From NCBI GenBank assembly GCA_004524595.1, contig SDOA01000012.1, forward strand, positions 1-55,938: a stretch of DNA of 55,938 nucleotides. The letters are read 5' to 3'. Origin of the DNA: Candidatus Thorarchaeota archaeon. GTDB taxonomy: Archaea > Asgardarchaeota > Thorarchaeia > Thorarchaeales > Thorarchaeaceae. Shown one piece after another: positions 1-55,938 of the stretch; the first letter of the stretch is position 1, and every line of letters begins with the position of its first letter. A program made the position numbers and the translations under genes. The notes beneath the pieces were generated by a model. The model saw nothing but the letters and a program-made list of their open reading frames with translations, made no database searches and was not told the DNA's origin.

Positions 1-143
1 TCACCCTTATTGAGGTACGACTCCTTTAGGGTCGGCTTAAATATGTTGCTTTCCGCGACATTTGCCGTTCAATATTGTTTAGGTTTCATTTCTAATAGGC
101 ATGATTAGAAAAGGTAAAAGGCAAAACCCCTCATCCTTAACAT

Positions 144-476
144 GTGACTAAAATGACAAGTAGACGAGTACGAGCTTTTCCCCGGACAAAAAGCAAACCT
201 CAGAAAAGAATTCTCTTAATTCCTTTTTTGCTGACCTTCTGCGGATATGCAATGACCTTTGTTCCCCTTCTTGGATTTATTGGTACTATCATTGCACTCA
301 CTGGAGTACTTACTTTATTCTTAGTTGGTACAGTCTATGCAGATCTCTGGGCAGCTCATAGAAGAACTCAGCAATTGATACAAGAGAGAGAACTTCGACA
401 AGGTGGGATTTCTGAGGAGGATATTGAGGCACCAGAGATTGAGGACCCTTTTGAAGAAACATATGATTCAGAATAA
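144..476 (+). CDS. Small two-helix membrane protein of unknown function
   Basis: A 110-residue protein that I do not recognise. It has a basic N-terminus (about residues 5-22), two hydrophobic segments (about 24-42 and 45-66) separated by a very short turn, and an acidic C-terminal tail rich in Glu and Asp. It is therefore probably a membrane hairpin with both ends in the cytoplasm. The start is either GTG at 144 or ATG at 153; neither has a clear ribosome-binding site. A TATA-like stretch (cttaaatatg, about 36-45) lies upstream. It precedes the ABC-transporter genes by 200 bases, so a shared role is possible but not shown. Confidence 0.55.
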   Translation: MTKMTSRRVRAFPRTKSKPQKRILLIPFLLTFCGYAMTFVPLLGFIGTIIALTGVLTLFLVGTVYADLWAAHRRTQQLIQERELRQGGISEEDIEAPEIEDPFEETYDSE

Positions 477-677
477 TTTCCAATCGTACTTGTCAACGTT
501 TTAATTTATAAAATGTCAACCCGAACTATTTTTGCTACCTGAACCAATTCCTTTTTTAGGCAAACTTCTGGAAACGGGTTCATCTGAATGAGATAAAAGG
601 ATAGTCTGACACATTCTACAGTGAAATTTTGATTCATCGTGGATTGGATTGGATTGTCCATAATTGGAGGATAACAT

Positions 678-2273
678 TTGTCCGAGTCCGAGAAGAATTG
701 GAAAGACAGTAATTGGTACGTTAGTATTACCGGCTTTTGGAAACAATATCGGAAACATCGAATTGGCCTCTTAGGATTAGCTTTAATACTAATCTTTATT
801 GGAATGGCCGTCTTTGCTCCGTTTCTGGTGACACACTCTCCGATTCCTCAAGATAAGGTGGCTCCAACCTATCTTGCTCCTTCATGGATGGCTGTGTTCG
901 ATCCAAATGCTGTCATTACTGATGATTATTTGGATGATCCCTTTTTGTTAGAGGAACCTGTGATGGGGATCAATGGAACAAGTGATGAGTTCAGTTTTGC
1001 ATATCAACCCATTGATGATTTTAATAATTTCAGTTACGTCAATTTGACATGGACTCATACGCCTGGTACAAAATTAGACTACAAATGGAATGATACACTC
1101 ACAGGGCAAGATCCTGACAAGGTGTTTGCTGATTACAATGATTTCGTCTACTTTGATCAGACAGTCACTTGGCCATGGAATGCAAGACCCAGTGATGTAA
1201 ATATGTCAATATCTATGGGTACAATAAGAACTGGTGACTTTGCTCAGAATGCTCAACCACAAAATCATCTCATGTTCCGAATTTATGTCTGGATGATTGA
1301 TTCAAGTGGTGATTGGACCCGTGTGTACGAATCAAGAGTCGCAACCTATACGGAGTTAATTGAAGAAAAACGAATCAGTCTTAACTATTATAGTATCAGG
1401 TCTGTTTTTGGTGGGATGGTTTCATTAAATAATACCCCACAAGAAGACCCAGAAGATACCTTTACTGTACGAGTTGGTCTTGCACCATTCTATCGGTTTG
1501 AGAGTTACCTAGGAGTTGAACCATGGACCTTCTATAATGGATCTGTCACTGTAAAAATTACTCAGCTAAAAATGGTTGCATATGGTGAGTATTTTGGCAT
1601 TCTTGGAACGACTAATTGGGGAGCAGATGCTTATTCACAGCTTGTATATGGTAGTCGTATCTCCCTGGTAATTGGTATTCTTGCAACAGCATTATCAACA
1701 GCGGTCGGTGTGATTGTTGGAATGGTTGCGGGATACTTTGGTGGGAAAACTGATGAAATCCTAATGAGATTAGTTGACTTCCTGCTTGTCATTCCTGGCT
1801 TGCCTTTGATGATGGTACTTGCAGCATTCCTCGGACCGTCAATACAAAATATCATCATCGTAATTGCGATACTAGGCTGGACCGGAACGTCTCGGTTGAT
1901 TCGATCTCAGGTATTGGCTGAAAAGAATAAAGCCTATGTCGAGTCAGCGCGAGCCATTGGCGCATCAGATACATACATCATGTTCAAACACATCTTACCC
2001 AATGTAACACCAATTCTCTTCGCAAACATCACACTTGGTGTAGTAGGAGCAATCCTCTCCGAGGCAGGTTTGTCATTCCTCGGACTTACTTCTCCTGAAG
2101 ATCCAAGTTGGGGAAGAATGTTGGCTGATGCAAGAACCGGCGGCGCATTTACCCTTGGTGCATGGTGGGTAGTATTATTCCCGGGTCTAATGATTACTCT
2201 TCTATCCTTGGCATTCACATTCGTTGGTCATTCAATGGACCAAGTGCTGAATCCACGGCTAAGAGAGAGGTAG
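678..2273 (+). CDS. Peptide/nickel-type ABC transporter permease (OppC/DppC family) with large extracytoplasmic insertion
   Basis: Membrane subunit of a family-5 (oligopeptide-type) ABC importer. The first transmembrane helix is at about residues 29-50. Family features resume at about residue 310 with LGTTNWGADAYSQLVYGSRI, matching the usual LGTDxxGRDxxSRLIYGARxS segment, then five more helices and the ATPase-coupling EAA loop (ESARAIGASDTYIMFKHILP). Family members are usually near 300 residues; this one has 531 because about 230 residues (roughly 70-305), rich in Asn-X-Ser/Thr and aromatic residues, sit outside the membrane after helix 1. The TTG start is supported by TTGGAGGA ten bases upstream. 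OppB-like and substrate-binding genes follow; no ATPase gene is in the window, so it may lie upstream or be encoded elsewhere. Confidence 0.9.
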   Translation: MSESEKNWKDSNWYVSITGFWKQYRKHRIGLLGLALILIFIGMAVFAPFLVTHSPIPQDKVAPTYLAPSWMAVFDPNAVITDDYLDDPFLLEEPVMGINGTSDEFSFAYQPIDDFNNFSYVNLTWTHTPGTKLDYKWNDTLTGQDPDKVFADYNDFVYFDQTVTWPWNARPSDVNMSISMGTIRTGDFAQNAQPQNHLMFRIYVWMIDSSGDWTRVYESRVATYTELIEEKRISLNYYSIRSVFGGMVSLNNTPQEDPEDTFTVRVGLAPFYRFESYLGVEPWTFYNGSVTVKITQLKMVAYGEYFGILGTTNWGADAYSQLVYGSRISLVIGILATALSTAVGVIVGMVAGYFGGKTDEILMRLVDFLLVIPGLPLMMVLAAFLGPSIQNIIIVIAILGWTGTSRLIRSQVLAEKNKAYVESARAIGASDTYIMFKHILPNVTPILFANITLGVVGAILSEAGLSFLGLTSPEDPSWGRMLADARTGGAFTLGAWWVVLFPGLMITLLSLAFTFVGHSMDQVLNPRLRER

Positions 2274-2290
2274 GAACTGGAACTTGGGTT

Positions 2291-2333
2291 GGAAACCTCT
2301 TGGGTTTCCTTCCCTTCCCTTTCTTTTTTTCCC
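2291..2333 (+). terminator. Hairpin plus pyrimidine tract after the oppC-like gene
   Basis: GGAAACC (2291-2297) and GGTTTCC (2303-2309) form a perfect 7-bp stem with a 5-base loop, followed by a T/C-rich run that includes seven consecutive T. It lies 18 bases after the stop codon. It suggests at least partial termination between the two permease genes, which are separated by 168 bases. Confidence 0.6.
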
Positions 2334-2441
2334 TCTACAAGCCTTGAACACTATGCTTATTAGGAACATTTTCAGAAAATAAAATAACCAGTACTTAGTG
2401 TCACTAGGTACTATTCGTGACAAAATGGAGATAGTCTGAGA

Positions 2442-3503
2442 ATGGGACTTCGAGAATATATCATTCGACGAAGCATCTACATGGTCCTCTTAGTAGTAGC
2501 AGTAGTATGTTTCAACTTCTTCCTATTTCGACTGCCTACATTCTTGTACGGGGCGAGTCCAGTTAGCCTGATGCTTAGCGACGAACTTCGTCGTAACCTG
2601 ACACAAGATCTTCTAGAACAGATGTTTGCAAACTTCGGTCTCGTACCTGAACCAGACATCTTTGACTGGATCTATATGTTCTGGCGATACATTGTCAGTA
2701 TGTTCACAGGTAACTTTGGTGTCTCATTTCTAACACAGCGACCGGTAATTGACTCAATTGTTGAGCGTCTCCCTAATACTCTTTTGTTGATGGGTACTTC
2801 ATCAATGGTTGCAATACTCCTCGGTATTTGGACCGGTGTCAAGGTAGCTGCTGACCCTGGTTCACGAAAAGATGTTAGTGCCGTCACAATAGCATTATTC
2901 ATCTACGCTCTGCCTGTGTTCTGGCTGGGGATGATGCTTTTACTCGTCTTCGGTTACATGCTCCCATCATGGACGCAAGCAAATTGGGGAATTTACATTG
3001 GATTCCCGCAATTTGGTACAATCAGTTATGAAGTTTGGGAAGTCGCTAGAACACATCCGTTTGGTGCGTTGATGGTTGCTGGTGATGTCTTACATCATCT
3101 ATTCCTACCAATGATCACTCTTGGTGTTGGTGGGTATGGTGGATATTTCCTGTATATGCGAAATAATTTGATAGACGTCATGACGGAAGACTACATCCTT
3201 ACTGCAAGAGCAAAGGGTCTCGATGAGAATCAAGTCTTGTACAAACATGGTCTGAAGAATGCAATGCTTCCAATGGTAACGATTATTGCAATGAATTTTG
3301 GATTTCTCATTAACGGAGCAACATTGACAGAAACGGTGTTCACGTGGCGAGGGCTGGGGCGGTACATCTTCGACAGTCTCTTGTTGAGTGACTATCCAGC
3401 TATCCAAACCATATTCATGATCATTGCTATCACAGCAATCTTGGCGAACTTCGTTGCAGACTTATTGTACGGTGTACTCGATCCACGAATCAAGTACGGG
3501 TAG
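2442..3503 (+). CDS. Peptide/nickel-type ABC transporter permease (OppB/DppB family)
   Basis: Second membrane subunit of the same importer, 353 residues, normal for the family. It starts with the typical amphipathic entry (MGLREYIIRRSIYMVLLVV) leading into helix 1, carries the phrase GNFGVSFLTQRPVIDSIVERLPNT... typical of OppB around residues 88-107, and has the EAA coupling loop (DYILTARAKGLDENQVLYKH) near residue 250. It ends with the family ending DLLYGVLDPRIKYG. It has no unusual insertion, in contrast to its OppC-like partner. The order OppC-OppB-binding protein is the reverse of the common bacterial order. Confidence 0.93.
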   Translation: MGLREYIIRRSIYMVLLVVAVVCFNFFLFRLPTFLYGASPVSLMLSDELRRNLTQDLLEQMFANFGLVPEPDIFDWIYMFWRYIVSMFTGNFGVSFLTQRPVIDSIVERLPNTLLLMGTSSMVAILLGIWTGVKVAADPGSRKDVSAVTIALFIYALPVFWLGMMLLLVFGYMLPSWTQANWGIYIGFPQFGTISYEVWEVARTHPFGALMVAGDVLHHLFLPMITLGVGGYGGYFLYMRNNLIDVMTEDYILTARAKGLDENQVLYKHGLKNAMLPMVTIIAMNFGFLINGATLTETVFTWRGLGRYIFDSLLLSDYPAIQTIFMIIAITAILANFVADLLYGVLDPRIKYG

Positions 3504-3512
3504 TCGTGCTTA

Positions 3513-3552
3513 TGAGTTGAGTCAATTTTTAGACTCACTCATTTGCTCTTTT
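3513..3552 (+). terminator. Hairpin and T-rich stretch after the oppB-like gene
   Basis: An imperfect stem made by tgagttgagtc (3513-3523) and gactcactca (about 3532-3541), one bulged base, is followed by a T-rich stretch (atttgctcttttt). It starts about ten bases after the stop codon. The remaining part of the 270-base gap to the next gene contains AT-rich sequence and a possible TATA element (cttttatt, about 3703-3710). Confidence 0.5.
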
Positions 3553-3773
3553 TGAGAAAAATGTAACATCCAGTGAATCAAACTGCTTCCTTGAATAAGT
3601 TTAGAATTGTGTTTATTTCAATGTTCTATTTTTTTATTCAATAAGTGATTGATGAGTACACATGTGTTGTTTCTTCTTACACATCGAGTTCGCGATACAC
3701 AAGGCTTTTATTGCTCACTTCCTGTTCTGACTTATCCGAATTCGACTCGGAATGGAAAGGAGATAGAGAGAAT

Positions 3774-5648
3774 ATGCTTACTAATCGTACAAAGCGTTTG
3801 GTAGCTTTCACCTTTGCCGCAGCTTTTATTTTTATGGCGGTATCACCAGCATTGTCAGTAGCAGCTGATGTGCCAAGTGATCTCAATGTAGGTCCATATA
3901 TTGATAAAATTGTGTACAAGGTGATTGCAAACCAAGACCAGAGAATTCTGGCTCTCCAATCCGGCGAGATAGAAATGGACAATAGTTTCTTTGATCCAAA
4001 CTATGTCGACATATTGGAGGAAGATCCTGATATCAGTATCTTTAGTGCATTGCGAAATGGTTATGGTCACTTTACCATTAACTGTCGCGATGGTGGTGAC
4101 GGTGCATTGGCTGATGCGAGAGTCAGACGAGCTTTTGCTTTTGCATTTGACAAGACTGCTGTCACAGATACAATTTTGAACGGTTTCTCACAGGAACACG
4201 ACTCCCTTGTACCCTACCCGAACGGTTGGTGTATAGAGGATGAGTTGCCATTCCACTACTATGATGATCAGACCGCAATGGGTAATGCAATCCTTGATGC
4301 AGCAGGCTATGATATTGTTGGTGAATACCGAGCAATGCCTGGTGGTGCACCAATTCAGATCACCATTCAATATGGTGCAGCATCTGAAGAGATTGCAGGT
4401 GGTACAGCACAGATTGGTGTTGATGCCCTTCGTCGTCTTGGTTTCAATGCAGCCAGACAGGCGACAGACTTCAATGCTTACATCTCAATGTTGGACAGCC
4501 ATGGCGATTATGACATGGTTTTCTACGCTGTAAACTTCTACAGCAACGATGTTGACTGGCTAGCTTACGAGTACTGGTCTGAGTACGCTGATGTTCCATA
4601 TCAGAACCCGACCAACTTTGTAAATGCGACCTACGACTCGTGGAGAGACCAGCTCCTCTATGGAACTACCTATGAGGAGGTCTTTGAGGCTGCTGCTGAG
4701 ATGCAGCAAATATTGCACTACAATGTTCCACGAATTGTCTGTTATGAGAACACCTACATGCAGGGTTACAGAAATGATCAGTTTACTGGTCATGTCGAGG
4801 ACCTTGGTAGATACATAACTGGTCCCTGGACCATGAGGAAGATTCACAAGCTTGATGGTACATTTGGTGGTACAGTCACAGTTGCTCTTGGTGAAGAACC
4901 AGACAGCTTTAACATCTACACTACCAATTCGGCTTATTCTGCAGCAGTTTTGGAAGGTCTATGGCCTTCACTATATACATGGGCTCCAGATCTTAGTCCA
5001 TACCCTGATCTTGCTGAGTCTCTTACAACAGAGACCCATGACACCAATCCAGCTGTTCCAGAGGGACACACACGGTTCACCATTGACATCATCCAGAATG
5101 CAACTTGGAGTGATGGAACTCCCTTGACAGCTGAAGATGTCGCATACACATTCACCTACGCATTTGAGAGCTTTCCATATGGTAATCCTGCAGGAACTGA
5201 TCTCGGTGACCTAGTAGGTGCATATGCACCTCAAACACACAGAGTAGTCATTGAATTCAGTACGGAATCATACTGGCACTTCAGTAACTTTGCATATGAT
5301 ACAGTCATTCCAAAGCACATATTCCAAGAGATTGGATTTGAGAACTGGAATGTTTGGAATCCAGTATTTGATCCAGCAGAGCCTAATGTGAACTGTGGAC
5401 CATTTGTCTTCACCGACTTTGAAGCCGGTGAGTTCTATGAGATTACCTATAATGAACTGTTCCATTATGCTCCTGATAGAACCCCTGTAGAAACGACTAC
5501 TACTGAAACAGGTGAAACTACAACAACAACAACCACTGGTGGAGGAACGGTTCCGACCTTTGATCCAACACTGGCTATTGTTGCTGGTGCAGTTGGCGCA
5601 GCTGTAGTGATCTTAGTTGGTGGATTTGTCCTGCTCAGGCAAAAATAG
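3774..5648 (+). CDS. Family-5 (peptide) ABC substrate-binding protein with circularly permuted domain order, C-terminally membrane anchored
   Basis: Captures the transported solute outside the cell. The ATG at 3774 is preferred: AAAGGAGAT lies just upstream and a signal peptide starts there (positive residues 4-8, hydrophobic 9-31). In ordinary members GGTLxVALGxEPDSLxP comes first and the DKIVxxVIPDxxxRLAALQxGEID block follows NPDYWxGKP. Here that order is reversed: PYIDKIVYKV...LQSGEIEMDN is at residues 41-70 and RVRRAFAFAFDKTAV at 116-130, while GGTVTVALGEEPDSFN is at 365-380, WSDGTPLTAEDVAYTF at 445-460 and GPFVFTDFEAGEFYEITYNE at 542-561. The break falls in the loop after the NPDYW position. 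A Thr-rich stalk (573-590) and a final helix (about 598-621) anchor it. Length 624. Confidence 0.9.
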   Translation: MLTNRTKRLVAFTFAAAFIFMAVSPALSVAADVPSDLNVGPYIDKIVYKVIANQDQRILALQSGEIEMDNSFFDPNYVDILEEDPDISIFSALRNGYGHFTINCRDGGDGALADARVRRAFAFAFDKTAVTDTILNGFSQEHDSLVPYPNGWCIEDELPFHYYDDQTAMGNAILDAAGYDIVGEYRAMPGGAPIQITIQYGAASEEIAGGTAQIGVDALRRLGFNAARQATDFNAYISMLDSHGDYDMVFYAVNFYSNDVDWLAYEYWSEYADVPYQNPTNFVNATYDSWRDQLLYGTTYEEVFEAAAEMQQILHYNVPRIVCYENTYMQGYRNDQFTGHVEDLGRYITGPWTMRKIHKLDGTFGGTVTVALGEEPDSFNIYTTNSAYSAAVLEGLWPSLYTWAPDLSPYPDLAESLTTETHDTNPAVPEGHTRFTIDIIQNATWSDGTPLTAEDVAYTFTYAFESFPYGNPAGTDLGDLVGAYAPQTHRVVIEFSTESYWHFSNFAYDTVIPKHIFQEIGFENWNVWNPVFDPAEPNVNCGPFVFTDFEAGEFYEITYNELFHYAPDRTPVETTTTETGETTTTTTTGGGTVPTFDPTLAIVAGAVGAAVVILVGGFVLLRQK

Positions 5649-5661
5649 TTTAACACTTTTT

Positions 5662-5695
5662 AGGGGACTCAAGTCCCCTTTTCCTTCTTTTTTCT
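5662..5695 (+). terminator. Terminator after the substrate-binding protein gene
   Basis: AGGGGACT (5662-5669) and AGTCCCCT (5672-5679) form a perfect inverted repeat followed by a T-rich run (ttttccttctttttt). It is 13 bases after the stop codon and closes the transporter gene group. Confidence 0.75.
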
Positions 5696-5799
5696 GTTGG
5701 TTCATCATAATCATCATTTTTAGGTTGGTATGTTGTTATTGCGCGAAAGAGAGCCTCTTTAATGGAAAATATATTCTCGATTTTGAGGTTTAACAATAG

Positions 5800-6669
5800 A
5801 TGCTGATAAACAAGGAGCGGCTGAAACTAATCGCGGTTTCTATGCTACCATTTATTGTTGGGGCTTTACTAGCCTACATGTTGTTGGATGCCGCTCTGGT
5901 GGGAGAAGTGCTTGTGAAAAATTCCAGAAACTTCTCTATTGGAACCATCATCATTCAATCACTTGTATCAACAGGTCTCGGTTCTTTAATAGTCCTCGCT
6001 ATCTTCTATACTATTCAAAGAAGAGGACCTGGTGCAAAGAGGACGCTTGTATCTCTAGTAGTTTCACCACTCTTGACAGCATCGTTCTACTTGTTAGGCC
6101 AATCCTTGCTTCTTATTCTATTTAAGGGTACGACTCCTTCAATATGGCCAAGTCTCTTATCTCTTGCTTCTCTTGGTGTATTTCTCATGTCTTTTGTTTT
6201 CATCATTACAGATTCAGTATCACCACTTCTCAAAAACCTCTTTGTGATATTTTATGGAAGTATCTTTGGGACATTCCTCGGAGTCATCTTCATCACTGCT
6301 AGTATGTTTGTCTTAGTAATTTCAGTAGTTCTCGAAGACTACTTTCTGACACGATATGCACCCTCAGCACAAGATGTAATTCTCACTGATATTCCTGGTG
6401 AGGACCCATTTGATTTTACTAGAATACAAACAAAAAATGTTGCAGTAGGTGTAGGAGACTACATTGCATTCTCTTTAATTTCTGCGCACTCATTACTATT
6501 CTTTCCTATTCATGTTTGGGCTATGTCAGTATTTTTAGCGATCATTGGTATAGTAATCAATGCGACAGTCTTTGTGAAAGAGGATAAGATATTACCTGGA
6601 ATTCCACTCCCTGCAATACTTGCATTATTTCCTTGGATAGTTCACCTTCTCGCACTATCAATACTTTGA
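5800..6669 (+). CDS. Polytopic membrane protein, probable presenilin/signal-peptide-peptidase-like (GxGD) aspartyl protease
   Basis: 289 residues with about eight or nine predicted membrane helices. Near the C-terminus it has VGVGDYIAFSLISAHSL (residues 216-232), matching the GxGD active-site motif of presenilin and signal peptide peptidase (Asp220). A preceding helix ends VVLEDYFLTRYA (Asp180), in the place where the family has its YD motif, and LPAIL (270-274) in the last helix resembles the PAL motif. Spacing of the three motifs fits the archaeal presenilin homologue family. Departures: Glu-Asp in place of Tyr-Asp, and PAI in place of PAL. If correct, it cleaves peptides inside the membrane. 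TGAGGTT lies 13 bases before the ATG. Confidence 0.6.
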   Translation: MLINKERLKLIAVSMLPFIVGALLAYMLLDAALVGEVLVKNSRNFSIGTIIIQSLVSTGLGSLIVLAIFYTIQRRGPGAKRTLVSLVVSPLLTASFYLLGQSLLLILFKGTTPSIWPSLLSLASLGVFLMSFVFIITDSVSPLLKNLFVIFYGSIFGTFLGVIFITASMFVLVISVVLEDYFLTRYAPSAQDVILTDIPGEDPFDFTRIQTKNVAVGVGDYIAFSLISAHSLLFFPIHVWAMSVFLAIIGIVINATVFVKEDKILPGIPLPAILALFPWIVHLLALSIL

Positions 6670-6731
6670 AAAAATGCGTGTAGCATAAGCCAAATATGAG
6701 TATCATCATGATTTTTGAGGTGTGATAGGTA

Positions 6732-7280
6732 ATGATCTCACGTGAAAGAACACAGAATATTATCATTGCATCAACGATAATTGTCGCAATCATAAGCTCA
6801 ACTTTTCTGGTGAGTAACGCAACATATTATGCAGGAACTTACACACTTCTGGGGAGATTTAGTATTACTTTTGAAGAGTTAATTATTAGTGATCTTGACC
6901 CACTTGATAATACAACAGAACCACATCTTCAATTTAGATTCAATATAGCTACTGATTCCCAGTATAAGGGAAATGTTCGTATCACATTCATGGGATTCAC
7001 TCCTACATTGAATTATGATGAATTGTCCTATACCCCATTTTCAATTGTACTCCCAGTTGATGAACAATATCTCACACCGAACTATACGCGTGAACTTATG
7101 TTCAACAATACTGCTTCGGACGAACTCGGAATAGATCGACAGACGATTTGGGATGCATATGAATCTGGTATATGGTTCTGGCAAGTTGAGTTCAGATACT
7201 CGTATATCTTCTTTGATGCTATTGGTACAGTTGATTTTGCATACCAAAATTTCAACATAACCGAAGTTACGATAATCTAG
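6732..7280 (+). CDS. Secreted or membrane-anchored protein of unknown function
   Basis: 182 residues. One hydrophobic segment at about 9-28 serves as a signal anchor; the rest is predicted extracytoplasmic, beta-strand-like and rich in aromatic residues and Asn-X-Ser/Thr sites (for example at NTTE, NYT, NNT and NIT). I do not recognise the family. The ATG has GAGGTGTGATAG upstream, a good match to the archaeal ribosome-binding site. It follows the presenilin-like gene by 62 bases on the same strand, so the two may be co-transcribed. The gene ends 12 bases from the convergent isomerase gene. Confidence 0.6.
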   Translation: MISRERTQNIIIASTIIVAIISSTFLVSNATYYAGTYTLLGRFSITFEELIISDLDPLDNTTEPHLQFRFNIATDSQYKGNVRITFMGFTPTLNYDELSYTPFSIVLPVDEQYLTPNYTRELMFNNTASDELGIDRQTIWDAYESGIWFWQVEFRYSYIFFDAIGTVDFAYQNFNITEVTII

Positions 7281-7292
7281 CTTAACTCGCAA

Positions 7293-8300
7293 TTAGGAAA
7301 GGCGTCGTTTAAGCTCACTGATCCTGTTCCCAGTAATAGGATTTACACCTTTGATTTCAGCAAGTTCAATGGAAACCATATCAAGATAATGAGTTAAAGC
7401 TAACATCTCTCCTATTGTTGATGAACAATCAATCCGCAGATCGAGTGGGTCAAGCTTCAGTTCCTTGTACATCTCATATGTCGTATCCAACCTTGAACTA
7501 ATTTTTGAAAACTCATGATTTCCACGAAGGAATATCGGTTTTATCAAATCCTCTCCTGAATCTTCAAATCCTTCAATCTCATTATGATTAGCTTCAGGAA
7601 TTTCTGAGTTGAATGCAAGATGTTTTGAATTCTCATTGATCTGACATTTTGCTCTATAGGCTACTGCAGATAGATGTTCTGCGCCAATAAAGAGTGGAAT
7701 TTTATTTTCAAATAGAGATGCGAAATGTGCAGGTTTGGGAATAGTCTTACCCCAGAGATTGGTTTTTTCTTGTAGGATTTTTGTTATCCTCTTGAAATTG
7801 GTTATGTTTTCGCCCAAGGATAATTCTGTGATTGTTAACAGTGCAGAGAAAATCAATGGAAATGCTGCCCGTGGTTGAAAGTTCTTGGGCAGGCTGACGA
7901 ATTGACATCCGCTCTTTTCCATTACACCATTAGATGTTATGCAAATTGTTCGTAAGTTGTTGTTCATCGCTGTCTTTAATGAAGAAAGAGTTTCTTCTGT
8001 ATTTCCACTATAACTAATTGCTACGACAATCCAATCTTTGTTGATATACTTTGGAATTGTATAGCTCCGTTCAACTATCATAGGCACTGTTGCCTTTTCA
8101 CTAAATATTGCTTTGACATAGTTTCCAGCTATCGAGCTTCCACCCATTCCAATGAAACATAAGCCGTCGATGCCATTCTCATGAATTTTTATTATTGTAT
8201 CTTTCAAATCTGATTCTAATGCAATCTCACTCAATAATTCAGGAAAGAATGTGACCATATTTCTCATATCTTTAGGGTCAATCAGTTTCAGGGTGTCCAT
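7293..8300 (-). CDS. Bifunctional phosphoglucose/phosphomannose isomerase
   Basis: Interconverts glucose-6-phosphate or mannose-6-phosphate with fructose-6-phosphate in the cytoplasm. The 335-residue protein carries a SIS sugar-phosphate fold: IGMGGSSIAGNY near residue 51, ISYSGNTEETLSSL near 94-107, and PEANHNEIEGFED near 236, where the Glu and His are the residues proposed to act in ring opening and proton transfer in the archaeal PGI/PMI family. It ends with a family-like region of mostly helices. Length fits the family. It is transcribed away from the 8438 gene, with which it shares a 137-base promoter region. Confidence 0.9.
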   Translation of the reverse strand: MDTLKLIDPKDMRNMVTFFPELLSEIALESDLKDTIIKIHENGIDGLCFIGMGGSSIAGNYVKAIFSEKATVPMIVERSYTIPKYINKDWIVVAISYSGNTEETLSSLKTAMNNNLRTICITSNGVMEKSGCQFVSLPKNFQPRAAFPLIFSALLTITELSLGENITNFKRITKILQEKTNLWGKTIPKPAHFASLFENKIPLFIGAEHLSAVAYRAKCQINENSKHLAFNSEIPEANHNEIEGFEDSGEDLIKPIFLRGNHEFSKISSRLDTTYEMYKELKLDPLDLRIDCSSTIGEMLALTHYLDMVSIELAEIKGVNPITGNRISELKRRLS

Positions 8301-8377
8301 TTTAGTCTTAGTTGGAGTAGCTTACTCTTCTTAAAGATAATACTATTGATAGTTCAAGATACCAGATTGCTTAGGAC

Positions 8378-8391
8378 AATACTAAAGTATT
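8378..8391. promoter_or_regulatory. Palindrome in a divergent promoter region
   Basis: AATACT-AA-AGTATT is a perfect 14-base inverted repeat lying between the divergent isomerase gene (minus) and the 8438 gene (plus). Its size and place suit a dimeric transcription-factor operator, but AT-rich palindromes can arise by chance. Confidence 0.3.
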
Positions 8392-8437
8392 AGAGTTTAC
8401 TTGGTATTTTTGCTTGAAACGCCTCGGAGGACTAACT

Positions 8438-8929
8438 ATGGGTATTATGAAAACCGCAGCGGTAAAAGGAATGATTCCAGCAGGAAATAAGGTAGGTGAA
8501 CTTAGATCAAATATTCTCAGACTGATAAATGAAACTGCAGTTGTTTTGGAGGAGCGCTTTGGAGCAGCTGGTCTTGAAGCTGTTGAAGAAATTTTTCGCA
8601 GACTTGGAGAGAACGATGCTGATTTAATGAAAGAGCGACTTGGATTTGGTGACACATTGAAAGATTCTCTCGATGCTTGGCTCGTAATTGGTCATATCTT
8701 AGGATCTAAAATGGAACCTAAGTGGGTGTCTGAGAAAAGAGTTGAAGTCAGGCATAGTTATTGTCCTCAACACGAAGAGTTCATGAAACATGGAAAATTA
8801 TTCTGTACACAAGCATGTCTTCCATATGTCGGGGCAATTGGGGAAAAGATTGGTAAGGATGTCAAGATGGATGTCGTTCATGCCGCAGATGAAAATGGTC
8901 CATGCATCAAAGCACTCTCAATTCCTTAA
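8438..8929 (+). CDS. Cysteine-containing helical protein resembling the L-2-amino-thiazoline-4-carboxylate hydrolase-like / DUF6125 group
   Basis: 163 residues from ATG 8438, which has CGGAGG eight bases upstream; an in-frame TTG at 8414 is less likely. The N-terminal half (ERFGAAGLEAVEEIFRRLGE) and the C-terminal half with HSYCPQHEEF, LFCTQACLPY and ENGPCIKAL give the layout of a helical domain followed by a Cys/His cluster seen in ATC-hydrolase-like proteins. The conserved Cys/His could bind a metal or act in catalysis. The assignment comes from general pattern resemblance only. The alpha/beta hydrolase gene follows directly, so an operon is likely. Confidence 0.45.
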   Translation: MGIMKTAAVKGMIPAGNKVGELRSNILRLINETAVVLEERFGAAGLEAVEEIFRRLGENDADLMKERLGFGDTLKDSLDAWLVIGHILGSKMEPKWVSEKRVEVRHSYCPQHEEFMKHGKLFCTQACLPYVGAIGEKIGKDVKMDVVHAADENGPCIKALSIP

Positions 8930-8940
8930 AATCTCATAGC

Positions 8941-9591
8941 GTGAAGAACTTGGAAAAACAAGTCATTAGATTCACAGTGGGTCAATATTCCTTGTCAGGG
9001 ATTCTTACAAAGTCTATTAGAAACTCAAAGGAAGTAATACTGTTGCTCCATCCACACCCACTCTATGGTGGTGATATGGATAATCCGATCGTTATGTCTC
9101 TTGAGAACAAACTGCTTCAACTTGGATTTGCCACATTCCGATTCAATTTTAGAGGTGCATCAAATAGTCACGATTCCTTTGAGGGAATGAGTGGAGCTGT
9201 TATCGATACTGAAAAAGCTGCACAAAGTCTTAAAGAACGGGATTACGTACTCTATAGTGTTATTGGCTATTCCTTTGGCGGATCTGCAGCTCTCCGGTTT
9301 GCTATATCAAATCCGCTCATGTTTTTAATCACTCTCAGTGCTTCTCTTAGTCTATTCACTGAAAGTGGTTATCCACTCCACACCCTCTCAGGGATTAATT
9401 GTCCAATTCTCATGTTTCATGGTACTTCTGATAGGGTGGTGCCTTTTACTGATATGGAAGTACTCTCTGCAGAGATGGAGCAAAAAGCAAAGACAGTTCA
9501 ATTATCTAATGAAGGACATTTTTACATCCATTCTATATCAACGATCCTTTATGAGGTTGAGAAGTTTATTTCAAGTCTAAAGAAAACATAA
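8941..9591 (+). CDS. Alpha/beta hydrolase (dienelactone hydrolase-like / serine esterase)
   Basis: A soluble hydrolase of the alpha/beta fold. The nucleophile elbow is GYSFGGSAAL (Ser near residue 114), an oxyanion-type turn is LLHPHPLYGGDMDN near residue 38, the acid is in HGTSDRVVP and the base in NEGHFYIH. The HPHPLYGG phrase is typical of small uncharacterised bacterial and archaeal hydrolases of the YfhR/DLH-like type. Substrate unknown. Two starts are possible: GTG 8941, just past the preceding gene, or ATG 8902, which would overlap it by 28 bases; neither has a strong ribosome-binding site. I chose the GTG because the family begins close to this point. Confidence 0.82.
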   Translation: MKNLEKQVIRFTVGQYSLSGILTKSIRNSKEVILLLHPHPLYGGDMDNPIVMSLENKLLQLGFATFRFNFRGASNSHDSFEGMSGAVIDTEKAAQSLKERDYVLYSVIGYSFGGSAALRFAISNPLMFLITLSASLSLFTESGYPLHTLSGINCPILMFHGTSDRVVPFTDMEVLSAEMEQKAKTVQLSNEGHFYIHSISTILYEVEKFISSLKKT

Positions 9592-9651
9592 TAGCATCAA
9601 GGTTACCCTTAAGTAGCATTTTATTTTGAACTGAATCATTGGTGGCAATTT

Positions 9652-10338
9652 ATGTTGAAGGCCTTAGTATTTGATATGGATGGCACTATCACTGAGTTAT
9701 CCCTCCCCTTGGAGGCTATGCGACAAGATACAAAAGAATACTATATTGCTAAAGGTCTTCCGCCTACCCTTCTTGAAGATGCTGATGGTATATCAAGTTC
9801 AACAACAAAGGCAAGAGAGTATTTTCTAAACAATGGAATTAGCCCAGATCAGTGGAAACTCATGGAACGCGAGGTTGATGAGATTCTTAGTAAACATGAA
9901 GGATATGCGGCTGAAACAGCTAGGTTACTAGATGGCACTCTTGATGTAGTGAAGAAGCTTCGTCAGAACGGTTACCTAACTGCTATCCTCACCAATAACG
10001 GTCGATCATCTGTTGAGAAGATAATTGAACAAATCCCAATTGCAGAGTATTTTGATGTAATTCAGACAAGACACGAATCACCTCAACCAAAGCCATTTCC
10101 AGATGGATTGTGGAAGATCGCCTCTGAGTTAGGAGTTGAAAAATCTGAGGTTGTCTATATTGGTGATGCACTGATAGATGCGACAGCTGCAAAGAGAGCA
10201 GGAATTGAGTTCTGGGGTGTAGCTACTGGAGAAACTTCCGCGGAGGTCCTGCATGAAGCTGGAGCTTCGAAAGTCTTCAACGCACTTGATGGAATTATTG
10301 AGGAAGCGCTGCTTAGGAAGTGCAGAACTTCTTCGTGA
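9652..10338 (+). CDS. HAD-superfamily phosphatase (phosphoglycolate phosphatase-like)
   Basis: 228 residues with the four HAD motifs: FDMDGTIT (motif I nucleophile Asp near residue 8), ILTNNGRSS (motif II), Lys in PQPKPFPDG (motif III), and VYIGDALIDATAAKRAG (motif IV). The helical cap between motifs I and II is of the C1 type, as in phosphoglycolate phosphatase and beta-phosphoglucomutase. The exact substrate cannot be read from the sequence. The gene sits 60 bases after the alpha/beta hydrolase, same strand. Confidence 0.85.
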   Translation: MLKALVFDMDGTITELSLPLEAMRQDTKEYYIAKGLPPTLLEDADGISSSTTKAREYFLNNGISPDQWKLMEREVDEILSKHEGYAAETARLLDGTLDVVKKLRQNGYLTAILTNNGRSSVEKIIEQIPIAEYFDVIQTRHESPQPKPFPDGLWKIASELGVEKSEVVYIGDALIDATAAKRAGIEFWGVATGETSAEVLHEAGASKVFNALDGIIEEALLRKCRTSS

Positions 10339-10513
10339 CCATTTGTTAAGTCGTTACTTGCACTGTTAGCTGGATGTCATTTTCGCTTCTAGTAAGATAC
10401 TTCTCATATGTAAGTCAAATTACGATGTTCAATACCTTTCTGTCAATTCAGCCTCTAGATGCAGAATATTGCATTTCTGGAGAGTCAATTTCAATATTAC
10501 CATCTGACTGAAG

Positions 10514-10520
10514 GTTATAT
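10514..10520 (+). promoter_or_regulatory. TATA box for a probably leaderless transcript
   Basis: TTATATA is centred about 27 bases before the GTG start at 10544, the distance expected between an archaeal TATA box and the transcription start. No ribosome-binding site precedes the GTG, so the mRNA probably begins at or next to the start codon. An upstream hairpin-like palindrome (ATGCA at 10459-10463 and TGCAT at 10470-10474) might be an operator. Confidence 0.55.
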
Positions 10521-10543
10521 ACACATTCACGTAGAAGTATATT

Positions 10544-10999
10544 GTGACAGGCAGTATTCCTATTCTCGAAGAGGTTAGAAATGAAAGCACGCTAGTTGAG
10601 GTTCAATCAGATATGTCTACAATTGATGAGGGAACTTACCTTGTTCTTCGTTCTGCATCGGGAGCATTTACATGTCGATATCCTCCAGTTCCAAAGAAAT
10701 GGAATTCTATAGACCGTCCTCATGTAGCACTCCTCTTACATGATTCAGACCGTATTTTTCCCGTTTTTCTGTCACAACCAGACCCTTACTCGAATAATCT
10801 AGATCTTGAAACAGCTGACCTATCAAAACTACCCACAAGGTCAATTATTGAAATTCGCCATAATAATTCTCATTTCGCATATTATCGTCGTGATAATGGA
10901 TCATGGACCAAAGTAGCAGAAGCAAACGATCCTTTCATTGTTGAAGTGTTCTCACATGGTTATGCACCAGTAGTCATGAATCTAATTCCGCCACAGTGA
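10544..10999 (+). CDS. Protein of unknown function
   Basis: 151 residues, no signal peptide or membrane segment. It looks like a small beta-rich cytoplasmic protein (alternating hydrophobic strands such as TYLVLRSASGAFTCRY and SHFAYYRRDNGSWTKV). I do not recognise it. It stands alone between a HAD phosphatase gene and a 500-base gene-free stretch. The GTG start is chosen because the TATA box 27 bases upstream leaves no room for an earlier start. Confidence 0.6.
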   Translation: MTGSIPILEEVRNESTLVEVQSDMSTIDEGTYLVLRSASGAFTCRYPPVPKKWNSIDRPHVALLLHDSDRIFPVFLSQPDPYSNNLDLETADLSKLPTRSIIEIRHNNSHFAYYRRDNGSWTKVAEANDPFIVEVFSHGYAPVVMNLIPPQ

Positions 11000-11094
11000 T
11001 CAATTGTTTATTATCAATATCATCTATATTCTTGTAAATAAAAAAAGTCCGGTCTATGATTGACCAATGGAGTTGGGGTTTAGAAATTAAAGTA

Positions 11095-11184
11095 TGAGAG
11101 GTGCCTAAGAAAAAGGTTGCTTGCGTTCTTTTTGAGGAGGAGAGGATGTGTGTTAGGATTTCAGGAGGGAAGTGGCACCTCTCA
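11095..11184 (+). ncRNA. Candidate structured RNA element (perfect 11-bp closing stem)
   Basis: TGAGAGGTGCC (11095-11105) and GGCACCTCTCA (11174-11184) are exactly complementary and enclose 68 bases, largely purine-rich in the second half (gaggaggagaggatg). An 11-bp perfect stem of mixed sequence is unlikely by chance in a 500-base gap. No strong T-run follows, so a plain terminator is a poor explanation. Strand is uncertain because the repeat reads the same on both. Confidence 0.4.
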
Positions 11185-11399
11185 CGCCTAAACTTATATT
11201 TTCCTATTTTGTATATAAAAATTGTGGAATATACAACTTTTTTACAAGATATTGTGATAATCGCAATTATTTTTATTTAATATCTATTTTCTGCAACTTT
11301 GCAAATTGTCCGAGGTTTTATGCTACCAATATTCCTAGAAAGTCTATTCGCAATACGAATTTTGCTTAAATGTGTTCTCGCCTAAATAATACTAGGGCC

Positions 11400-11462
11400 A
11401 GGGGGCCTCTCTCTCAGAAGTAATGTTTCTCTCCTTCCTTCCATGTTCTCTTCGGGCCCCCT
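11400..11462. repeat. Long-loop inverted repeat AGGGGGCC ... GGCCCCCT
   Basis: AGGGGGCC (11400-11407) pairs with GGCCCCCT (11455-11462) across 47 bases of pyrimidine-rich DNA. It lies 31 bases beyond the 3' end of the histidine-kinase-like gene and closely resembles the element at 13164-13240 on that gene's other side. Function unknown: terminator, RNA, or protein-binding site are all possible. Confidence 0.45.
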
Positions 11463-11493
11463 TTCTCCTCACTCCAATACCCCATATTTTCGA

Positions 11494-13014
11494 TTATTTT
11501 GAAAAACTAAGTATACAAGAATTCTCAGAGGTTTCTTCATTTCTAGCGCACTTGATTTTTGCTTGATATCTACTTAATAATAATTTAGTAGTAAATAGAT
11601 CTAGGTCTAGCGCAATATTGTCCATGTGTTCATCACTTTCCATGAATAATTTGAGTTCCTCTGGTATCCTTTTTCCACGTGATGTGATAATTATGGATTC
11701 AAAATTTTCATCTGGTTCTATCTCAATTGTAAATCGTTGCTTGTCATCAATTCTATTCTTTGAGTGAAACGCAATCAGACTCTGAAAAACAAGAGGTAAC
11801 AAATCATCTGCTTTGATAATAACATTGTCAAAATCTTTGTATTCTAAAGTGAATGAATTTTCTCCCAAAAGTTCTCTTGCTGTTTGTACTGCTTCTCGAA
11901 GAATTTCTGCGAGATTCACTGGCCATAGGACTTTTCTCGGGCTTTCTTTGACCTTTGATAGTTTGATGACTTGTTGATTCAATATATTCGCTTCTCTGCT
12001 AAGGTCTTTAGCTTTATCACGAGTCTTCTTATCATCTTCACTATTCTGAGCGGCATATTCCAGGATGTCTAGATATGAAACTAATCCCTGTAAGAGGTTA
12101 CCCATTTTATGACTCCACATATTCAGGTAGAACTCACTCTCTCTTTTTGAGAGTTTCAGTTCTCTTGTTCGTTGTTCGACTAATTTTTCTAGAACTCGAT
12201 GTGGTTGAATAACTGAAGTTGAAAATTGAACCACTGAAATTAGAAGGAAGCCTGCGATTATTGTTGCTATCCACAGCAACTCTGCAACTTGAAGTGGATC
12301 CCAGAGAATTATGATGAAAATCGTACCAGTAAGAAGAAGTGCTAAGAAAAGCAGTAGAGTCAAATCAATAGTGTTTCTTGTTTCTTTCCAACGAAATATA
12401 AAACGGATGAAAGCAAGTATCTGGATAATCAAATATCCTACTGATATAATTAGTCCGATTTGTGTTAATCCCTCAATTCCACCTGCTGGTGTTGTCATTT
12501 GAAATACTGGAACTGGACTAAAAAAAAACCAAAGGCTGATGATTGGCATTACTATAGCTCCCCAACCAGCCAATATAGATGTTAGAACCGAATTGGATTT
12601 TTTCTCTCCGCTGAAAGAATTGAGAAGAATGACTGGAATTATGATCAAGACTAATGCCATGCCTAATGTTCTGTTTCTGTCTCGATCAGAAAACGTTGTT
12701 GACCAAGCTTCAGTAGAAGGATGTGTTAAGAGGTATAAGAATGACCATACAACAATATTGAAACCAAGCAGGATTAACATCAGGTGCTGCAATTCTCTTG
12801 TCTGTGAGTATGCGACAAAGGAGTATGTTGCAACAGCTCCTGCCGATACAGCGAGTATTATTGTTAGGATAGTAAACCAAAATGAGAATTTTGCATCAGA
12901 AACAATTATCCATGCATAACCAGTCAAACCCATGATTACAAAAAAGAATAGGAGAAAAAGAAAGAATAGAACTAGCATTCTATCAATCCATTTGTTTTTT
13001 TGATCTTCTTTCAT
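11494..13014 (-). CDS. Membrane protein with a degenerate histidine-kinase-like C-terminus
   Basis: About 506 residues from ATG 13014, preferred to ATG 13053 because GAGAGGT lies about ten bases before it. Some seven or eight hydrophobic helices fill the first 270 residues, resembling the 7TM sensor regions of archaeal kinases. A coiled linker (EKLVEQRTRELKLSKRE) leads to an H-box-like helix WSHKMGNLLQGLVSYLDILE. The following ATPase region is eroded: the N-box place reads LPLVFQSLIAFHSKN without the usual Asn, the G1 place reads ITSRGKRIPEELK without DxGxG, and the G2 place has no Gly-rich loop. It probably senses or signals without kinase activity. No response regulator is nearby. Confidence 0.7.
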   Translation of the reverse strand: MKEDQKNKWIDRMLVLFFLFLLFFFVIMGLTGYAWIIVSDAKFSFWFTILTIILAVSAGAVATYSFVAYSQTRELQHLMLILLGFNIVVWSFLYLLTHPSTEAWSTTFSDRDRNRTLGMALVLIIIPVILLNSFSGEKKSNSVLTSILAGWGAIVMPIISLWFFFSPVPVFQMTTPAGGIEGLTQIGLIISVGYLIIQILAFIRFIFRWKETRNTIDLTLLLFLALLLTGTIFIIILWDPLQVAELLWIATIIAGFLLISVVQFSTSVIQPHRVLEKLVEQRTRELKLSKRESEFYLNMWSHKMGNLLQGLVSYLDILEYAAQNSEDDKKTRDKAKDLSREANILNQQVIKLSKVKESPRKVLWPVNLAEILREAVQTARELLGENSFTLEYKDFDNVIIKADDLLPLVFQSLIAFHSKNRIDDKQRFTIEIEPDENFESIIITSRGKRIPEELKLFMESDEHMDNIALDLDLFTTKLLLSRYQAKIKCARNEETSENSCILSFSK

Positions 13015-13163
13015 GGCATTAACCTCTCTGATGTAATTTGATATAGTTGTCATTGCTGCGGATAAGTTTTCCTTTGAAGATTTCTCTCCACCGCATCATA
13101 CATTTCAAAGAGTATAAATATCAGCAATACTTATATGCTATTAATACCTATTATAATATAGAA

Positions 13164-13240
13164 AGGGGGTCCGAACGCGACCATCATGAATCTCAATCCC
13201 TCCCCTCTCTCTCTCCCTCCTCCTCCTTTTAGGACCCCCT
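13164..13240. repeat. Long-loop inverted repeat AGGGGGTCC ... GGACCCCCT
   Basis: AGGGGGTCC (13164-13172) and GGACCCCCT (13232-13240) are exactly complementary and enclose 59 bases with a long CT-only stretch. TATA-like DNA lies on both sides (ttataatata just left, tattattata just right). It sits between the divergent kinase-like gene and the 13410 gene, and is similar in sequence and layout to the repeat at 11400-11462. The remainder of the 395-base gap shows nothing else clear. Confidence 0.5.
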
Positions 13241-13409
13241 ACTCTTCCTTTATTATTATAATTGTTTCAACTGATTATAGAGAATAATACCGTACGTAAC
13301 TATCAATTCATCAACCGCCTTATCCGTGACTTCTTGTACACCTATTTACTCGCCAGCAAGTTTTAAAGGAGTAACAGAACGTGGCTTTCCAAGGCGAGTA
13401 ACAGTGTCT

Positions 13410-13874
13410 ATGGCAAAGAAAGCAGTTGATAGTACCCTGAAACGAATATTGAACTATACAGCAGAGATTATCATGTCAATCATACTCTTAATTTTCATCT
13501 CCATACCATTGATCTTTGCGATTCCCATGTGGTTTCAGTCCGTATTATTTGGAGTTTCAAGACCTGAATTATCAATCAATCCAATTGCTTGGTTTGGTCT
13601 GGATGGTGCTATATTGATTACTCTGTTACTTGGGCTCATTAGTTTTAGTATGAGTTATGTTTACATTCTCAAAATGAAACCTGGATTTGTATCATCTGAT
13701 GTTAAAGAGACTGTAGAGAAGGAAGATCTTGAAGAAGAATCAGTAGATTTTGAGGAAGCTCTAGAAGATATTGAAGACGATGAAGAAATCGCCCGTGAAG
13801 ATCAAGAAGAAGATATCGATTTCGATGAGATTGGAGAAGATATTTCTGACGATGAGAGCGGAGATGATGATTAG
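13410..13874 (+). CDS. Two-helix membrane protein with a very acidic tail, unknown function
   Basis: About 154 residues from ATG 13410 (MAKKAVDST); the frame is open back to a GTG at 13326, but the added N-terminus lacks features and has no ribosome-binding site. Two hydrophobic helices (about residues 17-45 and 62-86) are followed by an Asp/Glu-rich tail of about 60 residues reaching the C-terminus. The layout (short basic start, membrane hairpin, acidic tail) resembles the first small protein in this window, though the sequences differ. A T-rich stretch after the stop (13891-13904) may end transcription. Confidence 0.55.
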   Translation: MAKKAVDSTLKRILNYTAEIIMSIILLIFISIPLIFAIPMWFQSVLFGVSRPELSINPIAWFGLDGAILITLLLGLISFSMSYVYILKMKPGFVSSDVKETVEKEDLEEESVDFEEALEDIEDDEEIAREDQEEDIDFDEIGEDISDDESGDDD

Positions 13875-13913
13875 TCCTCTCAACTTCACTCGTTCTTCTT
13901 TTTAAGTTCGTTA

Positions 13914-14723
13914 CTACTTCAAGTGTATCTTATCAGATATAATATCGACAAGAGATTCAAATGCTTTTGCTACCTTTGAATTGGGTTCTTCTATCACAAA
14001 TGGTTTACCCTCATCACTCATAGTAATAACTCTTGGATCTAATGGGAGTGTACCAAGATGAGTAATTCCATATTCTTCAGAAGCTTTTTTCGCGGCTCCT
14101 TCACCAAATATCTTGTATGATTCTCCACATTTTGGGCATATGAATTCAGCCATATTCTCTATGATCCCTAATACCTTTACACCCATCTTTTCGACAAGCT
14201 GAATTGCACGACGTGCATCGAGGACTGCCACCTCTTGAGGAGTTGAAACGATAACCACCCCATCAATATCTGGGATTGACTGTAAAATACTGAGTATTTC
14301 ATCTCCCGTTCCTGGTGGAAGATCTACAACGAGAACCTCAAGATTTCCCCATTTTACATTCGCTAGGAATTGGCTAATAGCCTTAGCTACTAAAGGTCCA
14401 CGCCAAGCAATTGCATCATCATCTTTTCTCAGTAGGAAACCCATACTCATGACTTTCATATTAAGTGGGCCTAGAATAGGTTCGATGAAATCATCATTAA
14501 CCATCGGATGACGACCTTCAAGTCCGAGTAATTTCGGAACATTCGGGCCGTAGATATCAACATCCAAAATACCAGAGGCCTTTCCTCTTTTAGCAAATGC
14601 TGTTGCCAAGTTAGTTGCAACTGTAGTCTTACCGACTCCGCCCTTTCCAGAGAGAATTACAATTTTGTGTTTAATTCCCTTCATATTTTCAGCTACTTCA
14701 GGAGGCACCATAGATTTAGCCAT
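13914..14723 (-). CDS. Mrp/NBP35-family P-loop ATPase, iron-sulfur cluster carrier
   Basis: Binds and hands over iron-sulfur clusters to target proteins in the cytoplasm. The 269 residues show a deviant Walker A typical of the Mrp/MinD class, SGKGGVGKTT (about 25-34), DVDIYGPNVPKLLGL, VVDLPPGTGDE, and a C-terminal CPKCG pair (Cys near residue 194 and 197) that bridges a cluster between two subunits in this family. Length fits archaeal Mrp. It lies 70 bases downstream of the inositol-phosphatase gene on the same strand and may be co-transcribed with it. Confidence 0.92.
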   Translation of the reverse strand: MAKSMVPPEVAENMKGIKHKIVILSGKGGVGKTTVATNLATAFAKRGKASGILDVDIYGPNVPKLLGLEGRHPMVNDDFIEPILGPLNMKVMSMGFLLRKDDDAIAWRGPLVAKAISQFLANVKWGNLEVLVVDLPPGTGDEILSILQSIPDIDGVVIVSTPQEVAVLDARRAIQLVEKMGVKVLGIIENMAEFICPKCGESYKIFGEGAAKKASEEYGITHLGTLPLDPRVITMSDEGKPFVIEEPNSKVAKAFESLVDIISDKIHLK

Positions 14724-14793
14724 TTGAATTCACTTGATTGGGACCGGATGATTCTCGAATATAAAATGTGAGATATGGCTAACAATTGAATCT

Positions 14794-15606
14794 TCAAATT
14801 CCCTTGAAAATTCTGTACAAAGAACTAGCTAATTCCTTACCTGAGGCTGCAATAAAATTCATCCTTGTATCAATTTCTAATGGAAGACACAATCGATTCC
14901 CCGCCATATCTATAACATGACCTCCTGCTTCAAAGACCATATGAGTTCCACAAACGTGAACAATTGGCAATTTACCTCGCATATCTATCATTGCGTCTAG
15001 AGCACCAGATGCTGTCCAACATAAATCAAGAAGATTACTGGCTGTTCTTCTAATGTCCTTAACTGCGTCAAGTACTCTAATTGATGAATTTGTAAATTCT
15101 CTATTCCAAGGTCGATTAGTATCGTATGAAATGATGGCATCTTTGATATCAATAGGTTTAGAAACTCGAACATCTCTCCCATTTCTCGTTACTCCTTTTC
15201 CCTTTATTGCGACATAGGTTTCTTTTGTGAATAATGAATCTATCACACTAATATCGATATCATCAGTTGTCATATTTTCACTGAAGGGGACAATTGATAC
15301 TCCTGCAGTACAAAGGGGAATACTTCTCTCAATATTTGACGATCCATCGATAGGGTCGATAATTGCTAGATAATCCGGTAGAGATGTCGATGTCACAAAT
15401 CCTCGTTCTTCTGTTAAGAAATTGAAAGATATTCCAGATTCATTTAGTATCCTGATTATCTCGTCTTCTGCTTTTGCATCAAGGACCAATGTTTGATCTC
15501 CATATCTGTTCTTTTCACCAGTATGGTCAGTAGCCATTTCAAGGTTATTTGCAACATAATCCCTTGCAGCTTTAGTTGCATCAAGCAGAACTTTAAGAAG
15601 CGTCAT
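14794..15606 (-). CDS. Inositol monophosphatase / fructose-1,6-bisphosphatase family enzyme
   Basis: A metal-dependent sugar phosphatase. The 270-residue protein has the family motifs in order: the early GDQTLVLDAKAED segment, LTEERGF (metal-binding Glu near residue 69), IDPIDGSSN (residues 83-91, the signature with metal-binding Asp), and GGHVIDMAG near 238. The position that has a WDxAAG motif in canonical members reads VHVCGTHMVFEAGG here, so the C-terminal metal site is altered (Asp to Cys or His), which may change metal or substrate preference. In archaea such proteins act on inositol-1-phosphate and fructose-1,6-bisphosphate. Confidence 0.82.
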   Translation of the reverse strand: MTLLKVLLDATKAARDYVANNLEMATDHTGEKNRYGDQTLVLDAKAEDEIIRILNESGISFNFLTEERGFVTSTSLPDYLAIIDPIDGSSNIERSIPLCTAGVSIVPFSENMTTDDIDISVIDSLFTKETYVAIKGKGVTRNGRDVRVSKPIDIKDAIISYDTNRPWNREFTNSSIRVLDAVKDIRRTASNLLDLCWTASGALDAMIDMRGKLPIVHVCGTHMVFEAGGHVIDMAGNRLCLPLEIDTRMNFIAASGKELASSLYRIFKGI

Positions 15607-15716
15607 GTTAAAATCAGATCAAAGGTCATCTAGGGCACTATATCTTTCTTGTGAACTAGGTCTTGCAATACCTTAAATTGTTCAATTCATGAAATAGATG
15701 TGACTAGTAAATCTCT

Positions 15717-16394
15717 ATGGTGGTCTTCATGGGTTTTCTTAGTGGAAAGAAAAAAGTCGATACGGAACGCGGAATTCTAGAAATGAAGGGTACAATGAAT
15801 GCATTAACCCTGAGAATCAGAAGACTTGAAACTAGAATGTCTGAGGAACAGAAGGCCGCAAAGGATGCAATGTCTAAAGGCAATAGGTCTATGGCTCGCT
15901 CTCATCTAAGTATAGTTGTTGACTTGGAGAATAGAAAGGGACGATATTCGCAACAGTTTCTTACATTAGAGACCGCCTTACTTAATCTTGAAGAAGCTAA
16001 GACTCAATCAGAAGTTCTTAGAGCTTTTACCATTGCCAATGATGCATTGACTGAAGCAAGAACACTTCTTAGCCCTGAAGAGATACAAATGCAACTGGAT
16101 AGGTTATCTGAATCGTTTGAGCATATTTCAATTGCGGGTGAGTTACTTTCAGAAGATCTTAGCGGAGCAGATTCTACGATTGAGATGGAAGAGCGAATTG
16201 ATAGACAGCTGGATGCCATGGAAGCCGAGGTTTTGCTAGAGAAAGAAGGTGTTCTTCCTCCTCTTGAAGTTGAAGAAGGCAAGAGACCCGCTGAAGGTAC
16301 AGCTGAAAAAACTGGTGAAAAACGGATTGATGATCTACTTGCTGACCTTGAGAAGGAAGCACGAGAGGAACGCGAGAGGGAAGCAGAAGGTTAG
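15717..16394 (+). CDS. ESCRT-III (Snf7-domain) family protein
   Basis: Membrane-remodelling filament protein, a hallmark of Asgard archaea and eukaryotes. The basic N-terminus MGFLSGKKK is followed by a long helical hairpin (about residues 20-125: MKGTMNALTLRIRRLETRMS, then RSHLSIVVDLENRKGRYSQQ and FLTLETALLNLEEAKTQSEV), the alpha1-alpha2 core that polymerises. Shorter helices follow (LSPEEIQMQLDRLSESFEHI), then a linker and an acidic terminal helix (RIDDLLADLEKEAREERERE), as in ESCRT-III where the tail regulates the core and binds the Vps4 ATPase. Starts at ATG 15717 or 15729 (MGFLSGKKK) are both possible. No Vps4 gene is in the window. Confidence 0.78.
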   Translation: MVVFMGFLSGKKKVDTERGILEMKGTMNALTLRIRRLETRMSEEQKAAKDAMSKGNRSMARSHLSIVVDLENRKGRYSQQFLTLETALLNLEEAKTQSEVLRAFTIANDALTEARTLLSPEEIQMQLDRLSESFEHISIAGELLSEDLSGADSTIEMEERIDRQLDAMEAEVLLEKEGVLPPLEVEEGKRPAEGTAEKTGEKRIDDLLADLEKEAREEREREAEG

Positions 16395-16421
16395 ACCAAT
16401 AATTTTCGAACTATTTGACAG

Positions 16422-17066
16422 GTGTTTATTATTTTGGAGATTAGATTAGTTGTCTTCGATGTTGATGGGACTCTTACTCAGCATAGTAGTATTTGGTGGA
16501 GGCTTCACGAACTATTTGATACTACAGAAGCGGGTCGTGTATATTTTGATCAATATTTTGCAGGAGAAATTGATTATCAACAATGGTCAGATTTAGATGC
16601 AGCTCTGTGGACTGGAAAACCACTATCTGCCGTTCTAAAAGCAGTAAATGATACAAAGCTTGTTTCTGGTGCTAGAGAAGTAATTCAAGCTCTTAAAGAT
16701 AGAGGAATCAAGACTGCAATCTTGTCAGGTGGTCTCGATATAATGGCTGAGAGTATCGCGAAAAGAGTAGGTATTGATTTCGTTTTGACGAATAGACTTT
16801 TACATAGTGATGGTAAACTTACAGGCTCTGTAGAGAATATTGTCGGATGGGCTGACAAGGCAGACCATATTCATATCATACTTGAATACTTTGATGTCAG
16901 CTTGGATGAAACCGCATTTGTTGGCGATGGTCGCAATGACCTGAGTGTATTCTCTATTGTTGGCCTATCAATTGCATTCAATCCAAAGGAAGATGAAGTA
17001 GCCAAAGCAGCTGATGTGGTCATTCGTGAAAATGACCTTCGAGCAATCCTAAATCACATCATATAG
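16422..17066 (+). CDS. HAD-superfamily phosphatase, phosphoserine phosphatase-like (HAD-IB)
   Basis: 214 residues with VVFDVDGTLT (nucleophile and acid/base Asp near residues 13 and 15), ILSGGLDIMAES (motif II), the Lys in GWADKADHIH, and FVGDGRNDLSVF (motif IV). The cap between motifs I and II (about residues 25-80) is helical, as in SerB and related enzymes. The best-supported role is phosphoserine phosphatase or a relative acting on another small phosphoester. Begins with GTG 16422 or TTG 16434, 27 bases after the ESCRT-III gene, so co-transcription is likely. The last 8 bases overlap the convergent exchanger gene. Confidence 0.8.
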   Translation: MFIILEIRLVVFDVDGTLTQHSSIWWRLHELFDTTEAGRVYFDQYFAGEIDYQQWSDLDAALWTGKPLSAVLKAVNDTKLVSGAREVIQALKDRGIKTAILSGGLDIMAESIAKRVGIDFVLTNRLLHSDGKLTGSVENIVGWADKADHIHIILEYFDVSLDETAFVGDGRNDLSVFSIVGLSIAFNPKEDEVAKAADVVIRENDLRAILNHII

Positions 17067-18183
17067 GCGTACCAGAAATGAGGAGTACAAACACATAGAT
17101 TTGCAATAGTATTATCATCGCGCCTTCGAAAATGTCTAGTTTATGATCATCTGTTATTGCTCTCTTAAGGAACCATAGACTCCCTGCAATGACAATAATT
17201 TGGAATAGCACGTATCTATCAAGAGGGATCAATACAAACATGCCAATACCTCCCATTACAAGAAGTACAATCTGAAGTATTCCACCTATGAGGTTTCCAA
17301 TTGCAAGTCCGACTTTTCCTTTTGCGGCTGCAATTAATGCAATTCCATGTTCAGGCAATGCTCCAGCAGCTCCAAGTATAAGGGCAGCAATAGTAATATG
17401 ATTAATACCCAATTCACCAATAGCTAGACTGTACTCGTCAAGAAATAACTCGACAGAATTTGTTAGGATTTCACCCGCAAAAAAGATACCAATTATGCCC
17501 AATAGTGTAAGTATGAGGGCACTCTTCTTATGATGGCTTGGTTTAGCCTTCTCTGCATCCTTAGAAACATCTCCTTTAGACAGAGCCACTGAATAGATGA
17601 TATAAGAGAGGAAGAGCACAAATGCTGCAACTGCTGGAAATTTTGGATTTATTGGTGGATTTGGTCCTACCATGTCAAGAATTCCCAGTGCAAACATACA
17701 AACCAGTGCAACAATAGTCCAGCGGATGAGAACTGAATCCTTCTTTATTGCTTCTTCTGGTACTGCCATATCATGTGTTCCCTTTGTTGAAATTATAATT
17801 GTCAAACCAAGAAGAAGCATATTGAATCCTGCTGCTATCAGAACAGATAGTACTGCAATGTCTAATAATTCCGGTCGGTTACTCACCCATCCACTATACG
17901 CAGCAATTCCGCTGATTACTGCCTCTGGCATGTTACTAGCTAGACTTGATAACATTCCTGCCATGTATGCTGTGTAACCCAAGTGACCAGCTGCACTTTC
18001 GAATCCTTCAACCGCCCATTCTGAAGGTCTAAATGCTAACCATATCCCTACAACGAAACCAAGAATCAAAACTAATACAGGACTAATTCCAGAAAATCTA
18101 CAGTAGAAGTATAAAAGAATTAACAGACCAAAGATAGTGAATTCTTTCTTACCCGCAACAAGTGAGTCTCTGACACCATGCAA
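17059..18183 (-). CDS. Calcium/cation antiporter family (CaCA, Na+/Ca2+ exchanger-like) membrane protein
   Basis: 374 residues with about ten or eleven membrane helices and two family alpha-repeats. The first reads LSSLASNMPEAVISGIAAYS (about 78-97, ion-binding Glu88) and the second GAAGALPEHGIALIAAAKGK (about 271-290, Glu278). Between them lies a cytoplasmic loop rich in Lys and His. Position 279 is His where many exchangers have Leu or Thr. It likely moves a divalent cation out against Na+ or H+; the ion cannot be told from sequence. Confidence 0.82.
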   Translation of the reverse strand: MHGVRDSLVAGKKEFTIFGLLILLYFYCRFSGISPVLVLILGFVVGIWLAFRPSEWAVEGFESAAGHLGYTAYMAGMLSSLASNMPEAVISGIAAYSGWVSNRPELLDIAVLSVLIAAGFNMLLLGLTIIISTKGTHDMAVPEEAIKKDSVLIRWTIVALVCMFALGILDMVGPNPPINPKFPAVAAFVLFLSYIIYSVALSKGDVSKDAEKAKPSHHKKSALILTLLGIIGIFFAGEILTNSVELFLDEYSLAIGELGINHITIAALILGAAGALPEHGIALIAAAKGKVGLAIGNLIGGILQIVLLVMGGIGMFVLIPLDRYVLFQIIVIAGSLWFLKRAITDDHKLDIFEGAMIILLQIYVFVLLISGTPI

Positions 18184-18293
18184 CTGATAATCATTATCTG
18201 TTGTTTCTCTGATTTCTAAGTCCCCCAGTTTGATTCATGATTAGACCTTTGTTTTCAAGCTGACTATTAACGATAATGGTTCAGAAGAGAAAA

Positions 18294-19460
18294 CTAGCGG
18301 ATATTTGAATATCTCATCCCTGCTCCTGTATTCAGAAGGATTACTTCTTCATCGTAATCAATTGTTCCTGACTCTACAAGATTATGAAGTCCTGCTATCC
18401 CCACAGCACTCTCAGGACAAATATCGAGTCCTTCAAATTTTCCAGTCATCTTTCGTATAGGTTCAATGTCCTGCTCAGCTACAGCTACAGCTCCTCCACC
18501 TGAATTACGAATAGCATTGAGGATCAATCGCCCAGCGAATGGATTTGGTACGCGAAGTCCTAACGCCTTTGTCTCTCCATTTATCCATGGTTCGAGAGTA
18601 TCTGTACCCTTCTCTATAGCCCGGACTATTGGCGCACAACCGCCACTTTGAGCTGCGTACATACGAGGACGTTCACACCCAATTAAATCAAGAGTTTCCA
18701 ATTCATCAAAAGCTTTCCAGATACCAATTATTGCAGTGCCGCCACCTGTAGGACAGATAATAGCATCTGGAACATTCCATCCCATTTGCTCTGCGATTTC
18801 AAATCCAAGTGTTTTTTTCCCCTCAACACGGTATGGCTCCTTTGTGGTAGACAAGTCCATCCAATCACCATTCCTCTTTCTCATCTCTTGCCCTGCATCA
18901 GATATGGTCCCTGGAACTCGAACTACTTCTGCGCCAAATAATTCACAAGAACCAAAAAAAGGCTCGGGAGTGTCATCTGGCATAAAAATATGTGAGTGCA
19001 CACCTGCAGCAGCACTGTATGCGCTTGTTGACACTCCTGCATTTCCAGCTGATGGTAATGCAAATGATTTGGCTCCAAGTTCTAGATTCTTGGAGACCGC
19101 AACGCAAAGTCCTCGATCTTTGAAGCTCCCAGTTGGGTTCTGCGCTTCTTCTTTGATGCGTAGCATTCTCAGTCCTATATGCTTCCCCAAGTTTCTTGAT
19201 AGAAGTAAAGGAGTCCATCCTTCTCCCAAACTTATGATATATGATGGAGATTTTACCGGCAGAAGCTGAGAGTATCTCCACATTGAATTCAAATCTGAGG
19301 GAAACTCGTCTTTTGCTACTTCTTCTTGTACACCTGCAATATCATATCTCGCTAATAATGGACTTCCACAGACACAGTATGTATTGATGGTATCAGCAGA
19401 ATGTTTCCTCCTGCATTGAGGACATTCAAGATGGGATATATGAGAAATCAATCTGGCCAC
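18294..19460 (-). CDS. thrC: Threonine synthase
   Basis: Makes threonine from O-phosphohomoserine with pyridoxal phosphate. The 388-residue protein begins with a zinc-ribbon-like LECPQCRRKH...CVCG (Cys12, 15, about 29 and 31), followed by SLGEGWTPLLLSRN, NPTGSFKDRG (Lys near 115 binds PLP), PSAGNAGVSTSAYSAAAG, and ICPTGGGTAIIGIW (phosphate loop). This layout is that of the archaeal/plant type of threonine synthase. Homoserine genes are not in the window. It lies 120 bases from the divergent AAA gene. Confidence 0.88.
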   Translation of the reverse strand: MARLISHISHLECPQCRRKHSADTINTYCVCGSPLLARYDIAGVQEEVAKDEFPSDLNSMWRYSQLLPVKSPSYIISLGEGWTPLLLSRNLGKHIGLRMLRIKEEAQNPTGSFKDRGLCVAVSKNLELGAKSFALPSAGNAGVSTSAYSAAAGVHSHIFMPDDTPEPFFGSCELFGAEVVRVPGTISDAGQEMRKRNGDWMDLSTTKEPYRVEGKKTLGFEIAEQMGWNVPDAIICPTGGGTAIIGIWKAFDELETLDLIGCERPRMYAAQSGGCAPIVRAIEKGTDTLEPWINGETKALGLRVPNPFAGRLILNAIRNSGGGAVAVAEQDIEPIRKMTGKFEGLDICPESAVGIAGLHNLVESGTIDYDEEVILLNTGAGMRYSNIR

Positions 19461-19580
19461 CTGAATTCTAGACTAAATGTACGTTCGCTTACTTCTAAAT
19501 AAGCATGTAGGATTGATTGAATAAACAGCCTTATTTATCGATATTCTTGTTATTTTGTGATAACATAGGTGTGAAATTTC

Positions 19581-20780
19581 GTGGGTGAGCTTAAACGTAC
19601 AACAATGCCTTTTGCAGCAATTGTTGGTCTAGAAAAATTAAAGCTAGCCCTGATTCTAAATGGCATAAATCCCCGAATTGGTGGTATTTTGATCTCAGGC
19701 CCCAAAGGTACTGGGAAAACTACTGTTGTCAGAGCTCTTGCGGATCTTCTTCCTGATGTGGAAATTGTTGATGATTGTCGATTTGGATGCAATCCTAATA
19801 CTCCCGAGTTTCACTGTGAGGAATGTCGTACTAAAGCTCAAGAAGGTAGAAAACTAAAATCTCGGACTCGCAAAATGTGTGTTGTGAATCTTCCTCTCTC
19901 AACAACAGAGGATAGGTTAATTGGGTCCCTTGATATCGAGCGAATTCTTAAAGAAGGAATTCAAGCGTTAAAACTAGGAATACTTGCAGAAGCGCATCTA
20001 AATGTTCTCTATGTTGATGAAGTTAATTTGCTACCTGACCACCTTGTTGATGACCTGTTAGATGCTGCAGCAACGAAAATCAACACAATTGAGCGTGAGG
20101 GGATTTCAATATCCCATCCCTCCGATTTTGTTCTCATCGGAACAATGAATCCCGAGGAGGGAGAGTTACGCCCTCAATTATTAGATCGATTTGCCTTACA
20201 CGTAGCTGTTGGGTTACAACACTCGATTGAGGATCGTATGGAACTTGTTCGCCACAATCTTGCATTTGAAAAAGACCCTAATACATTCCGTAAGAAATGG
20301 TCTGCCGATCAAGAACAACTCAGGGAACGAATATCTAAAGCAAAAGACCTGTTAGAACATGTCATCTTACCAGATAATAATCTAAGGGCAATTGCAATGG
20401 CATGCGACGCTCTTGAAGTCGATGGGGTTCGTCCTGACATTGTAATTAGCAAGACTGCAATAACACATGCAGCTCTTCAGGGTAGGAAAGAAGTCACACT
20501 TGAAGATATGAAAATCGCCTCACAATTGACTTTGAGTCACAGGACAAGAAGAGGAGGTCTCTTAGAACCTCCATCATCAGATGATATTGACCGGGCGATA
20601 ACAAAGGCATTAGAAATATCCAATAAGCGAGAAAAGCGAAAATCACCGACTGAAGTCCCTCAAGAATCCGAAGAAGAAGGAGAGAAGGGTGAGCGATTAA
20701 GTGGTGGCCGCTTTGGTCGTCAGTCTAGTTATGCCCAATTTGGTCGTCAAGAAGGAAAAAAAAAAGCACGAGACGCGTAA
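19581..20780 (+). CDS. AAA+ ATPase of the magnesium-chelatase I subunit (BchI/ChlI) family
   Basis: 399 residues. Walker A is ISGPKGTGKTT (about 38-48), Walker B LYVDEVNLLPDH, sensor region IGTMNPEEGELRPQLLDRFA, and a C-terminal helical lid. A small cysteine cluster (Cys in DDCRFGCNPN and HCEECR, near 70-90) is seen in chelatase-I proteins of this sort. The tail has two GRFGRQ/QFGRQ phrases. In chelatases this subunit forms a ring with a VWA partner, which is encoded next. No large chelatase (BchH/CobN) gene is present, so the pair may insert metal elsewhere, or remodel another target. GTG start at 19581. Confidence 0.85.
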   Translation: MGELKRTTMPFAAIVGLEKLKLALILNGINPRIGGILISGPKGTGKTTVVRALADLLPDVEIVDDCRFGCNPNTPEFHCEECRTKAQEGRKLKSRTRKMCVVNLPLSTTEDRLIGSLDIERILKEGIQALKLGILAEAHLNVLYVDEVNLLPDHLVDDLLDAAATKINTIEREGISISHPSDFVLIGTMNPEEGELRPQLLDRFALHVAVGLQHSIEDRMELVRHNLAFEKDPNTFRKKWSADQEQLRERISKAKDLLEHVILPDNNLRAIAMACDALEVDGVRPDIVISKTAITHAALQGRKEVTLEDMKIASQLTLSHRTRRGGLLEPPSSDDIDRAITKALEISNKREKRKSPTEVPQESEEEGEKGERLSGGRFGRQSSYAQFGRQEGKKKARDA

Positions 20781-20827
20781 GAAATCCTCACGGTGATCCT
20801 ATCAAAGGTACACTCTGTGCTGTCATT

Positions 20828-22255
20828 ATGGTTGTTGTTTTCACATATTTTGCTTGGATTTTCACTAGTCCAATTAACTGGTTATTTGGGACTTGGGTTT
20901 TACAATTTCCCTCGCCTCTTGCTTTAATCATTGACACTGTTGTCTACATTCCTTTGATGAATAGACTCGTTCAAAAGTGGCTTGAAGTCATGACACGTCG
21001 TTCGAGTGGACCTGCAGCAGGCATAGATACAGTCGAACTTGGTAGGGCCGAACCTGAATCTGGAGATGAATGGGGGCTTGCAACTAGACCGTATACACCT
21101 GAAAAACCAAATTTAATTACTGGGCCTAAATCTGAAATTCGTGAGGCTCCCTTTGGATTAGATGATGGATTCTTCGTTAAGATACCAGATATAGATTCAG
21201 GTGAGGCACTCTTCGATCTTGAAAAGTTGCAGCAGAGAGCGATGATTCGTTCAAAGGTCACTTCAGGAGCTTGGATCAAAAAGAGGGTTAGTTCTCGTGC
21301 TATGGGTTCACTCAAAGCCTCAGATACCATGAAGGTAGGCAGACCCATCCGTTCAAGGATTCCACCACGCGAAGTCGGGAGCATCCATCTTCCCTCGACA
21401 GTAATGGCTACCATTGCTAGAACTGGGAGACGAACAAAGCTTCCAATTCGAATAAAAAGACAAGATATACGCGAGAGTGTATTTACAGGGAGAACACCAC
21501 TAACAATTATTCTTGTCATTGATGTGAGTCTCTCAATGAAAGGGAGTATGGAACAAGTTCGATTGTTCTTGGAAAGAATAGAGCGAGAAACTAGAGGTTC
21601 AAAAGATAGAACTGGTATTATCGCCTTCAAAGACAGTGGTGCTATCGAGATTCAATCTCCAACTACAAATTGGAATAAAATATATCGTGCTCTAGGAAGG
21701 TTGAAATTATCCGGATTGACTCCACTTGCTGAAGCATTACGAAAGGCAATGGACTCTATTCACCGTGAACGCATGAGAAACAAGGATGTTGAACCACTCG
21801 TAATCATTATTTCTGATTTCTCTCCAAATATACCTCTAGCTCAGTCTGCTAGCCCAGGCCATGAACAGTATACTCCTCTTCAAGACTTAATCCGTACTTC
21901 TCGCCTGCTCCGTAACACACGCGTTAGACTTGCTGCAGTGAATGTTGATCCTGAGCAATCAAAATGGTCAGAGTTCCTTAAGCGTCCTTACCACGAAGCA
22001 CTTGAATTAGCAGTAATGTTAAGGACTCGAAAGGATGGTTTAGAGGACCCATTAGAAACAATTCTCTCTGTTGAAGATTTTCGACAATCATTTGGGGCAT
22101 ATGTGGTTGCTAGAGCTGGTGGAGGTCGTGCTTATCTTTCAAGAGCCCTAATGAAAGAAAAATCAATTCTTGGAGCTTTATTGCAGACAGGTCGTTCAAA
22201 ATCGAGGCTTCGTGAAGAAGATCTTCGAGAAGTGGAAGCATATCTCCCCAAGTAA
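20828..22255 (+). CDS. VWA-domain protein, chelatase D-subunit-like partner of the AAA gene
   Basis: 475 residues. A hydrophobic stretch at about 1-40 suggests membrane attachment, which is unusual for chelatase D. A long linker leads to a von Willebrand A domain with an intact metal-ion site: DVSLSMKG (about 232-239), Thr in LSGLTPLAEAL (about 297), and SDFSPN (about 328-333). The phrase GLTPLAEAL matches the GxTPLxxGL of chelatase D subunits. Gene order AAA then VWA, 47 bases apart, supports a functional complex in which the VWA protein bridges ATPase and target. Confidence 0.8.
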   Translation: MVVVFTYFAWIFTSPINWLFGTWVLQFPSPLALIIDTVVYIPLMNRLVQKWLEVMTRRSSGPAAGIDTVELGRAEPESGDEWGLATRPYTPEKPNLITGPKSEIREAPFGLDDGFFVKIPDIDSGEALFDLEKLQQRAMIRSKVTSGAWIKKRVSSRAMGSLKASDTMKVGRPIRSRIPPREVGSIHLPSTVMATIARTGRRTKLPIRIKRQDIRESVFTGRTPLTIILVIDVSLSMKGSMEQVRLFLERIERETRGSKDRTGIIAFKDSGAIEIQSPTTNWNKIYRALGRLKLSGLTPLAEALRKAMDSIHRERMRNKDVEPLVIIISDFSPNIPLAQSASPGHEQYTPLQDLIRTSRLLRNTRVRLAAVNVDPEQSKWSEFLKRPYHEALELAVMLRTRKDGLEDPLETILSVEDFRQSFGAYVVARAGGGRAYLSRALMKEKSILGALLQTGRSKSRLREEDLREVEAYLPK

Positions 22256-22309
22256 CAGAGATTATTGCAATCTCAATTAGATTATTAACGCAGGCACTAT
22301 CAATTAATC

Positions 22310-22412
22310 GCGTATATGGCTGAAAGATGCCTTTTGTCATAGTGAGCGAGGAGAGCCCTACATGGGAATCAATGAATTTGCTTTTCATGCATCAGGCACA
22401 AGCCATATACGC
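22310..22412 (+). ncRNA. Candidate structured RNA / riboswitch-like leader of the PurM-like gene
   Basis: GCGTATATGGCT (22310-22321) and AGCCATATACGC (22401-22412) form a perfect 12-bp stem. Inside it GATGC (22325-22329) can pair with GCATC (22389-22393), and within that ATGAA/TTCAT and CCC/GGG give two further small hairpins, so a multi-branched fold is possible. The right arm ends 7 bases before CAGGAGA, the ribosome-binding site of the next gene, the usual position of a translation-controlling leader. It matches no known class that I can recall. A free-standing small RNA is the alternative. Confidence 0.5.
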
Positions 22413-22434
22413 ACCCCTCAGGAGACTTTAGTTG

Positions 22435-23445
22435 ATGGAACCAGGTAAAGTACCACCCGAAATTTTAGAGAGCATTGTTTACGCGAATCTTGGAAGAAAG
22501 GACCCTGATGTTCTACTTGGGCCTGGTCTTGGTGAGGATGCAGCACTCATCAAAACTGGGGATAAGGTTATTGTGGCCGCCACTGATCCAATTACTGGTT
22601 CTATTGAGGATATTGGTTGGTTAGCAGTACATGTGAATGCAAATGATATTGCCACATTTGGTGTTGCTCCTAGATGGTTTCTGGCATCCGTTATGTTACC
22701 TTCTGGCTCTAAGCCTGAGGACCTTGGAAATATCATGCAACAAATAGATGATGCTGCAAAGAGCTTGGATGTTGCTGTAGTTGGTGGGCATTCTGAAATC
22801 ACTGAGAGAATTAATGAACCTATAGTGACTGGTTTTATGATTGGAGTAACTAATAGCAACGAATACGTTACTTCACACGGAGCACAACCAGGTGATTCAC
22901 TTATAATTACTAAATGTGTTGGCCTTGAAGGTACTTCCATTTTGGCTTCTGAGGGATATTCATATTTGATTCAATATCTAGATGATTCAATCATTCAGAA
23001 AGCTAGGAACCTTCGTCATCAAATCAGTGTTGTTTCTGAAGGCGTGCATGCATTCCAAACGGGATTTATCACAGCGATGCACGACCCTACGGAAGGTGGT
23101 GTATCTGGAGGAATTCATGAATTATGTGATGCCAGTAATGTTGGTTTTGAGATTGAATATGAGAGGATCCCTATTGCCAAATCAACAAAGAGAATTTGTG
23201 AGGTATTAAACATTGATCCACTCGAACTGATTAGTAGCGGATGTATGCTCATCAGCTGCGATAAAAATCATTCTCAGGATGTTATTGATGCTTTAGAAGC
23301 TGTTGGAGTTGAAGCCGCAATCATTGGTATTCTTACAAATGAAGTGAACCATCGTAAGATACGCATTAATGGGTCTCTTTATGATTTATCCCGTCCCAAG
23401 ACGGATGCACTCTGGGCTGCTCTGAAAAAAGTCAGTCCTTCATAA
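22435..23445 (+). CDS. AIR-synthase-related (PurM/HypE/ThiL-type) ATP-binding enzyme
   Basis: About 336 residues with the two-domain PurM fold: GPGLGEDAALIKTGDKVIVA (nucleotide-binding loop, about 30-49), ATDPITGSIEDIGWLAVHVN with the ANDIATFGVAP motif (about 50-80), VVGGHSEITE near 120, and HDPTEGGVSGGIHEL near 217. Among PurM relatives it is closest in pattern to HypE-like proteins, but it lacks the HypE C-terminal PxxCG ending, so the hydrogenase role is not supported. Such enzymes activate an oxygen of their substrate with ATP. The start at ATG 22435 is set by CAGGAGA; it overlaps the convergent surE gene by 14 bases. Confidence 0.75.
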   Translation: MEPGKVPPEILESIVYANLGRKDPDVLLGPGLGEDAALIKTGDKVIVAATDPITGSIEDIGWLAVHVNANDIATFGVAPRWFLASVMLPSGSKPEDLGNIMQQIDDAAKSLDVAVVGGHSEITERINEPIVTGFMIGVTNSNEYVTSHGAQPGDSLIITKCVGLEGTSILASEGYSYLIQYLDDSIIQKARNLRHQISVVSEGVHAFQTGFITAMHDPTEGGVSGGIHELCDASNVGFEIEYERIPIAKSTKRICEVLNIDPLELISSGCMLISCDKNHSQDVIDALEAVGVEAAIIGILTNEVNHRKIRINGSLYDLSRPKTDALWAALKKVSPS

Positions 23446-24211
23446 ATATTTCCAGCCGCTCAATATCCTCATCGGTAATCCATTCAAGAATTACTGGAGA
23501 TAGTGCGATATTTTTATTCACGAGGACTTCATAGGCATCTGTGTTCTTTGGTGGTGTTTTCTCAATTCCAAGATACCAAAAATATGGACGTCCATTTGGA
23601 TCTATTCTACGTTCAACCTCATTATGCATTCGAATCTTGGAAGGTTTTGTAATTACCAGTTTACTTTCTTCAGTGATATCGACCGGGAAATTTAGGTTGA
23701 GTAAATCTATTTTTTCTGGCATACCCTTCTTGAGGATTCTCATTACTATGGTCTTAGTAATTTCACATACTTTTTCACAGTCTCGAATTGATCCAGTCGA
23801 ATCAAACCATTCATGAGGTGTCGCTTCTCTTGATACTGCTATTGCTGGGATGCCACGAATTGCAGCTTCGAGCGCAGCTCCAACAGTACCACTTGTAAGC
23901 ATACTCTGATATCCAACATTCGCTCCAGTATTTGGTCCTGAAACTACCAAGTCAATCTTCTCATAGAAGGCTTCTGCAAGAATTACTGAGTCTGCTGGAG
24001 CGCCATCATGACTGACAAAACTATATCCATTCTGTTTATGCTGTTCGGTAATTCTGATCGGGCTCTTTAGTGTTAATGCCTTGCCAGAAGCACTTCTTTG
24101 ACCATCTGGAACGACAACAAAGAGCTCAACATCTTTACTCAATTTGTCCGCCAATCTTAGAAGGCCATCACTCCTTGGTCCATCATCATTAGTTAAACAG
24201 ACTCTATACAA
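23432..24211 (-). CDS. surE: 5'/3'-nucleotidase SurE
   Basis: Removes phosphate from nucleoside monophosphates. The 259 residues open with the SurE signature LTNDDGPRSDGL (metal-binding Asp9, Asp10), followed by VVPDGQRSASGKALTL (Ser near 42), VSGPNTGANVG (Asn near 93), and LTSGTVGAALEAA. Length fits the family. The 3' end overlaps the convergent PurM-like gene by 14 bases. Adjacent nucleoside phosphorylase and PRPP synthetase genes 2-4 kb away make nucleotide salvage a local theme. Confidence 0.93.
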   Translation of the reverse strand: MYRVCLTNDDGPRSDGLLRLADKLSKDVELFVVVPDGQRSASGKALTLKSPIRITEQHKQNGYSFVSHDGAPADSVILAEAFYEKIDLVVSGPNTGANVGYQSMLTSGTVGAALEAAIRGIPAIAVSREATPHEWFDSTGSIRDCEKVCEITKTIVMRILKKGMPEKIDLLNLNFPVDITEESKLVITKPSKIRMHNEVERRIDPNGRPYFWYLGIEKTPPKNTDAYEVLVNKNIALSPVILEWITDEDIERLEIFMKD

Positions 24212-24275
24212 TCAAAGCTACTCCGATAAACTGTATAGAAGTAAGCAAATTCTTTCATTGATAAGAGTGATGATA

Positions 24276-24312
24276 TGAAAAAGAGAGGTTGTGGAAGCTA
24301 TTACACTTCCAC
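24276..24312 (-). terminator. Terminator of the histone-like gene
   Basis: Read on the minus strand, GTGGAAG ... CTTCCAC (24306-24312 with 24291-24297) forms a 7-bp stem with an 8-base loop, followed by a T-rich stretch (cctctctttttcat, about 24276-24288). It starts 26 bases beyond the histone-like gene's stop codon. Confidence 0.6.
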
Positions 24313-24337
24313 TCCCGGCATCTGAATTTTTCTCTGA

Positions 24338-24508
24338 TTACAAATCGTAAGCCTTTAGGGTCTTGCGTTTGTTCTCATTAGTCCTCTTAGCAGCATGATC
24401 TAGGAGCCCCTCGATTTTCTTATCAAGTGCTGCATAGAAATCACCGCTCACTTGGAGGTTTTTCTTTTTAGCGTAGTCCTGTATTGCTTTCTTAACGACA
24501 AAGCTCAT
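24338..24508 (-). CDS. Small histone-fold-like protein (DUF1931-type)
   Basis: 56 residues from ATG 24508, chosen because GGAGGAG lies 11 bases upstream; a GTG at 24520 would be too close to that site. The pattern (MSFVVKKAIQDYAKKKNLQV, then FYAALDKKIEGLLDHAAKRT and ENKRKTLKAYDL) matches half of a histone fold: a long central helix followed by the short strand loop with RKTLKAYDL, as in archaeal histones (RKTVKxxDI). Basic character suits DNA binding, but it is shorter than a canonical histone (about 67 residues). A strong TATA box precedes it. Confidence 0.7.
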   Translation of the reverse strand: MSFVVKKAIQDYAKKKNLQVSGDFYAALDKKIEGLLDHAAKRTNENKRKTLKAYDL

Positions 24509-24556
24509 TGTTAAAATCACTCCTCCTTAGAGTGCTATAAAATGTGCTCTAGTACC

Positions 24557-24562
24557 TTATAA
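24557..24562 (-). promoter_or_regulatory. TATA box of the histone-like gene
   Basis: On the minus strand GCCTTATAAGGT is centred at about 24560; transcription would begin near 24534, leaving a short leader that includes the GGAGGAG ribosome-binding site at about 24520-24526. Confidence 0.55.
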
Positions 24563-24613
24563 GGCTTTACAGAGAGGTCTATTTTATCGCGCTTTTTGGC
24601 CTATTTTAACTCA

Positions 24614-24631
24614 TTTGAGCATATGCACAAA
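24614..24631. promoter_or_regulatory. Imperfect palindrome between the histone-like gene and wecB
   Basis: TTTGAGCATATGCACAAA is an 18-base palindrome with one mismatched pair, between the histone-like gene's promoter and the 3' end of wecB, both on the minus strand. It could be an operator for the histone-like promoter 50 bases downstream or part of the wecB terminator. Confidence 0.25.
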
Positions 24632-24637
24632 TAAACC

Positions 24638-25732
24638 TCATTTTAATGACTTCATAAGAATTTCTACGATTTTTTTAGATGCCTGTCCATCTCCATAGGG
24701 ACATTTCCTACTCTTTTCTAGACCCCCTTGAATAGCATCTGTTATCACTTCTGGAAACTTGCTGGGATCCACTCCCACCAGTGTTGCATGACCTGATTCC
24801 TCTGCTTCAGGTCGTTCTGTTGAGGTTCTAAGGACAAATACTCTTTTATTTATCGACGGAGCTGTAGCTTCTTCTTGTATTCCTCCAGAATCCGTGAGAA
24901 TGAATTGACAATCTCTCATCAGAGCTAAAAACTCAAGGTATCCTGGTGGCTCAATGATGTGCATCTTCTTTTCATGCTCGATATTTGATAATAGATCGAA
25001 TTCTTTCAGCCGACTGATTGTTCGAGGATGGGCAGAGAAGACGATATCAATATCCAGTGATAATAATCCATCTACTAATCCTGTCAATATAATCTTATCA
25101 TCTACATTTTCAGCCCGATGCATTGTTAGAAGTGCGAATTTATTTAGACCAAAATCGGATGCCATAGATTTTCTGCCCTTGATTAGAGCTACACGGTCTT
25201 CAAGAGCATCAATGACTGTATTTCCAGTCACGAAGATTTTCCCCCATACTTTTTCTCCTTTTAGAATTGTTGCAGACTTTTCAGTTGGCGCAAAAAGGTA
25301 GCTCGATATATGGTCCGTTAATCTTCTGTTGTGTTCTTCCGGCATACGAGTATCATAGCTTCTCAGACCTGCTTCTACATGACCAACAGGTACACCTACT
25401 TTCACAGCTGCTAAGGCTGCTGATAATACTGCATTTGTATCTCCTTGAACTAATACAATATCGGGATTTTCCTTTACTAGTGCCTTTTCTATACCAACAA
25501 GAGCTTTGGCTGTTTGTTCCGAATGCGTTCCTGATCCTATATTTAGATTCTTGTCTGGATTTTTTAGACTCATATCCTTGAAAAATTGACTACTCAAACT
25601 CTTAGAGTAGTGCTGACCTGTATGAAGGAGATACGGATCGATACTTTTGCGTTCAAATTCATGGATAATTGGAGCCATTTTTATGATTTCAGGACGTGTT
25701 CCAACTACAAAGAAAGGCCTCAAGCAAATCAC
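24638..25732 (-). CDS. wecB: UDP-N-acetylglucosamine 2-epimerase (non-hydrolysing)
   Basis: Converts UDP-GlcNAc to UDP-ManNAc for surface polysaccharide or glycan synthesis. The 364-residue protein has the family landmarks: VVGTRPEIIKMAP (about 9-21), VQGDTNAVLSAALAA (about 94-108), GHVEAGLRSYDTRMPEE, LTMHRAENVDD and LTDSGGIQEEA (UDP-binding). Length is normal. No other glycan genes adjoin except, much further along, the GlmU-like nucleotidyltransferase at 53.1 kb that could supply UDP-GlcNAc. Confidence 0.93.
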   Translation of the reverse strand: MICLRPFFVVGTRPEIIKMAPIIHEFERKSIDPYLLHTGQHYSKSLSSQFFKDMSLKNPDKNLNIGSGTHSEQTAKALVGIEKALVKENPDIVLVQGDTNAVLSAALAAVKVGVPVGHVEAGLRSYDTRMPEEHNRRLTDHISSYLFAPTEKSATILKGEKVWGKIFVTGNTVIDALEDRVALIKGRKSMASDFGLNKFALLTMHRAENVDDKIILTGLVDGLLSLDIDIVFSAHPRTISRLKEFDLLSNIEHEKKMHIIEPPGYLEFLALMRDCQFILTDSGGIQEEATAPSINKRVFVLRTSTERPEAEESGHATLVGVDPSKFPEVITDAIQGGLEKSRKCPYGDGQASKKIVEILMKSLK

Positions 25733-25831
25733 TCAATCAAAATGATTCCTTGTTGCACATAAGGATGACGGGAGCTGACCAATTGTACCAATTTTTAATA
25801 GATGATAGAATGCTAAAAACACCTAAAAGAC

Positions 25832-25863
25832 AACCACACTACAACGTAACTGTACTGGTGGTT
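25832..25863 (+). promoter_or_regulatory. Leader hairpin before the HhH membrane protein gene
   Basis: AACCAC (25832-25837) pairs with GTGGTT (25858-25863) with an inner TACA/TGTA pairing. The ribosome-binding site GAGGTGAG and ATG follow within 20 bases, so the hairpin is well placed to influence translation or to be an operator. Confidence 0.3.
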
Positions 25864-25881
25864 CTGAGGTGAGACGATAGA

Positions 25882-26673
25882 ATGAGATACGCTTATGGTA
25901 TTGCAATTGGCGCTATTCTTCCTGGTGTAATATTCATGGTTGCAGCTGTAATCAAAATTACTGCTCTGGGTGCTGATGCAGTAGGTCTTGATATGTTATG
26001 GGATATCTACGTTCTCTGGTTTATTGCCAGTATTGGACTAGCAATGCTTCTCCCTCTAATCATCTATTTAATTCGCAAAGATATTTTCCGACAGTTTCTG
26101 ATTTATGAAGCTGGCGGATTTGGTTTATTTGCCCCATTATGGTTAATGATATTTACAGACATCTCTGGAGATCCTTGGTATAGTATTTTCATTGAAGGAA
26201 TTACTGATGGCTTAATTGGGTTCAGCCCTTCAGGTAATATCGAGGGTATTGATATTAGCAATCTATTTCTAATTCCTATCTTCATTGCATCCGTGGTGCT
26301 CGGTATTATCTTTCTACATCCTTCATTCATTACAAAATATGGAACCACAGGAATGGTTTCTGAGCCTAAACCAATCAAAGAAACCACTGAATCCCCTACG
26401 ACATCTGATGAGGAATCAATGGATGTTGATATGCCTGATGTGATTGCACCAACACCCACAGTTGATTCAGTAGCTAGTTTACGTGAAGTGCTTATTGAGT
26501 TAAATGTTCAAGAACCAATAATCAATCTCATCCTTAATTCAGGGATTGGTACGACAACAGACTTGGTGGCGACAAGTGCTGAGCAGTTAGCATCGATTTC
26601 CGGACTCGATAAAAGAGCAGCAGAGAACCTTCTAATGGCTATTCAAAAGAAGCTCTGGTTTAGCGACATCTAG
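25882..26673 (+). CDS. Membrane protein with C-terminal helix-hairpin-helix domain
   Basis: 263 residues. Four hydrophobic helices occupy about residues 1-160 (for example YAYGIAIGAILPGVIFMVAA and LFLIPIFIASVVLGIIFL). After an acidic Pro/Thr linker comes a soluble domain of about 65 residues, SLREVLIELN...ILNSGIGTTTDLVATSAEQL...ISGLDKRAAENLLMAIQ, which has the G-I-G ... L-ASISGLD-A pattern of tandem helix-hairpin-helix modules, usually found in DNA-binding proteins and in RadA N-termini. A membrane protein with this domain may tether DNA or use the fold for protein binding. Family not recognised. GAGGTGAG lies before the ATG. Confidence 0.65.
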   Translation: MRYAYGIAIGAILPGVIFMVAAVIKITALGADAVGLDMLWDIYVLWFIASIGLAMLLPLIIYLIRKDIFRQFLIYEAGGFGLFAPLWLMIFTDISGDPWYSIFIEGITDGLIGFSPSGNIEGIDISNLFLIPIFIASVVLGIIFLHPSFITKYGTTGMVSEPKPIKETTESPTTSDEESMDVDMPDVIAPTPTVDSVASLREVLIELNVQEPIINLILNSGIGTTTDLVATSAEQLASISGLDKRAAENLLMAIQKKLWFSDI

Positions 26674-26685
26674 TTTTGTAAGTAG

Positions 26686-27429
26686 TTATGTTTTTAGTGA
26701 AACTAAGGCGTTGAGAGCAATTGTAACAAGATCATCCAAAGGAGGTTTCCCAATAATTTTTACTTCTTTGTCCACATTCTCTCCAATCACAACGCATGCT
26801 GCTCCTACCTTTACTCCACGAAGATGACCCACAATAAAAAGAGAAGCAGCTTCCATCTCGGTTGCTAAAACTCCAGAATTTCTCATAGCTGCCCATTTTC
26901 TCCGCATTAATTCAGGATCAGCAACATATGACGGATGTTCACTATAAAATGCATCCTTACTATGACCAATCCCCACATGATATCTTGCTCCTCGTTCCTT
27001 AGCAGCTCTGGTTAATGCTTGAACTACATCTGGATCTGCTATTGCTGGGAATTCTATTGGTACATACTGTCTAGAGGTACCTTCATCTCTTACGGATCCA
27101 GAAAATATTACGACATCGTCTGAAACAATATTATGACTTATTGCTCCTGACGTTCCTACTCTAATGAATACTTTGCATCCCACTTTAACAAGTTCTTCAA
27201 GAGCAATCGCAGCTGATGGACAACCAATTCCTGTAGAGCAGACTCCAATTGGAACTCCCTTCCAGGTTCCTTTAAAGCTCCAAAATTCTCGTTTCTTCGC
27301 AACTTCTTTTGGATTATCAAAGAATTCTTCAGCTATCTTTTGAGAGCGATCAGGGTCTCCTGGCAACAATACTAATTCGGGAATCTCTCCAGGACCTATT
27401 CCAATATGGTATTCCTTTTCTGGCTCCAT
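26686..27429 (-). CDS. Nucleoside phosphorylase (uridine phosphorylase type)
   Basis: Splits nucleosides with phosphate in the salvage pathway. About 247 residues from ATG 27429 (MEPEKEYHIGIGPGE); a TTG 15 bases earlier is less likely. Motifs: LLPGDPDRSQKIAEEF (phosphate-binding Arg), GVCSTGIGCPSAAIALEEL, FIRVGTSGAI, and VLATEMEAASLF (substrate ribose-binding Met-Glu). The pattern fits uridine phosphorylase of the hexameric PNP/UDP family. Substrate base is inferred, not proven. Confidence 0.88.
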   Translation of the reverse strand: MEPEKEYHIGIGPGEIPELVLLPGDPDRSQKIAEEFFDNPKEVAKKREFWSFKGTWKGVPIGVCSTGIGCPSAAIALEELVKVGCKVFIRVGTSGAISHNIVSDDVVIFSGSVRDEGTSRQYVPIEFPAIADPDVVQALTRAAKERGARYHVGIGHSKDAFYSEHPSYVADPELMRRKWAAMRNSGVLATEMEAASLFIVGHLRGVKVGAACVVIGENVDKEVKIIGKPPLDDLVTIALNALVSLKT

Positions 27430-27662
27430 ATCACAACACAACAAGCTTGGAATGAATTTATGAGAAAAGGGTTTCGCAGAGGAATTAATTGTTCCATCTT
27501 CTTTCTGAAAAATCCCACACAGTCGTCCAAGTCTTGTTCTATGATAACAATGTTGGAGATGAGTGAATATCTATCAAAGAGAAAACACTTGAAGGAATAG
27601 CTTCTAGGGTATGGATTCTATCTAAGGGAGATTCTGCTTATACGACTTGATAGAGAACACTA

Positions 27663-28649
27663 TTAGAGTATGTCAACTAATGTGTCTACTATATTGTAAC
27701 AAAGCTCTGGATTTTCACTACAGAAAACATCATTGTTTATTGTATTTGATGTTACTACCTTGTAATTGCTCTTCTCAATCAGTCTTTCTAAAAGCTCTTC
27801 ACCTCTCTCTAATAGTGGTACAACATGAGCAACTGCAAGAACAACTTCGTTTGCCCCTTGCTCGAGTAATCTATCACGTGCCTTGAGTAGTGTGCTGCCA
27901 CTTTTTGTTAAATCGTCAATTACTATAACATTCAATCCCTTAACATCCAAATTTCCGTGAAGTTCAACTCGAAACGAGTTTGTTCTACTCTTTCCAAAGC
28001 CCTCTATTTTATACCGTTCCTGAGCACCTTCATCTGGTGCAACAACAACACAATCTTCGAATTTGAATTGCTTCTTAGCATGCTCAACAAGATCAGGAAT
28101 CACATCAATGATCTTATACAATCCTTTATCCTTGAGGTGCTTGACCCATTCTAGACTATCTGGAGCATGAGGACTTATTACGTATATCTTATTGCATGCC
28201 TTACTGATTGTTTCAATTGCCCACCGTCCAGAACACGCTTCACCAGTTTCAAAGCATTTATCTTGTAGCGCAAACGGCTGGAATGTTAAAACTACTTCAA
28301 CACTTTTTGGGGGAGGTACTGGTGTACACTTGTACTGTTTATGCCCACACTTTTCTATCTGAAGCGGTCTTGAAAGCATATCTAAAATAAGAAGTAGCTC
28401 TATCACTCGGTCCGAGGTGCTGTATTGTTCAGTTTCAGCAGGTCCTGAACCAGTACAACTTTGGATTACAATCACGCGTCTTCCAGATAGTTGTGGAACT
28501 TTGCCAATTTTGACATAGATGTCCGCATTTGGAAACATTCGTTTGTGGTCGTAGTTCAGATCGGAAGTGTAGACACGAAATCCGAGTTCTTCAAAACGAC
28601 TTTCAAGATGTTCTGCCCCACTTGCCAAGACAATATCATAGTCTTTCAT
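27663..28649 (-). CDS. prs: Ribose-phosphate pyrophosphokinase (PRPP synthetase), divergent
   Basis: Makes PRPP from ribose-5-phosphate and ATP for nucleotide and amino-acid synthesis. About 328 residues from ATG 28649. The PRPP loop VIVIDDLTKSGSTLLKA (near residue 235) and the phosphoribosyltransferase-like strand order are clear, as are VVVAPDEGAQERYK (position of the family's pyrophosphate/ATP loop) and SGPAETEQYSTSDRVIELLLI near 70-90. It has extra cysteines and a longer middle region than the classical enzyme (for example KCGHKQYKC, GEACSGRW), and the N-terminal KRFPNGE-type loop is much changed, so the assignment is to the family rather than certainly to the standard activity. Confidence 0.72.
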   Translation of the reverse strand: MKDYDIVLASGAEHLESRFEELGFRVYTSDLNYDHKRMFPNADIYVKIGKVPQLSGRRVIVIQSCTGSGPAETEQYSTSDRVIELLLILDMLSRPLQIEKCGHKQYKCTPVPPPKSVEVVLTFQPFALQDKCFETGEACSGRWAIETISKACNKIYVISPHAPDSLEWVKHLKDKGLYKIIDVIPDLVEHAKKQFKFEDCVVVAPDEGAQERYKIEGFGKSRTNSFRVELHGNLDVKGLNVIVIDDLTKSGSTLLKARDRLLEQGANEVVLAVAHVVPLLERGEELLERLIEKSNYKVVTSNTINNDVFCSENPELCYNIVDTLVDIL

Positions 28650-28777
28650 GAAAATGACCGCCAATTGTGGCCCGAATTTACACCCTAATGAGGTTTATGC
28701 CTCAGATAAATTGATTGAATTCATTGTTATCTTGTAATAAGGGATATTTCTTCCCTCATATCTAAGGAATAACCTAA

Positions 28778-28798
28778 AATGATAGTCCTCCTATCATT
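28778..28798. promoter_or_regulatory. Perfect 8-bp hairpin/operator upstream of the zinc-ribbon gene
   Basis: AATGATAG (28778-28785) and CTATCATT (28791-28798) flank TCCTC in the divergent region between the PRPP synthetase gene (minus) and the 28825 gene (plus), 26 bases before the start codon of the latter. A second short palindrome (cctactatagg) follows directly. These may be a regulator site. Confidence 0.35.
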
Positions 28799-28824
28799 CA
28801 CACCTACTATAGGCTGTGTATTGA

Positions 28825-29532
28825 TTGATTCTGACTGCGAGAGAACTTTTGCACAAGCTAGCAAATGATACAGGTCTTTCTTACTCTGCAATTGCGAAAC
28901 GAGTAAATCGTAGCATGCAGAAAGGAAAAGGTCTCATTGAGTCAGTTCAGAAGATAGCTGAAGAGCACAAATTGAATTCAAAAAAGTACATTATAAATCC
29001 GGAAAAAATCGTGTCTGAAGCGGTTAAAATTCTTCGTGAAGATTATACTCAGACATTAATGATCTCAGCTGTTTTAGGACAGATGGTTGAGTCTAAGGGG
29101 AAAGATAGATTTCCTCCTCCTGCATTCTTTGCGTTTATTGAGATAATCTCTGAAATTGAAAATGCGCCTCGAGATATTAAGTCTGAAACCTCAACAGAGA
29201 TTGAGGAACGTACAACTCGAATAATTGAACTTGTGACTACACTAGTATCACTCCTGTGCGAATGGTCAGAACATGGCGTAATTGGAGTAGCCGCTGACTG
29301 TCCTGTTTCTCTGAGAGAGATTGCTAGAGCAGTCTTCAGAAAAACGAAGCTCCTTCAAGGTGGGCTCTGGACCTGCATCTCTTGTGGTAATATTGTAGAT
29401 GTGAAAGAAACTAAAGCTTTGATGTGTCTTGAATGTGATAACAAGATTGATAGTCGAAGAAGTCTAGAAGACCATTTTGAAACGATGGGTGGTCGAACTC
29501 GAAGCAGTTATGGACGTACTGAAGGGGAGTAA
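28825..29532 (+). CDS. Helical protein with C-terminal zinc ribbon, unknown function
   Basis: 235 residues. The first 45 residues look like a helix-turn-helix (LLHKLANDTGLSYSAIAKRV), the middle is all helical, and residues about 186-206 hold a zinc ribbon (CISCG ... CLECD). The end is Arg/Ser/Gly-rich. The HTH plus zinc-ribbon layout suggests nucleic-acid binding or transcription control. I do not recognise a family. The start at TTG 28825 is uncertain, with no good ribosome-binding site. Confidence 0.6.
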   Translation: MILTARELLHKLANDTGLSYSAIAKRVNRSMQKGKGLIESVQKIAEEHKLNSKKYIINPEKIVSEAVKILREDYTQTLMISAVLGQMVESKGKDRFPPPAFFAFIEIISEIENAPRDIKSETSTEIEERTTRIIELVTTLVSLLCEWSEHGVIGVAADCPVSLREIARAVFRKTKLLQGGLWTCISCGNIVDVKETKALMCLECDNKIDSRRSLEDHFETMGGRTRSSYGRTEGE

Positions 29533-29540
29533 TTCCTTCA

Positions 29541-30182
29541 TCAATAGATCAGATTTATGTCTAATCCTTTGTCAAGCAATTCGAATGCTAAATCTATCTC
29601 AGCTTGACTTACTGATATATCATCAACTTGCAACACAAGGTTAGGATCATTTAATTCTTCTAAAAATAAAATGACCGGATCTAAGCCTGCAACACTTCCA
29701 ACACTCATGAGTGGTGCGGTAATTCCATCATAAAAATCAGCTCGACCTAATGATATGTTCATTCTTTTTAGTAATCGATCTCCCTTCCTAGAAAGGACCT
29801 GTCCGCATGTTGGTCCATCATATGTCACCATTGATACAATAAATCGGGTAGGGATATTTCCTCGAATATAGAAAAGCATGTCTGTCATCCAGTCGTATTC
29901 TTTGATTATCACGTCGCCAAAGATAATCATTACATCATTTGCCACCATACCATGGACTGGAACAACAGGTGCCTTTGATTCAACAGGGTAACGATTCCAT
30001 GTTGAAAACGCAGGTGAATTGAAAATCAATAGTGTTTCAAATTCGTTCTTCTCATACAATTGACGGCAAAACGCATGGCCCAAAGGATTCAATCCAAGAA
30101 TGATACTATAACTATCAGTTATCTTTTGCTTCTTGAAGACTTCTAGAATTGGAGAAATCCATTCTTGTGCGAATGTTGGCAT
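29541..30182 (-). CDS. PAC2-like (proteasome-assembly-chaperone-like) protein
   Basis: About 213 residues from ATG 30182; the frame is open to a TTG at 30248, but a TATA box at about 30254-30264 puts the transcription start near 30230, excluding that start. The pattern, SIILGLNPLGHAFCRQLYEK then IFNSPAFS, DVMIIFGDVII, and a late AGLDPVILFLEEL, resembles archaeal PAC2 proteins (ATP-grasp-independent, once called DUF75), relatives of eukaryotic proteasome chaperones. Resemblance is modest and the function is not established by it. No proteasome gene is nearby. Confidence 0.45.
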   Translation of the reverse strand: MPTFAQEWISPILEVFKKQKITDSYSIILGLNPLGHAFCRQLYEKNEFETLLIFNSPAFSTWNRYPVESKAPVVPVHGMVANDVMIIFGDVIIKEYDWMTDMLFYIRGNIPTRFIVSMVTYDGPTCGQVLSRKGDRLLKRMNISLGRADFYDGITAPLMSVGSVAGLDPVILFLEELNDPNLVLQVDDISVSQAEIDLAFELLDKGLDINLIY

Positions 30183-30253
30183 TTTTCTTTTCTCATCTAT
30201 TTTATTATTGTATGAGTTATGACTGTTCTTATTGCTGTAATATTGCAATATGA

Positions 30254-30264
30254 CTATATATCTT
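30254..30264 (-). promoter_or_regulatory. TATA box for the PAC2-like gene
   Basis: On the minus strand AAGATATATAG is centred at about 30258, placing transcription start near 30230 and so deciding in favour of the ATG at 30182 with a leader of about 48 bases. Confidence 0.5.
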
Positions 30265-30385
30265 AATGGAGACTAGGTCCTTCAGGTTCATTTTTCTTCT
30301 TTTTTGGAAAGTATGACACATCCGATTCATTTATACGCAAGCCTCGTTCGAGCCGTCTCGTCTATCACTACTGGTGAGTGCGAGT

Positions 30386-31732
30386 ATGGACAAATACATA
30401 GAGAGTGTTTACAACAAGGTTGTCGAGAAAGACCCCGATCAGAAGGTCTTCCATCAAGCAGCATTGGAAGTACTTGAATCTCTCGAACCTGCAATCAAGA
30501 AATATCCAAAGTATCAAGAGTTCTCAATTCTTGAGAGGATCACGGAACCTGAACGTATAATTCAGTTTCGTGTACCTTGGAAAGATAAAGATGGTAAGAT
30601 ACAGGTAAATAGAGGTTATAGAGTACAATTCAATTCTGCTATTGGGCCTTACAAAGGTGGTCTACGATTACACCCAACTGTGAATCAGGGAATGTTGAAA
30701 TTTCTGGGATTTGAACAAATCTTCAAGAACAGTCTAACAACACTTCCAATGGGAGGTGCTAAAGGTGGTTCGGATTTCGATCCAAAGGGTAAAACTGACG
30801 CAGAAGTTGAGAGCTTCTGTGAGAGTTTTATGATTGAACTGTATCGCCATATTGGTCAGTTTATTGATGTACCTGCTGGAGACATCGGTGTAGGTGCACG
30901 CGAAATTGGCTATCTTTATGGAGCATTTAGAAAGATCACAAACGACCATGGTACCTGTGTCTTAACAGGAAAAGGTGGTGGTTGGGGTGGGTCATTAATT
31001 CGACCTCAGGCCACTGGATATGGCTGTGTATACTTTGTACAAGAGATGCTTAAGACGAAAGGCGAAGATATGAAAGGCAAGACTGTTTGTGTTTCGGGCT
31101 CTGGTAACGTTGCTCAATATGCTACTCAGAAGTGTATTCAACTTGGTGCGAAGGTCATCTCACTAAGCGATTCAAGTGGTTGGATTCACGATCCTGATGG
31201 TATCACTCAAGAAAAGCTCGAATGGGCAATGGATTTGAAGAATGTTCGCAGAGGTCGAATCAAGGAGTATGCTGAACACTTCAAAGTTGATTATTCATCA
31301 TCAGGAAGTCCTTGGAGTCTCAAGTGTGATATTGCTCTACCCTGTGCTACTCAGAATGAAGTAGACGGTCAAGAAGCAAAAGCGCTTGTTGATAATGGTG
31401 TTCTTGCAGTTGGTGAAGGCGCAAACATGCCAACAGTTCCTGAGGGTGTAGAGATCTTTATTGAGAACAAAATCCTCTACGGTCCTGGCAAAGCTGCTAA
31501 CGCTGGTGGTGTTTCAGTTTCTGGACTTGAGATGGCTCAGAATTCTATGCGTTACTTTTGGTCTAGTGAAGAAGTTGACGCAAAGTTACACCAAATTATG
31601 CAAAACATCCACGCTAATGCTTACAAGACATCAGAAATCTTTGGTGTAAAAGGTAATTATGTCATTGGCGCAAATATTGCAGGCTTCTTGAAAGTAGCTA
31701 ATGCAATGATTGATCAAGGTCAATATGCATAA
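30386..31732 (+). CDS. gdhA: Glutamate dehydrogenase (hexameric, bacterial-type, probably NADP)
   Basis: Interconverts glutamate with 2-oxoglutarate and ammonia. About 448 residues from ATG 30386, with GGTGAG 8 bases upstream. Family landmarks: GYRVQFNSAIGPYKGGLRLHP (about 77-97), PMGGAKGGSDFDPKG (substrate-binding Lys), DVPAGDIGVGAREIGYLYG, and the nucleotide fold VCVSGSGNVAQYATQK. Ser in place of Gly and the length match the E. coli GdhA type (447 residues) rather than the shorter type typical of thermophilic archaea, which fits an origin in bacteria or a mesophilic lineage. TATA element cattTATA near 30327. Confidence 0.95.
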   Translation: MDKYIESVYNKVVEKDPDQKVFHQAALEVLESLEPAIKKYPKYQEFSILERITEPERIIQFRVPWKDKDGKIQVNRGYRVQFNSAIGPYKGGLRLHPTVNQGMLKFLGFEQIFKNSLTTLPMGGAKGGSDFDPKGKTDAEVESFCESFMIELYRHIGQFIDVPAGDIGVGAREIGYLYGAFRKITNDHGTCVLTGKGGGWGGSLIRPQATGYGCVYFVQEMLKTKGEDMKGKTVCVSGSGNVAQYATQKCIQLGAKVISLSDSSGWIHDPDGITQEKLEWAMDLKNVRRGRIKEYAEHFKVDYSSSGSPWSLKCDIALPCATQNEVDGQEAKALVDNGVLAVGEGANMPTVPEGVEIFIENKILYGPGKAANAGGVSVSGLEMAQNSMRYFWSSEEVDAKLHQIMQNIHANAYKTSEIFGVKGNYVIGANIAGFLKVANAMIDQGQYA

Positions 31733-31745
31733 TCAGGATAGTAAT

Positions 31746-31781
31746 GCAGGACCAACTGTGGTCCTGCTCTTTCTTCTTTTA
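31746..31781 (+). terminator. Terminator of the glutamate dehydrogenase gene
   Basis: GCAGGACCA (31746-31754) and TGGTCCTGC (31759-31767) form a perfect 9-bp stem with a 4-base loop, followed by a T-rich tract (tctttcttctttta). Confidence 0.8.
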
Positions 31782-31799
31782 GGTGCAAAGGCTTCATTT

Positions 31800-32405
31800 C
31801 TAACCTCTAATAATTTCCAAAAGTTCAGCCAATCTTCTTTTAACATCCGATTCAACTGTTCTTAATTCAGCAAGTTGACGAATTTGCTCGATTCTTTTTT
31901 GTCTATACTGTTCCTCAGAAATCTTCCTGCTTCTCCTCTCAAATTCAATCTTATCTGATTCTGCATTGATTTCGGTTCTTCGAGCTTCTACAAGATCAAA
32001 TCCCTGCTTTAGACTCATCCATTCTATCATAGCATGACTTTTTTCCTGCTCTATTCTCTCTCTTCTCTCCCGTTCAATTTCCATTTGTTTGAGTTGTTTA
32101 TTTGTAGCTCTAATCTCTTTCTGGATTTCATAGAGTCTTGCTTCAACTTCCCTCTTTACTTGAATCAATTGAGTTGATTCTGACCATTTCTGCTGGTATA
32201 ATTGAATATGTTCTTTCTCAGAAATAGAACCACTCTGGAGCTTTTTATCGAGTCCATTAAGTTCAGCTTGGACGTCATCTAGCTGTTTTTTGAGATCATC
32301 GTATGATCTTCTTAGGGATACCCATTCTACACTGTATTGTGAGAGTACTTCCTTTGGATCCATGTAGAATTGATCTTCTGGGGGACTTCCTTCTCGGTGG
32401 CTCAT
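31800..32405 (-). CDS. Coiled-coil protein built of two repeated modules
   Basis: 201 residues, nearly all predicted coiled coil. Two related modules follow one another: the first starts EWVSLRRSYDDLKKQL and has SGSISEKEHIQLYQQK, the second starts EWMSLKQGFDLVEARR and has RKISEEQYRQKRIEQI. Each is a helix, a short SHOCT-like IS-E-E-Y turn, and another helix, so an antiparallel hairpin seems likely. I do not recognise a named family. It may be a scaffold or cytoskeletal element. The neighbouring genes on both sides are metabolic. Confidence 0.65.
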   Translation of the reverse strand: MSHREGSPPEDQFYMDPKEVLSQYSVEWVSLRRSYDDLKKQLDDVQAELNGLDKKLQSGSISEKEHIQLYQQKWSESTQLIQVKREVEARLYEIQKEIRATNKQLKQMEIERERRERIEQEKSHAMIEWMSLKQGFDLVEARRTEINAESDKIEFERRSRKISEEQYRQKRIEQIRQLAELRTVESDVKRRLAELLEIIRG

Positions 32406-32552
32406 GGTTTCAGCTCTCCATCCTACTTTTTTTCTGAATACTTCAAGTCGATTTAAGACATTCTCTTTTACTTATGAACTCTACCTACTCATACCCATAC
32501 TAATATTGAACCTAATCTCTTAAGAGGTAGAATTGTATACAATAGAGCTGCT

Positions 32553-33629
32553 GTGAACAAGATGACTATCAAAATTAATCTTGTTTCTTCAGAAACAAAG
32601 AAGCCCAAACCTTCTGATGTTCTTAAAATTCCCTTTGGGACTGTTTTCACCGACCACATGTTTTCTATGACTTATCGAGAAAACAGGTGGTGTGATGCTA
32701 TGATTCATCCATATGGCCCATTATCTATAAGTCCAGCAGCTCTCTGTCTCCATTATGGTCAGGGAATATTTGAAGGGATGAAGGCGTACAGACGTGGTCG
32801 ACGAATTCTACTGTTTCGTCCTGAGAGGAATGTTCAACGGATGAACTCTTCTGCTAGTAGAATGGTTATGCCGACAATTGAGGTCGATATCGTACTTGAT
32901 GCATTAAAACAGCTACTACGTGTAGAACGAGATTGGGTTCCGGAGTCTCATGGAAGTTCACTATATATTCGTCCCACGATGATTGGGACACAAGCCAAGC
33001 TAGGTGTCAAGCAGTCTGATGAATATCTATTCTATATAATTCTAAGTCCAGTTGGTCCCTATTTCAAGGAAGGGTTTAGTCCGGTGAAAATTTATGTCAC
33101 AAATGAATATGTTAGAGCAGTACGTGGTGGAGTTGGAGCCGCAAAAACAATGGGCAATTATGCTGCGAGTCTAATGGCAGAAACCAAAGCGGCAGAGGTT
33201 GGCTACTCTCAGGTTCTATGGTTGGATGCTATCGAACACAAATACCTCGAAGAAGTAGGCACTATGAATGTTTTTGTTAAATTCGATGACGAGCTGGTTA
33301 CGCCGCCTCTCTCCGGATCCATCTTAGCAGGAATAACTCGCGATTCTGTTCTGACTTTGACTAAGGATATGGGTTTTGTTGTTAAAGAGCGTCAAGTATC
33401 GATTGATGAAATACTTGAGGGTATTGCCTCTGGAAAGGTTCAGGAAATGTTTGGATGCGGAACTGCAGCTATCATCGCACCAATTGGATTTCTTTGGTAT
33501 GAGGCTAAATCATATGCCGTGTCTAATGGCAATACCGGTGAACTGACTCAACATCTCTTTGACGAACTAACCGGCATACAATCTGGAGAGAGAGAAGACC
33601 CATATGGTTGGGTTGTTGATGTAGACTGA
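32553..33629 (+). CDS. ilvE: Branched-chain amino-acid aminotransferase
   Basis: Transfers the amino group between branched-chain 2-oxoacids and glutamate with pyridoxal phosphate. The 358-residue protein (GTG 32553 or ATG 32562) shows the class IV pattern: HYGQGIFEGMKAYRR, YIRPTMIGTQAKLG, VRGGVGAAKTMGNYAASL with the PLP lysine near residue 208, YLEEVGTMNVFV and FGCGTAAIIAPIG. This is the long eukaryote/bacterium-like BCAT2 type rather than the short IlvE of many archaea (about 290-300 residues). Together with the adjacent glutamate dehydrogenase it links amino-acid and glutamate pools. Confidence 0.93.
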   Translation: MNKMTIKINLVSSETKKPKPSDVLKIPFGTVFTDHMFSMTYRENRWCDAMIHPYGPLSISPAALCLHYGQGIFEGMKAYRRGRRILLFRPERNVQRMNSSASRMVMPTIEVDIVLDALKQLLRVERDWVPESHGSSLYIRPTMIGTQAKLGVKQSDEYLFYIILSPVGPYFKEGFSPVKIYVTNEYVRAVRGGVGAAKTMGNYAASLMAETKAAEVGYSQVLWLDAIEHKYLEEVGTMNVFVKFDDELVTPPLSGSILAGITRDSVLTLTKDMGFVVKERQVSIDEILEGIASGKVQEMFGCGTAAIIAPIGFLWYEAKSYAVSNGNTGELTQHLFDELTGIQSGEREDPYGWVVDVD

Positions 33630-33634
33630 TGATT

Positions 33635-34000
33635 CTACAAGTCGAATTCTTCTCGTTCTGCATCTGAAACTTCTGGTTCCTCTGAATCTAAAATGTCCCA
33701 AGCTGGTGGTGGATCAAGTGTTGGTTCACTATCCAGTGAAGGTTCAGACTCTTCTTCAACATATTCGACCATTTCAGGAGGGAATTCCTCTTCTTCTTCC
33801 TCCTCTTCATCATCATCCTGTAATCTGAATTCAGCTACAAGCTTCCCTTCCTCAATCTTCTCTAGTAGCAATCTGAACATTCGTTCAACGACAACGCTTC
33901 GACCTTTAGCTTCAAATTCAATGTTACCAATTTCAAATTCGACCTCAGCGTAGTCAGCTTTCTTCTTTCCTTTACTATCTGTAATTTCGTCCTCCGACAT
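33635..34000 (-). CDS. Acidic protein of unknown function
   Basis: 121 residues. The first 60 form a small mixed alpha/beta region (VEFEIGNIEFEAKGRSVVVE then RMFRLLLEKIEEGKLVAEF) and the remainder is a low-complexity acidic tail, with a run of eight Glu after DDDE and many Ser, Pro and Asp. Not recognised. It converges with ilvE, leaving five bases between the two stop codons. Its acidity, like that of the 13410 gene product, may serve electrostatic contact with a basic partner. Confidence 0.55.
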   Translation of the reverse strand: MSEDEITDSKGKKKADYAEVEFEIGNIEFEAKGRSVVVERMFRLLLEKIEEGKLVAEFRLQDDDEEEEEEEEFPPEMVEYVEEESEPSLDSEPTLDPPPAWDILDSEEPEVSDAEREEFDL

Positions 34001-34125
34001 GGTGCACGACCTGGGTTGGGATAGGTCTTTACCCTTAATAAACTGAGTAGCATGACCTAAATATGGTCACGGCGAAAGCATTTTAGTAAGATAATGTCAG
34101 TCAATAATCTCTCTGAGGTGTTCCA

Positions 34126-34632
34126 TTGCCATCGCAACTAACCGTTGATTACAGTAAGTGTACTGGATGTCGAATCTGTGAATTGGCGTGTTCAGCCAAA
34201 CATGAAGGAAAATTCCAACCCAGCCTTGCTCGATTGAAGATTGTACGATACGATGACTTAGGATTAGATGTACCAAATGTTTGTGGGCCGTGCGAAACTG
34301 CTCCTTGTGTTGATATCTGTCCAGTATATGCTATGCGTCGTGATCCAATATCTAAGATGACCTATCTTGATGAAGACAAATGCATATTATGTAAGTCATG
34401 TGTTGGAGCATGTGTGAATGGAGTAATTCTGCTTGATACCTATCGAATGCGAATTATCAAGTGTGATCATTGTGGGGGTGACCCTGAGTGTGCAAAAGTA
34501 TGTCCAACTGGTGCAATCACGTATGGTCCTGATACTTCCCTTTCCACAATTGATAGGCATGGTAAAATTCAGAGTTATCTTCACGAAATTGACAGGACTG
34601 ATAAATCACAAGGACTCAGTGGAGCTGATTGA
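34126..34632 (+). CDS. Four-cluster ferredoxin (4Fe-4S) partner of aldehyde oxidoreductase
   Basis: Electron carrier of 168 residues, TTG start with GAGGTG five bases upstream. Cysteines come in four groups: CTGCRICELAC (about 12-22), CGPCETAPCVDICP, CILCKSCVGAC and CDHCGGDPECAKVCP, giving ligands for four [4Fe-4S] clusters as in HycB/DmsB-type electron-transfer subunits. It overlaps or adjoins the following aldehyde oxidoreductase gene, which makes it the probable electron acceptor of that enzyme. There is no Tat or Sec signal, so the pair works in the cytoplasm. Confidence 0.9.
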   Translation: MPSQLTVDYSKCTGCRICELACSAKHEGKFQPSLARLKIVRYDDLGLDVPNVCGPCETAPCVDICPVYAMRRDPISKMTYLDEDKCILCKSCVGACVNGVILLDTYRMRIIKCDHCGGDPECAKVCPTGAITYGPDTSLSTIDRHGKIQSYLHEIDRTDKSQGLSGAD

Positions 34633-36524
34633 AAGTGGCTAATGGGTACACTGGAAAGATTCTTCGTATCAATCTTTCTGATAATAAGTTCCACATCGAT
34701 AGACTCCCGTTAGATTGGATAAAGGAATACATTGGTGGTGATGGATTTGGTGCAAAGCTTCTTTTTGAAGAAGTAGCCGGTGGCACTGATCCACTCAGTG
34801 CGAAGAACAAACTCATAATTGGAACTGGACCAATAACTGGAACTATGTGGCCAATGAGTGGGAGGACTGTTTTCATCTCAAAGGCACCTCTGACTGGAAT
34901 CTGGGGTGAAAGCCATGTCGGTGGTTTCTTAGGTGCAGAGCTTAAGTATGCAGGTTATGACATGCTTATAATTGAAGGGAAATCAGAGAAACCTGTTTAC
35001 ATCAGTATCGATGATTCAGATTTACAAATAATCGATGCAAAAGATTTCTGGGGCATGACCACAAACACGGTGACTGGTGCAATCAAGAAAAAACATCGAG
35101 ATCCTGATATTCAAATTGCAGCTATTGGACCAGCAGGTGAACGTAAAGTCCGTTTTGCATCAGTAATTGTCAATCTTGCTAGAGCTGCAGGAAGAACAGG
35201 AATGGGCGCAGTTCTTGGGAGCAAGAATGTAAAAGCAGTAGCTGTCAGAGGACAAGGTGCAGTTGAAGTTTTTGATCACGAAGGCTTCTTTGAATTAGCA
35301 AAGAGAGCTCACATGAAAGTTAGAACTAATCCTCAGGCCAGAGAAATGAGTAAGTATGGGACTTGGGTCCTTACTGCTGTTAAACAGGAGATTGGCGAAC
35401 TACCAACCTACAATCATCAAACTGGTGTTTTTGACGGTTGGGAGAAACTGAGTGGCGATTACATTCGTCCTAGGTACACGATATCAGATAGAGCCTGTTT
35501 TGGTTGTAGTCTTGGATGTAAGAAGGTAAATTATGTTCGAGATGGTCCATTCGCTGGAACGCTAGAGGAGGGACCTGAATATGAGGGGCTCATGGCATTT
35601 GGTAGTTCGCTTGGTATCGATGATTACGCAACCACTTTGAAGGCAAATCAGATCTGTAATAGGGCTGGAATGGATATCATCTCTGCAGGAGCAACAATCG
35701 GATTTGCTATCGAGTCTTTTGTGAAGGGTGCAATCACTGAAAACGATACAGGCGGTCTCAACCTTCAGTGGGGTGATAGAGAACAGGTCATTAGGTTACT
35801 TCAGATGATGGCTGACAGAGATGGTTTTGGAGACCTGTTGGCAGAAGGTAGTGCAAGGGCTGCTGAAAAGTTGGGACGTGGAACTGAGAAATATGCTATT
35901 CACGTTAAGAGAATGGAAGTATCTGGACAAGATGGTCGTACTCATAGAAGTATAGGTCTCGGGCATGCAACAGCAGCTCGAGGAGCTGACCATCTAAGAA
36001 GTTTAGTTGTTGTCGATCAACTCGGATATGAAGATGTTGCAGCTAAGCGGTGGGGTGCAGATAAGCTGCCCGAGATTATTGATCCATATACTGAGAAATA
36101 CAAGGCAAATGCGGTCTTTGAATCAGAGAATGCATACTGTATCCGCGATACTCTAATTGTCTGTTGGTATTCTGTTTCTTGGCCACCGATATTCTGGATG
36201 GAGGATTTTGCTGAGATGCTCCCACTGGCGACCGGTATCAGTCATTTTGGTAAGATTGAAAATCTTACTAGAATTGCAGAACGTCAAGTGACACTAAAGC
36301 GTCTCTTCAATGCTCGAGAAGGGATTACAAAGAAGGATGACCAATTACCAGACAGATTCACTAAGGACCCAATGCCTGATGGTCCTGGAAAAGGACAGAT
36401 TGTTGATTTAGAACCTATGTTACGGGATTATTACACCTTACGGGGATGGGATCTAGAAACTGGTCTTCCGACTGAGAAAACAATAAAGAAACTATCTTTA
36501 GAGTGGGCCAGTGCCCACTTCTAA
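34629..36524 (+). CDS. Aldehyde:ferredoxin oxidoreductase family (tungsten enzyme)
   Basis: Oxidises an aldehyde to the acid with tungstopterin and passes electrons to ferredoxin. The 631-residue protein shows MKVANGYTGKILRINLSDNK, GPITGTMWPMSGR, the tungstopterin-binding region IGPAGERKVRFASV and GRTGMGAVLGSKNVKAVAVRG, and the cluster-binding CFGCSLGCKKV (near 287-297) with a later Cys in RDTLIVC. Start is TTG 34629, overlapping the ferredoxin stop, or GTG 34635; GGAG upstream serves both. Substrate within the family (aldehyde, formaldehyde, glyceraldehyde-3-phosphate) is not readable; length fits AOR/FOR. Formaldehyde would fit the Fae fusions in this window, as speculation. Confidence 0.93.
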   Translation: MKVANGYTGKILRINLSDNKFHIDRLPLDWIKEYIGGDGFGAKLLFEEVAGGTDPLSAKNKLIIGTGPITGTMWPMSGRTVFISKAPLTGIWGESHVGGFLGAELKYAGYDMLIIEGKSEKPVYISIDDSDLQIIDAKDFWGMTTNTVTGAIKKKHRDPDIQIAAIGPAGERKVRFASVIVNLARAAGRTGMGAVLGSKNVKAVAVRGQGAVEVFDHEGFFELAKRAHMKVRTNPQAREMSKYGTWVLTAVKQEIGELPTYNHQTGVFDGWEKLSGDYIRPRYTISDRACFGCSLGCKKVNYVRDGPFAGTLEEGPEYEGLMAFGSSLGIDDYATTLKANQICNRAGMDIISAGATIGFAIESFVKGAITENDTGGLNLQWGDREQVIRLLQMMADRDGFGDLLAEGSARAAEKLGRGTEKYAIHVKRMEVSGQDGRTHRSIGLGHATAARGADHLRSLVVVDQLGYEDVAAKRWGADKLPEIIDPYTEKYKANAVFESENAYCIRDTLIVCWYSVSWPPIFWMEDFAEMLPLATGISHFGKIENLTRIAERQVTLKRLFNAREGITKKDDQLPDRFTKDPMPDGPGKGQIVDLEPMLRDYYTLRGWDLETGLPTEKTIKKLSLEWASAHF

Positions 36525-36537
36525 GTATTGATTTATT

Positions 36538-37491
36538 TCACATTCGGATATAGTCGACTCTATGAGTTGATCCACACGATGGGCAAGCATATTGGTCCGG
36601 TCCCGTCCAGTCAATTTGCTCCCAAGACATTGGAGCATTACAATGAGTGCACCTGTCCTTAATCACGGGTTTTACGAATACTGTGGCTGAGCCACTTGCA
36701 CTCGCTTCCATGTTTCGTGACGTTTCTGTTGCAACTGGACTTGGTCTCACTGTAGCTGTATCACTGACCTCATACTGACTGAGGGGATGATGTGGTACAA
36801 TATAGCTAAATGGCCTCACTATCCAATCGAGGTGTGACTTTGGTAGATGATCCCATGCACGAGTCTGCCAGACTGTGATAAGATGATCCTGTCTTGGAAC
36901 CTTACCTCTAATCTCAAATTTCCCAGTAGTTGCTTTTATCTTCAGTTTAGTTCCTCTTGCTTCAAAGGTTTCGACCATATATAATGGAAAAATAAAGAGT
37001 TTCTTCTTCTTTGCATCCATCTGATATAATCTATAGTTTGTGAGTATGAAATTATCTGGGACATATGTGAATACTTCTTCGCCTCTCAACCACGCAAAGG
37101 TCTGATAGAAATGCCGAGAAAATGGCCGATGAAATCCTACAGATATCCATCTGTTATACGGATGTTCTGGGTGAACGAAAGGCACGCCGCTGACCTCACA
37201 TATTTTTCTCTGACCACCCGCACGAAGACTATCGAATTCTCTAAGGCCGAGGGCTGTGCGCATCTCTTCCTTCTTGGGCATAGTCCCAACTATATTGACA
37301 ATTCCGTTGACAACTTTGAACATGGCTGAATTAGATGTTAGTTTATATTCCTTGATAATGTGGAGAGGTAGACTGACACAAGTTCTCGATCCTCTGTCGT
37401 ATTGAATTAGTCTGTAATTGGTAAGGTAGTATTCTTGATGCTGCGCAATAATTCGCTCGTTTTCAATTGGAATATAGGTGATTGGAGGCAA
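36538..37491 (-). CDS. Two PH-like domains plus C-terminal zinc ribbon, unknown role
   Basis: 317 residues, TTG start with AGGTG about 10 bases upstream. Two related blocks resemble bacterial-type PH/GRAM domains: EYYLTNYRLIQYDRGSRTCV then SLPLHIIKEYKL (about 20-50), and NFILTNYRLYQMDAKKKKLF then FPLYMVETFEA (about 145-180), each the xxLTNxRLxxYD strand pair typical of that fold. After a Ser/Thr-rich linker the tail has CTHCNAPM...CPSCGSTHR (about 282-311), a zinc ribbon. PH-like folds bind lipids or ubiquitin (GLUE domain of Vps36); with an ESCRT-III gene in the window this makes it a protein to watch, but no direct link is shown. Confidence 0.62.
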   Translation of the reverse strand: MPPITYIPIENERIIAQHQEYYLTNYRLIQYDRGSRTCVSLPLHIIKEYKLTSNSAMFKVVNGIVNIVGTMPKKEEMRTALGLREFDSLRAGGQRKICEVSGVPFVHPEHPYNRWISVGFHRPFSRHFYQTFAWLRGEEVFTYVPDNFILTNYRLYQMDAKKKKLFIFPLYMVETFEARGTKLKIKATTGKFEIRGKVPRQDHLITVWQTRAWDHLPKSHLDWIVRPFSYIVPHHPLSQYEVSDTATVRPSPVATETSRNMEASASGSATVFVKPVIKDRCTHCNAPMSWEQIDWTGPDQYACPSCGSTHRVDYIRM

Positions 37492-37593
37492 TTCTGTTCA
37501 CACCTGCAATAGTAAATTATCTGAACAATATAAGAGAATTCCCATGCGAATTAAAACATTAGTTGTACAGTATTATATAGAGTAAACTACCAA

Positions 37594-37815
37594 CTAACCT
37601 TGCATTTGCTTTGGGATTGAAACATACAAGATGTCTTCATATCCTAAAATTCCATGTCCACTTGGATTGACGAGTTTGACATGATCATCATAGGTTTCTT
37701 CAACACGAACATTAGGGATTTTTGCGAGAGTATCTTTCTGCATGTATCTGAGATACACAGTGAATGTTTGTCCAGTTGTCTTCAATTCTTGGAAAATGCT
37801 CCTCCAGTCAGGCAT
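37594..37815 (-). CDS. Small beta-rich protein of unknown function
   Basis: 73 residues. Strand-like segments (GQTFTVYLRYM, NVRVEETYDDHVKLVNPSG, EDILYVSIP) alternate in a pattern like the small beta-barrels of the Sm/Hfq or SH3 kind, where a last strand with IL-V-I-P ends the barrel; this is only a fold guess. No Cys and no membrane segment. ATG start. It lies 56 bases downstream of the DUF123 gene on the same strand. Confidence 0.5.
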   Translation of the reverse strand: MPDWRSIFQELKTTGQTFTVYLRYMQKDTLAKIPNVRVEETYDDHVKLVNPSGHGILGYEDILYVSIPKQMQG

Positions 37816-37871
37816 GCTGAGTAATCCTCCGTTTATGAGAACCTAGATAGAGTACATTTAACACTTGCTAC

Positions 37872-38342
37872 TCAGGTACATTTCGCTATGATACCATTAT
37901 ATGTTACCTCTGGTATCATTCTTAATCTACGAAAAACGTCCATAATGACATCTTCAACATTATTATGGTTTCTACTATGATAGAGATGGGTATTGCATCC
38001 TCGCTTACAATCAGAAGCACCAAATCCTTTTGGTCCTGATGTAAAACCTCTGTTCTCTTCTAATTGCTTAGAGATAAGGCATTCAATCGCTTCAGAACTC
38101 TCAGCCCACACTGCAGCTTTTAATTGTACATACAAATTGAGGAGGTGGTCAATGTGCCAATATATCTTCTTCTGATGGCGAAAATGGCGGCGGATGCGAT
38201 TCTCCAAACTCGTTGAACCTTCACCCATTGCTGAACCGATATAGACCCATGAACCCGAGTCAAGTAGAAAATTACCCAACGATTTTATGTCGAGTGGCAA
38301 CCTTTTTGGAATCTGAATTATTAGAACGTATCCACCCCTCAA
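37872..38342 (-). CDS. DUF123-type GIY-YIG nuclease-domain protein
   Basis: 156 residues with GGYVLIIQI and GSWVYIGSAMGEG at about residues 3 and 31, the paired strands of the GIY-YIG fold in the archaeal/bacterial DUF123 family, followed by RIRRHFRHQKKIYWHIDHLL and later GFGASDCKRGCNTHL, conserved in that family. Some relatives are fused to endonuclease III, suggesting DNA repair. TTG start, 6 bases past the preceding PP-loop gene, so they form an operon. Confidence 0.82.
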   Translation of the reverse strand: MRGGYVLIIQIPKRLPLDIKSLGNFLLDSGSWVYIGSAMGEGSTSLENRIRRHFRHQKKIYWHIDHLLNLYVQLKAAVWAESSEAIECLISKQLEENRGFTSGPKGFGASDCKRGCNTHLYHSRNHNNVEDVIMDVFRRLRMIPEVTYNGIIAKCT

Positions 38343-38348
38343 CGAAAC

Positions 38349-39380
38349 CTATATCCTCCGATTAATCCAAGGTCTAACAATGTTCTTAATGTATTCAAGT
38401 CCCTGACCTGTTGTAAGCACACCTCCCTCAAGTTCTCTTAAAACTCTTAAGATTGAAGGACCAACATTTCTCCATCCTTTCTTATTCGCTTCACCAATAA
38501 GAAGGCATCCAAATCTCTTTCTTCCAATTCTTTTTCCGCTTTTCTCAGCAATCTGCTCTGTGCGATATTTTGAAAGCGCTAAAGCTGCAGGAAGATGAAT
38601 AATCAAAAGACTGTCTTCTAATAGAATCGACTGTCTTCCACTTGGCAATAATTCTCCAGTTATAAGAATGGGGTATTGATTTTTTGTAGCAAATTCTCTG
38701 GCTGCTTCACTAATTATATCATGACATTTACCACAGGGATGAATTCTCGATTCTCTTGTAGCCTGAATTATACTTGTGACATCTTTTAGTGGTTGGATGA
38801 GAATATGTTTAATCTTATTCTCATGGCACCACTGTTGCATATTACTCATCTCGTGATAGGTACAGAATTCTGGTCCCAGTTGTATAGTAATTGCATCAGT
38901 CTGGATTCCATGTTCATTTAAAATGCAAATCGTTGCACTGCTATCGATTCCCCCAGAATACGCAACTGCAATTCTTGAATCATGGCAGAATCCTGTAACA
39001 GGGTGTAAATCACTCATCGGAAATGATAATTCACTTTTAATCAGATTACGCAATAACTCAAGGAAATCCTGTTGCTTAGTATTGGCTATGTGAAAAATCT
39101 CATTGATTCTACGTAATGTAAGCCCAAGCCTATGTTCTCTCACAAGAATTTCATCTTGTCCATAGACTGTGATTTTCTTCGAAATCCGCTTTGCTAGTTC
39201 TGTTGATATCCGTCCTCCTGGCCCAAGGAGAAGACTCTTCTCAGATCTATCAGGAGTTATGATATGTAAACTACCATCATCATGTTCATAGACATTCTCT
39301 ATCGTTGGTTGAATACCCCGATTGAATCCAAATTCCTCTCGTATTTCATGAATAAGAGCTGAGATTGATTCTATCATCAT
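38349..39380 (-). CDS. PP-loop superfamily ATP-pyrophosphatase
   Basis: 343 residues. The N-terminal 120 form an unknown helical domain; at about 132 comes IAVAYSGGIDSSATICIL, the PP-loop that binds ATP and adenylates a substrate. A CxxC (HPCGKCHDI, near 227-230) follows, and SGRQSILLEDSL and RKRFGCLLIG near 290. PP-loop proteins with paired Cys commonly thiolate tRNA or modify cofactors. Specific family not identified. First gene of a minus-strand operon with the DUF123 gene. Confidence 0.75.
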   Translation of the reverse strand: MMIESISALIHEIREEFGFNRGIQPTIENVYEHDDGSLHIITPDRSEKSLLLGPGGRISTELAKRISKKITVYGQDEILVREHRLGLTLRRINEIFHIANTKQQDFLELLRNLIKSELSFPMSDLHPVTGFCHDSRIAVAYSGGIDSSATICILNEHGIQTDAITIQLGPEFCTYHEMSNMQQWCHENKIKHILIQPLKDVTSIIQATRESRIHPCGKCHDIISEAAREFATKNQYPILITGELLPSGRQSILLEDSLLIIHLPAALALSKYRTEQIAEKSGKRIGRKRFGCLLIGEANKKGWRNVGPSILRVLRELEGGVLTTGQGLEYIKNIVRPWINRRI

Positions 39381-39466
39381 TCCTGCGACCTTTAGATATT
39401 AGCATTGATAAGTTACATCTACAGTCGATATGGTCATAAGGACTTGGATAGTCACATACTTAGAAA

Positions 39467-40414
39467 ATGGCATCTACTGAGGTAATTCCTGGCATTCATT
39501 CAATTCGAGGAAAATTTGCAGGTGAATTTGGATTCATCTCTTGCTATTTGATTGTTGACAATGGAGAAGCCTTAGTCATTGATCCCGGTACTGCAGGTGA
39601 TCCCGGAGAGCAGATAGAATACCAGATTAAGTTACGGGGATTGAATCCCAAGAGTGATCTGATTGGTATCTTATGCACTCATGGACATCCAGATCATGCG
39701 GGTGGTGCAGGTCGCTTAAGACGGAACACAAACGCCCCAATCATGATTCATGAGGGTGATTCAGAATTACTCAGTGAGCCGGGAAGTTTTCTTACTAGAC
39801 GACTTCTGATGGATCGAGCTGAACGGTTTGCAATGAAACTGGATAAGGGTCCACTCAGAGTGAATTACAAAGGGATTGAACCTGATTCTATACTATCTAA
39901 TGGACAAAAGATTAGTGTTGGTACTTTATCAATCGAAGTAATTCATACCGGTGGACATTCGAAAGGTCATTGTGTCTTTTATGAATCTAATCAGAAGACT
40001 CTGTTCTCCGGTGATGAAGTAAATAATTTTCCAAATGATCCGCGCAAGTTCTATGTTGACATGAGTGGAAGTATTGTTTCAAAGCTCAGTGCAATTGATA
40101 AATTAGCCTCACATCAAATTGATTACTTATTGCCATCTCATGATATCCCTTCATTGTTTGGAGATGTTCCTCTCCAATTTCAGGATGTTCGTGACGGTGT
40201 TGTTCACTTTCAAGATACAATTCTCTCTCATCTCTCTGCTCGGAGTGAAGCTGATTTGGATCAACTCGAATTCGATGTTAGACAATCTCGGAGTGTTCCA
40301 ATTCCCGAAAGTTTGGATACACTTCTTACAACCACAATTTATGTGACACTTGTGAGTCTTTCAGAAGCTGGATTAGTCAAGGATTTGGGGAATGGTGTTT
40401 GGACTACAACTTGA
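39467..40414 (+). CDS. Metallo-beta-lactamase-fold hydrolase
   Basis: 315 residues. Zinc motif CTHGHPDHAGG (about 71-81) gives HxHxDH, with HTGGHSKGHCVF (about 165) and LFSGDEV (about 187) and PSHDIPSLF (about 222) supplying the remaining ligands. The C-terminal 75 residues carry a possible winged-helix domain as in many proteins related to LACTB2 / glyoxalase II. Substrate unknown. It precedes the large unknown operon by 106 bases on the same strand, a possible but unproved link. Confidence 0.87.
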   Translation: MASTEVIPGIHSIRGKFAGEFGFISCYLIVDNGEALVIDPGTAGDPGEQIEYQIKLRGLNPKSDLIGILCTHGHPDHAGGAGRLRRNTNAPIMIHEGDSELLSEPGSFLTRRLLMDRAERFAMKLDKGPLRVNYKGIEPDSILSNGQKISVGTLSIEVIHTGGHSKGHCVFYESNQKTLFSGDEVNNFPNDPRKFYVDMSGSIVSKLSAIDKLASHQIDYLLPSHDIPSLFGDVPLQFQDVRDGVVHFQDTILSHLSARSEADLDQLEFDVRQSRSVPIPESLDTLLTTTIYVTLVSLSEAGLVKDLGNGVWTTT

Positions 40415-40520
40415 ATGGAATGCCTTACACGCAAGCTAGATTCAAATGATAGCACATAGTCATTATACAAACCTCAGTGTCACACATACGAATAGATTGG
40501 TCAAGTATGGAGGACTACAT

Positions 40521-43163
40521 TTGAGCACGAACAAACGAACTGATGTACAAGCTCCAAGTACAGTAGAAGCCATCAGAATGGCATCAGCTTCAGTCTTGGG
40601 GTCTACTATGGGTCTTGGTTATCCGGTTGGAAGTGCAATCGGAACTGGTAGTATGTTAGAACAGCATTCTGATACCGTTTCAATGAATATTGCTCCCTTG
40701 ATTTTCCATATTCGTGATACAGTACAGTCCTCAGAAGGTTTAGAATTACTTGCAATCGAATGGAATTTGGAACGGACTCCTGGACCCGGGGTATTACCTG
40801 AACAATTGATTATCGCGGGTGGTGCAGAGGGTGGTGTTGGTTCCCATGTTTGTATCCTCTGTTGGGAAAAGGGTGTTGTTGATCCTTTCAAAATCGATAA
40901 TTATGTGAAGGTCCTCTCTAAAAAAATTGGAGATATTGAGCGAATTGTGATCAATAATGAGATGAATTATGAACTTGAAGGATTATCAGTAATTCAGCGG
41001 TTTGCAGATAGGCTGAATAGTGTCATGTTTGTTGACATTATAGACAGACGATTTCAGGGTTCTTGGGATTCTTTTCAAATGAAAAAAGAAAATGTAGATG
41101 TTGATGTAATAGCAAAAATGTCCATCTATGACGATTTTACGATTCTTCCACCAAGTATGAAGATATCACATAGACAAAGTTTAGACTTTAAATTACCATC
41201 AACCACTGGCGATATTGTAGAACATTTCAAACATAGAGTTCTAACTCCTAGTGCAATAGAACTCCTAACAAAAACCGTACCTGAAACTGGTTGCGAGATA
41301 TTGACAGAGTTGAATACATACGCCTATGCTATGGAGGAGGCTGATGTTGTAGAAGGAGTGATTGATGTCCTTACGGAGTTCCTTCAAAGAGACTCGATTA
41401 CATTAGTAGATTTTAATTCGTTGCAGAACAAAATTGATGATTTTGTAAGACTCTTTGCTGAAACTGTTAATACACTAGAGTATCTTGTTGAAACTCATAT
41501 TAGCTCAGGCAAAATTCTCAATGTTGCTGGGCACAGGGAAGCTCTACTTAGTGATATAGAAAGTAATATCGATAAATTTGAGGGAATAAGACATCAACTT
41601 GCTAAAGAGCTAGTCAAGAAGTTCATGTTATCAGTTGAACGCGAATCGATGAGCAATAACGAAATACGAGCATGGCAACTTAGGGGATCCTTGAGCTATG
41701 CTGTTGCCTATGCGAACAAAGTTACTCAGTACTTCTCGAAGGAATTGAATCAGTACCTTGTTGTTTCTGCTGCTCGAGAATCATTCTTTACGGCACTTCG
41801 TGAATTCCGTAGTGAAACAATAACCGATGGAATGGACTCAACTGATATGATGTTATTCGAGAAATTCTATGCTGAAGTCCAGTCGCAGTTGAATGCATCT
41901 TTCTCAAAACGTTCATACAAAGGAGTACAATATTCGGATTATATCGAGCTTATGGATGCAATCACCCGTGAGATGATTGACACTTTCAAACATATTGATG
42001 TCTGGAACTTGATTGGTTTTTCCGACGTTGCTGAAATAGCCAAAGCTGAAATTAAAAAGAAATATTCCACACCACAATCTGATGAGTCACTAACGGATAT
42101 TGGTCAAGCAATTATGGATATATTAACCGAGTTTGAAATTACAGTCACTGAAATTATACCAGATGTAGCTGATACCATTCTTTCAAAACCGCTTATTCGT
42201 AAAATGGTTGACCAAATGAAATCAGATGGTAGTAGTTTAAGTGATGTCTTAAGTAATGCAGTTGAAAGTGTTGGTGAGAAATCCAATGAGTGGAATAAAG
42301 AAGCACTCAGTTGGGTTGAGGGCTTTAAAGAGAGCGTTGATGGAACCAAATCAGAAGCAGAGTCATTACTAGCATTATTACAATTCGTGCATGAGCTCTT
42401 AGGCCAAGCTATTACTGCAAGTTCAATTGCAGATCGCGTTAAAATCGAAGCTGATAGAAGAGAGGTCATCTTCCAAACACAATTTAGGGCATGGGAGGAA
42501 GAGTGCCGTGAAATTGATACTGAGAATCAAAGCATTAGGCAACATAATCAGAATCGTGATGACCTGCTCGATCAAGCGACAAAGACTTTCGAAAATGAGA
42601 TGATAGCATACGAACAAGCTAATAAAGAATATCAAGAAAAAATCGAGCAGTATCAGGAAAGAATCGAAGAAGCCAGAGCTAGTGAAACAGGATATACTGG
42701 TGATCTACCTCCACCACCACTTGAACCAGAACGACCATCACCACTTGAACCACGAATTGAATCCATCAAGAGAGAGCATCCTGTTGAACAAGAAAAGAGT
42801 TTCCCTCCTGAACCCAAGCCAGAACCATCTCTTCGTTACTATGTTGAACTCCGGGACTTAATTTATGATAAACTGACTGAGATGAAAGAGCGAGAGTCGA
42901 CCATGGAAGATACATTTGCCAGGCGTGTCCTTAGATTACAGGCCGAAGGACTAACCGCTATTAGCACTATCAACATAAACATCGGTGATGGTTTTTTGGA
43001 GTATCTTATGGATTCAAGAATACGAAGTCTCGGTAGATTATTACCTCGTATATCACGAGTCTACCTTCGCGACCCCAAATTATCCAATCTTTTGTATTTG
43101 GTAATATATGAACATTACAACGATAGTATGACAATGTCTATCGGGAGTACCTTTCTGAGGTGA
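40521..43163 (+). CDS. Large helical protein of unknown function (first of a two-gene unit)
   Basis: 880 residues from TTG 40521, chosen because TGGAGGA lies six bases before it; an ATG 75 bases upstream has no such site. I do not recognise it. The first 230 residues have beta-rich segments (LELLAIEWNLERTPGPGVL, EQLIIAGGAEGGVGSHVCIL), then come long amphipathic helices with coiled-coil stretches (IFQTQFRAWEEECREIDTEN and ENEMIAYEQANKEYQEKIEQ). A Pro-rich hinge at about 730-780 includes LPPPPLEPERPSPLEP. The last 90 residues are again helical. No signal peptide or membrane helix. The partner gene begins four bases after its stop. Confidence 0.75.
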   Translation: MSTNKRTDVQAPSTVEAIRMASASVLGSTMGLGYPVGSAIGTGSMLEQHSDTVSMNIAPLIFHIRDTVQSSEGLELLAIEWNLERTPGPGVLPEQLIIAGGAEGGVGSHVCILCWEKGVVDPFKIDNYVKVLSKKIGDIERIVINNEMNYELEGLSVIQRFADRLNSVMFVDIIDRRFQGSWDSFQMKKENVDVDVIAKMSIYDDFTILPPSMKISHRQSLDFKLPSTTGDIVEHFKHRVLTPSAIELLTKTVPETGCEILTELNTYAYAMEEADVVEGVIDVLTEFLQRDSITLVDFNSLQNKIDDFVRLFAETVNTLEYLVETHISSGKILNVAGHREALLSDIESNIDKFEGIRHQLAKELVKKFMLSVERESMSNNEIRAWQLRGSLSYAVAYANKVTQYFSKELNQYLVVSAARESFFTALREFRSETITDGMDSTDMMLFEKFYAEVQSQLNASFSKRSYKGVQYSDYIELMDAITREMIDTFKHIDVWNLIGFSDVAEIAKAEIKKKYSTPQSDESLTDIGQAIMDILTEFEITVTEIIPDVADTILSKPLIRKMVDQMKSDGSSLSDVLSNAVESVGEKSNEWNKEALSWVEGFKESVDGTKSEAESLLALLQFVHELLGQAITASSIADRVKIEADRREVIFQTQFRAWEEECREIDTENQSIRQHNQNRDDLLDQATKTFENEMIAYEQANKEYQEKIEQYQERIEEARASETGYTGDLPPPPLEPERPSPLEPRIESIKREHPVEQEKSFPPEPKPEPSLRYYVELRDLIYDKLTEMKERESTMEDTFARRVLRLQAEGLTAISTININIGDGFLEYLMDSRIRSLGRLLPRISRVYLRDPKLSNLLYLVIYEHYNDSMTMSIGSTFLR

Positions 43164-43167
43164 TATT

Positions 43168-45618
43168 ATGTCAAGTTCGTGGGTGTTAAAGACTAGACAG
43201 GGAAGTGAGGCTGGAAAAGAGATTCTATTAAGAGAAGCTCTGGCTACTCATATGCGTAGTACTCGGGATAGGCAACTCTTTGCTGAATTATTACGAGAAA
43301 CTCAACCTATTGAGGATGTGTTCTCATTCTTTGCATCATTCTATCTACATAGCTATCAAGGAGTGAGATTACTGAATGCTAACGATGCTCCTCAATTGAC
43401 AACTGAAGGGACTGATGAATTAGGTCAAGAGGAACGTCGGCAACTAGAGCTTGAAATACGACAGATTTTTGATGACAAACAACGCGAGGAGATTGACACA
43501 GCTCGAATTACTAGTGAGTTGATTATTAGACTCTGCAATGAGTTAGCATCTAAGGATCCATCCTCTCCTGAATTGAAAGAACAGATTATCATTCTCGTCA
43601 AAGAATATTTGAGGAAGATACCCTCAGAATACACACCCAATCATGACATTGATATAATCCTCGAGGTAACAGGATGGGGGCAAGAATGGCGTGGTGATCT
43701 TTATACCAAAGCCTCTGGATTAAAAGAAAGTTCTCTTTCATTAAGAGAGGAATTGCTTCGTGACCATCCTTCTGAGGTTCCAGAAACTACCATTCTAAAA
43801 ATGGGATTAGAGAATATTTTTGGGAGGATTGAATATGCAAAGGGACGGCTTGTTGATGCACTAGTTCCTATAAAAAATTGGGCTGCTATTGCATCTGCAA
43901 TTATTGAGCGATTTTGTAAAGATGCCACCGCCCTTGACAGCATGAGAAATGCACACAAAATTAGACTCGAGCTTCTCGAAGTAATTGAGGAGAACTATGA
44001 CATTCCAACAACTATAGATGATTTTGAGAAACGTCTAGGTGAGAGAATTGTAGACCCAATAGCTTCCATCCTTGCTTCTAATCCATTAATAATAATTGAC
44101 ACTTTATCACATCTTTGCCATATCAACGTAGATGACCTCAAAGCACAGCTCCGTAGAAAAGGGATTGACGATCCTACGGTCATCACATCGGGACTAAAAT
44201 CTCTGACTAGTGTTGTAGAAGATTCTCCTTCTGGACCACAAGTCGGTAAAGATGAGATGGAGATGCTCGAACGTTCTCTTAAGACTCTTGAGAAAATAGA
44301 AAATACACTTGAACGACCTGTCAAAGGACTCCTGCGGTCCAAAGGTCTCCGTACTTCGGAGCTCGATAAAATCACAGTAGATCTTTTAATGAAAGATAGA
44401 ACGACTTTGGTTGGAATTGAGTTGGAAGTTCTTTCTGAACTTGAGAAAAAGATGCGGGTTCCACCTCCAGAAGAAGTCAAGAGACTTATGGAGATTCGAG
44501 ACCAAATTAAGACTGGTGCACTTAGTTCTCTTGGAATCTCATCAGCAAAGGACTTTAGTCAACAACGTGTCGAGGAAGAAACCATTGCTTCAATTCAGAT
44601 GGATGTCGTCTGGCATTTCACAACTGGTATCCTGACTAATCTTACACGAGTGGTTGAATCTTATATTAGATCAAAACAAGATTTACTTCGTATAAAGGCA
44701 CTTCTGAAGAGCATCTATGAAGATACAGATACCACGTTGCAATTTCTGCGAGAGGAGATTCTTATTGACTTAGCTTCGATGCGAATTTACGAGATGAAGA
44801 TAGTTCATCCTGAATTAGATGCGAGTACAATCTGTGCTTGGATGCACGCTCGATTATCAAGTAAAGATATGATGGCAGCAAAGAAAGATCTGGAGACTAC
44901 TCCAAGTCCAGTTTTTGAAGGAATTATGGACAAGTCACTTGATATGGAAAACTTGGAATTTGACAATTACGGTATTGCTTTTGATATAATGCAAAGATTT
45001 CTGAAAAAAGAACGTCTTGAGAAACTAGCTAAAGAAGAGTATGCCTTTGAAGTAAAGCAAAAGGAACAGAAAGCTATCGATTCAAGGCGCGAAGGTATAG
45101 ATGTCCTAATGTATCTACACAACAAATCTACAACTGTATTCAGAGCGATAAGTAGAGTTGGAACAAAGGGCTTAGAGTGGACCCCCAGTGATACAACCAA
45201 GTGCGCAAACCTGTTGGCCTACTATATCAAGACCAATAGAAGACGCCCCATATGTTCTGCTTGTGGTACAGTTCCGATAGACAGCAAATGTGATCAACAC
45301 GGTAAGAATTTCATAAAGGAAGCAACCGATATGGACAATCTTGCAGTCTTCATCATGCGTGGAATTTACGAAATTAAGGATGGCTTAGTTGGTACTGGAA
45401 AGGGGGCAGAACCAATGCCTTGGGATAAAGCAAAATCCACTATTGAACGAGAGATTGGAATGCTAAAGCGTAAGGGTAAATTGACATCTAAGACCAATTT
45501 GAAAGAACTCTTGCCCGGTGAGATTAATTACATAGTTGGTCCTGCTATGTGCACAATTATTGGTCAATACTTTAATGAGTCATTAGTGTATGCAGCTAGA
45601 CGTGCTGATATTGCATAG
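43168..45618 (+). CDS. Large helical protein of unknown function (second of a two-gene unit) with zinc-finger-like motif
   Basis: 816 residues. The ribosome-binding site GAGGTGAT overlaps the end of the preceding gene, so translation is probably coupled. Mostly helical, charged and soluble, with repeated leucine-rich stretches (for example LEEVIEENYD, LERSLKTLEKIENTLERP). Near the C-terminus Cys696, Cys699, Cys708 and His711 (CSACGTVPIDSKCDQHG) form a possible zinc knuckle, followed by an arginine/lysine-rich part and a final helical region. I do not recognise the family. Its size and pairing with an equally large helical partner suggest a structural or scaffolding complex; that is inference. 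Confidence 0.75.
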   Translation: MSSSWVLKTRQGSEAGKEILLREALATHMRSTRDRQLFAELLRETQPIEDVFSFFASFYLHSYQGVRLLNANDAPQLTTEGTDELGQEERRQLELEIRQIFDDKQREEIDTARITSELIIRLCNELASKDPSSPELKEQIIILVKEYLRKIPSEYTPNHDIDIILEVTGWGQEWRGDLYTKASGLKESSLSLREELLRDHPSEVPETTILKMGLENIFGRIEYAKGRLVDALVPIKNWAAIASAIIERFCKDATALDSMRNAHKIRLELLEVIEENYDIPTTIDDFEKRLGERIVDPIASILASNPLIIIDTLSHLCHINVDDLKAQLRRKGIDDPTVITSGLKSLTSVVEDSPSGPQVGKDEMEMLERSLKTLEKIENTLERPVKGLLRSKGLRTSELDKITVDLLMKDRTTLVGIELEVLSELEKKMRVPPPEEVKRLMEIRDQIKTGALSSLGISSAKDFSQQRVEEETIASIQMDVVWHFTTGILTNLTRVVESYIRSKQDLLRIKALLKSIYEDTDTTLQFLREEILIDLASMRIYEMKIVHPELDASTICAWMHARLSSKDMMAAKKDLETTPSPVFEGIMDKSLDMENLEFDNYGIAFDIMQRFLKKERLEKLAKEEYAFEVKQKEQKAIDSRREGIDVLMYLHNKSTTVFRAISRVGTKGLEWTPSDTTKCANLLAYYIKTNRRRPICSACGTVPIDSKCDQHGKNFIKEATDMDNLAVFIMRGIYEIKDGLVGTGKGAEPMPWDKAKSTIEREIGMLKRKGKLTSKTNLKELLPGEINYIVGPAMCTIIGQYFNESLVYAARRADIA

Positions 45619-45626
45619 CCGCAATG

Positions 45627-45947
45627 TTATTGATTTAGTAAGCTTGCAGATATCCAGTCAAGATAGTTCTTTGAACCTGATTTGATATCTAAGACAATAA
45701 ACTCAGGAAGCTCATATGGATGGTTTTCGATTATTGCATTCTTTAAAATATCTTCAAACTTAGCCTCTGTCTTTATTAGAAGAATCGACTCTGAATCCAT
45801 AATTATCTCTTTTTTCCAATAATAGGCGCTTTTTACTCCTGGAATAATATTGACACATGCGCATACCTGTTTATCAAGGAGAATACGTGCTAATTGATGA
45901 CTCTCTGATTCTGAACATGTTGTCAATGCGATTATGTATTCCTTCAT
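45627..45947 (-). CDS. cutA: CutA-family protein
   Basis: 106 residues, the usual length of the trimeric CutA fold. Motifs: TTCSESESHQLARILL, CACVNIIPGVKSAYYWKKEI (near 29-48, the most conserved stretch), LLIKTEAKFEDI and HPYELPEFI. Once linked with divalent cation tolerance; the molecular role is unclear. ATG at 45947 with a TATA box centred 26 bases upstream, so the mRNA is probably leaderless. Confidence 0.93.
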   Translation of the reverse strand: MKEYIIALTTCSESESHQLARILLDKQVCACVNIIPGVKSAYYWKKEIIMDSESILLIKTEAKFEDILKNAIIENHPYELPEFIVLDIKSGSKNYLDWISASLLNQ

Positions 45948-45967
45948 AGTATCTAGGTTACAATTCT

Positions 45968-45978
45968 TAATATATATC
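45968..45978 (-). promoter_or_regulatory. TATA box of cutA (leaderless)
   Basis: On the minus strand the sequence GGCGATATATATTAAG has a BRE-like GGCGA next to a TATA box centred at about 45973, 26 bases from the cutA ATG. This is the spacing of a leaderless archaeal transcript. Confidence 0.55.
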
Positions 45979-46012
45979 GCCTTCCTTTTGAAATCTATCC
46001 GAAACGAAGGTC

Positions 46013-46020
46013 ATTTATAC
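46013..46020 (+). promoter_or_regulatory. Probable TATA box of the dapA-fae operon
   Basis: ATTTATAC on the plus strand is centred about 34 bases before the GTG at 46051. A small dyad, ACCGA-CCTGT-TCGGT (46019-46033), follows and overlaps the region where transcription would start. The alternative is that the stronger TATA at 45968-45978 works in both directions. Confidence 0.4.
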
Positions 46021-46050
46021 CGACCTGTTCGGTCAAAGGTTGGTGATTCT

Positions 46051-47448
46051 GTGGGAAAATTCATTCCTCAAGGTGTGATGCCTGCTCTCGTTACACCCTT
46101 CACAAGAGATGGTGATATCAACGAGGAAGGCTTCAGACAGGTTATCGAATATACAATAGGCAAGGGAGTTACTGGTGTAGTGCCAGCAGGTACTACCGGA
46201 GAATTCTCTTACATGAGAACAGAAGAACGCAAGAAACTCTTGAAATTGACAGTGGAATGTGTCAACGGACGTGTTCCTATTATTGCAGGTACTGGTCAAC
46301 ACAGTACTCGTGCAACTGTTGAACTGACGAGGTATGCAGCTAATGTAGGTTGTGATGCTGCACTTGTGATTTCACCTTACTATCTTCGACCTGCAGATAA
46401 GGGCTATTATGATCATTATGCCACTGTAGCTACAAAGGGAGACCTACCAATCATTTTGTACAATCTTCCGCAATGTACTCTCGGGGTTCTTAACTCAAAT
46501 GTCGTTGAGGATTTAGCAGAGTTGGATACAGTTGTTGGTATCAAGGATAGCAGTGGTAATGTGCCGTACATGCTAGAACTAATACAGAAGCTCAAAGGGA
46601 AAATCGAAGTCCTCTGTGGTGCTGATGAGTGTTTCCTTTCATCCATCGTAGCTGGCTCAAATGCTGCTATCATGGCTTCTGCAAATGTTATTCCCCATAT
46701 CTGGCTTGAAGTCATGAAACTTGCAAAAGAAGGAAATCTTGAAAAAGCTGCAGAATTACAACGAGAGGCTCAGACTTTTGCTAGGATGGCACTGAAGTAT
46801 GGTGCAGCACCTCCAATCAAAGCTGCTTTGAGGATGATAGGTATTGATGCTGGGAGGAGTCGCATGCCTCTAAATACTGGCGGGACACTTACTCCTGAAG
46901 TTAAAGATGAGATTAGAATAGAACTTGAGAAACTAGGTTTAATTGATAAGAAAGTTCATGAACCTATACAGAAGGATATCAACATTGTCGAAGTGCTTGA
47001 GAATCAAGGCATCATTCTTGGACACTCTGCTAATCTTTTGACAGGTCAAGCTTCGAACGATATTGTATCTGTTGGTATTGCTGCAGGACCAAAAAGTGGA
47101 TCTATTGGCAAGGCATTTGTAAAACTACTTACTATGCCTAAGATTGGTCGTGAAGCATTGACGGTGATCTTGGAACCGAATCTAGCAGTAAAACCTAGTA
47201 GTTTAATGCTTCCGACTCGTAAGATCAAATCGATGCGACAGGCATCATTGTTCTATGGACCTGTTCAATCAGGAGCTGCAAAAGCAATTGCAACTTTTCT
47301 TGAAGTTGGTAAGATACCAAAGAAATCACTGAATCAAGATGTCATTATTATGGCATTGGATATTAATCTAGATTCCCGAGACCGTAGAGCGGTTAATGCT
47401 GCGACTCAAGAAGTTGTGGAACGAGCTCTCAAAGGAATTTGGAGGTGA
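46051..47448 (+). CDS. DapA-family pyruvate aldolase fused to a Fae-like domain (paralogue 1)
   Basis: 465 residues from GTG 46051, set by GGTGAT just upstream; the frame stays open to 45934 but that part overlaps cutA and its promoter. Domain 1 (about 1-300) is a class I aldolase of the DHDPS/NAL family: GTTGE (Thr48, Thr49), LYNLP (Tyr137) and VVGIKDSSG (Lys165, Schiff base). The position of DHDPS Arg138 is Cys142, so it is not an ordinary dihydrodipicolinate synthase. Domain 2 (about 311-463) matches formaldehyde-activating enzyme: EPNLAVKPSSLMLP and YGPVQSGAAKAI are well kept, but the catalytic His position in the AHxDL motif is Ser340 and the C-terminal tail is shortened. The next gene is its paralogue. 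Confidence 0.88.
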   Translation: MGKFIPQGVMPALVTPFTRDGDINEEGFRQVIEYTIGKGVTGVVPAGTTGEFSYMRTEERKKLLKLTVECVNGRVPIIAGTGQHSTRATVELTRYAANVGCDAALVISPYYLRPADKGYYDHYATVATKGDLPIILYNLPQCTLGVLNSNVVEDLAELDTVVGIKDSSGNVPYMLELIQKLKGKIEVLCGADECFLSSIVAGSNAAIMASANVIPHIWLEVMKLAKEGNLEKAAELQREAQTFARMALKYGAAPPIKAALRMIGIDAGRSRMPLNTGGTLTPEVKDEIRIELEKLGLIDKKVHEPIQKDINIVEVLENQGIILGHSANLLTGQASNDIVSVGIAAGPKSGSIGKAFVKLLTMPKIGREALTVILEPNLAVKPSSLMLPTRKIKSMRQASLFYGPVQSGAAKAIATFLEVGKIPKKSLNQDVIIMALDINLDSRDRRAVNAATQEVVERALKGIWR

Positions 47449-47453
47449 AATGA

Positions 47454-48932
47454 ATGTCAGATGTAAAATTTCGTTTTCAAGGTGTATATCCTGCCCTAGT
47501 TACACCCTTTACAGAGAAAGGCATCAATGAGAAACAGTATCGAAAATTGATAGACTATGTGATTAAAGCTGGTGCTACTGGGATTGTTCCATGTGGGACC
47601 ACAGGAGAATTCACGAGCATGAAATTTGAAGAGAAAGTCGAAGCGATAAAGATTGCTTGTGAAGTTGCAAAGGGTAGAGTACCAGTTCTTGCTGGTACTG
47701 GCGCATCATACACAGGAGATGCGATCAAACTAACGCGTCGTGCTGCTGAGTTGGGTGCTGCTGCTGCGCTTGTTGTATCACCCTACTTCCTAAAGCCCAG
47801 TGCAAAAGAGATCTATGAGCATTTTGAAAGGATTGCCAATAACAGTGACATTCCTCTCTTCATCTACAATATTCCGCAGGTGACTGGTGTTCCACTGCAT
47901 TGGACCATGATTGACGGTCTGCGAGAAATCGACGGTATTGTAGGTCTCAAGGACTCTAGCGGAGACCTCATCAATTTGACAACAATCCTTGTACGGAGAC
48001 CAGAGAACTTTCAAGTTGTCATTGGTCATGATGAAGTTGCTCTTCCAGCTCTAGCGTCCGGATGTGATGGCGCTATTTTGGCAAGTGCTAATGTCTTTCC
48101 TGATCGGTATATCAAGATGCAATCAGCATTAGCAAGTGGTGACTTGAAAGAGGCTCGTATTATTCAACGCAGCATCCAGAAAACCGTCCGTATCTTTGTA
48201 AACAGTGGTGGCGGAATGGCTGTCAAAGCTGCATTGAACATGATTGGTGTTCCTGTAGGTGATGCCCGACTACCTCTACATGTTAGTGATTCTCTTGGTT
48301 ATGGTAACCTCGACGAGCTTCGGTGTTGCCTTGAGGATCTTCAAATGATTCCAAGAGGTTCTGTTGTCTTCAAGATGGGCAATAGGTCAATTGAAGCAGA
48401 GAACTACCCGAAGGCTGTAGGAATGGTTCCTAACGTTGTAGAAGATCTCACTCTTCTTCATGGAGAAGCCCTCTTTGGATCCAATACAGAAGTGGCACAT
48501 GTGGACTTGGTCTTAGGAATAAAGGATGGTCCAATGAGCGAAGCACTAGCATGTGCTGGTAAGATAGTAGATGATACACATCCCTCAAATATCATTAAGG
48601 ATTTGGAACTTACCACGGTTTTTGCTCCTACTGTTACAATTACTTCTGAGAGCCATAAAAAGATGGTTTATGAGGTTGCTCAGAAAGCTGTTGTTGACGC
48701 TGTGAAACGGACTATCACAGACATGGTCATTCCAGATGAATTGGTGCAAGACCTGATTCTTGCTGTAAACGTGTTTGTGCATCCTAGCGCTGCAAATCCA
48801 AAGCGTGTTCATATCAATAATTTCATTGCAACAAGACATGCAATTCGACGAGCAATTGAAGGTCGACAAACAGTAGATGAAATCATTGCTCAGAAGGACT
48901 CAGCTCGGCATCCATTTGCATACAATCCCTAG
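47454..48932 (+). CDS. DapA-family pyruvate aldolase fused to a Fae-like domain (paralogue 2)
   Basis: 492 residues, ATG with GGAGGTGA just upstream overlapping the previous stop. Domain 1 (about 1-300): GTTGE (Thr49, Thr50), IYNIP (Tyr138), IVGLKDSSG (Lys166, Schiff base); Val143 stands where DHDPS has Arg138. Domain 2 (about 335-492) is Fae-like: GEALFGSNTEVAHVDLVLG keeps the catalytic His (His349), and the C-terminus with NNFIATRHAIRRAIEGR and KDSARHPFAYNP matches Fae. It lacks the PNLPxKPxTL loop (after FAP it goes straight to TVTITSES) and the FGPAQ phrase is VYEVAQ. The losses are complementary to those of paralogue 1. Fae joins formaldehyde to tetrahydromethanopterin. Confidence 0.9.
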   Translation: MSDVKFRFQGVYPALVTPFTEKGINEKQYRKLIDYVIKAGATGIVPCGTTGEFTSMKFEEKVEAIKIACEVAKGRVPVLAGTGASYTGDAIKLTRRAAELGAAAALVVSPYFLKPSAKEIYEHFERIANNSDIPLFIYNIPQVTGVPLHWTMIDGLREIDGIVGLKDSSGDLINLTTILVRRPENFQVVIGHDEVALPALASGCDGAILASANVFPDRYIKMQSALASGDLKEARIIQRSIQKTVRIFVNSGGGMAVKAALNMIGVPVGDARLPLHVSDSLGYGNLDELRCCLEDLQMIPRGSVVFKMGNRSIEAENYPKAVGMVPNVVEDLTLLHGEALFGSNTEVAHVDLVLGIKDGPMSEALACAGKIVDDTHPSNIIKDLELTTVFAPTVTITSESHKKMVYEVAQKAVVDAVKRTITDMVIPDELVQDLILAVNVFVHPSAANPKRVHINNFIATRHAIRRAIEGRQTVDEIIAQKDSARHPFAYNP

Positions 48933-48950
48933 GTGGTAACTCCAATATAT

Positions 48951-48992
48951 GATGCGGAGTTTCTCTGCCGCATCGATTCTTTCTTTTTTCCG
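48951..48992 (+). terminator. Terminator of the dapA-fae operon
   Basis: GATGCGG (48951-48957) and CCGCATC (48968-48974) form a 7-bp stem with a 10-base loop, followed by a T-rich tract (gattctttcttttttcc). Confidence 0.75.
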
Positions 48993-49155
48993 ATTGTGTC
49001 ATCGGACTATTGGCCATTTGTTAAGAATGATAAATCAGATATAATACGAATCACTACTGAAAACAAAAGCTGCGAAAATTGATAATTTTGCCAATGCTAG
49101 AATCAAGCTAGACGCCCTCTAGATTCATTCTACAGATTTTTTTCATCTGGTTTTT

Positions 49156-49165
49156 CTATATATAC
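49156..49165 (+). promoter_or_regulatory. TATA box of the 56-residue protein gene
   Basis: CTATATATAC lies about 95 bases before the ATG at 49256, predicting transcription from about 49187 and a leader of about 70 bases with GGAG close to the start. The rest of the 323-base gap after the terminator at 48951 shows nothing else clear. Confidence 0.5.
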
Positions 49166-49255
49166 TGTTTTGTACTACATTATCATCAAGTCTTGCATCC
49201 CTCTTAGACTGTCGCGTCGCCACAAATTACCATAACATCCGTCGGAGTTTAAGCA

Positions 49256-49426
49256 ATGGCTGAAACTTACATAATCCACATTGATGATATCCCTTCACGG
49301 AAAATCCGAAAAAATATTCGTATTTTCTTAGAGGACAATGATGTAGCAATTGTAGGAGAAAGTGGGCAAAGTCTTGAAGTTATTCTAGAAAAGAATCAAC
49401 TTATAGTTGCACGTGACAAGTATTGA
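49256..49426 (+). CDS. 56-residue protein of unknown function
   Basis: Short open frame supported by GGAG nine bases before ATG, a TATA box upstream and balanced codon use (ATG GCT GAA ACT TAC...). The product is a mixed alpha/beta sequence with a basic patch (PSRKIRKNIRI) and a second half resembling a small strand-turn-strand (DVAIVGESGQSLEVILEKN). No Cys. I do not recognise it. It stands alone between the dapA-fae operon and the M20 peptidase gene. Confidence 0.6.
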   Translation: MAETYIIHIDDIPSRKIRKNIRIFLEDNDVAIVGESGQSLEVILEKNQLIVARDKY

Positions 49427-49714
49427 TGTATACACACAAATCGCGGTTAAGTAACCCAATCTCTCTCCCCACCATGCCTTACTGAAATGTAAGTTTCAGC
49501 CAACAATCAATATCTGGTGAATTACTTGTTACTATTATAATAGAGAATGGCAAATCTCAGCCTGCTCTTGGCTCGTCATCGCTATTGCTCAGCCAGGGGT
49601 AACTGCCTCATCGATTGCCACCTTATTCTAACACATTCTACCCTTATCAAATTGTTCACTAGGCATAACCTTCTTAGCAGTGGTGATTATTCTCAAGCAA
49701 GGGTGTTACCTGCT

Positions 49715-50842
49715 ATGAATGAATCTAGAGTTCTTTCCTTTCTGAAGGATTTGATTGCGACAAACTCAGAGAATCCTCCAGGCAGAGAAGACTGCGTAGC
49801 TAAGGTCATCCGAAATCATTTAGAAGCATATGGAATTTCATGCATATCTGTTGGACCAAGCAAAAGACCCAACCTGATCTTTTCCAGTCATGAAGGAGAA
49901 AAGGGAAACCTTGTTTTACACGGTCATATGGATACAGTTCCTATTGGAGACCCTAACAATTGGAAACATGATCCATTTGGTGCAGAGATTCAAGGAGGTC
50001 TTCTCTATGGTCGTGGTGCTTGTGACATGAAAGGTCCAGTTTCAGCTATTGTAGAAACTCTCATTCTTTACACTGAGGAAAAACATGAGAAGCCCCTCTT
50101 AGTTTTAACAACCTCCGACGAAGAGAGCGGATGCTCTGGAGCTGAAGAAGTAGCTAAAAGTGGCAGACTCTCAGGTGTTAAATTTGGAGTATGCGCTGAG
50201 CCTACTGACTTGCAGGTTCTGGTTGGAGAGAAAGGTATATTCTGGTTCAAAGTAATTGCAGAAGGTAAATCTGCACATGGTTCGAGACCCGAAGAAGGGA
50301 TTAATGCCATCAAAAAATGTATTGATGCAATTGAAGCTATTTCATTCAAACCATTTCCCCATGAAATAGATGAGCTTCTTGGGATTCCAACACTCAATAT
50401 TGGAATGATAGAAGGGGGTATCAAAGTTAATGTTGTTCCTGCTCATTGTGAGGCTCAACTTGATATAAGAACTGTGAAAGGACAGACTCCTGACTCTCTG
50501 ACAGATCTGATGAATGAGCGTCTTAATTCAGCAGGACTATCCGATAGAGTAAGAATCGAATATATCCATGGAAAACCAGCTGTTTCCACTGCACAGGATT
50601 CAGATATAGTCCGTGTTGCGAGTGATGAGATTAAACGAGTTCTTGGGACTTATCCTTCTTTAAGTGCAGCAACTTATGGAACTGATTGTTCAGTCCTGCA
50701 ACCTAAAGTAGGAATAACAAATGTGATCTGCGGTCCTGGTTCTATTGAACAAGCGCATCAACCTGATGAATTCATCAAATTGGAGCAACTTTTCCATTCT
50801 GTAGATATCTATTTGGGAATTGCTAGGTTTTTTGATCAATAA
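49715..50842 (+). CDS. M20-family metallopeptidase/deacylase (ArgE/DapE-like)
   Basis: About 375 residues from ATG 49715, family-normal length; the frame is open to 49547 but the extra 56 residues look noncoding. Zinc-ligand motifs: VLHGHMDTVPIG (His about 71, Asp about 73), GRGACDMKGPVSA (bridging Asp about 104), TSDEESGCSGA (catalytic Glu about 138) and CAEPTD. A dimerisation domain sits in the middle. ArgE/DapE-type enzymes remove acyl groups in arginine or lysine synthesis; which one applies is not clear. Convergent with larB, 9 bases between. Confidence 0.88.
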   Translation: MNESRVLSFLKDLIATNSENPPGREDCVAKVIRNHLEAYGISCISVGPSKRPNLIFSSHEGEKGNLVLHGHMDTVPIGDPNNWKHDPFGAEIQGGLLYGRGACDMKGPVSAIVETLILYTEEKHEKPLLVLTTSDEESGCSGAEEVAKSGRLSGVKFGVCAEPTDLQVLVGEKGIFWFKVIAEGKSAHGSRPEEGINAIKKCIDAIEAISFKPFPHEIDELLGIPTLNIGMIEGGIKVNVVPAHCEAQLDIRTVKGQTPDSLTDLMNERLNSAGLSDRVRIEYIHGKPAVSTAQDSDIVRVASDEIKRVLGTYPSLSAATYGTDCSVLQPKVGITNVICGPGSIEQAHQPDEFIKLEQLFHSVDIYLGIARFFDQ

Positions 50843-50851
50843 TACTTCTAA

Positions 50852-51637
50852 TTAACAACGAAGGCGAGCTGCTCTGATCGCTATAAGTGAGGCTACTGAT
50901 GCCGCGCCAAGACCATTACCAATATTTACAACTGCAAGTCCTGGTGAGCATGATTGCAACATTGATGCTAGAGCAGTTTTTCCCATTCCTCCAAATCCAT
51001 AACCTGTTGGAACGGGTACACCAATTACTGGAATATCAATCAGAGCGGCAACAACTGTAGGCAGTGCTCCTTCCATGCCTGCAAAAACGATAACCGCATC
51101 TATATCGTTAGAAATGATTTCTTTTATTGGCTCAAATAATCGGTGAATTCCTGATACTCCCACATCATAATAACAAAATACCTCCACACCCAACATTCTA
51201 GCAAGTGCTTCTGCTTCCTTTGCAAACGGAATATCTGAGGTTCCAGCTGTTACAATCGCTATTTTCCCTTGTTCTTTTTCAATATGCCAACTTGGCTTAC
51301 TAACAAGAACAGTTAATACAGGGCTCTTTCCATAAATCTGAATTTCGACATCTTTTAGTTTCTTGAACAAATAATCCAACTTCTCTTGCTGTAATCGAGT
51401 GACAAGAACAACATCTTGTGAACCTAACATCTCCTGAACTATAGTGGCAATATCCTCAGCATCTTTTGATTCTGCAAACACAACCTCTGGTATCCCACTT
51501 CGTGTTCTTCGATTGACATCGATAGTAGCGATACCACTGACTCTCTCCAGAGAGAGTGTTTTGAGTTTTTTCTCAGCTTCATCAATTGAAATCTTTCCAG
51601 AAGTAAGTTCATTTAGGATTTTTCGAGTTTCATTCAT
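50852..51637 (-). CDS. larB: Nickel pincer cofactor biosynthesis protein LarB
   Basis: Carboxylates and cleaves nicotinic acid adenine dinucleotide in making the nickel-pincer nucleotide cofactor of lactate racemase. About 261 residues from ATG 51637, GGTGA just upstream (a GTG 9 bases earlier is possible). C-terminal PurE-like domain: VTAGTSDIPFAKEAEALARM, VGVSGIHRL, FAGMEGALPTVVAAL, and VGVPVPTGYGFGGMGKTAL, signature of LarB. No LarA, LarC or LarE gene is in the window. Upstream adjoins, divergently, the next gene. Confidence 0.88.
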   Translation of the reverse strand: MNETRKILNELTSGKISIDEAEKKLKTLSLERVSGIATIDVNRRTRSGIPEVVFAESKDAEDIATIVQEMLGSQDVVLVTRLQQEKLDYLFKKLKDVEIQIYGKSPVLTVLVSKPSWHIEKEQGKIAIVTAGTSDIPFAKEAEALARMLGVEVFCYYDVGVSGIHRLFEPIKEIISNDIDAVIVFAGMEGALPTVVAALIDIPVIGVPVPTGYGFGGMGKTALASMLQSCSPGLAVVNIGNGLGAASVASLIAIRAARLRC

Positions 51638-51748
51638 GTTTCTCACCGAGAAATTATGTTATCTCTCACATCAGGATAAACCTTAAAGTTGATGTTGTGT
51701 TGAATCATGTTGCTGTGTTGTTAATCCTCAGCAGCGGAGCGACCTTTC

Positions 51749-52318
51749 ATGCAAAACGAAATCATCGATACTATTTTCAATTTCCTCTCCGATCCACTCA
51801 ATCTAATCCTTGCTTTATGGATTGTAGGTATTATTATCGCCATTGCAATCTTTCGCAGACCTAAGAGTTCAAAGGGTAAGAAACCGGAAAAAGAAGTGAA
51901 GAAACCAAAAATCAAGGTAAAAGGTCCGCTGATGAAACAGATAGGCAAGATGATGAGTGATGTTGACAAAGGTAAGGAATTGACAGTACCCTCAGTTCGT
52001 TCAAGGGATGAGATTATCACTGAAATGTTTGAATCACAAATGAATGCTGTCGGGTTGAAAGCGTCAACAGCAAGTGGGTATGTTCCTGTGTCCTATACAC
52101 CATTAGCACGATTCCTAAAAGAACGTGGAGTTCCCGAGGATACTGTGGGGGCAATCATTGCAGGTATTCTCGAAGAGGAGAGTGAGGCTGATGTACGAGC
52201 TATTATCGAAGCTACAGCAGAATCTCCTGAAGTTAACCTAGTTGGTGCGGAATTAGATAAAGCAAAGCAACTCGCTGTTGATGAATGGGCTCATGTTAAG
52301 AAAGCTCCTGAGAACTAG
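51749..52318 (+). CDS. Single-helix membrane protein of unknown function
   Basis: 189 residues: one membrane helix (about 17-36, LNLILALWIVGIIIAIAIFR), then a very basic Lys/Pro stretch (KSSKGKKPEKEVKKPKIKVK), then a soluble helical domain. It reads as a cytoplasmic domain on a membrane anchor. Not recognised. It ends 13 bases before the alaX start, so the two may be co-transcribed. Confidence 0.6.
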   Translation: MQNEIIDTIFNFLSDPLNLILALWIVGIIIAIAIFRRPKSSKGKKPEKEVKKPKIKVKGPLMKQIGKMMSDVDKGKELTVPSVRSRDEIITEMFESQMNAVGLKASTASGYVPVSYTPLARFLKERGVPEDTVGAIIAGILEEESEADVRAIIEATAESPEVNLVGAELDKAKQLAVDEWAHVKKAPEN

Positions 52319-52331
52319 GGGATCCAAACGT

Positions 52332-53057
52332 ATGACTGAACTTTTACACATGAGAGATAATTATCTCCAGGAATTTGATGCAAAGGTACTAGCTAAGGGA
52401 GAGGACTATGTGGTACTTGATCGTACTGCATTTTATCCTGAAGGTGGTGGTCAATCAAGTGATATAGGTAAATTATCTGATGATTCTCGGTTTGTAGAAG
52501 TCAAGGAAGTTCGTAAAATCGATGGTGGAACACGTCATATCTTAAAAGGCAGACCATTCGAAATTGGCACTAAAATACATGGTATTATTGATTGGGATTA
52601 TCGGTATGAGTGTATGCGTTTTCATACAGCCCAACATGTTTTGTCAAGATATCTACAATTGAACTATAATGTGGAAACAGTTGGTAACAATATCTCTCCT
52701 GGTGAAAGTAGGGCTGACTATTCGCCACTTGAATCGTTTGACGAAGATATGAAACGTGAGGTTGAATCTGGAGTCAATGAGATATTGCATCAGAATCTCC
52801 CTGTGGACATTAAATTCATGCCTAGAGCTGAAGCAATTAGATTCCTTGAGAACCGAGGTTATCAGACTCGATATCTCGAAATGGTTCCAAAATCTGTTAA
52901 AGAATTTCGAGTATTAGTAATTGGTGATTATGATGCAGCATCATGTGCTGGAACACATGTGAAAAACACTCGAGAGATTGGTGGTATCAAGATTGGCAAG
53001 TCAAAAAATGTTGGAGCAGGTAAAAGAAGAATATACTTCAGACTTGTAAATCCCTAA
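52332..53057 (+). CDS. alaX: Alanyl-tRNA editing protein AlaX
   Basis: Removes serine or glycine wrongly attached to alanine tRNA. About 241 residues from ATG 52332. Zinc-binding editing motifs: RFHTAQHVLSRYL (HxxxH near residue 99) and CAGTHVKNTREIG (Cys and His near 212-216), plus the AlaRS-type AFYPEGGGQSSDIG segment near residue 33. Length and N-terminal extension fit AlaX-M. Confidence 0.93.
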   Translation: MTELLHMRDNYLQEFDAKVLAKGEDYVVLDRTAFYPEGGGQSSDIGKLSDDSRFVEVKEVRKIDGGTRHILKGRPFEIGTKIHGIIDWDYRYECMRFHTAQHVLSRYLQLNYNVETVGNNISPGESRADYSPLESFDEDMKREVESGVNEILHQNLPVDIKFMPRAEAIRFLENRGYQTRYLEMVPKSVKEFRVLVIGDYDAASCAGTHVKNTREIGGIKIGKSKNVGAGKRRIYFRLVNP

Positions 53058-53128
53058 ATGGTACATTTACATGACAGCCAACAGTTTTATGCACACCCAT
53101 GTTAGAATAATAGTAGTGTGAAAAGAAA

Positions 53129-54424
53129 ATGAAAGCGCTCGTGCTGACTGCTGGAGAAGGTCAACGGCTTCGACCATTGACATCTAATAGGTCAAAATCA
53201 ATGCTGATGATTGCTGGAAGACCAGTATTGCAGTATATTATCGATAGTCTCGTGGAAAATGGAATCCGTGATGTTGTAATGGTTGTCGGTCATGGACGTG
53301 AAGAATTGATTGATCATTTTCAAATGGGAACCGACCAAGGAGTACGAATTAAATATGTCATCCAGCATAAACAGATTGGCGCTGAAAATGCAATTCTCAC
53401 AGCTAGAGATGAACTTGAAGATGAGGATGAATTTCTTCTCGTAAATGGAGATGTACTTGTCGAACCTGAAATGGTGACTCGAACCCTCAATAATCATGAA
53501 TCCACAGATGCTTTTGTCACAATGCTTGTTACTCTAGTATCATCTCCTGAGCAATTTGGTACTGTTAAGATTGGTAGTAATGGGGTTGTCGAGAAGCTAG
53601 TAGAGAAGGGTGGTCCTGATAGGTATGTGAGTAACTATGCCGTAGCTGGAGTATCAGTATTCAATCGAGAAACTCTCTCACTACTTGAGAAGTATGAGAA
53701 GATGGAAAAAATCTTCGAAGAAATGATCAGTAATGGTAAAAAAGTTACAGCCACAGTTTGGGAAAAAGAATGGGCTGAATTCACTTGGCCATGGGATCTG
53801 CTTAATGCTAACCGAATTGTTATGGATCGTCAACTCCGTGGTAAAGGTAGCTTCATCGCAGAATCAGCTGATGTACATTCCAGTGTTGTTATTGAGGGAT
53901 CAGTCCATATTGACGAGGGAACCATCATTCGCCCATATACGACTCTACGAGGTCCTGTTTATATTGGTAAGAGAGTCTATATTGGCAATAATTCTCTTGT
54001 GAGGGACTATAGTAGTTTATGTGATGGCGGAAGAATTGGTTATGCTGTCGAGATGAGAAATAGCATGGTCTTCGAACGGGTTAACATTGGACGGATGACC
54101 TATTTAGCAGACTCCATTATTGGTGCTGGCACCTGCATCGAAGCCGGTGCACAGCTCTGGAATTGGAGACCTGGTAATGAACCATTATTTTTGAATGGCG
54201 GAGCAGAAAAAGTTCAGATACCTTCACGAAAATTTGGTGTAATAATCGGTGATAATGTAGTTATTGGAGTTAATGCATCAATCTTTCCAGCAACACGAAT
54301 TGGTGAAAATTCAACAATATCGGCAGGTTGTGTAATTAAGGAGGATATTGAACCAAACAAAGAGGTCAATTTAGAACAAAAATTGAAGATTAATGAAAAG
54401 AAGAATACAAAGGGATGCAATTAA
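53129..54424 (+). CDS. Sugar-1-phosphate nucleotidyltransferase with left-handed beta-helix (GlmU-like)
   Basis: 431 residues. N-terminal nucleotidyltransferase: LTAGEGQRLRPLTSNRSKSM (residues 6-25), GDVLVEPEMV (metal-binding Asp). After about 240 come hexapeptide repeats of a left-handed beta-helix (SVHIDEGTIIRPYT, GPVYIGKRVYIGNNSLV, GVIIGDNVVIGVNASIFP), as in bifunctional archaeal GlmU-type UDP-GlcNAc pyrophosphorylase/GlcN-1-P acetyltransferases such as ST0452. Its product would feed wecB in this window. The last four bases overlap the convergent HExxH gene. Confidence 0.88.
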   Translation: MKALVLTAGEGQRLRPLTSNRSKSMLMIAGRPVLQYIIDSLVENGIRDVVMVVGHGREELIDHFQMGTDQGVRIKYVIQHKQIGAENAILTARDELEDEDEFLLVNGDVLVEPEMVTRTLNNHESTDAFVTMLVTLVSSPEQFGTVKIGSNGVVEKLVEKGGPDRYVSNYAVAGVSVFNRETLSLLEKYEKMEKIFEEMISNGKKVTATVWEKEWAEFTWPWDLLNANRIVMDRQLRGKGSFIAESADVHSSVVIEGSVHIDEGTIIRPYTTLRGPVYIGKRVYIGNNSLVRDYSSLCDGGRIGYAVEMRNSMVFERVNIGRMTYLADSIIGAGTCIEAGAQLWNWRPGNEPLFLNGGAEKVQIPSRKFGVIIGDNVVIGVNASIFPATRIGENSTISAGCVIKEDIEPNKEVNLEQKLKINEKKNTKGCN

Positions 54425-55098
54425 CAAAAGTCATTATCAATCTGAGCAATTTCGACATGATTCACATAAATGAAGGATTGATCATCTCTATCAATGATGC
54501 TAATGTCAGTATCTTTTATTTCTCCTGCCACCGAAAACTGCAGGCCATCAACATGAACAGAGGTAGTATCTGCAGCTCGTATTAGGAACAAATCGTGGTG
54601 CTGGATGTTCTGAGCTATCTTTCTTGTAGGAATCAATCTCATCTCCATTAAGAGTCTATCAAGATGTCCTATTTCTTGATCAAGTAGGAGTTTTCGAATT
54701 GAAGAATACCCAAGGTATCTGTCTTTTCCCTTCTTTATTATGTGATCTTCATATTTGCCTATAATCAATCGTTCTACAGCTAGATAGACACCCATACCTC
54801 TATCAATTACATCAATATCAGTATTCATCTCAGTACATTGTGAAAGATTTTGTAAAGGGTGACTTAACTCGTGGGATAAAAGACCGTACAAAGCTGCCTG
54901 ATGCCATTGTCTTGTGATATTATTACATCTAATTTTAATCTCTCTAAAATCTTGGTTCCAGCTAATTGTAGCAAAGCAATTTGCTGTTCCCCAATCGATT
55001 CTGATATTACTATTTCGTAATTCAATGTATACGAGTTCTACAAGTTGCTCTATCAGACTATCAATATCATTTTTTGATTTCATATTAATATCTTCCAT
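54421..55098 (-). CDS. Protein with HExxH metalloprotease-like motif, unknown family
   Basis: About 225 residues from ATG 55098 (an ATG at 55083 and a TTG at 55104 are alternatives); TTTTAAAG near 55127 would place transcription start at the 55098 ATG. Around residue 78 lies LYGLLSHELSHPLQNLS, an HExxH motif (His-Glu-Leu-Ser-His) in a helix, with a possible third ligand further on (EDHIIKKGKDRYLG). This pattern suggests a small zinc metallopeptidase, but the overall family is not recognised and the motif can occur by chance. Its second half is beta-rich. Confidence 0.55.
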   Translation of the reverse strand: MEDINMKSKNDIDSLIEQLVELVYIELRNSNIRIDWGTANCFATISWNQDFREIKIRCNNITRQWHQAALYGLLSHELSHPLQNLSQCTEMNTDIDVIDRGMGVYLAVERLIIGKYEDHIIKKGKDRYLGYSSIRKLLLDQEIGHLDRLLMEMRLIPTRKIAQNIQHHDLFLIRAADTTSVHVDGLQFSVAGEIKDTDISIIDRDDQSFIYVNHVEIAQIDNDFC

Positions 55099-55189
55099 GC
55101 ACAAAAAGACTGACTAATGAGCATCTTTAAAAGTCAAACTCCGGCAATCCCTTTTAACCTAGTCAGCTCTATCTAGGAGAGTAATTACA

Positions 55190-55938
55190 ATTTCAAAGAA
55201 GAAGTGGGGCAAATCAGCCACCAAGACCGAGAAAATAATTCGCGACGCTGTTCCGAAACCAGAAGTCCTAACTGGAATAGATGAGTATCTAGGCAAAGCT
55301 AGGTCGGTCACCTGCTATGACATTGCTAATCGTTTCAACATACGGATGAGTGTTGCTCGGAGAATTCTGAGAGAAAAGGAAGCTAAGGGAGAACTTATTC
55401 CTTACATCCGAGAAAGCGGATTTGTTGTCTACACCACTCGAGCTGAAATGGAAAAGAGAGAAGGTGGTGTTCCTGTTATGATTGCTGATGCTCTTGCAGA
55501 AGTAGCTTCCTCTGTTCCTGAAAGACCCGTTATTACAGATGAGATGGATGAAGCTCTGACTGCTGCAGGAACTCCAGGTGCTGTTAAACCAAGTAAACTT
55601 GCAAGAAGGCGTAGAGAGGCTGGAGAACGTAAAGAACGAAAAGATCTGCGACCTGAAGTAGTAATTGAACCACTTGATGTTGCAGAACCACCAAGGATGC
55701 CAATATCTGAACCAGAAACTCCAAAGAAGGCGGCTGAGAAGAAGGAAGAGAAGCCCAAGAAAGAGACAAAGAAGGCGGCTGAGAAGAAGGAAGAGAAACC
55801 CAAGAAAGAGACAAAGAAGGCAGCTGAGAAGAAGGAAGAGAAGCCCAAGAAAGAGACAAAGAAGGCAGCTGAGAAGAAGGAAGAGAAACCCAAGAAAGAG
55901 ACAAAGAAGGCAGCTGAGAAGAAGGAAGAGAAACCCAA
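55190..55938 (+). CDS. Ribosomal protein eS25 with long lysine-rich repeat tail (3' end outside window)
   Basis: The first 80 residues match eS25: KKKWGKSATKTEKIIRDAVP, then TGIDEYLGKARSVTCYDIAN and RFNIRMSVARRILREKEAKG with the winged-helix pattern, and the tail PYIRESGFVVYT. A small-subunit protein found in eukaryotes and some archaea. In frame there is no ATG, GTG or TTG between the stop at 55160 and the domain. ATT at 55190, with AGGAGA about 9 bases upstream, is the best start. After residue 90 a long low-complexity tail follows and ends in at least four full copies of a 15-residue Lys/Glu/Ala repeat. Runs off the window edge. Confidence 0.85.
   Translation, partial: MSKKKWGKSATKTEKIIRDAVPKPEVLTGIDEYLGKARSVTCYDIANRFNIRMSVARRILREKEAKGELIPYIRESGFVVYTTRAEMEKREGGVPVMIADALAEVASSVPERPVITDEMDEALTAAGTPGAVKPSKLARRRREAGERKERKDLRPEVVIEPLDVAEPPRMPISEPETPKKAAEKKEEKPKKETKKAAEKKEEKPKKETKKAAEKKEEKPKKETKKAAEKKEEKPKKETKKAAEKKEEKP
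55724..55938 (+). repeat. Tandem 45-bp repeats coding for a KKAAEKKEEKPKKET unit
   Basis: The 45-base unit starting at 55724 recurs at 55769, 55814, 55859 and (partial) 55904 with only a few synonymous changes (gcg/gca, aag/aaa). It encodes the basic tail of eS25. Near-identical copies suggest recent expansion by slippage or recombination. Confidence 0.9.

Follow-up and report, generated by a model that had tools for sequence, protein, structure and literature searches.

A tandem pair of DHDPS-fold aldolase genes carrying C-terminal Fae domains in Thorarchaeota

Introduction

What would an archaeon do with a pyruvate-type aldolase fused to a formaldehyde-activating enzyme (Fae), and why would it carry two such fusions in a row? 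The question is raised by a pair of genes, here called A and B, at positions 46051-48932 of the window, that is, the whole 55,938-nucleotide stretch of a Candidatus Thorarchaeota contig that was analysed.

The Fae fusions that we found described in the literature join Fae to hexulose-phosphate synthase (HPS). According to the available text of PMC5241800, the Fae-HPS fusion of M. hungatei is thought to capture released formaldehyde, and the available text of PMC11291895 places Fae-HPS in other Asgard genomes, as does our own genome scan. These fusions resemble the present pair in that Fae is joined to an aldolase, which in their case takes formaldehyde as its aldehyde. However, their Fae is N-terminal and their partner is HPS, whereas here Fae is C-terminal and follows a class I DHDPS-fold aldolase of the pyruvate type. 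No description of a DHDPS-Fae fusion was found in the open-licence literature searched.

Results

Both genes lie on the forward strand. Gene A (46051..47448, 465 aa, stop codon at 47446-47448) encodes a DHDPS-fold aldolase with a degenerate Fae domain. Its frame is open already from an ATG at 45934, and the ten orthologues compared align their start with the GTG at 46051. Gene B (47454..48932, 492 aa, stop ending at 48932) starts with an ATG at 47454, which leaves a gap of 5 bp, as the sequence-only reading had it. A Shine-Dalgarno-like GGAGGTGA for gene B (47441..47448, forward strand) sits within the last codons of gene A, 5 bases upstream of the B start. A candidate B start follows the A stop by 4-6 bp in all 27 orthologous loci listed (L020 falls outside the list), and a purine-rich 3' end of A with a nearby B start is common to these 27 loci. 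Translational coupling of the two genes, already proposed from the ribosome-binding sites, is thus clearly predicted.

The domain assignments of the earlier reading were confirmed by profile searches, in which all four Pfam matches exceeded their cutoffs. The aldolase domain (PF00701, DHDPS) covers residues 7-276 of A (46069..46878, forward strand, 1.2e-78) and residues 8-276 of B (47475..48281, forward strand, 4.4e-73); the partner of Fae is therefore not HPS in either gene. The Schiff-base lysine is Lys165 in A (46543..46545, forward strand; lysine in 28/28 A rows) and Lys166 in B (47949..47951, forward strand; 29/29 B rows), and it is present in 18 of 18 single-gene fusions from other Asgard archaea as well; the studied pair supplies one row each to these A and B counts. 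The Fae domain (PF08714) covers residues 337-461 of A (47059..47433, forward strand, 7.1e-26) and residues 337-488 of B (48462..48917, forward strand, 7.6e-28), with scores of 91.5 and 98.0 against a gathering score of 27 bits, and was recovered again when the C-terminal pieces were scanned by themselves.

Both Fae domains are divergent, as indicated by NCBIfam equivalog scores (TIGR03126, one_C_fae) of 85.5 bits for A and 109.2 for B, under the cutoff of 118.05. Furthermore, the A match spans profile positions 11-139 of 159 and the B match positions 2-158, which indicates that the A domain is truncated at its end. The stand-alone Fae of Methylobacterium extorquens (PDB 1y5y/1y60), the same domain by sequence, matches B at 4.4e-19 and A at 1.7e-10. 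An AlphaFold2 model of gene A had a mean pLDDT of 89.2, with ten-residue blocks of 74-96 in the Fae part. With the whole model as Foldseek query, the best 50 chains were all DHDPS-fold (target-normalised TM-score 0.90-0.95); the Fae identity comes from sequence matching, not from this search.

With B as query, A was found immediately upstream of B in 28/28 Thor-type loci, contig ends cutting A in three of them (L005, L008, L020) and B in two (L006, L023). This constancy argues that the fusion pair is not due to chance. Fifteen of the loci led to 15 genomes, each with exactly two Fae matches, adjacent like A and B and the only ones in that genome. In the phylum scan, 42 of 43 Thor-type genomes had two Fae matches among the matches listed. 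The label Thor-type was itself read from low-scoring Fae matches among the matches listed; four genomes interspersed among them in the scan had no Fae match and were left out of the 43 (G204, G208, G215, G223), and three Thor-type loci carry the labels Lokiarchaeota or "archaeon" (L015, L018, L021). A single Fae match was listed for G213, which qualifies the constant presence of A. Most genomes are MAGs, so an absence in any single one means little; G007 and G011 (loci L017 and L022) are chromosome records.

No convincing HPS was detected in the 43 Thor-type genomes, where the HPS model reached at most 36 bits (35 weak matches, eight without any), while 17 of 17 comparators from other Asgard archaea matched it at E 7e-32 or better, a test that is not clean inasmuch as only seven of the 17 passed the model's curated cutoff. 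The aldolase is thus the only fused Fae partner seen in the Thor-type group.

Other Asgard archaea carry, alongside Fae-HPS, a single-gene DHDPS-Fae fusion with the full Fae motif set; where such entries have a database name, they are annotated "DapA". The two-domain architecture noticed in the window also recurs in every Thor-type locus surveyed and is not peculiar to this DNA. Twenty non-Thor regions were picked by frame length among the matches listed (about 500 aa in 18 of them, 570 and 295 aa in the other two); they comprised 18 complete DHDPS-Fae genes, one cut by a contig end (L109) and one other Fae protein (L108). Some label noise was seen among proteins of the single type, P0176 being named Thorarchaeota and P0128 and P0134 bearing bacterial names, possibly as a result of binning errors. 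A and B probably go back to copies of a single-gene DHDPS-Fae fusion resembling this form. In trees of ten of the 28 loci plus the studied pair (11 rows each of A and B), A formed one clade and B another, with full support in both trees.

Among the conserved neighbour genes of the fusions that were examined, none names a substrate. Of 19 non-Thor fusion loci retrieved, 12 have an orphan of about 435 aa directly upstream of the fusion; the seven loci without it include L109, whose contig ends inside the fusion gene. The orphan had no Pfam or NCBIfam match (one member examined) and no credible PDB sequence match with a profile of 12, and its poor AlphaFold2 model (pLDDT 56) gave no fold match at E 0.001.

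Discussion

We favour, with about as much belief as doubt, a reading in which A and B are subunits of a hetero-oligomeric, bifunctional formaldehyde-handling aldolase that joins pyruvate and formaldehyde aldol chemistry to tetrahydromethanopterin (H4MPT). The N-terminal barrel would form a Schiff base through Lys165/Lys166 with a 2-oxo acid, most likely pyruvate, and would make or break a formaldehyde aldol, most likely 4-hydroxy-2-oxobutanoate (2-keto-4-hydroxybutyrate). The Fae domains would exchange the formaldehyde of this aldol with H4MPT as methylene-H4MPT. We infer the substrate from the fusion itself, the lost Arg138, literature precedent and the fact that no other partner of Fae was seen in Thor; the direction and the pterin are likewise presumed. 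The link to the H4MPT branch drawn in the sequence-only reading is plausible, as its marker MCH was found in 40 of the 43 Thor-type genomes.

The case for a mixed A/B enzyme comes from the Fae domains. Conserved Fae columns were defined on 50 rows, of which 30 are Fae-HPS proteins, 19 are single fusions and one is from M. extorquens. The alignment omits the A row of L020, which is too short, and the B row of L023, which is cut, and it includes a B row of L006 that is cut at its end. Among 46 such columns, 23 are kept in B only, nine in A only, six in both and eight in neither. The catalytic histidine is found in 0/28 A rows and 28/28 B rows; in the studied B it corresponds, by alignment, to His349 (48498..48500, forward strand), which we take to be His17 in published Fae numbering. 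This histidine and the neighbouring aspartate are retained together in B (28/28) and in 19/19 single fusions, and B also has FVHP, NN and the C-terminal HPF motif.

A lacks both the histidine and HPF, and in 15/15 genomes it matches the Fae profile no further than position 134-136 of 159. Conversely, A keeps the PN, KP and GP motifs, whose conservation across the 50 other Fae rows is 94% or more, with either K or R as the first residue of KP. B lacks PN and GP in 28/28 rows and has the P of KP in 39%. At the central G84-P85 (chain numbering), A rows have G in 100% and P in 96%, and B rows have neither residue (0/28). The central region of B is gapped in the alignment, and its conserved HPSN could represent a displaced PN; GP is lost whichever way HPSN and PN are aligned.

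In contrast to Fae-HPS, which has one intact Fae, the Thor-type genomes thus have two Fae copies that, by alignment, have degenerated in complementary ways. The two fusions share the same two domains but are not equivalent, as the Fae motifs that they have lost differ. The statistics of complementarity are modest: Fisher p is 0.048 with columns that are not independent, and label runs along the Fae sequence as few as those observed occurred in 131 of 5000 shuffles.

The loss of different parts from the two Fae domains suggests a mixed A/B pair, in which B may provide the catalytic His/Asp and the C-terminal motifs, and A the central ones. With functions split in this manner, a working Fae site would need an A-B interface. 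Fae is pentameric and DapA tetrameric, a mismatch of symmetries that counts against an A/B oligomer. The eight conserved columns lost from both domains likewise count against a composite Fae site.

It is also conceivable, though we think it unlikely, that the two bifunctional proteins act independently of each other, B being the working Fae-aldolase and A a paralogue with a structural or regulatory Fae remnant. The catalytic and C-terminal motifs of B, its higher TIGR03126 score and the early end of the A match fit this explanation. Yet B has lost GP and, by alignment, PN, both near-invariant in other Fae rows and both present in A, and A is present in all 28 loci found via B. Furthermore, both genes are under purifying selection, with dN/dS medians of 0.05-0.10 in all four domains; that of the A Fae domain (0.104) is somewhat higher than that of the B Fae domain (0.082), as faster evolution of a remnant would have it, but dS is near saturation and these values serve for order of magnitude only. 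They were obtained by NG86 on 11 rows from pairs with dS of 0.85-2, six pairs being kept per domain and pairs with higher or undefined dS dropped; L009 and L027 were omitted for the A Fae domain.

The aldolase halves share with the DHDPS/NAL family (DapA, N-acetylneuraminate lyase, YagE) the fold, the Schiff-base lysine, Tyr133 and Thr45, and depart from DapA at other positions. In DapA, Arg138 binds the carboxylate of aspartate-semialdehyde, and Tyr107, Tyr133 and Thr44-45 form the proton relay. At the Arg138 position, all 74 fusion rows that have a residue carry C, V or L instead (Cys in 27/28 A rows with one gap, Val in 29/29 B rows, C/V/L in 18/18 single fusions), so neither aldolase resembles DapA. 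Ser48 is likewise replaced, by Phe, in each fusion row that has a residue at this position, as expected of non-DapA members of the family. At the Tyr107 position, B has Phe in 29/29 rows, A has Tyr in 24, Phe in three and a gap in one of 28, and two of the 18 single fusions have Phe as well. Tyr107 of A could serve the aldolase site of B, although the Phe in those A rows and single fusions counts against this.

Quite unlikely, in our judgement, is an aldolase acting on another hydroxy-2-oxo acid (KDG, HOG or a YagE-type substrate) without release of formaldehyde, in which Fae would bind a pterin for regulation or handle another aldehyde. The changes at Arg138 and Ser48 agree with such a substrate, and so does the rank of YagE, named in the PDB as a probable 2-keto-3-deoxy-galactonate aldolase, among the closest folds of the gene A model (Foldseek rank 7). 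Chain position 70 of Fae points the same way: it is Lys in 30/30 Fae-HPS rows, Thr in all single-fusion and B rows, and Thr, Val, Ala and others in A rows. This lysine is presumably Lys66 of published Fae, a ligand contact, and its replacement in the single fusions and B means that DHDPS-Fae proteins as a class may use another pterin or have another function altogether. However, the catalytic His/Asp pair in all single-fusion and B rows argues for formaldehyde as product or substrate, and HPS, the known fusion partner of Fae, uses formaldehyde (PMC5241800, available text).

An ordinary DapA (4-hydroxy-tetrahydrodipicolinate synthase) with an accessory domain, as the database names say, is highly improbable. 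The NCBIfam dapA model (TIGR00674) does score A at 219.5 and B at 234.1 against a cutoff of 206.15, a whole-profile score that tolerates the lost Arg138. A and B are also the only DHDPS-family matches in three of five Thor-type genomes checked (G010, G012, G196). The other two (G132, G101) have a separate DapA with an Arg motif (YNSPHRTG, YNVPGRTG) adjoining asd, which makes the fusion redundant for lysine there. Archaeal-type Asd (TIGR00978) was above cutoff in just 10 of 43 Thor-type genomes, a search that passed only five of 14 control genomes and thus tests the archaeal type alone. A DapA role in lysine synthesis was rejected on the lost Arg138 and the separate DapA beside asd. A substitute for PanB, which makes ketopantoate from 2-oxoisovalerate and formaldehyde and would likewise couple a 2-oxo acid to a pterin-borne C1 unit, is barely conceivable and was rejected, PanB itself being present in 35 of 43 Thor-type genomes.

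The formaldehyde-handling aldolase that we favour has a precedent in the synthetic homoserine cycle, where RhmA/YfaU condenses pyruvate and formaldehyde to 4-hydroxy-2-oxobutanoate; this likeness in the proposed reaction, and the absence of any mention of a Fae fusion, hold for the available text of PMC8879981 and PMC7918591. The activity is called promiscuous in the available text of PMC8879981, and that of PMC7918591 classes the aldolase as class II, so its mechanism differs from that of the fusion aldolases.

A bolder version, which we consider unlikely as a whole, would make A/B an obligate heteromer with split Fae and aldolase sites and a natural pyruvate-formaldehyde aldolase, leading from methylene-H4MPT of the Wood-Ljungdahl branch through 4-hydroxy-2-oxobutanoate and transamination to homoserine. 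Homoserine dehydrogenase was unseen by profile search in 41 of 43 Thor-type genomes (found in two) and present, among the matches listed, in 17 of the 47 genomes carrying a candidate single fusion (chosen by frame length and score among the matches listed), a mixed pattern that does not uniformly indicate a role in homoserine formation. Homoserine kinase (TIGR00191) was above cutoff in none of 60 genomes, those with homoserine dehydrogenase included, and is uninformative. Threonine synthase (TIGR00260) was above cutoff in 151 of 227 genomes. Many of the Thor-type matches are about 500 aa long, and both of those checked passed two threonine-synthase models; copies of this length also occur elsewhere as extra copies and are thus weak evidence. 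As a side observation, threonine synthase homologues are present in Thor-type genomes in spite of the rarity of homoserine dehydrogenase (2/43) and Asd (10/43).

Across Asgard archaea, a group related to the ancestors of complex cells, Fae is tied to a pyruvate-type aldolase; no other Fae was seen in the Thor-type genomes searched. Should the proposed reaction hold, the fusions would provide a direct C-C bond step linking pyruvate and the H4MPT C1 pool, which in the available texts of the literature found belongs to an engineered pathway only. Entries now named "DapA" would need renaming. If the homoserine route is true, it would bypass the aspartate-semialdehyde route, seemingly missing from most Thor-type genomes, and would be a natural counterpart to the synthetic homoserine cycle. 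The paired, complementary motif loss also makes these proteins well suited to tests of how obligate heteromers evolve from homomeric enzymes.

Results

Genes A (from a GTG start at 46051 to 47448) and B (from an ATG start at 47454 to 48932) lie on the forward strand of the window, separated by 5 bp. The sequence-only reading had assigned an aldolase and a Fae-like C-terminal domain to each. Profile searches agreed, with both halves of both genes over the Pfam gathering score (DHDPS-family barrel, A 1.2e-78 and B 4.4e-73; C-terminal Fae domain, A 7.1e-26 and B 7.6e-28). Both genes match the NCBIfam Fae equivalog model below its cutoff, and their Fae domains are therefore divergent. In a search of solved structures, the Fae parts matched M. 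extorquens Fae 1y5y (B 4.4e-19, A 1.7e-10). Nine PDB entries (e.g. 8ub7) share a chain named Avd, 290 residues long, which includes this same Fae sequence and is presumably an engineered fusion. The predicted model of gene A had a mean pLDDT of 89.2, with 74-96 in the Fae part by ten-residue blocks.

The coupling proposed for the ribosome-binding sites was borne out, as the final codons of A, TGG AGG TGA (47440-47448), include the site of B. In 27 listed loci the end of A is similarly purine-rich and a candidate B start lies 4-6 bp past its stop. A Trp near the C-terminus is invariant in 28 A rows, possibly because its codon region holds the ribosome-binding site of B; the last residue is variable (Arg in 64% of A rows). 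Median dN/dS values (six pairs per domain with dS <2, among 11 rows) were 0.049 and 0.104 for the aldolase and Fae of A, and 0.048 and 0.082 for those of B. The fusion is conserved, and that it is real is virtually certain.

A survey for the same two-domain architecture found it as the A-B pair across Thor-type (Thorarchaeota-type) loci, and as one gene, the single fusion, in other Asgard archaea. With B as query of the genome collection, the pair was present in 28 of 28 Thor-type loci. Both domains occurred in 116 of the best 120 proteins matching B, where relatives with an organism name were Thorarchaeota, Promethearchaeota or Promethearchaeia. A 29th locus from this query came from a Gemmata MAG (L029:4269-5249, forward strand); its 327-aa frame has Fae (218.7 bits) as the C-terminal half, and the first 160 residues matched no Pfam family. 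Exactly two adjacent Fae matches, as in the A-B pair, were found in 15 of 15 genomes searched. For a single-fusion query, all of the best 120 proteins listed had both domains. Where an organism was named, it was mostly Promethearchaeota or Hodarchaeota; one label was Thorarchaeota and two were bacterial. Among 20 fetched non-Thor regions, which we chose ourselves, 18 held a complete single-gene DHDPS-Fae and one more was cut by the contig end.

Fae was present in 152 of the 227 genomes of the phylum scan. The 43 Thor-type genomes had low-scoring matches (two in 42, one in G213). Among the matches listed, other genomes mostly had one of 200-240 bits in a ~400-450 aa frame, and many had a second, at 177-209 bits, in a ~500 aa frame. 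The 400-450 aa frames are Fae-HPS, since Fae is N-terminal (30 loci) and HPS comes next in the same frame where compared (e.g. G132, G140, G142). In one Asgard genome (L108, G099:C36, reverse strand), Fae lies near the start of a 570-aa frame, longer than these. Across the 43 Thor-type genomes, no match to the HPS model TIGR03128 exceeded 36 bits (35 matched weakly, to the model's end; 8 had no match). In 17 of 17 other Asgard comparators the model matched at 7e-32 or better, with the curated cutoff passed by only 7 of the 17. Going by these matches, HPS seems to have been lost in Thor-type genomes, and the aldolase is the sole fused partner of Fae seen there. A and B came out as separate, fully supported clades when a tree was built from each half (11 A, 11 B and 20 single-fusion rows); these trees did not resolve how A, B and the single fusions branch. 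A and B likely arose by a Thor-specific duplication.

The usual gene order in the 28 Thor-type loci and the window (29 together, several contigs ending before neighbour genes) is a metallo-beta-lactamase-fold gene, two large orphans, CutA1 on the opposite strand, A, B and an M20 deacylase. The orphans, of 905 aa (40446-43163) and 816 aa (43168-45618), both on the forward strand, have relatives upstream of the pair in 21/29 and 26/29 loci, respectively, and had no Pfam match over cutoff. The M20-family deacylase gene (49547-50842, forward strand) follows B by at least 614 bp and occurs in 21/29; L099 and L100 also have one close to the single fusion. None of these conserved neighbours across the 29 loci identifies a substrate. 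In 12 of the 19 fetched non-Thor fusion loci (L092-L098, L101, L104-L107), an orphan of ~435 aa with many invariant residues (e.g. L092:5647-6954, reverse strand) is directly upstream of the single fusion, forming an apparent operon. Pfam and NCBIfam searches with one member gave no match, a profile search of the PDB gave no credible one, and a fold search gave no hit; the orphan probably belongs to the same pathway as the fusion in those archaea.

The Fae domains of the pair have diverged differently (positions in 1y5y chain numbering; we take the published numbering to be 4 lower). His21 and Asp23 are present in 19/19 single-fusion and 28/28 B rows; in A, they are found in 0/28 and 1/28 rows, respectively. 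B retains the motifs FxHP, N133 and C-terminal HP (with one row truncated at the end), and A has lost them. In the centre, A retains P57-N58, P63 and G84-P85, and P57-N58 and G84-P85 are missing in 28/28 B rows. The central region of B aligns with gaps, and the HPSN of B may be what is left of PN after a shift; the GP replacement holds regardless. Conservation across 30 Fae-HPS rows, 19 single-fusion rows and M. extorquens Fae defined 46 columns, of which at least one partner retains 38 (both 6, B alone 23, A alone 9) and neither retains 8. Statistics for complementary loss are modest, because the Fisher p of 0.048 is based on non-independent columns. The case for it, as read from these alignments, is built on invariance across loci rather than on statistics alone. 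The aldolase halves of the pair also differ: all 29 B rows have Phe at the Tyr107 position, and most A rows keep Tyr (24 of 28, the others being three with Phe and one gapped). We are inclined to think that A and B function as a heteromer.

Discussion

Among the open-licence papers searched on Fae, and on Thorarchaeota with formaldehyde and H4MPT, no title or opening of an abstract described a DHDPS-Fae fusion, nor did passages of PMC5241800, PMC11291895, PMC5020050 and PMC9931769, in line with the sequence-only reading. The fusion is apparently undescribed. Domain annotations in databases do display this architecture. As a kind, a fusion of Fae to an aldolase of formaldehyde is already known; what looks new is the aldolase partner, together with the complementary loss within the pair. 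Passages of PMC11291895 mention Fae-HPS in Atabeyarchaeia, and passages of PMC5241800 propose that Fae beside HPS captures released formaldehyde, a reason absent in Thor-type genomes, as HPS was not convincingly detected there.

A replacement of PanB by the fusion is disfavoured, PanB itself being present in 35/43 Thor-type genomes. Named database entries of this architecture mostly read 4-hydroxy-tetrahydrodipicolinate synthase. An identity as DapA would agree with A and B being the sole DHDPS-family matches in 3/5 Thor-type genomes, and with both passing the dapA profile cutoff. The Schiff-base Lys (Lys165 in A, Lys166 in B), Tyr133 and Thr45 are conserved. In DapA, Arg138 binds the semialdehyde carboxylate and Tyr107 extends into the neighbouring subunit's site. 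At the Arg138 equivalent, by contrast, all 74 rows that have a residue carry Cys, Val or Leu, and Phe occupies the Ser48 position, the same replacements as when A and B were aligned to DapA of known structure. A distinct DapA with the Arg motif adjoins asd in two other Asgard genomes. Given this separate enzyme and the loss of Arg138, the aldolases of A and B are very probably not DapA.

For a Fae-fused aldolase without the semialdehyde clamp, formaldehyde would be the simplest reading of the aldehyde, and we moderately favor it as the one handled. The fusion aldolase would then join pyruvate and formaldehyde into 4-hydroxy-2-oxobutanoate, a reaction that another pyruvate aldolase carries out, according to passages of PMC8879981 and PMC7918591. 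The H4MPT marker MCH is found in 153/227 Asgard and 40/43 Thor-type genomes, and H4MPT-linked genes are noted in Thorarchaeota in a section of PMC5020050.

Homoserine dehydrogenase is present in 100/227 Asgard genomes versus 2/43 Thor-type ones, and archaeal-type Asd is over cutoff in 10/43. The window encodes a threonine synthase homologue (18297-19460, reverse strand; NF006050 at 492 bits, cutoff 303). Scarce homoserine dehydrogenase and archaeal-type Asd, together with threonine synthase homologues, fit a homoserine bypass. Threonine auxotrophy would explain the Thor-type pattern equally well, and 17/47 genomes with a single-fusion candidate do carry homoserine dehydrogenase. Elsewhere in the window (30374-36524), NADP-glutamate dehydrogenase, branched-chain aminotransferase and aldehyde:ferredoxin oxidoreductase are clustered, as in amino-acid fermentation.

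Taken together, an A/B heteromer with formaldehyde aldol chemistry, the parts of which are not independent, has in our view an even chance of being correct. The catabolic direction, in which the aldol would yield pyruvate and methylene-H4MPT, and the assimilatory direction seem to us equally likely.
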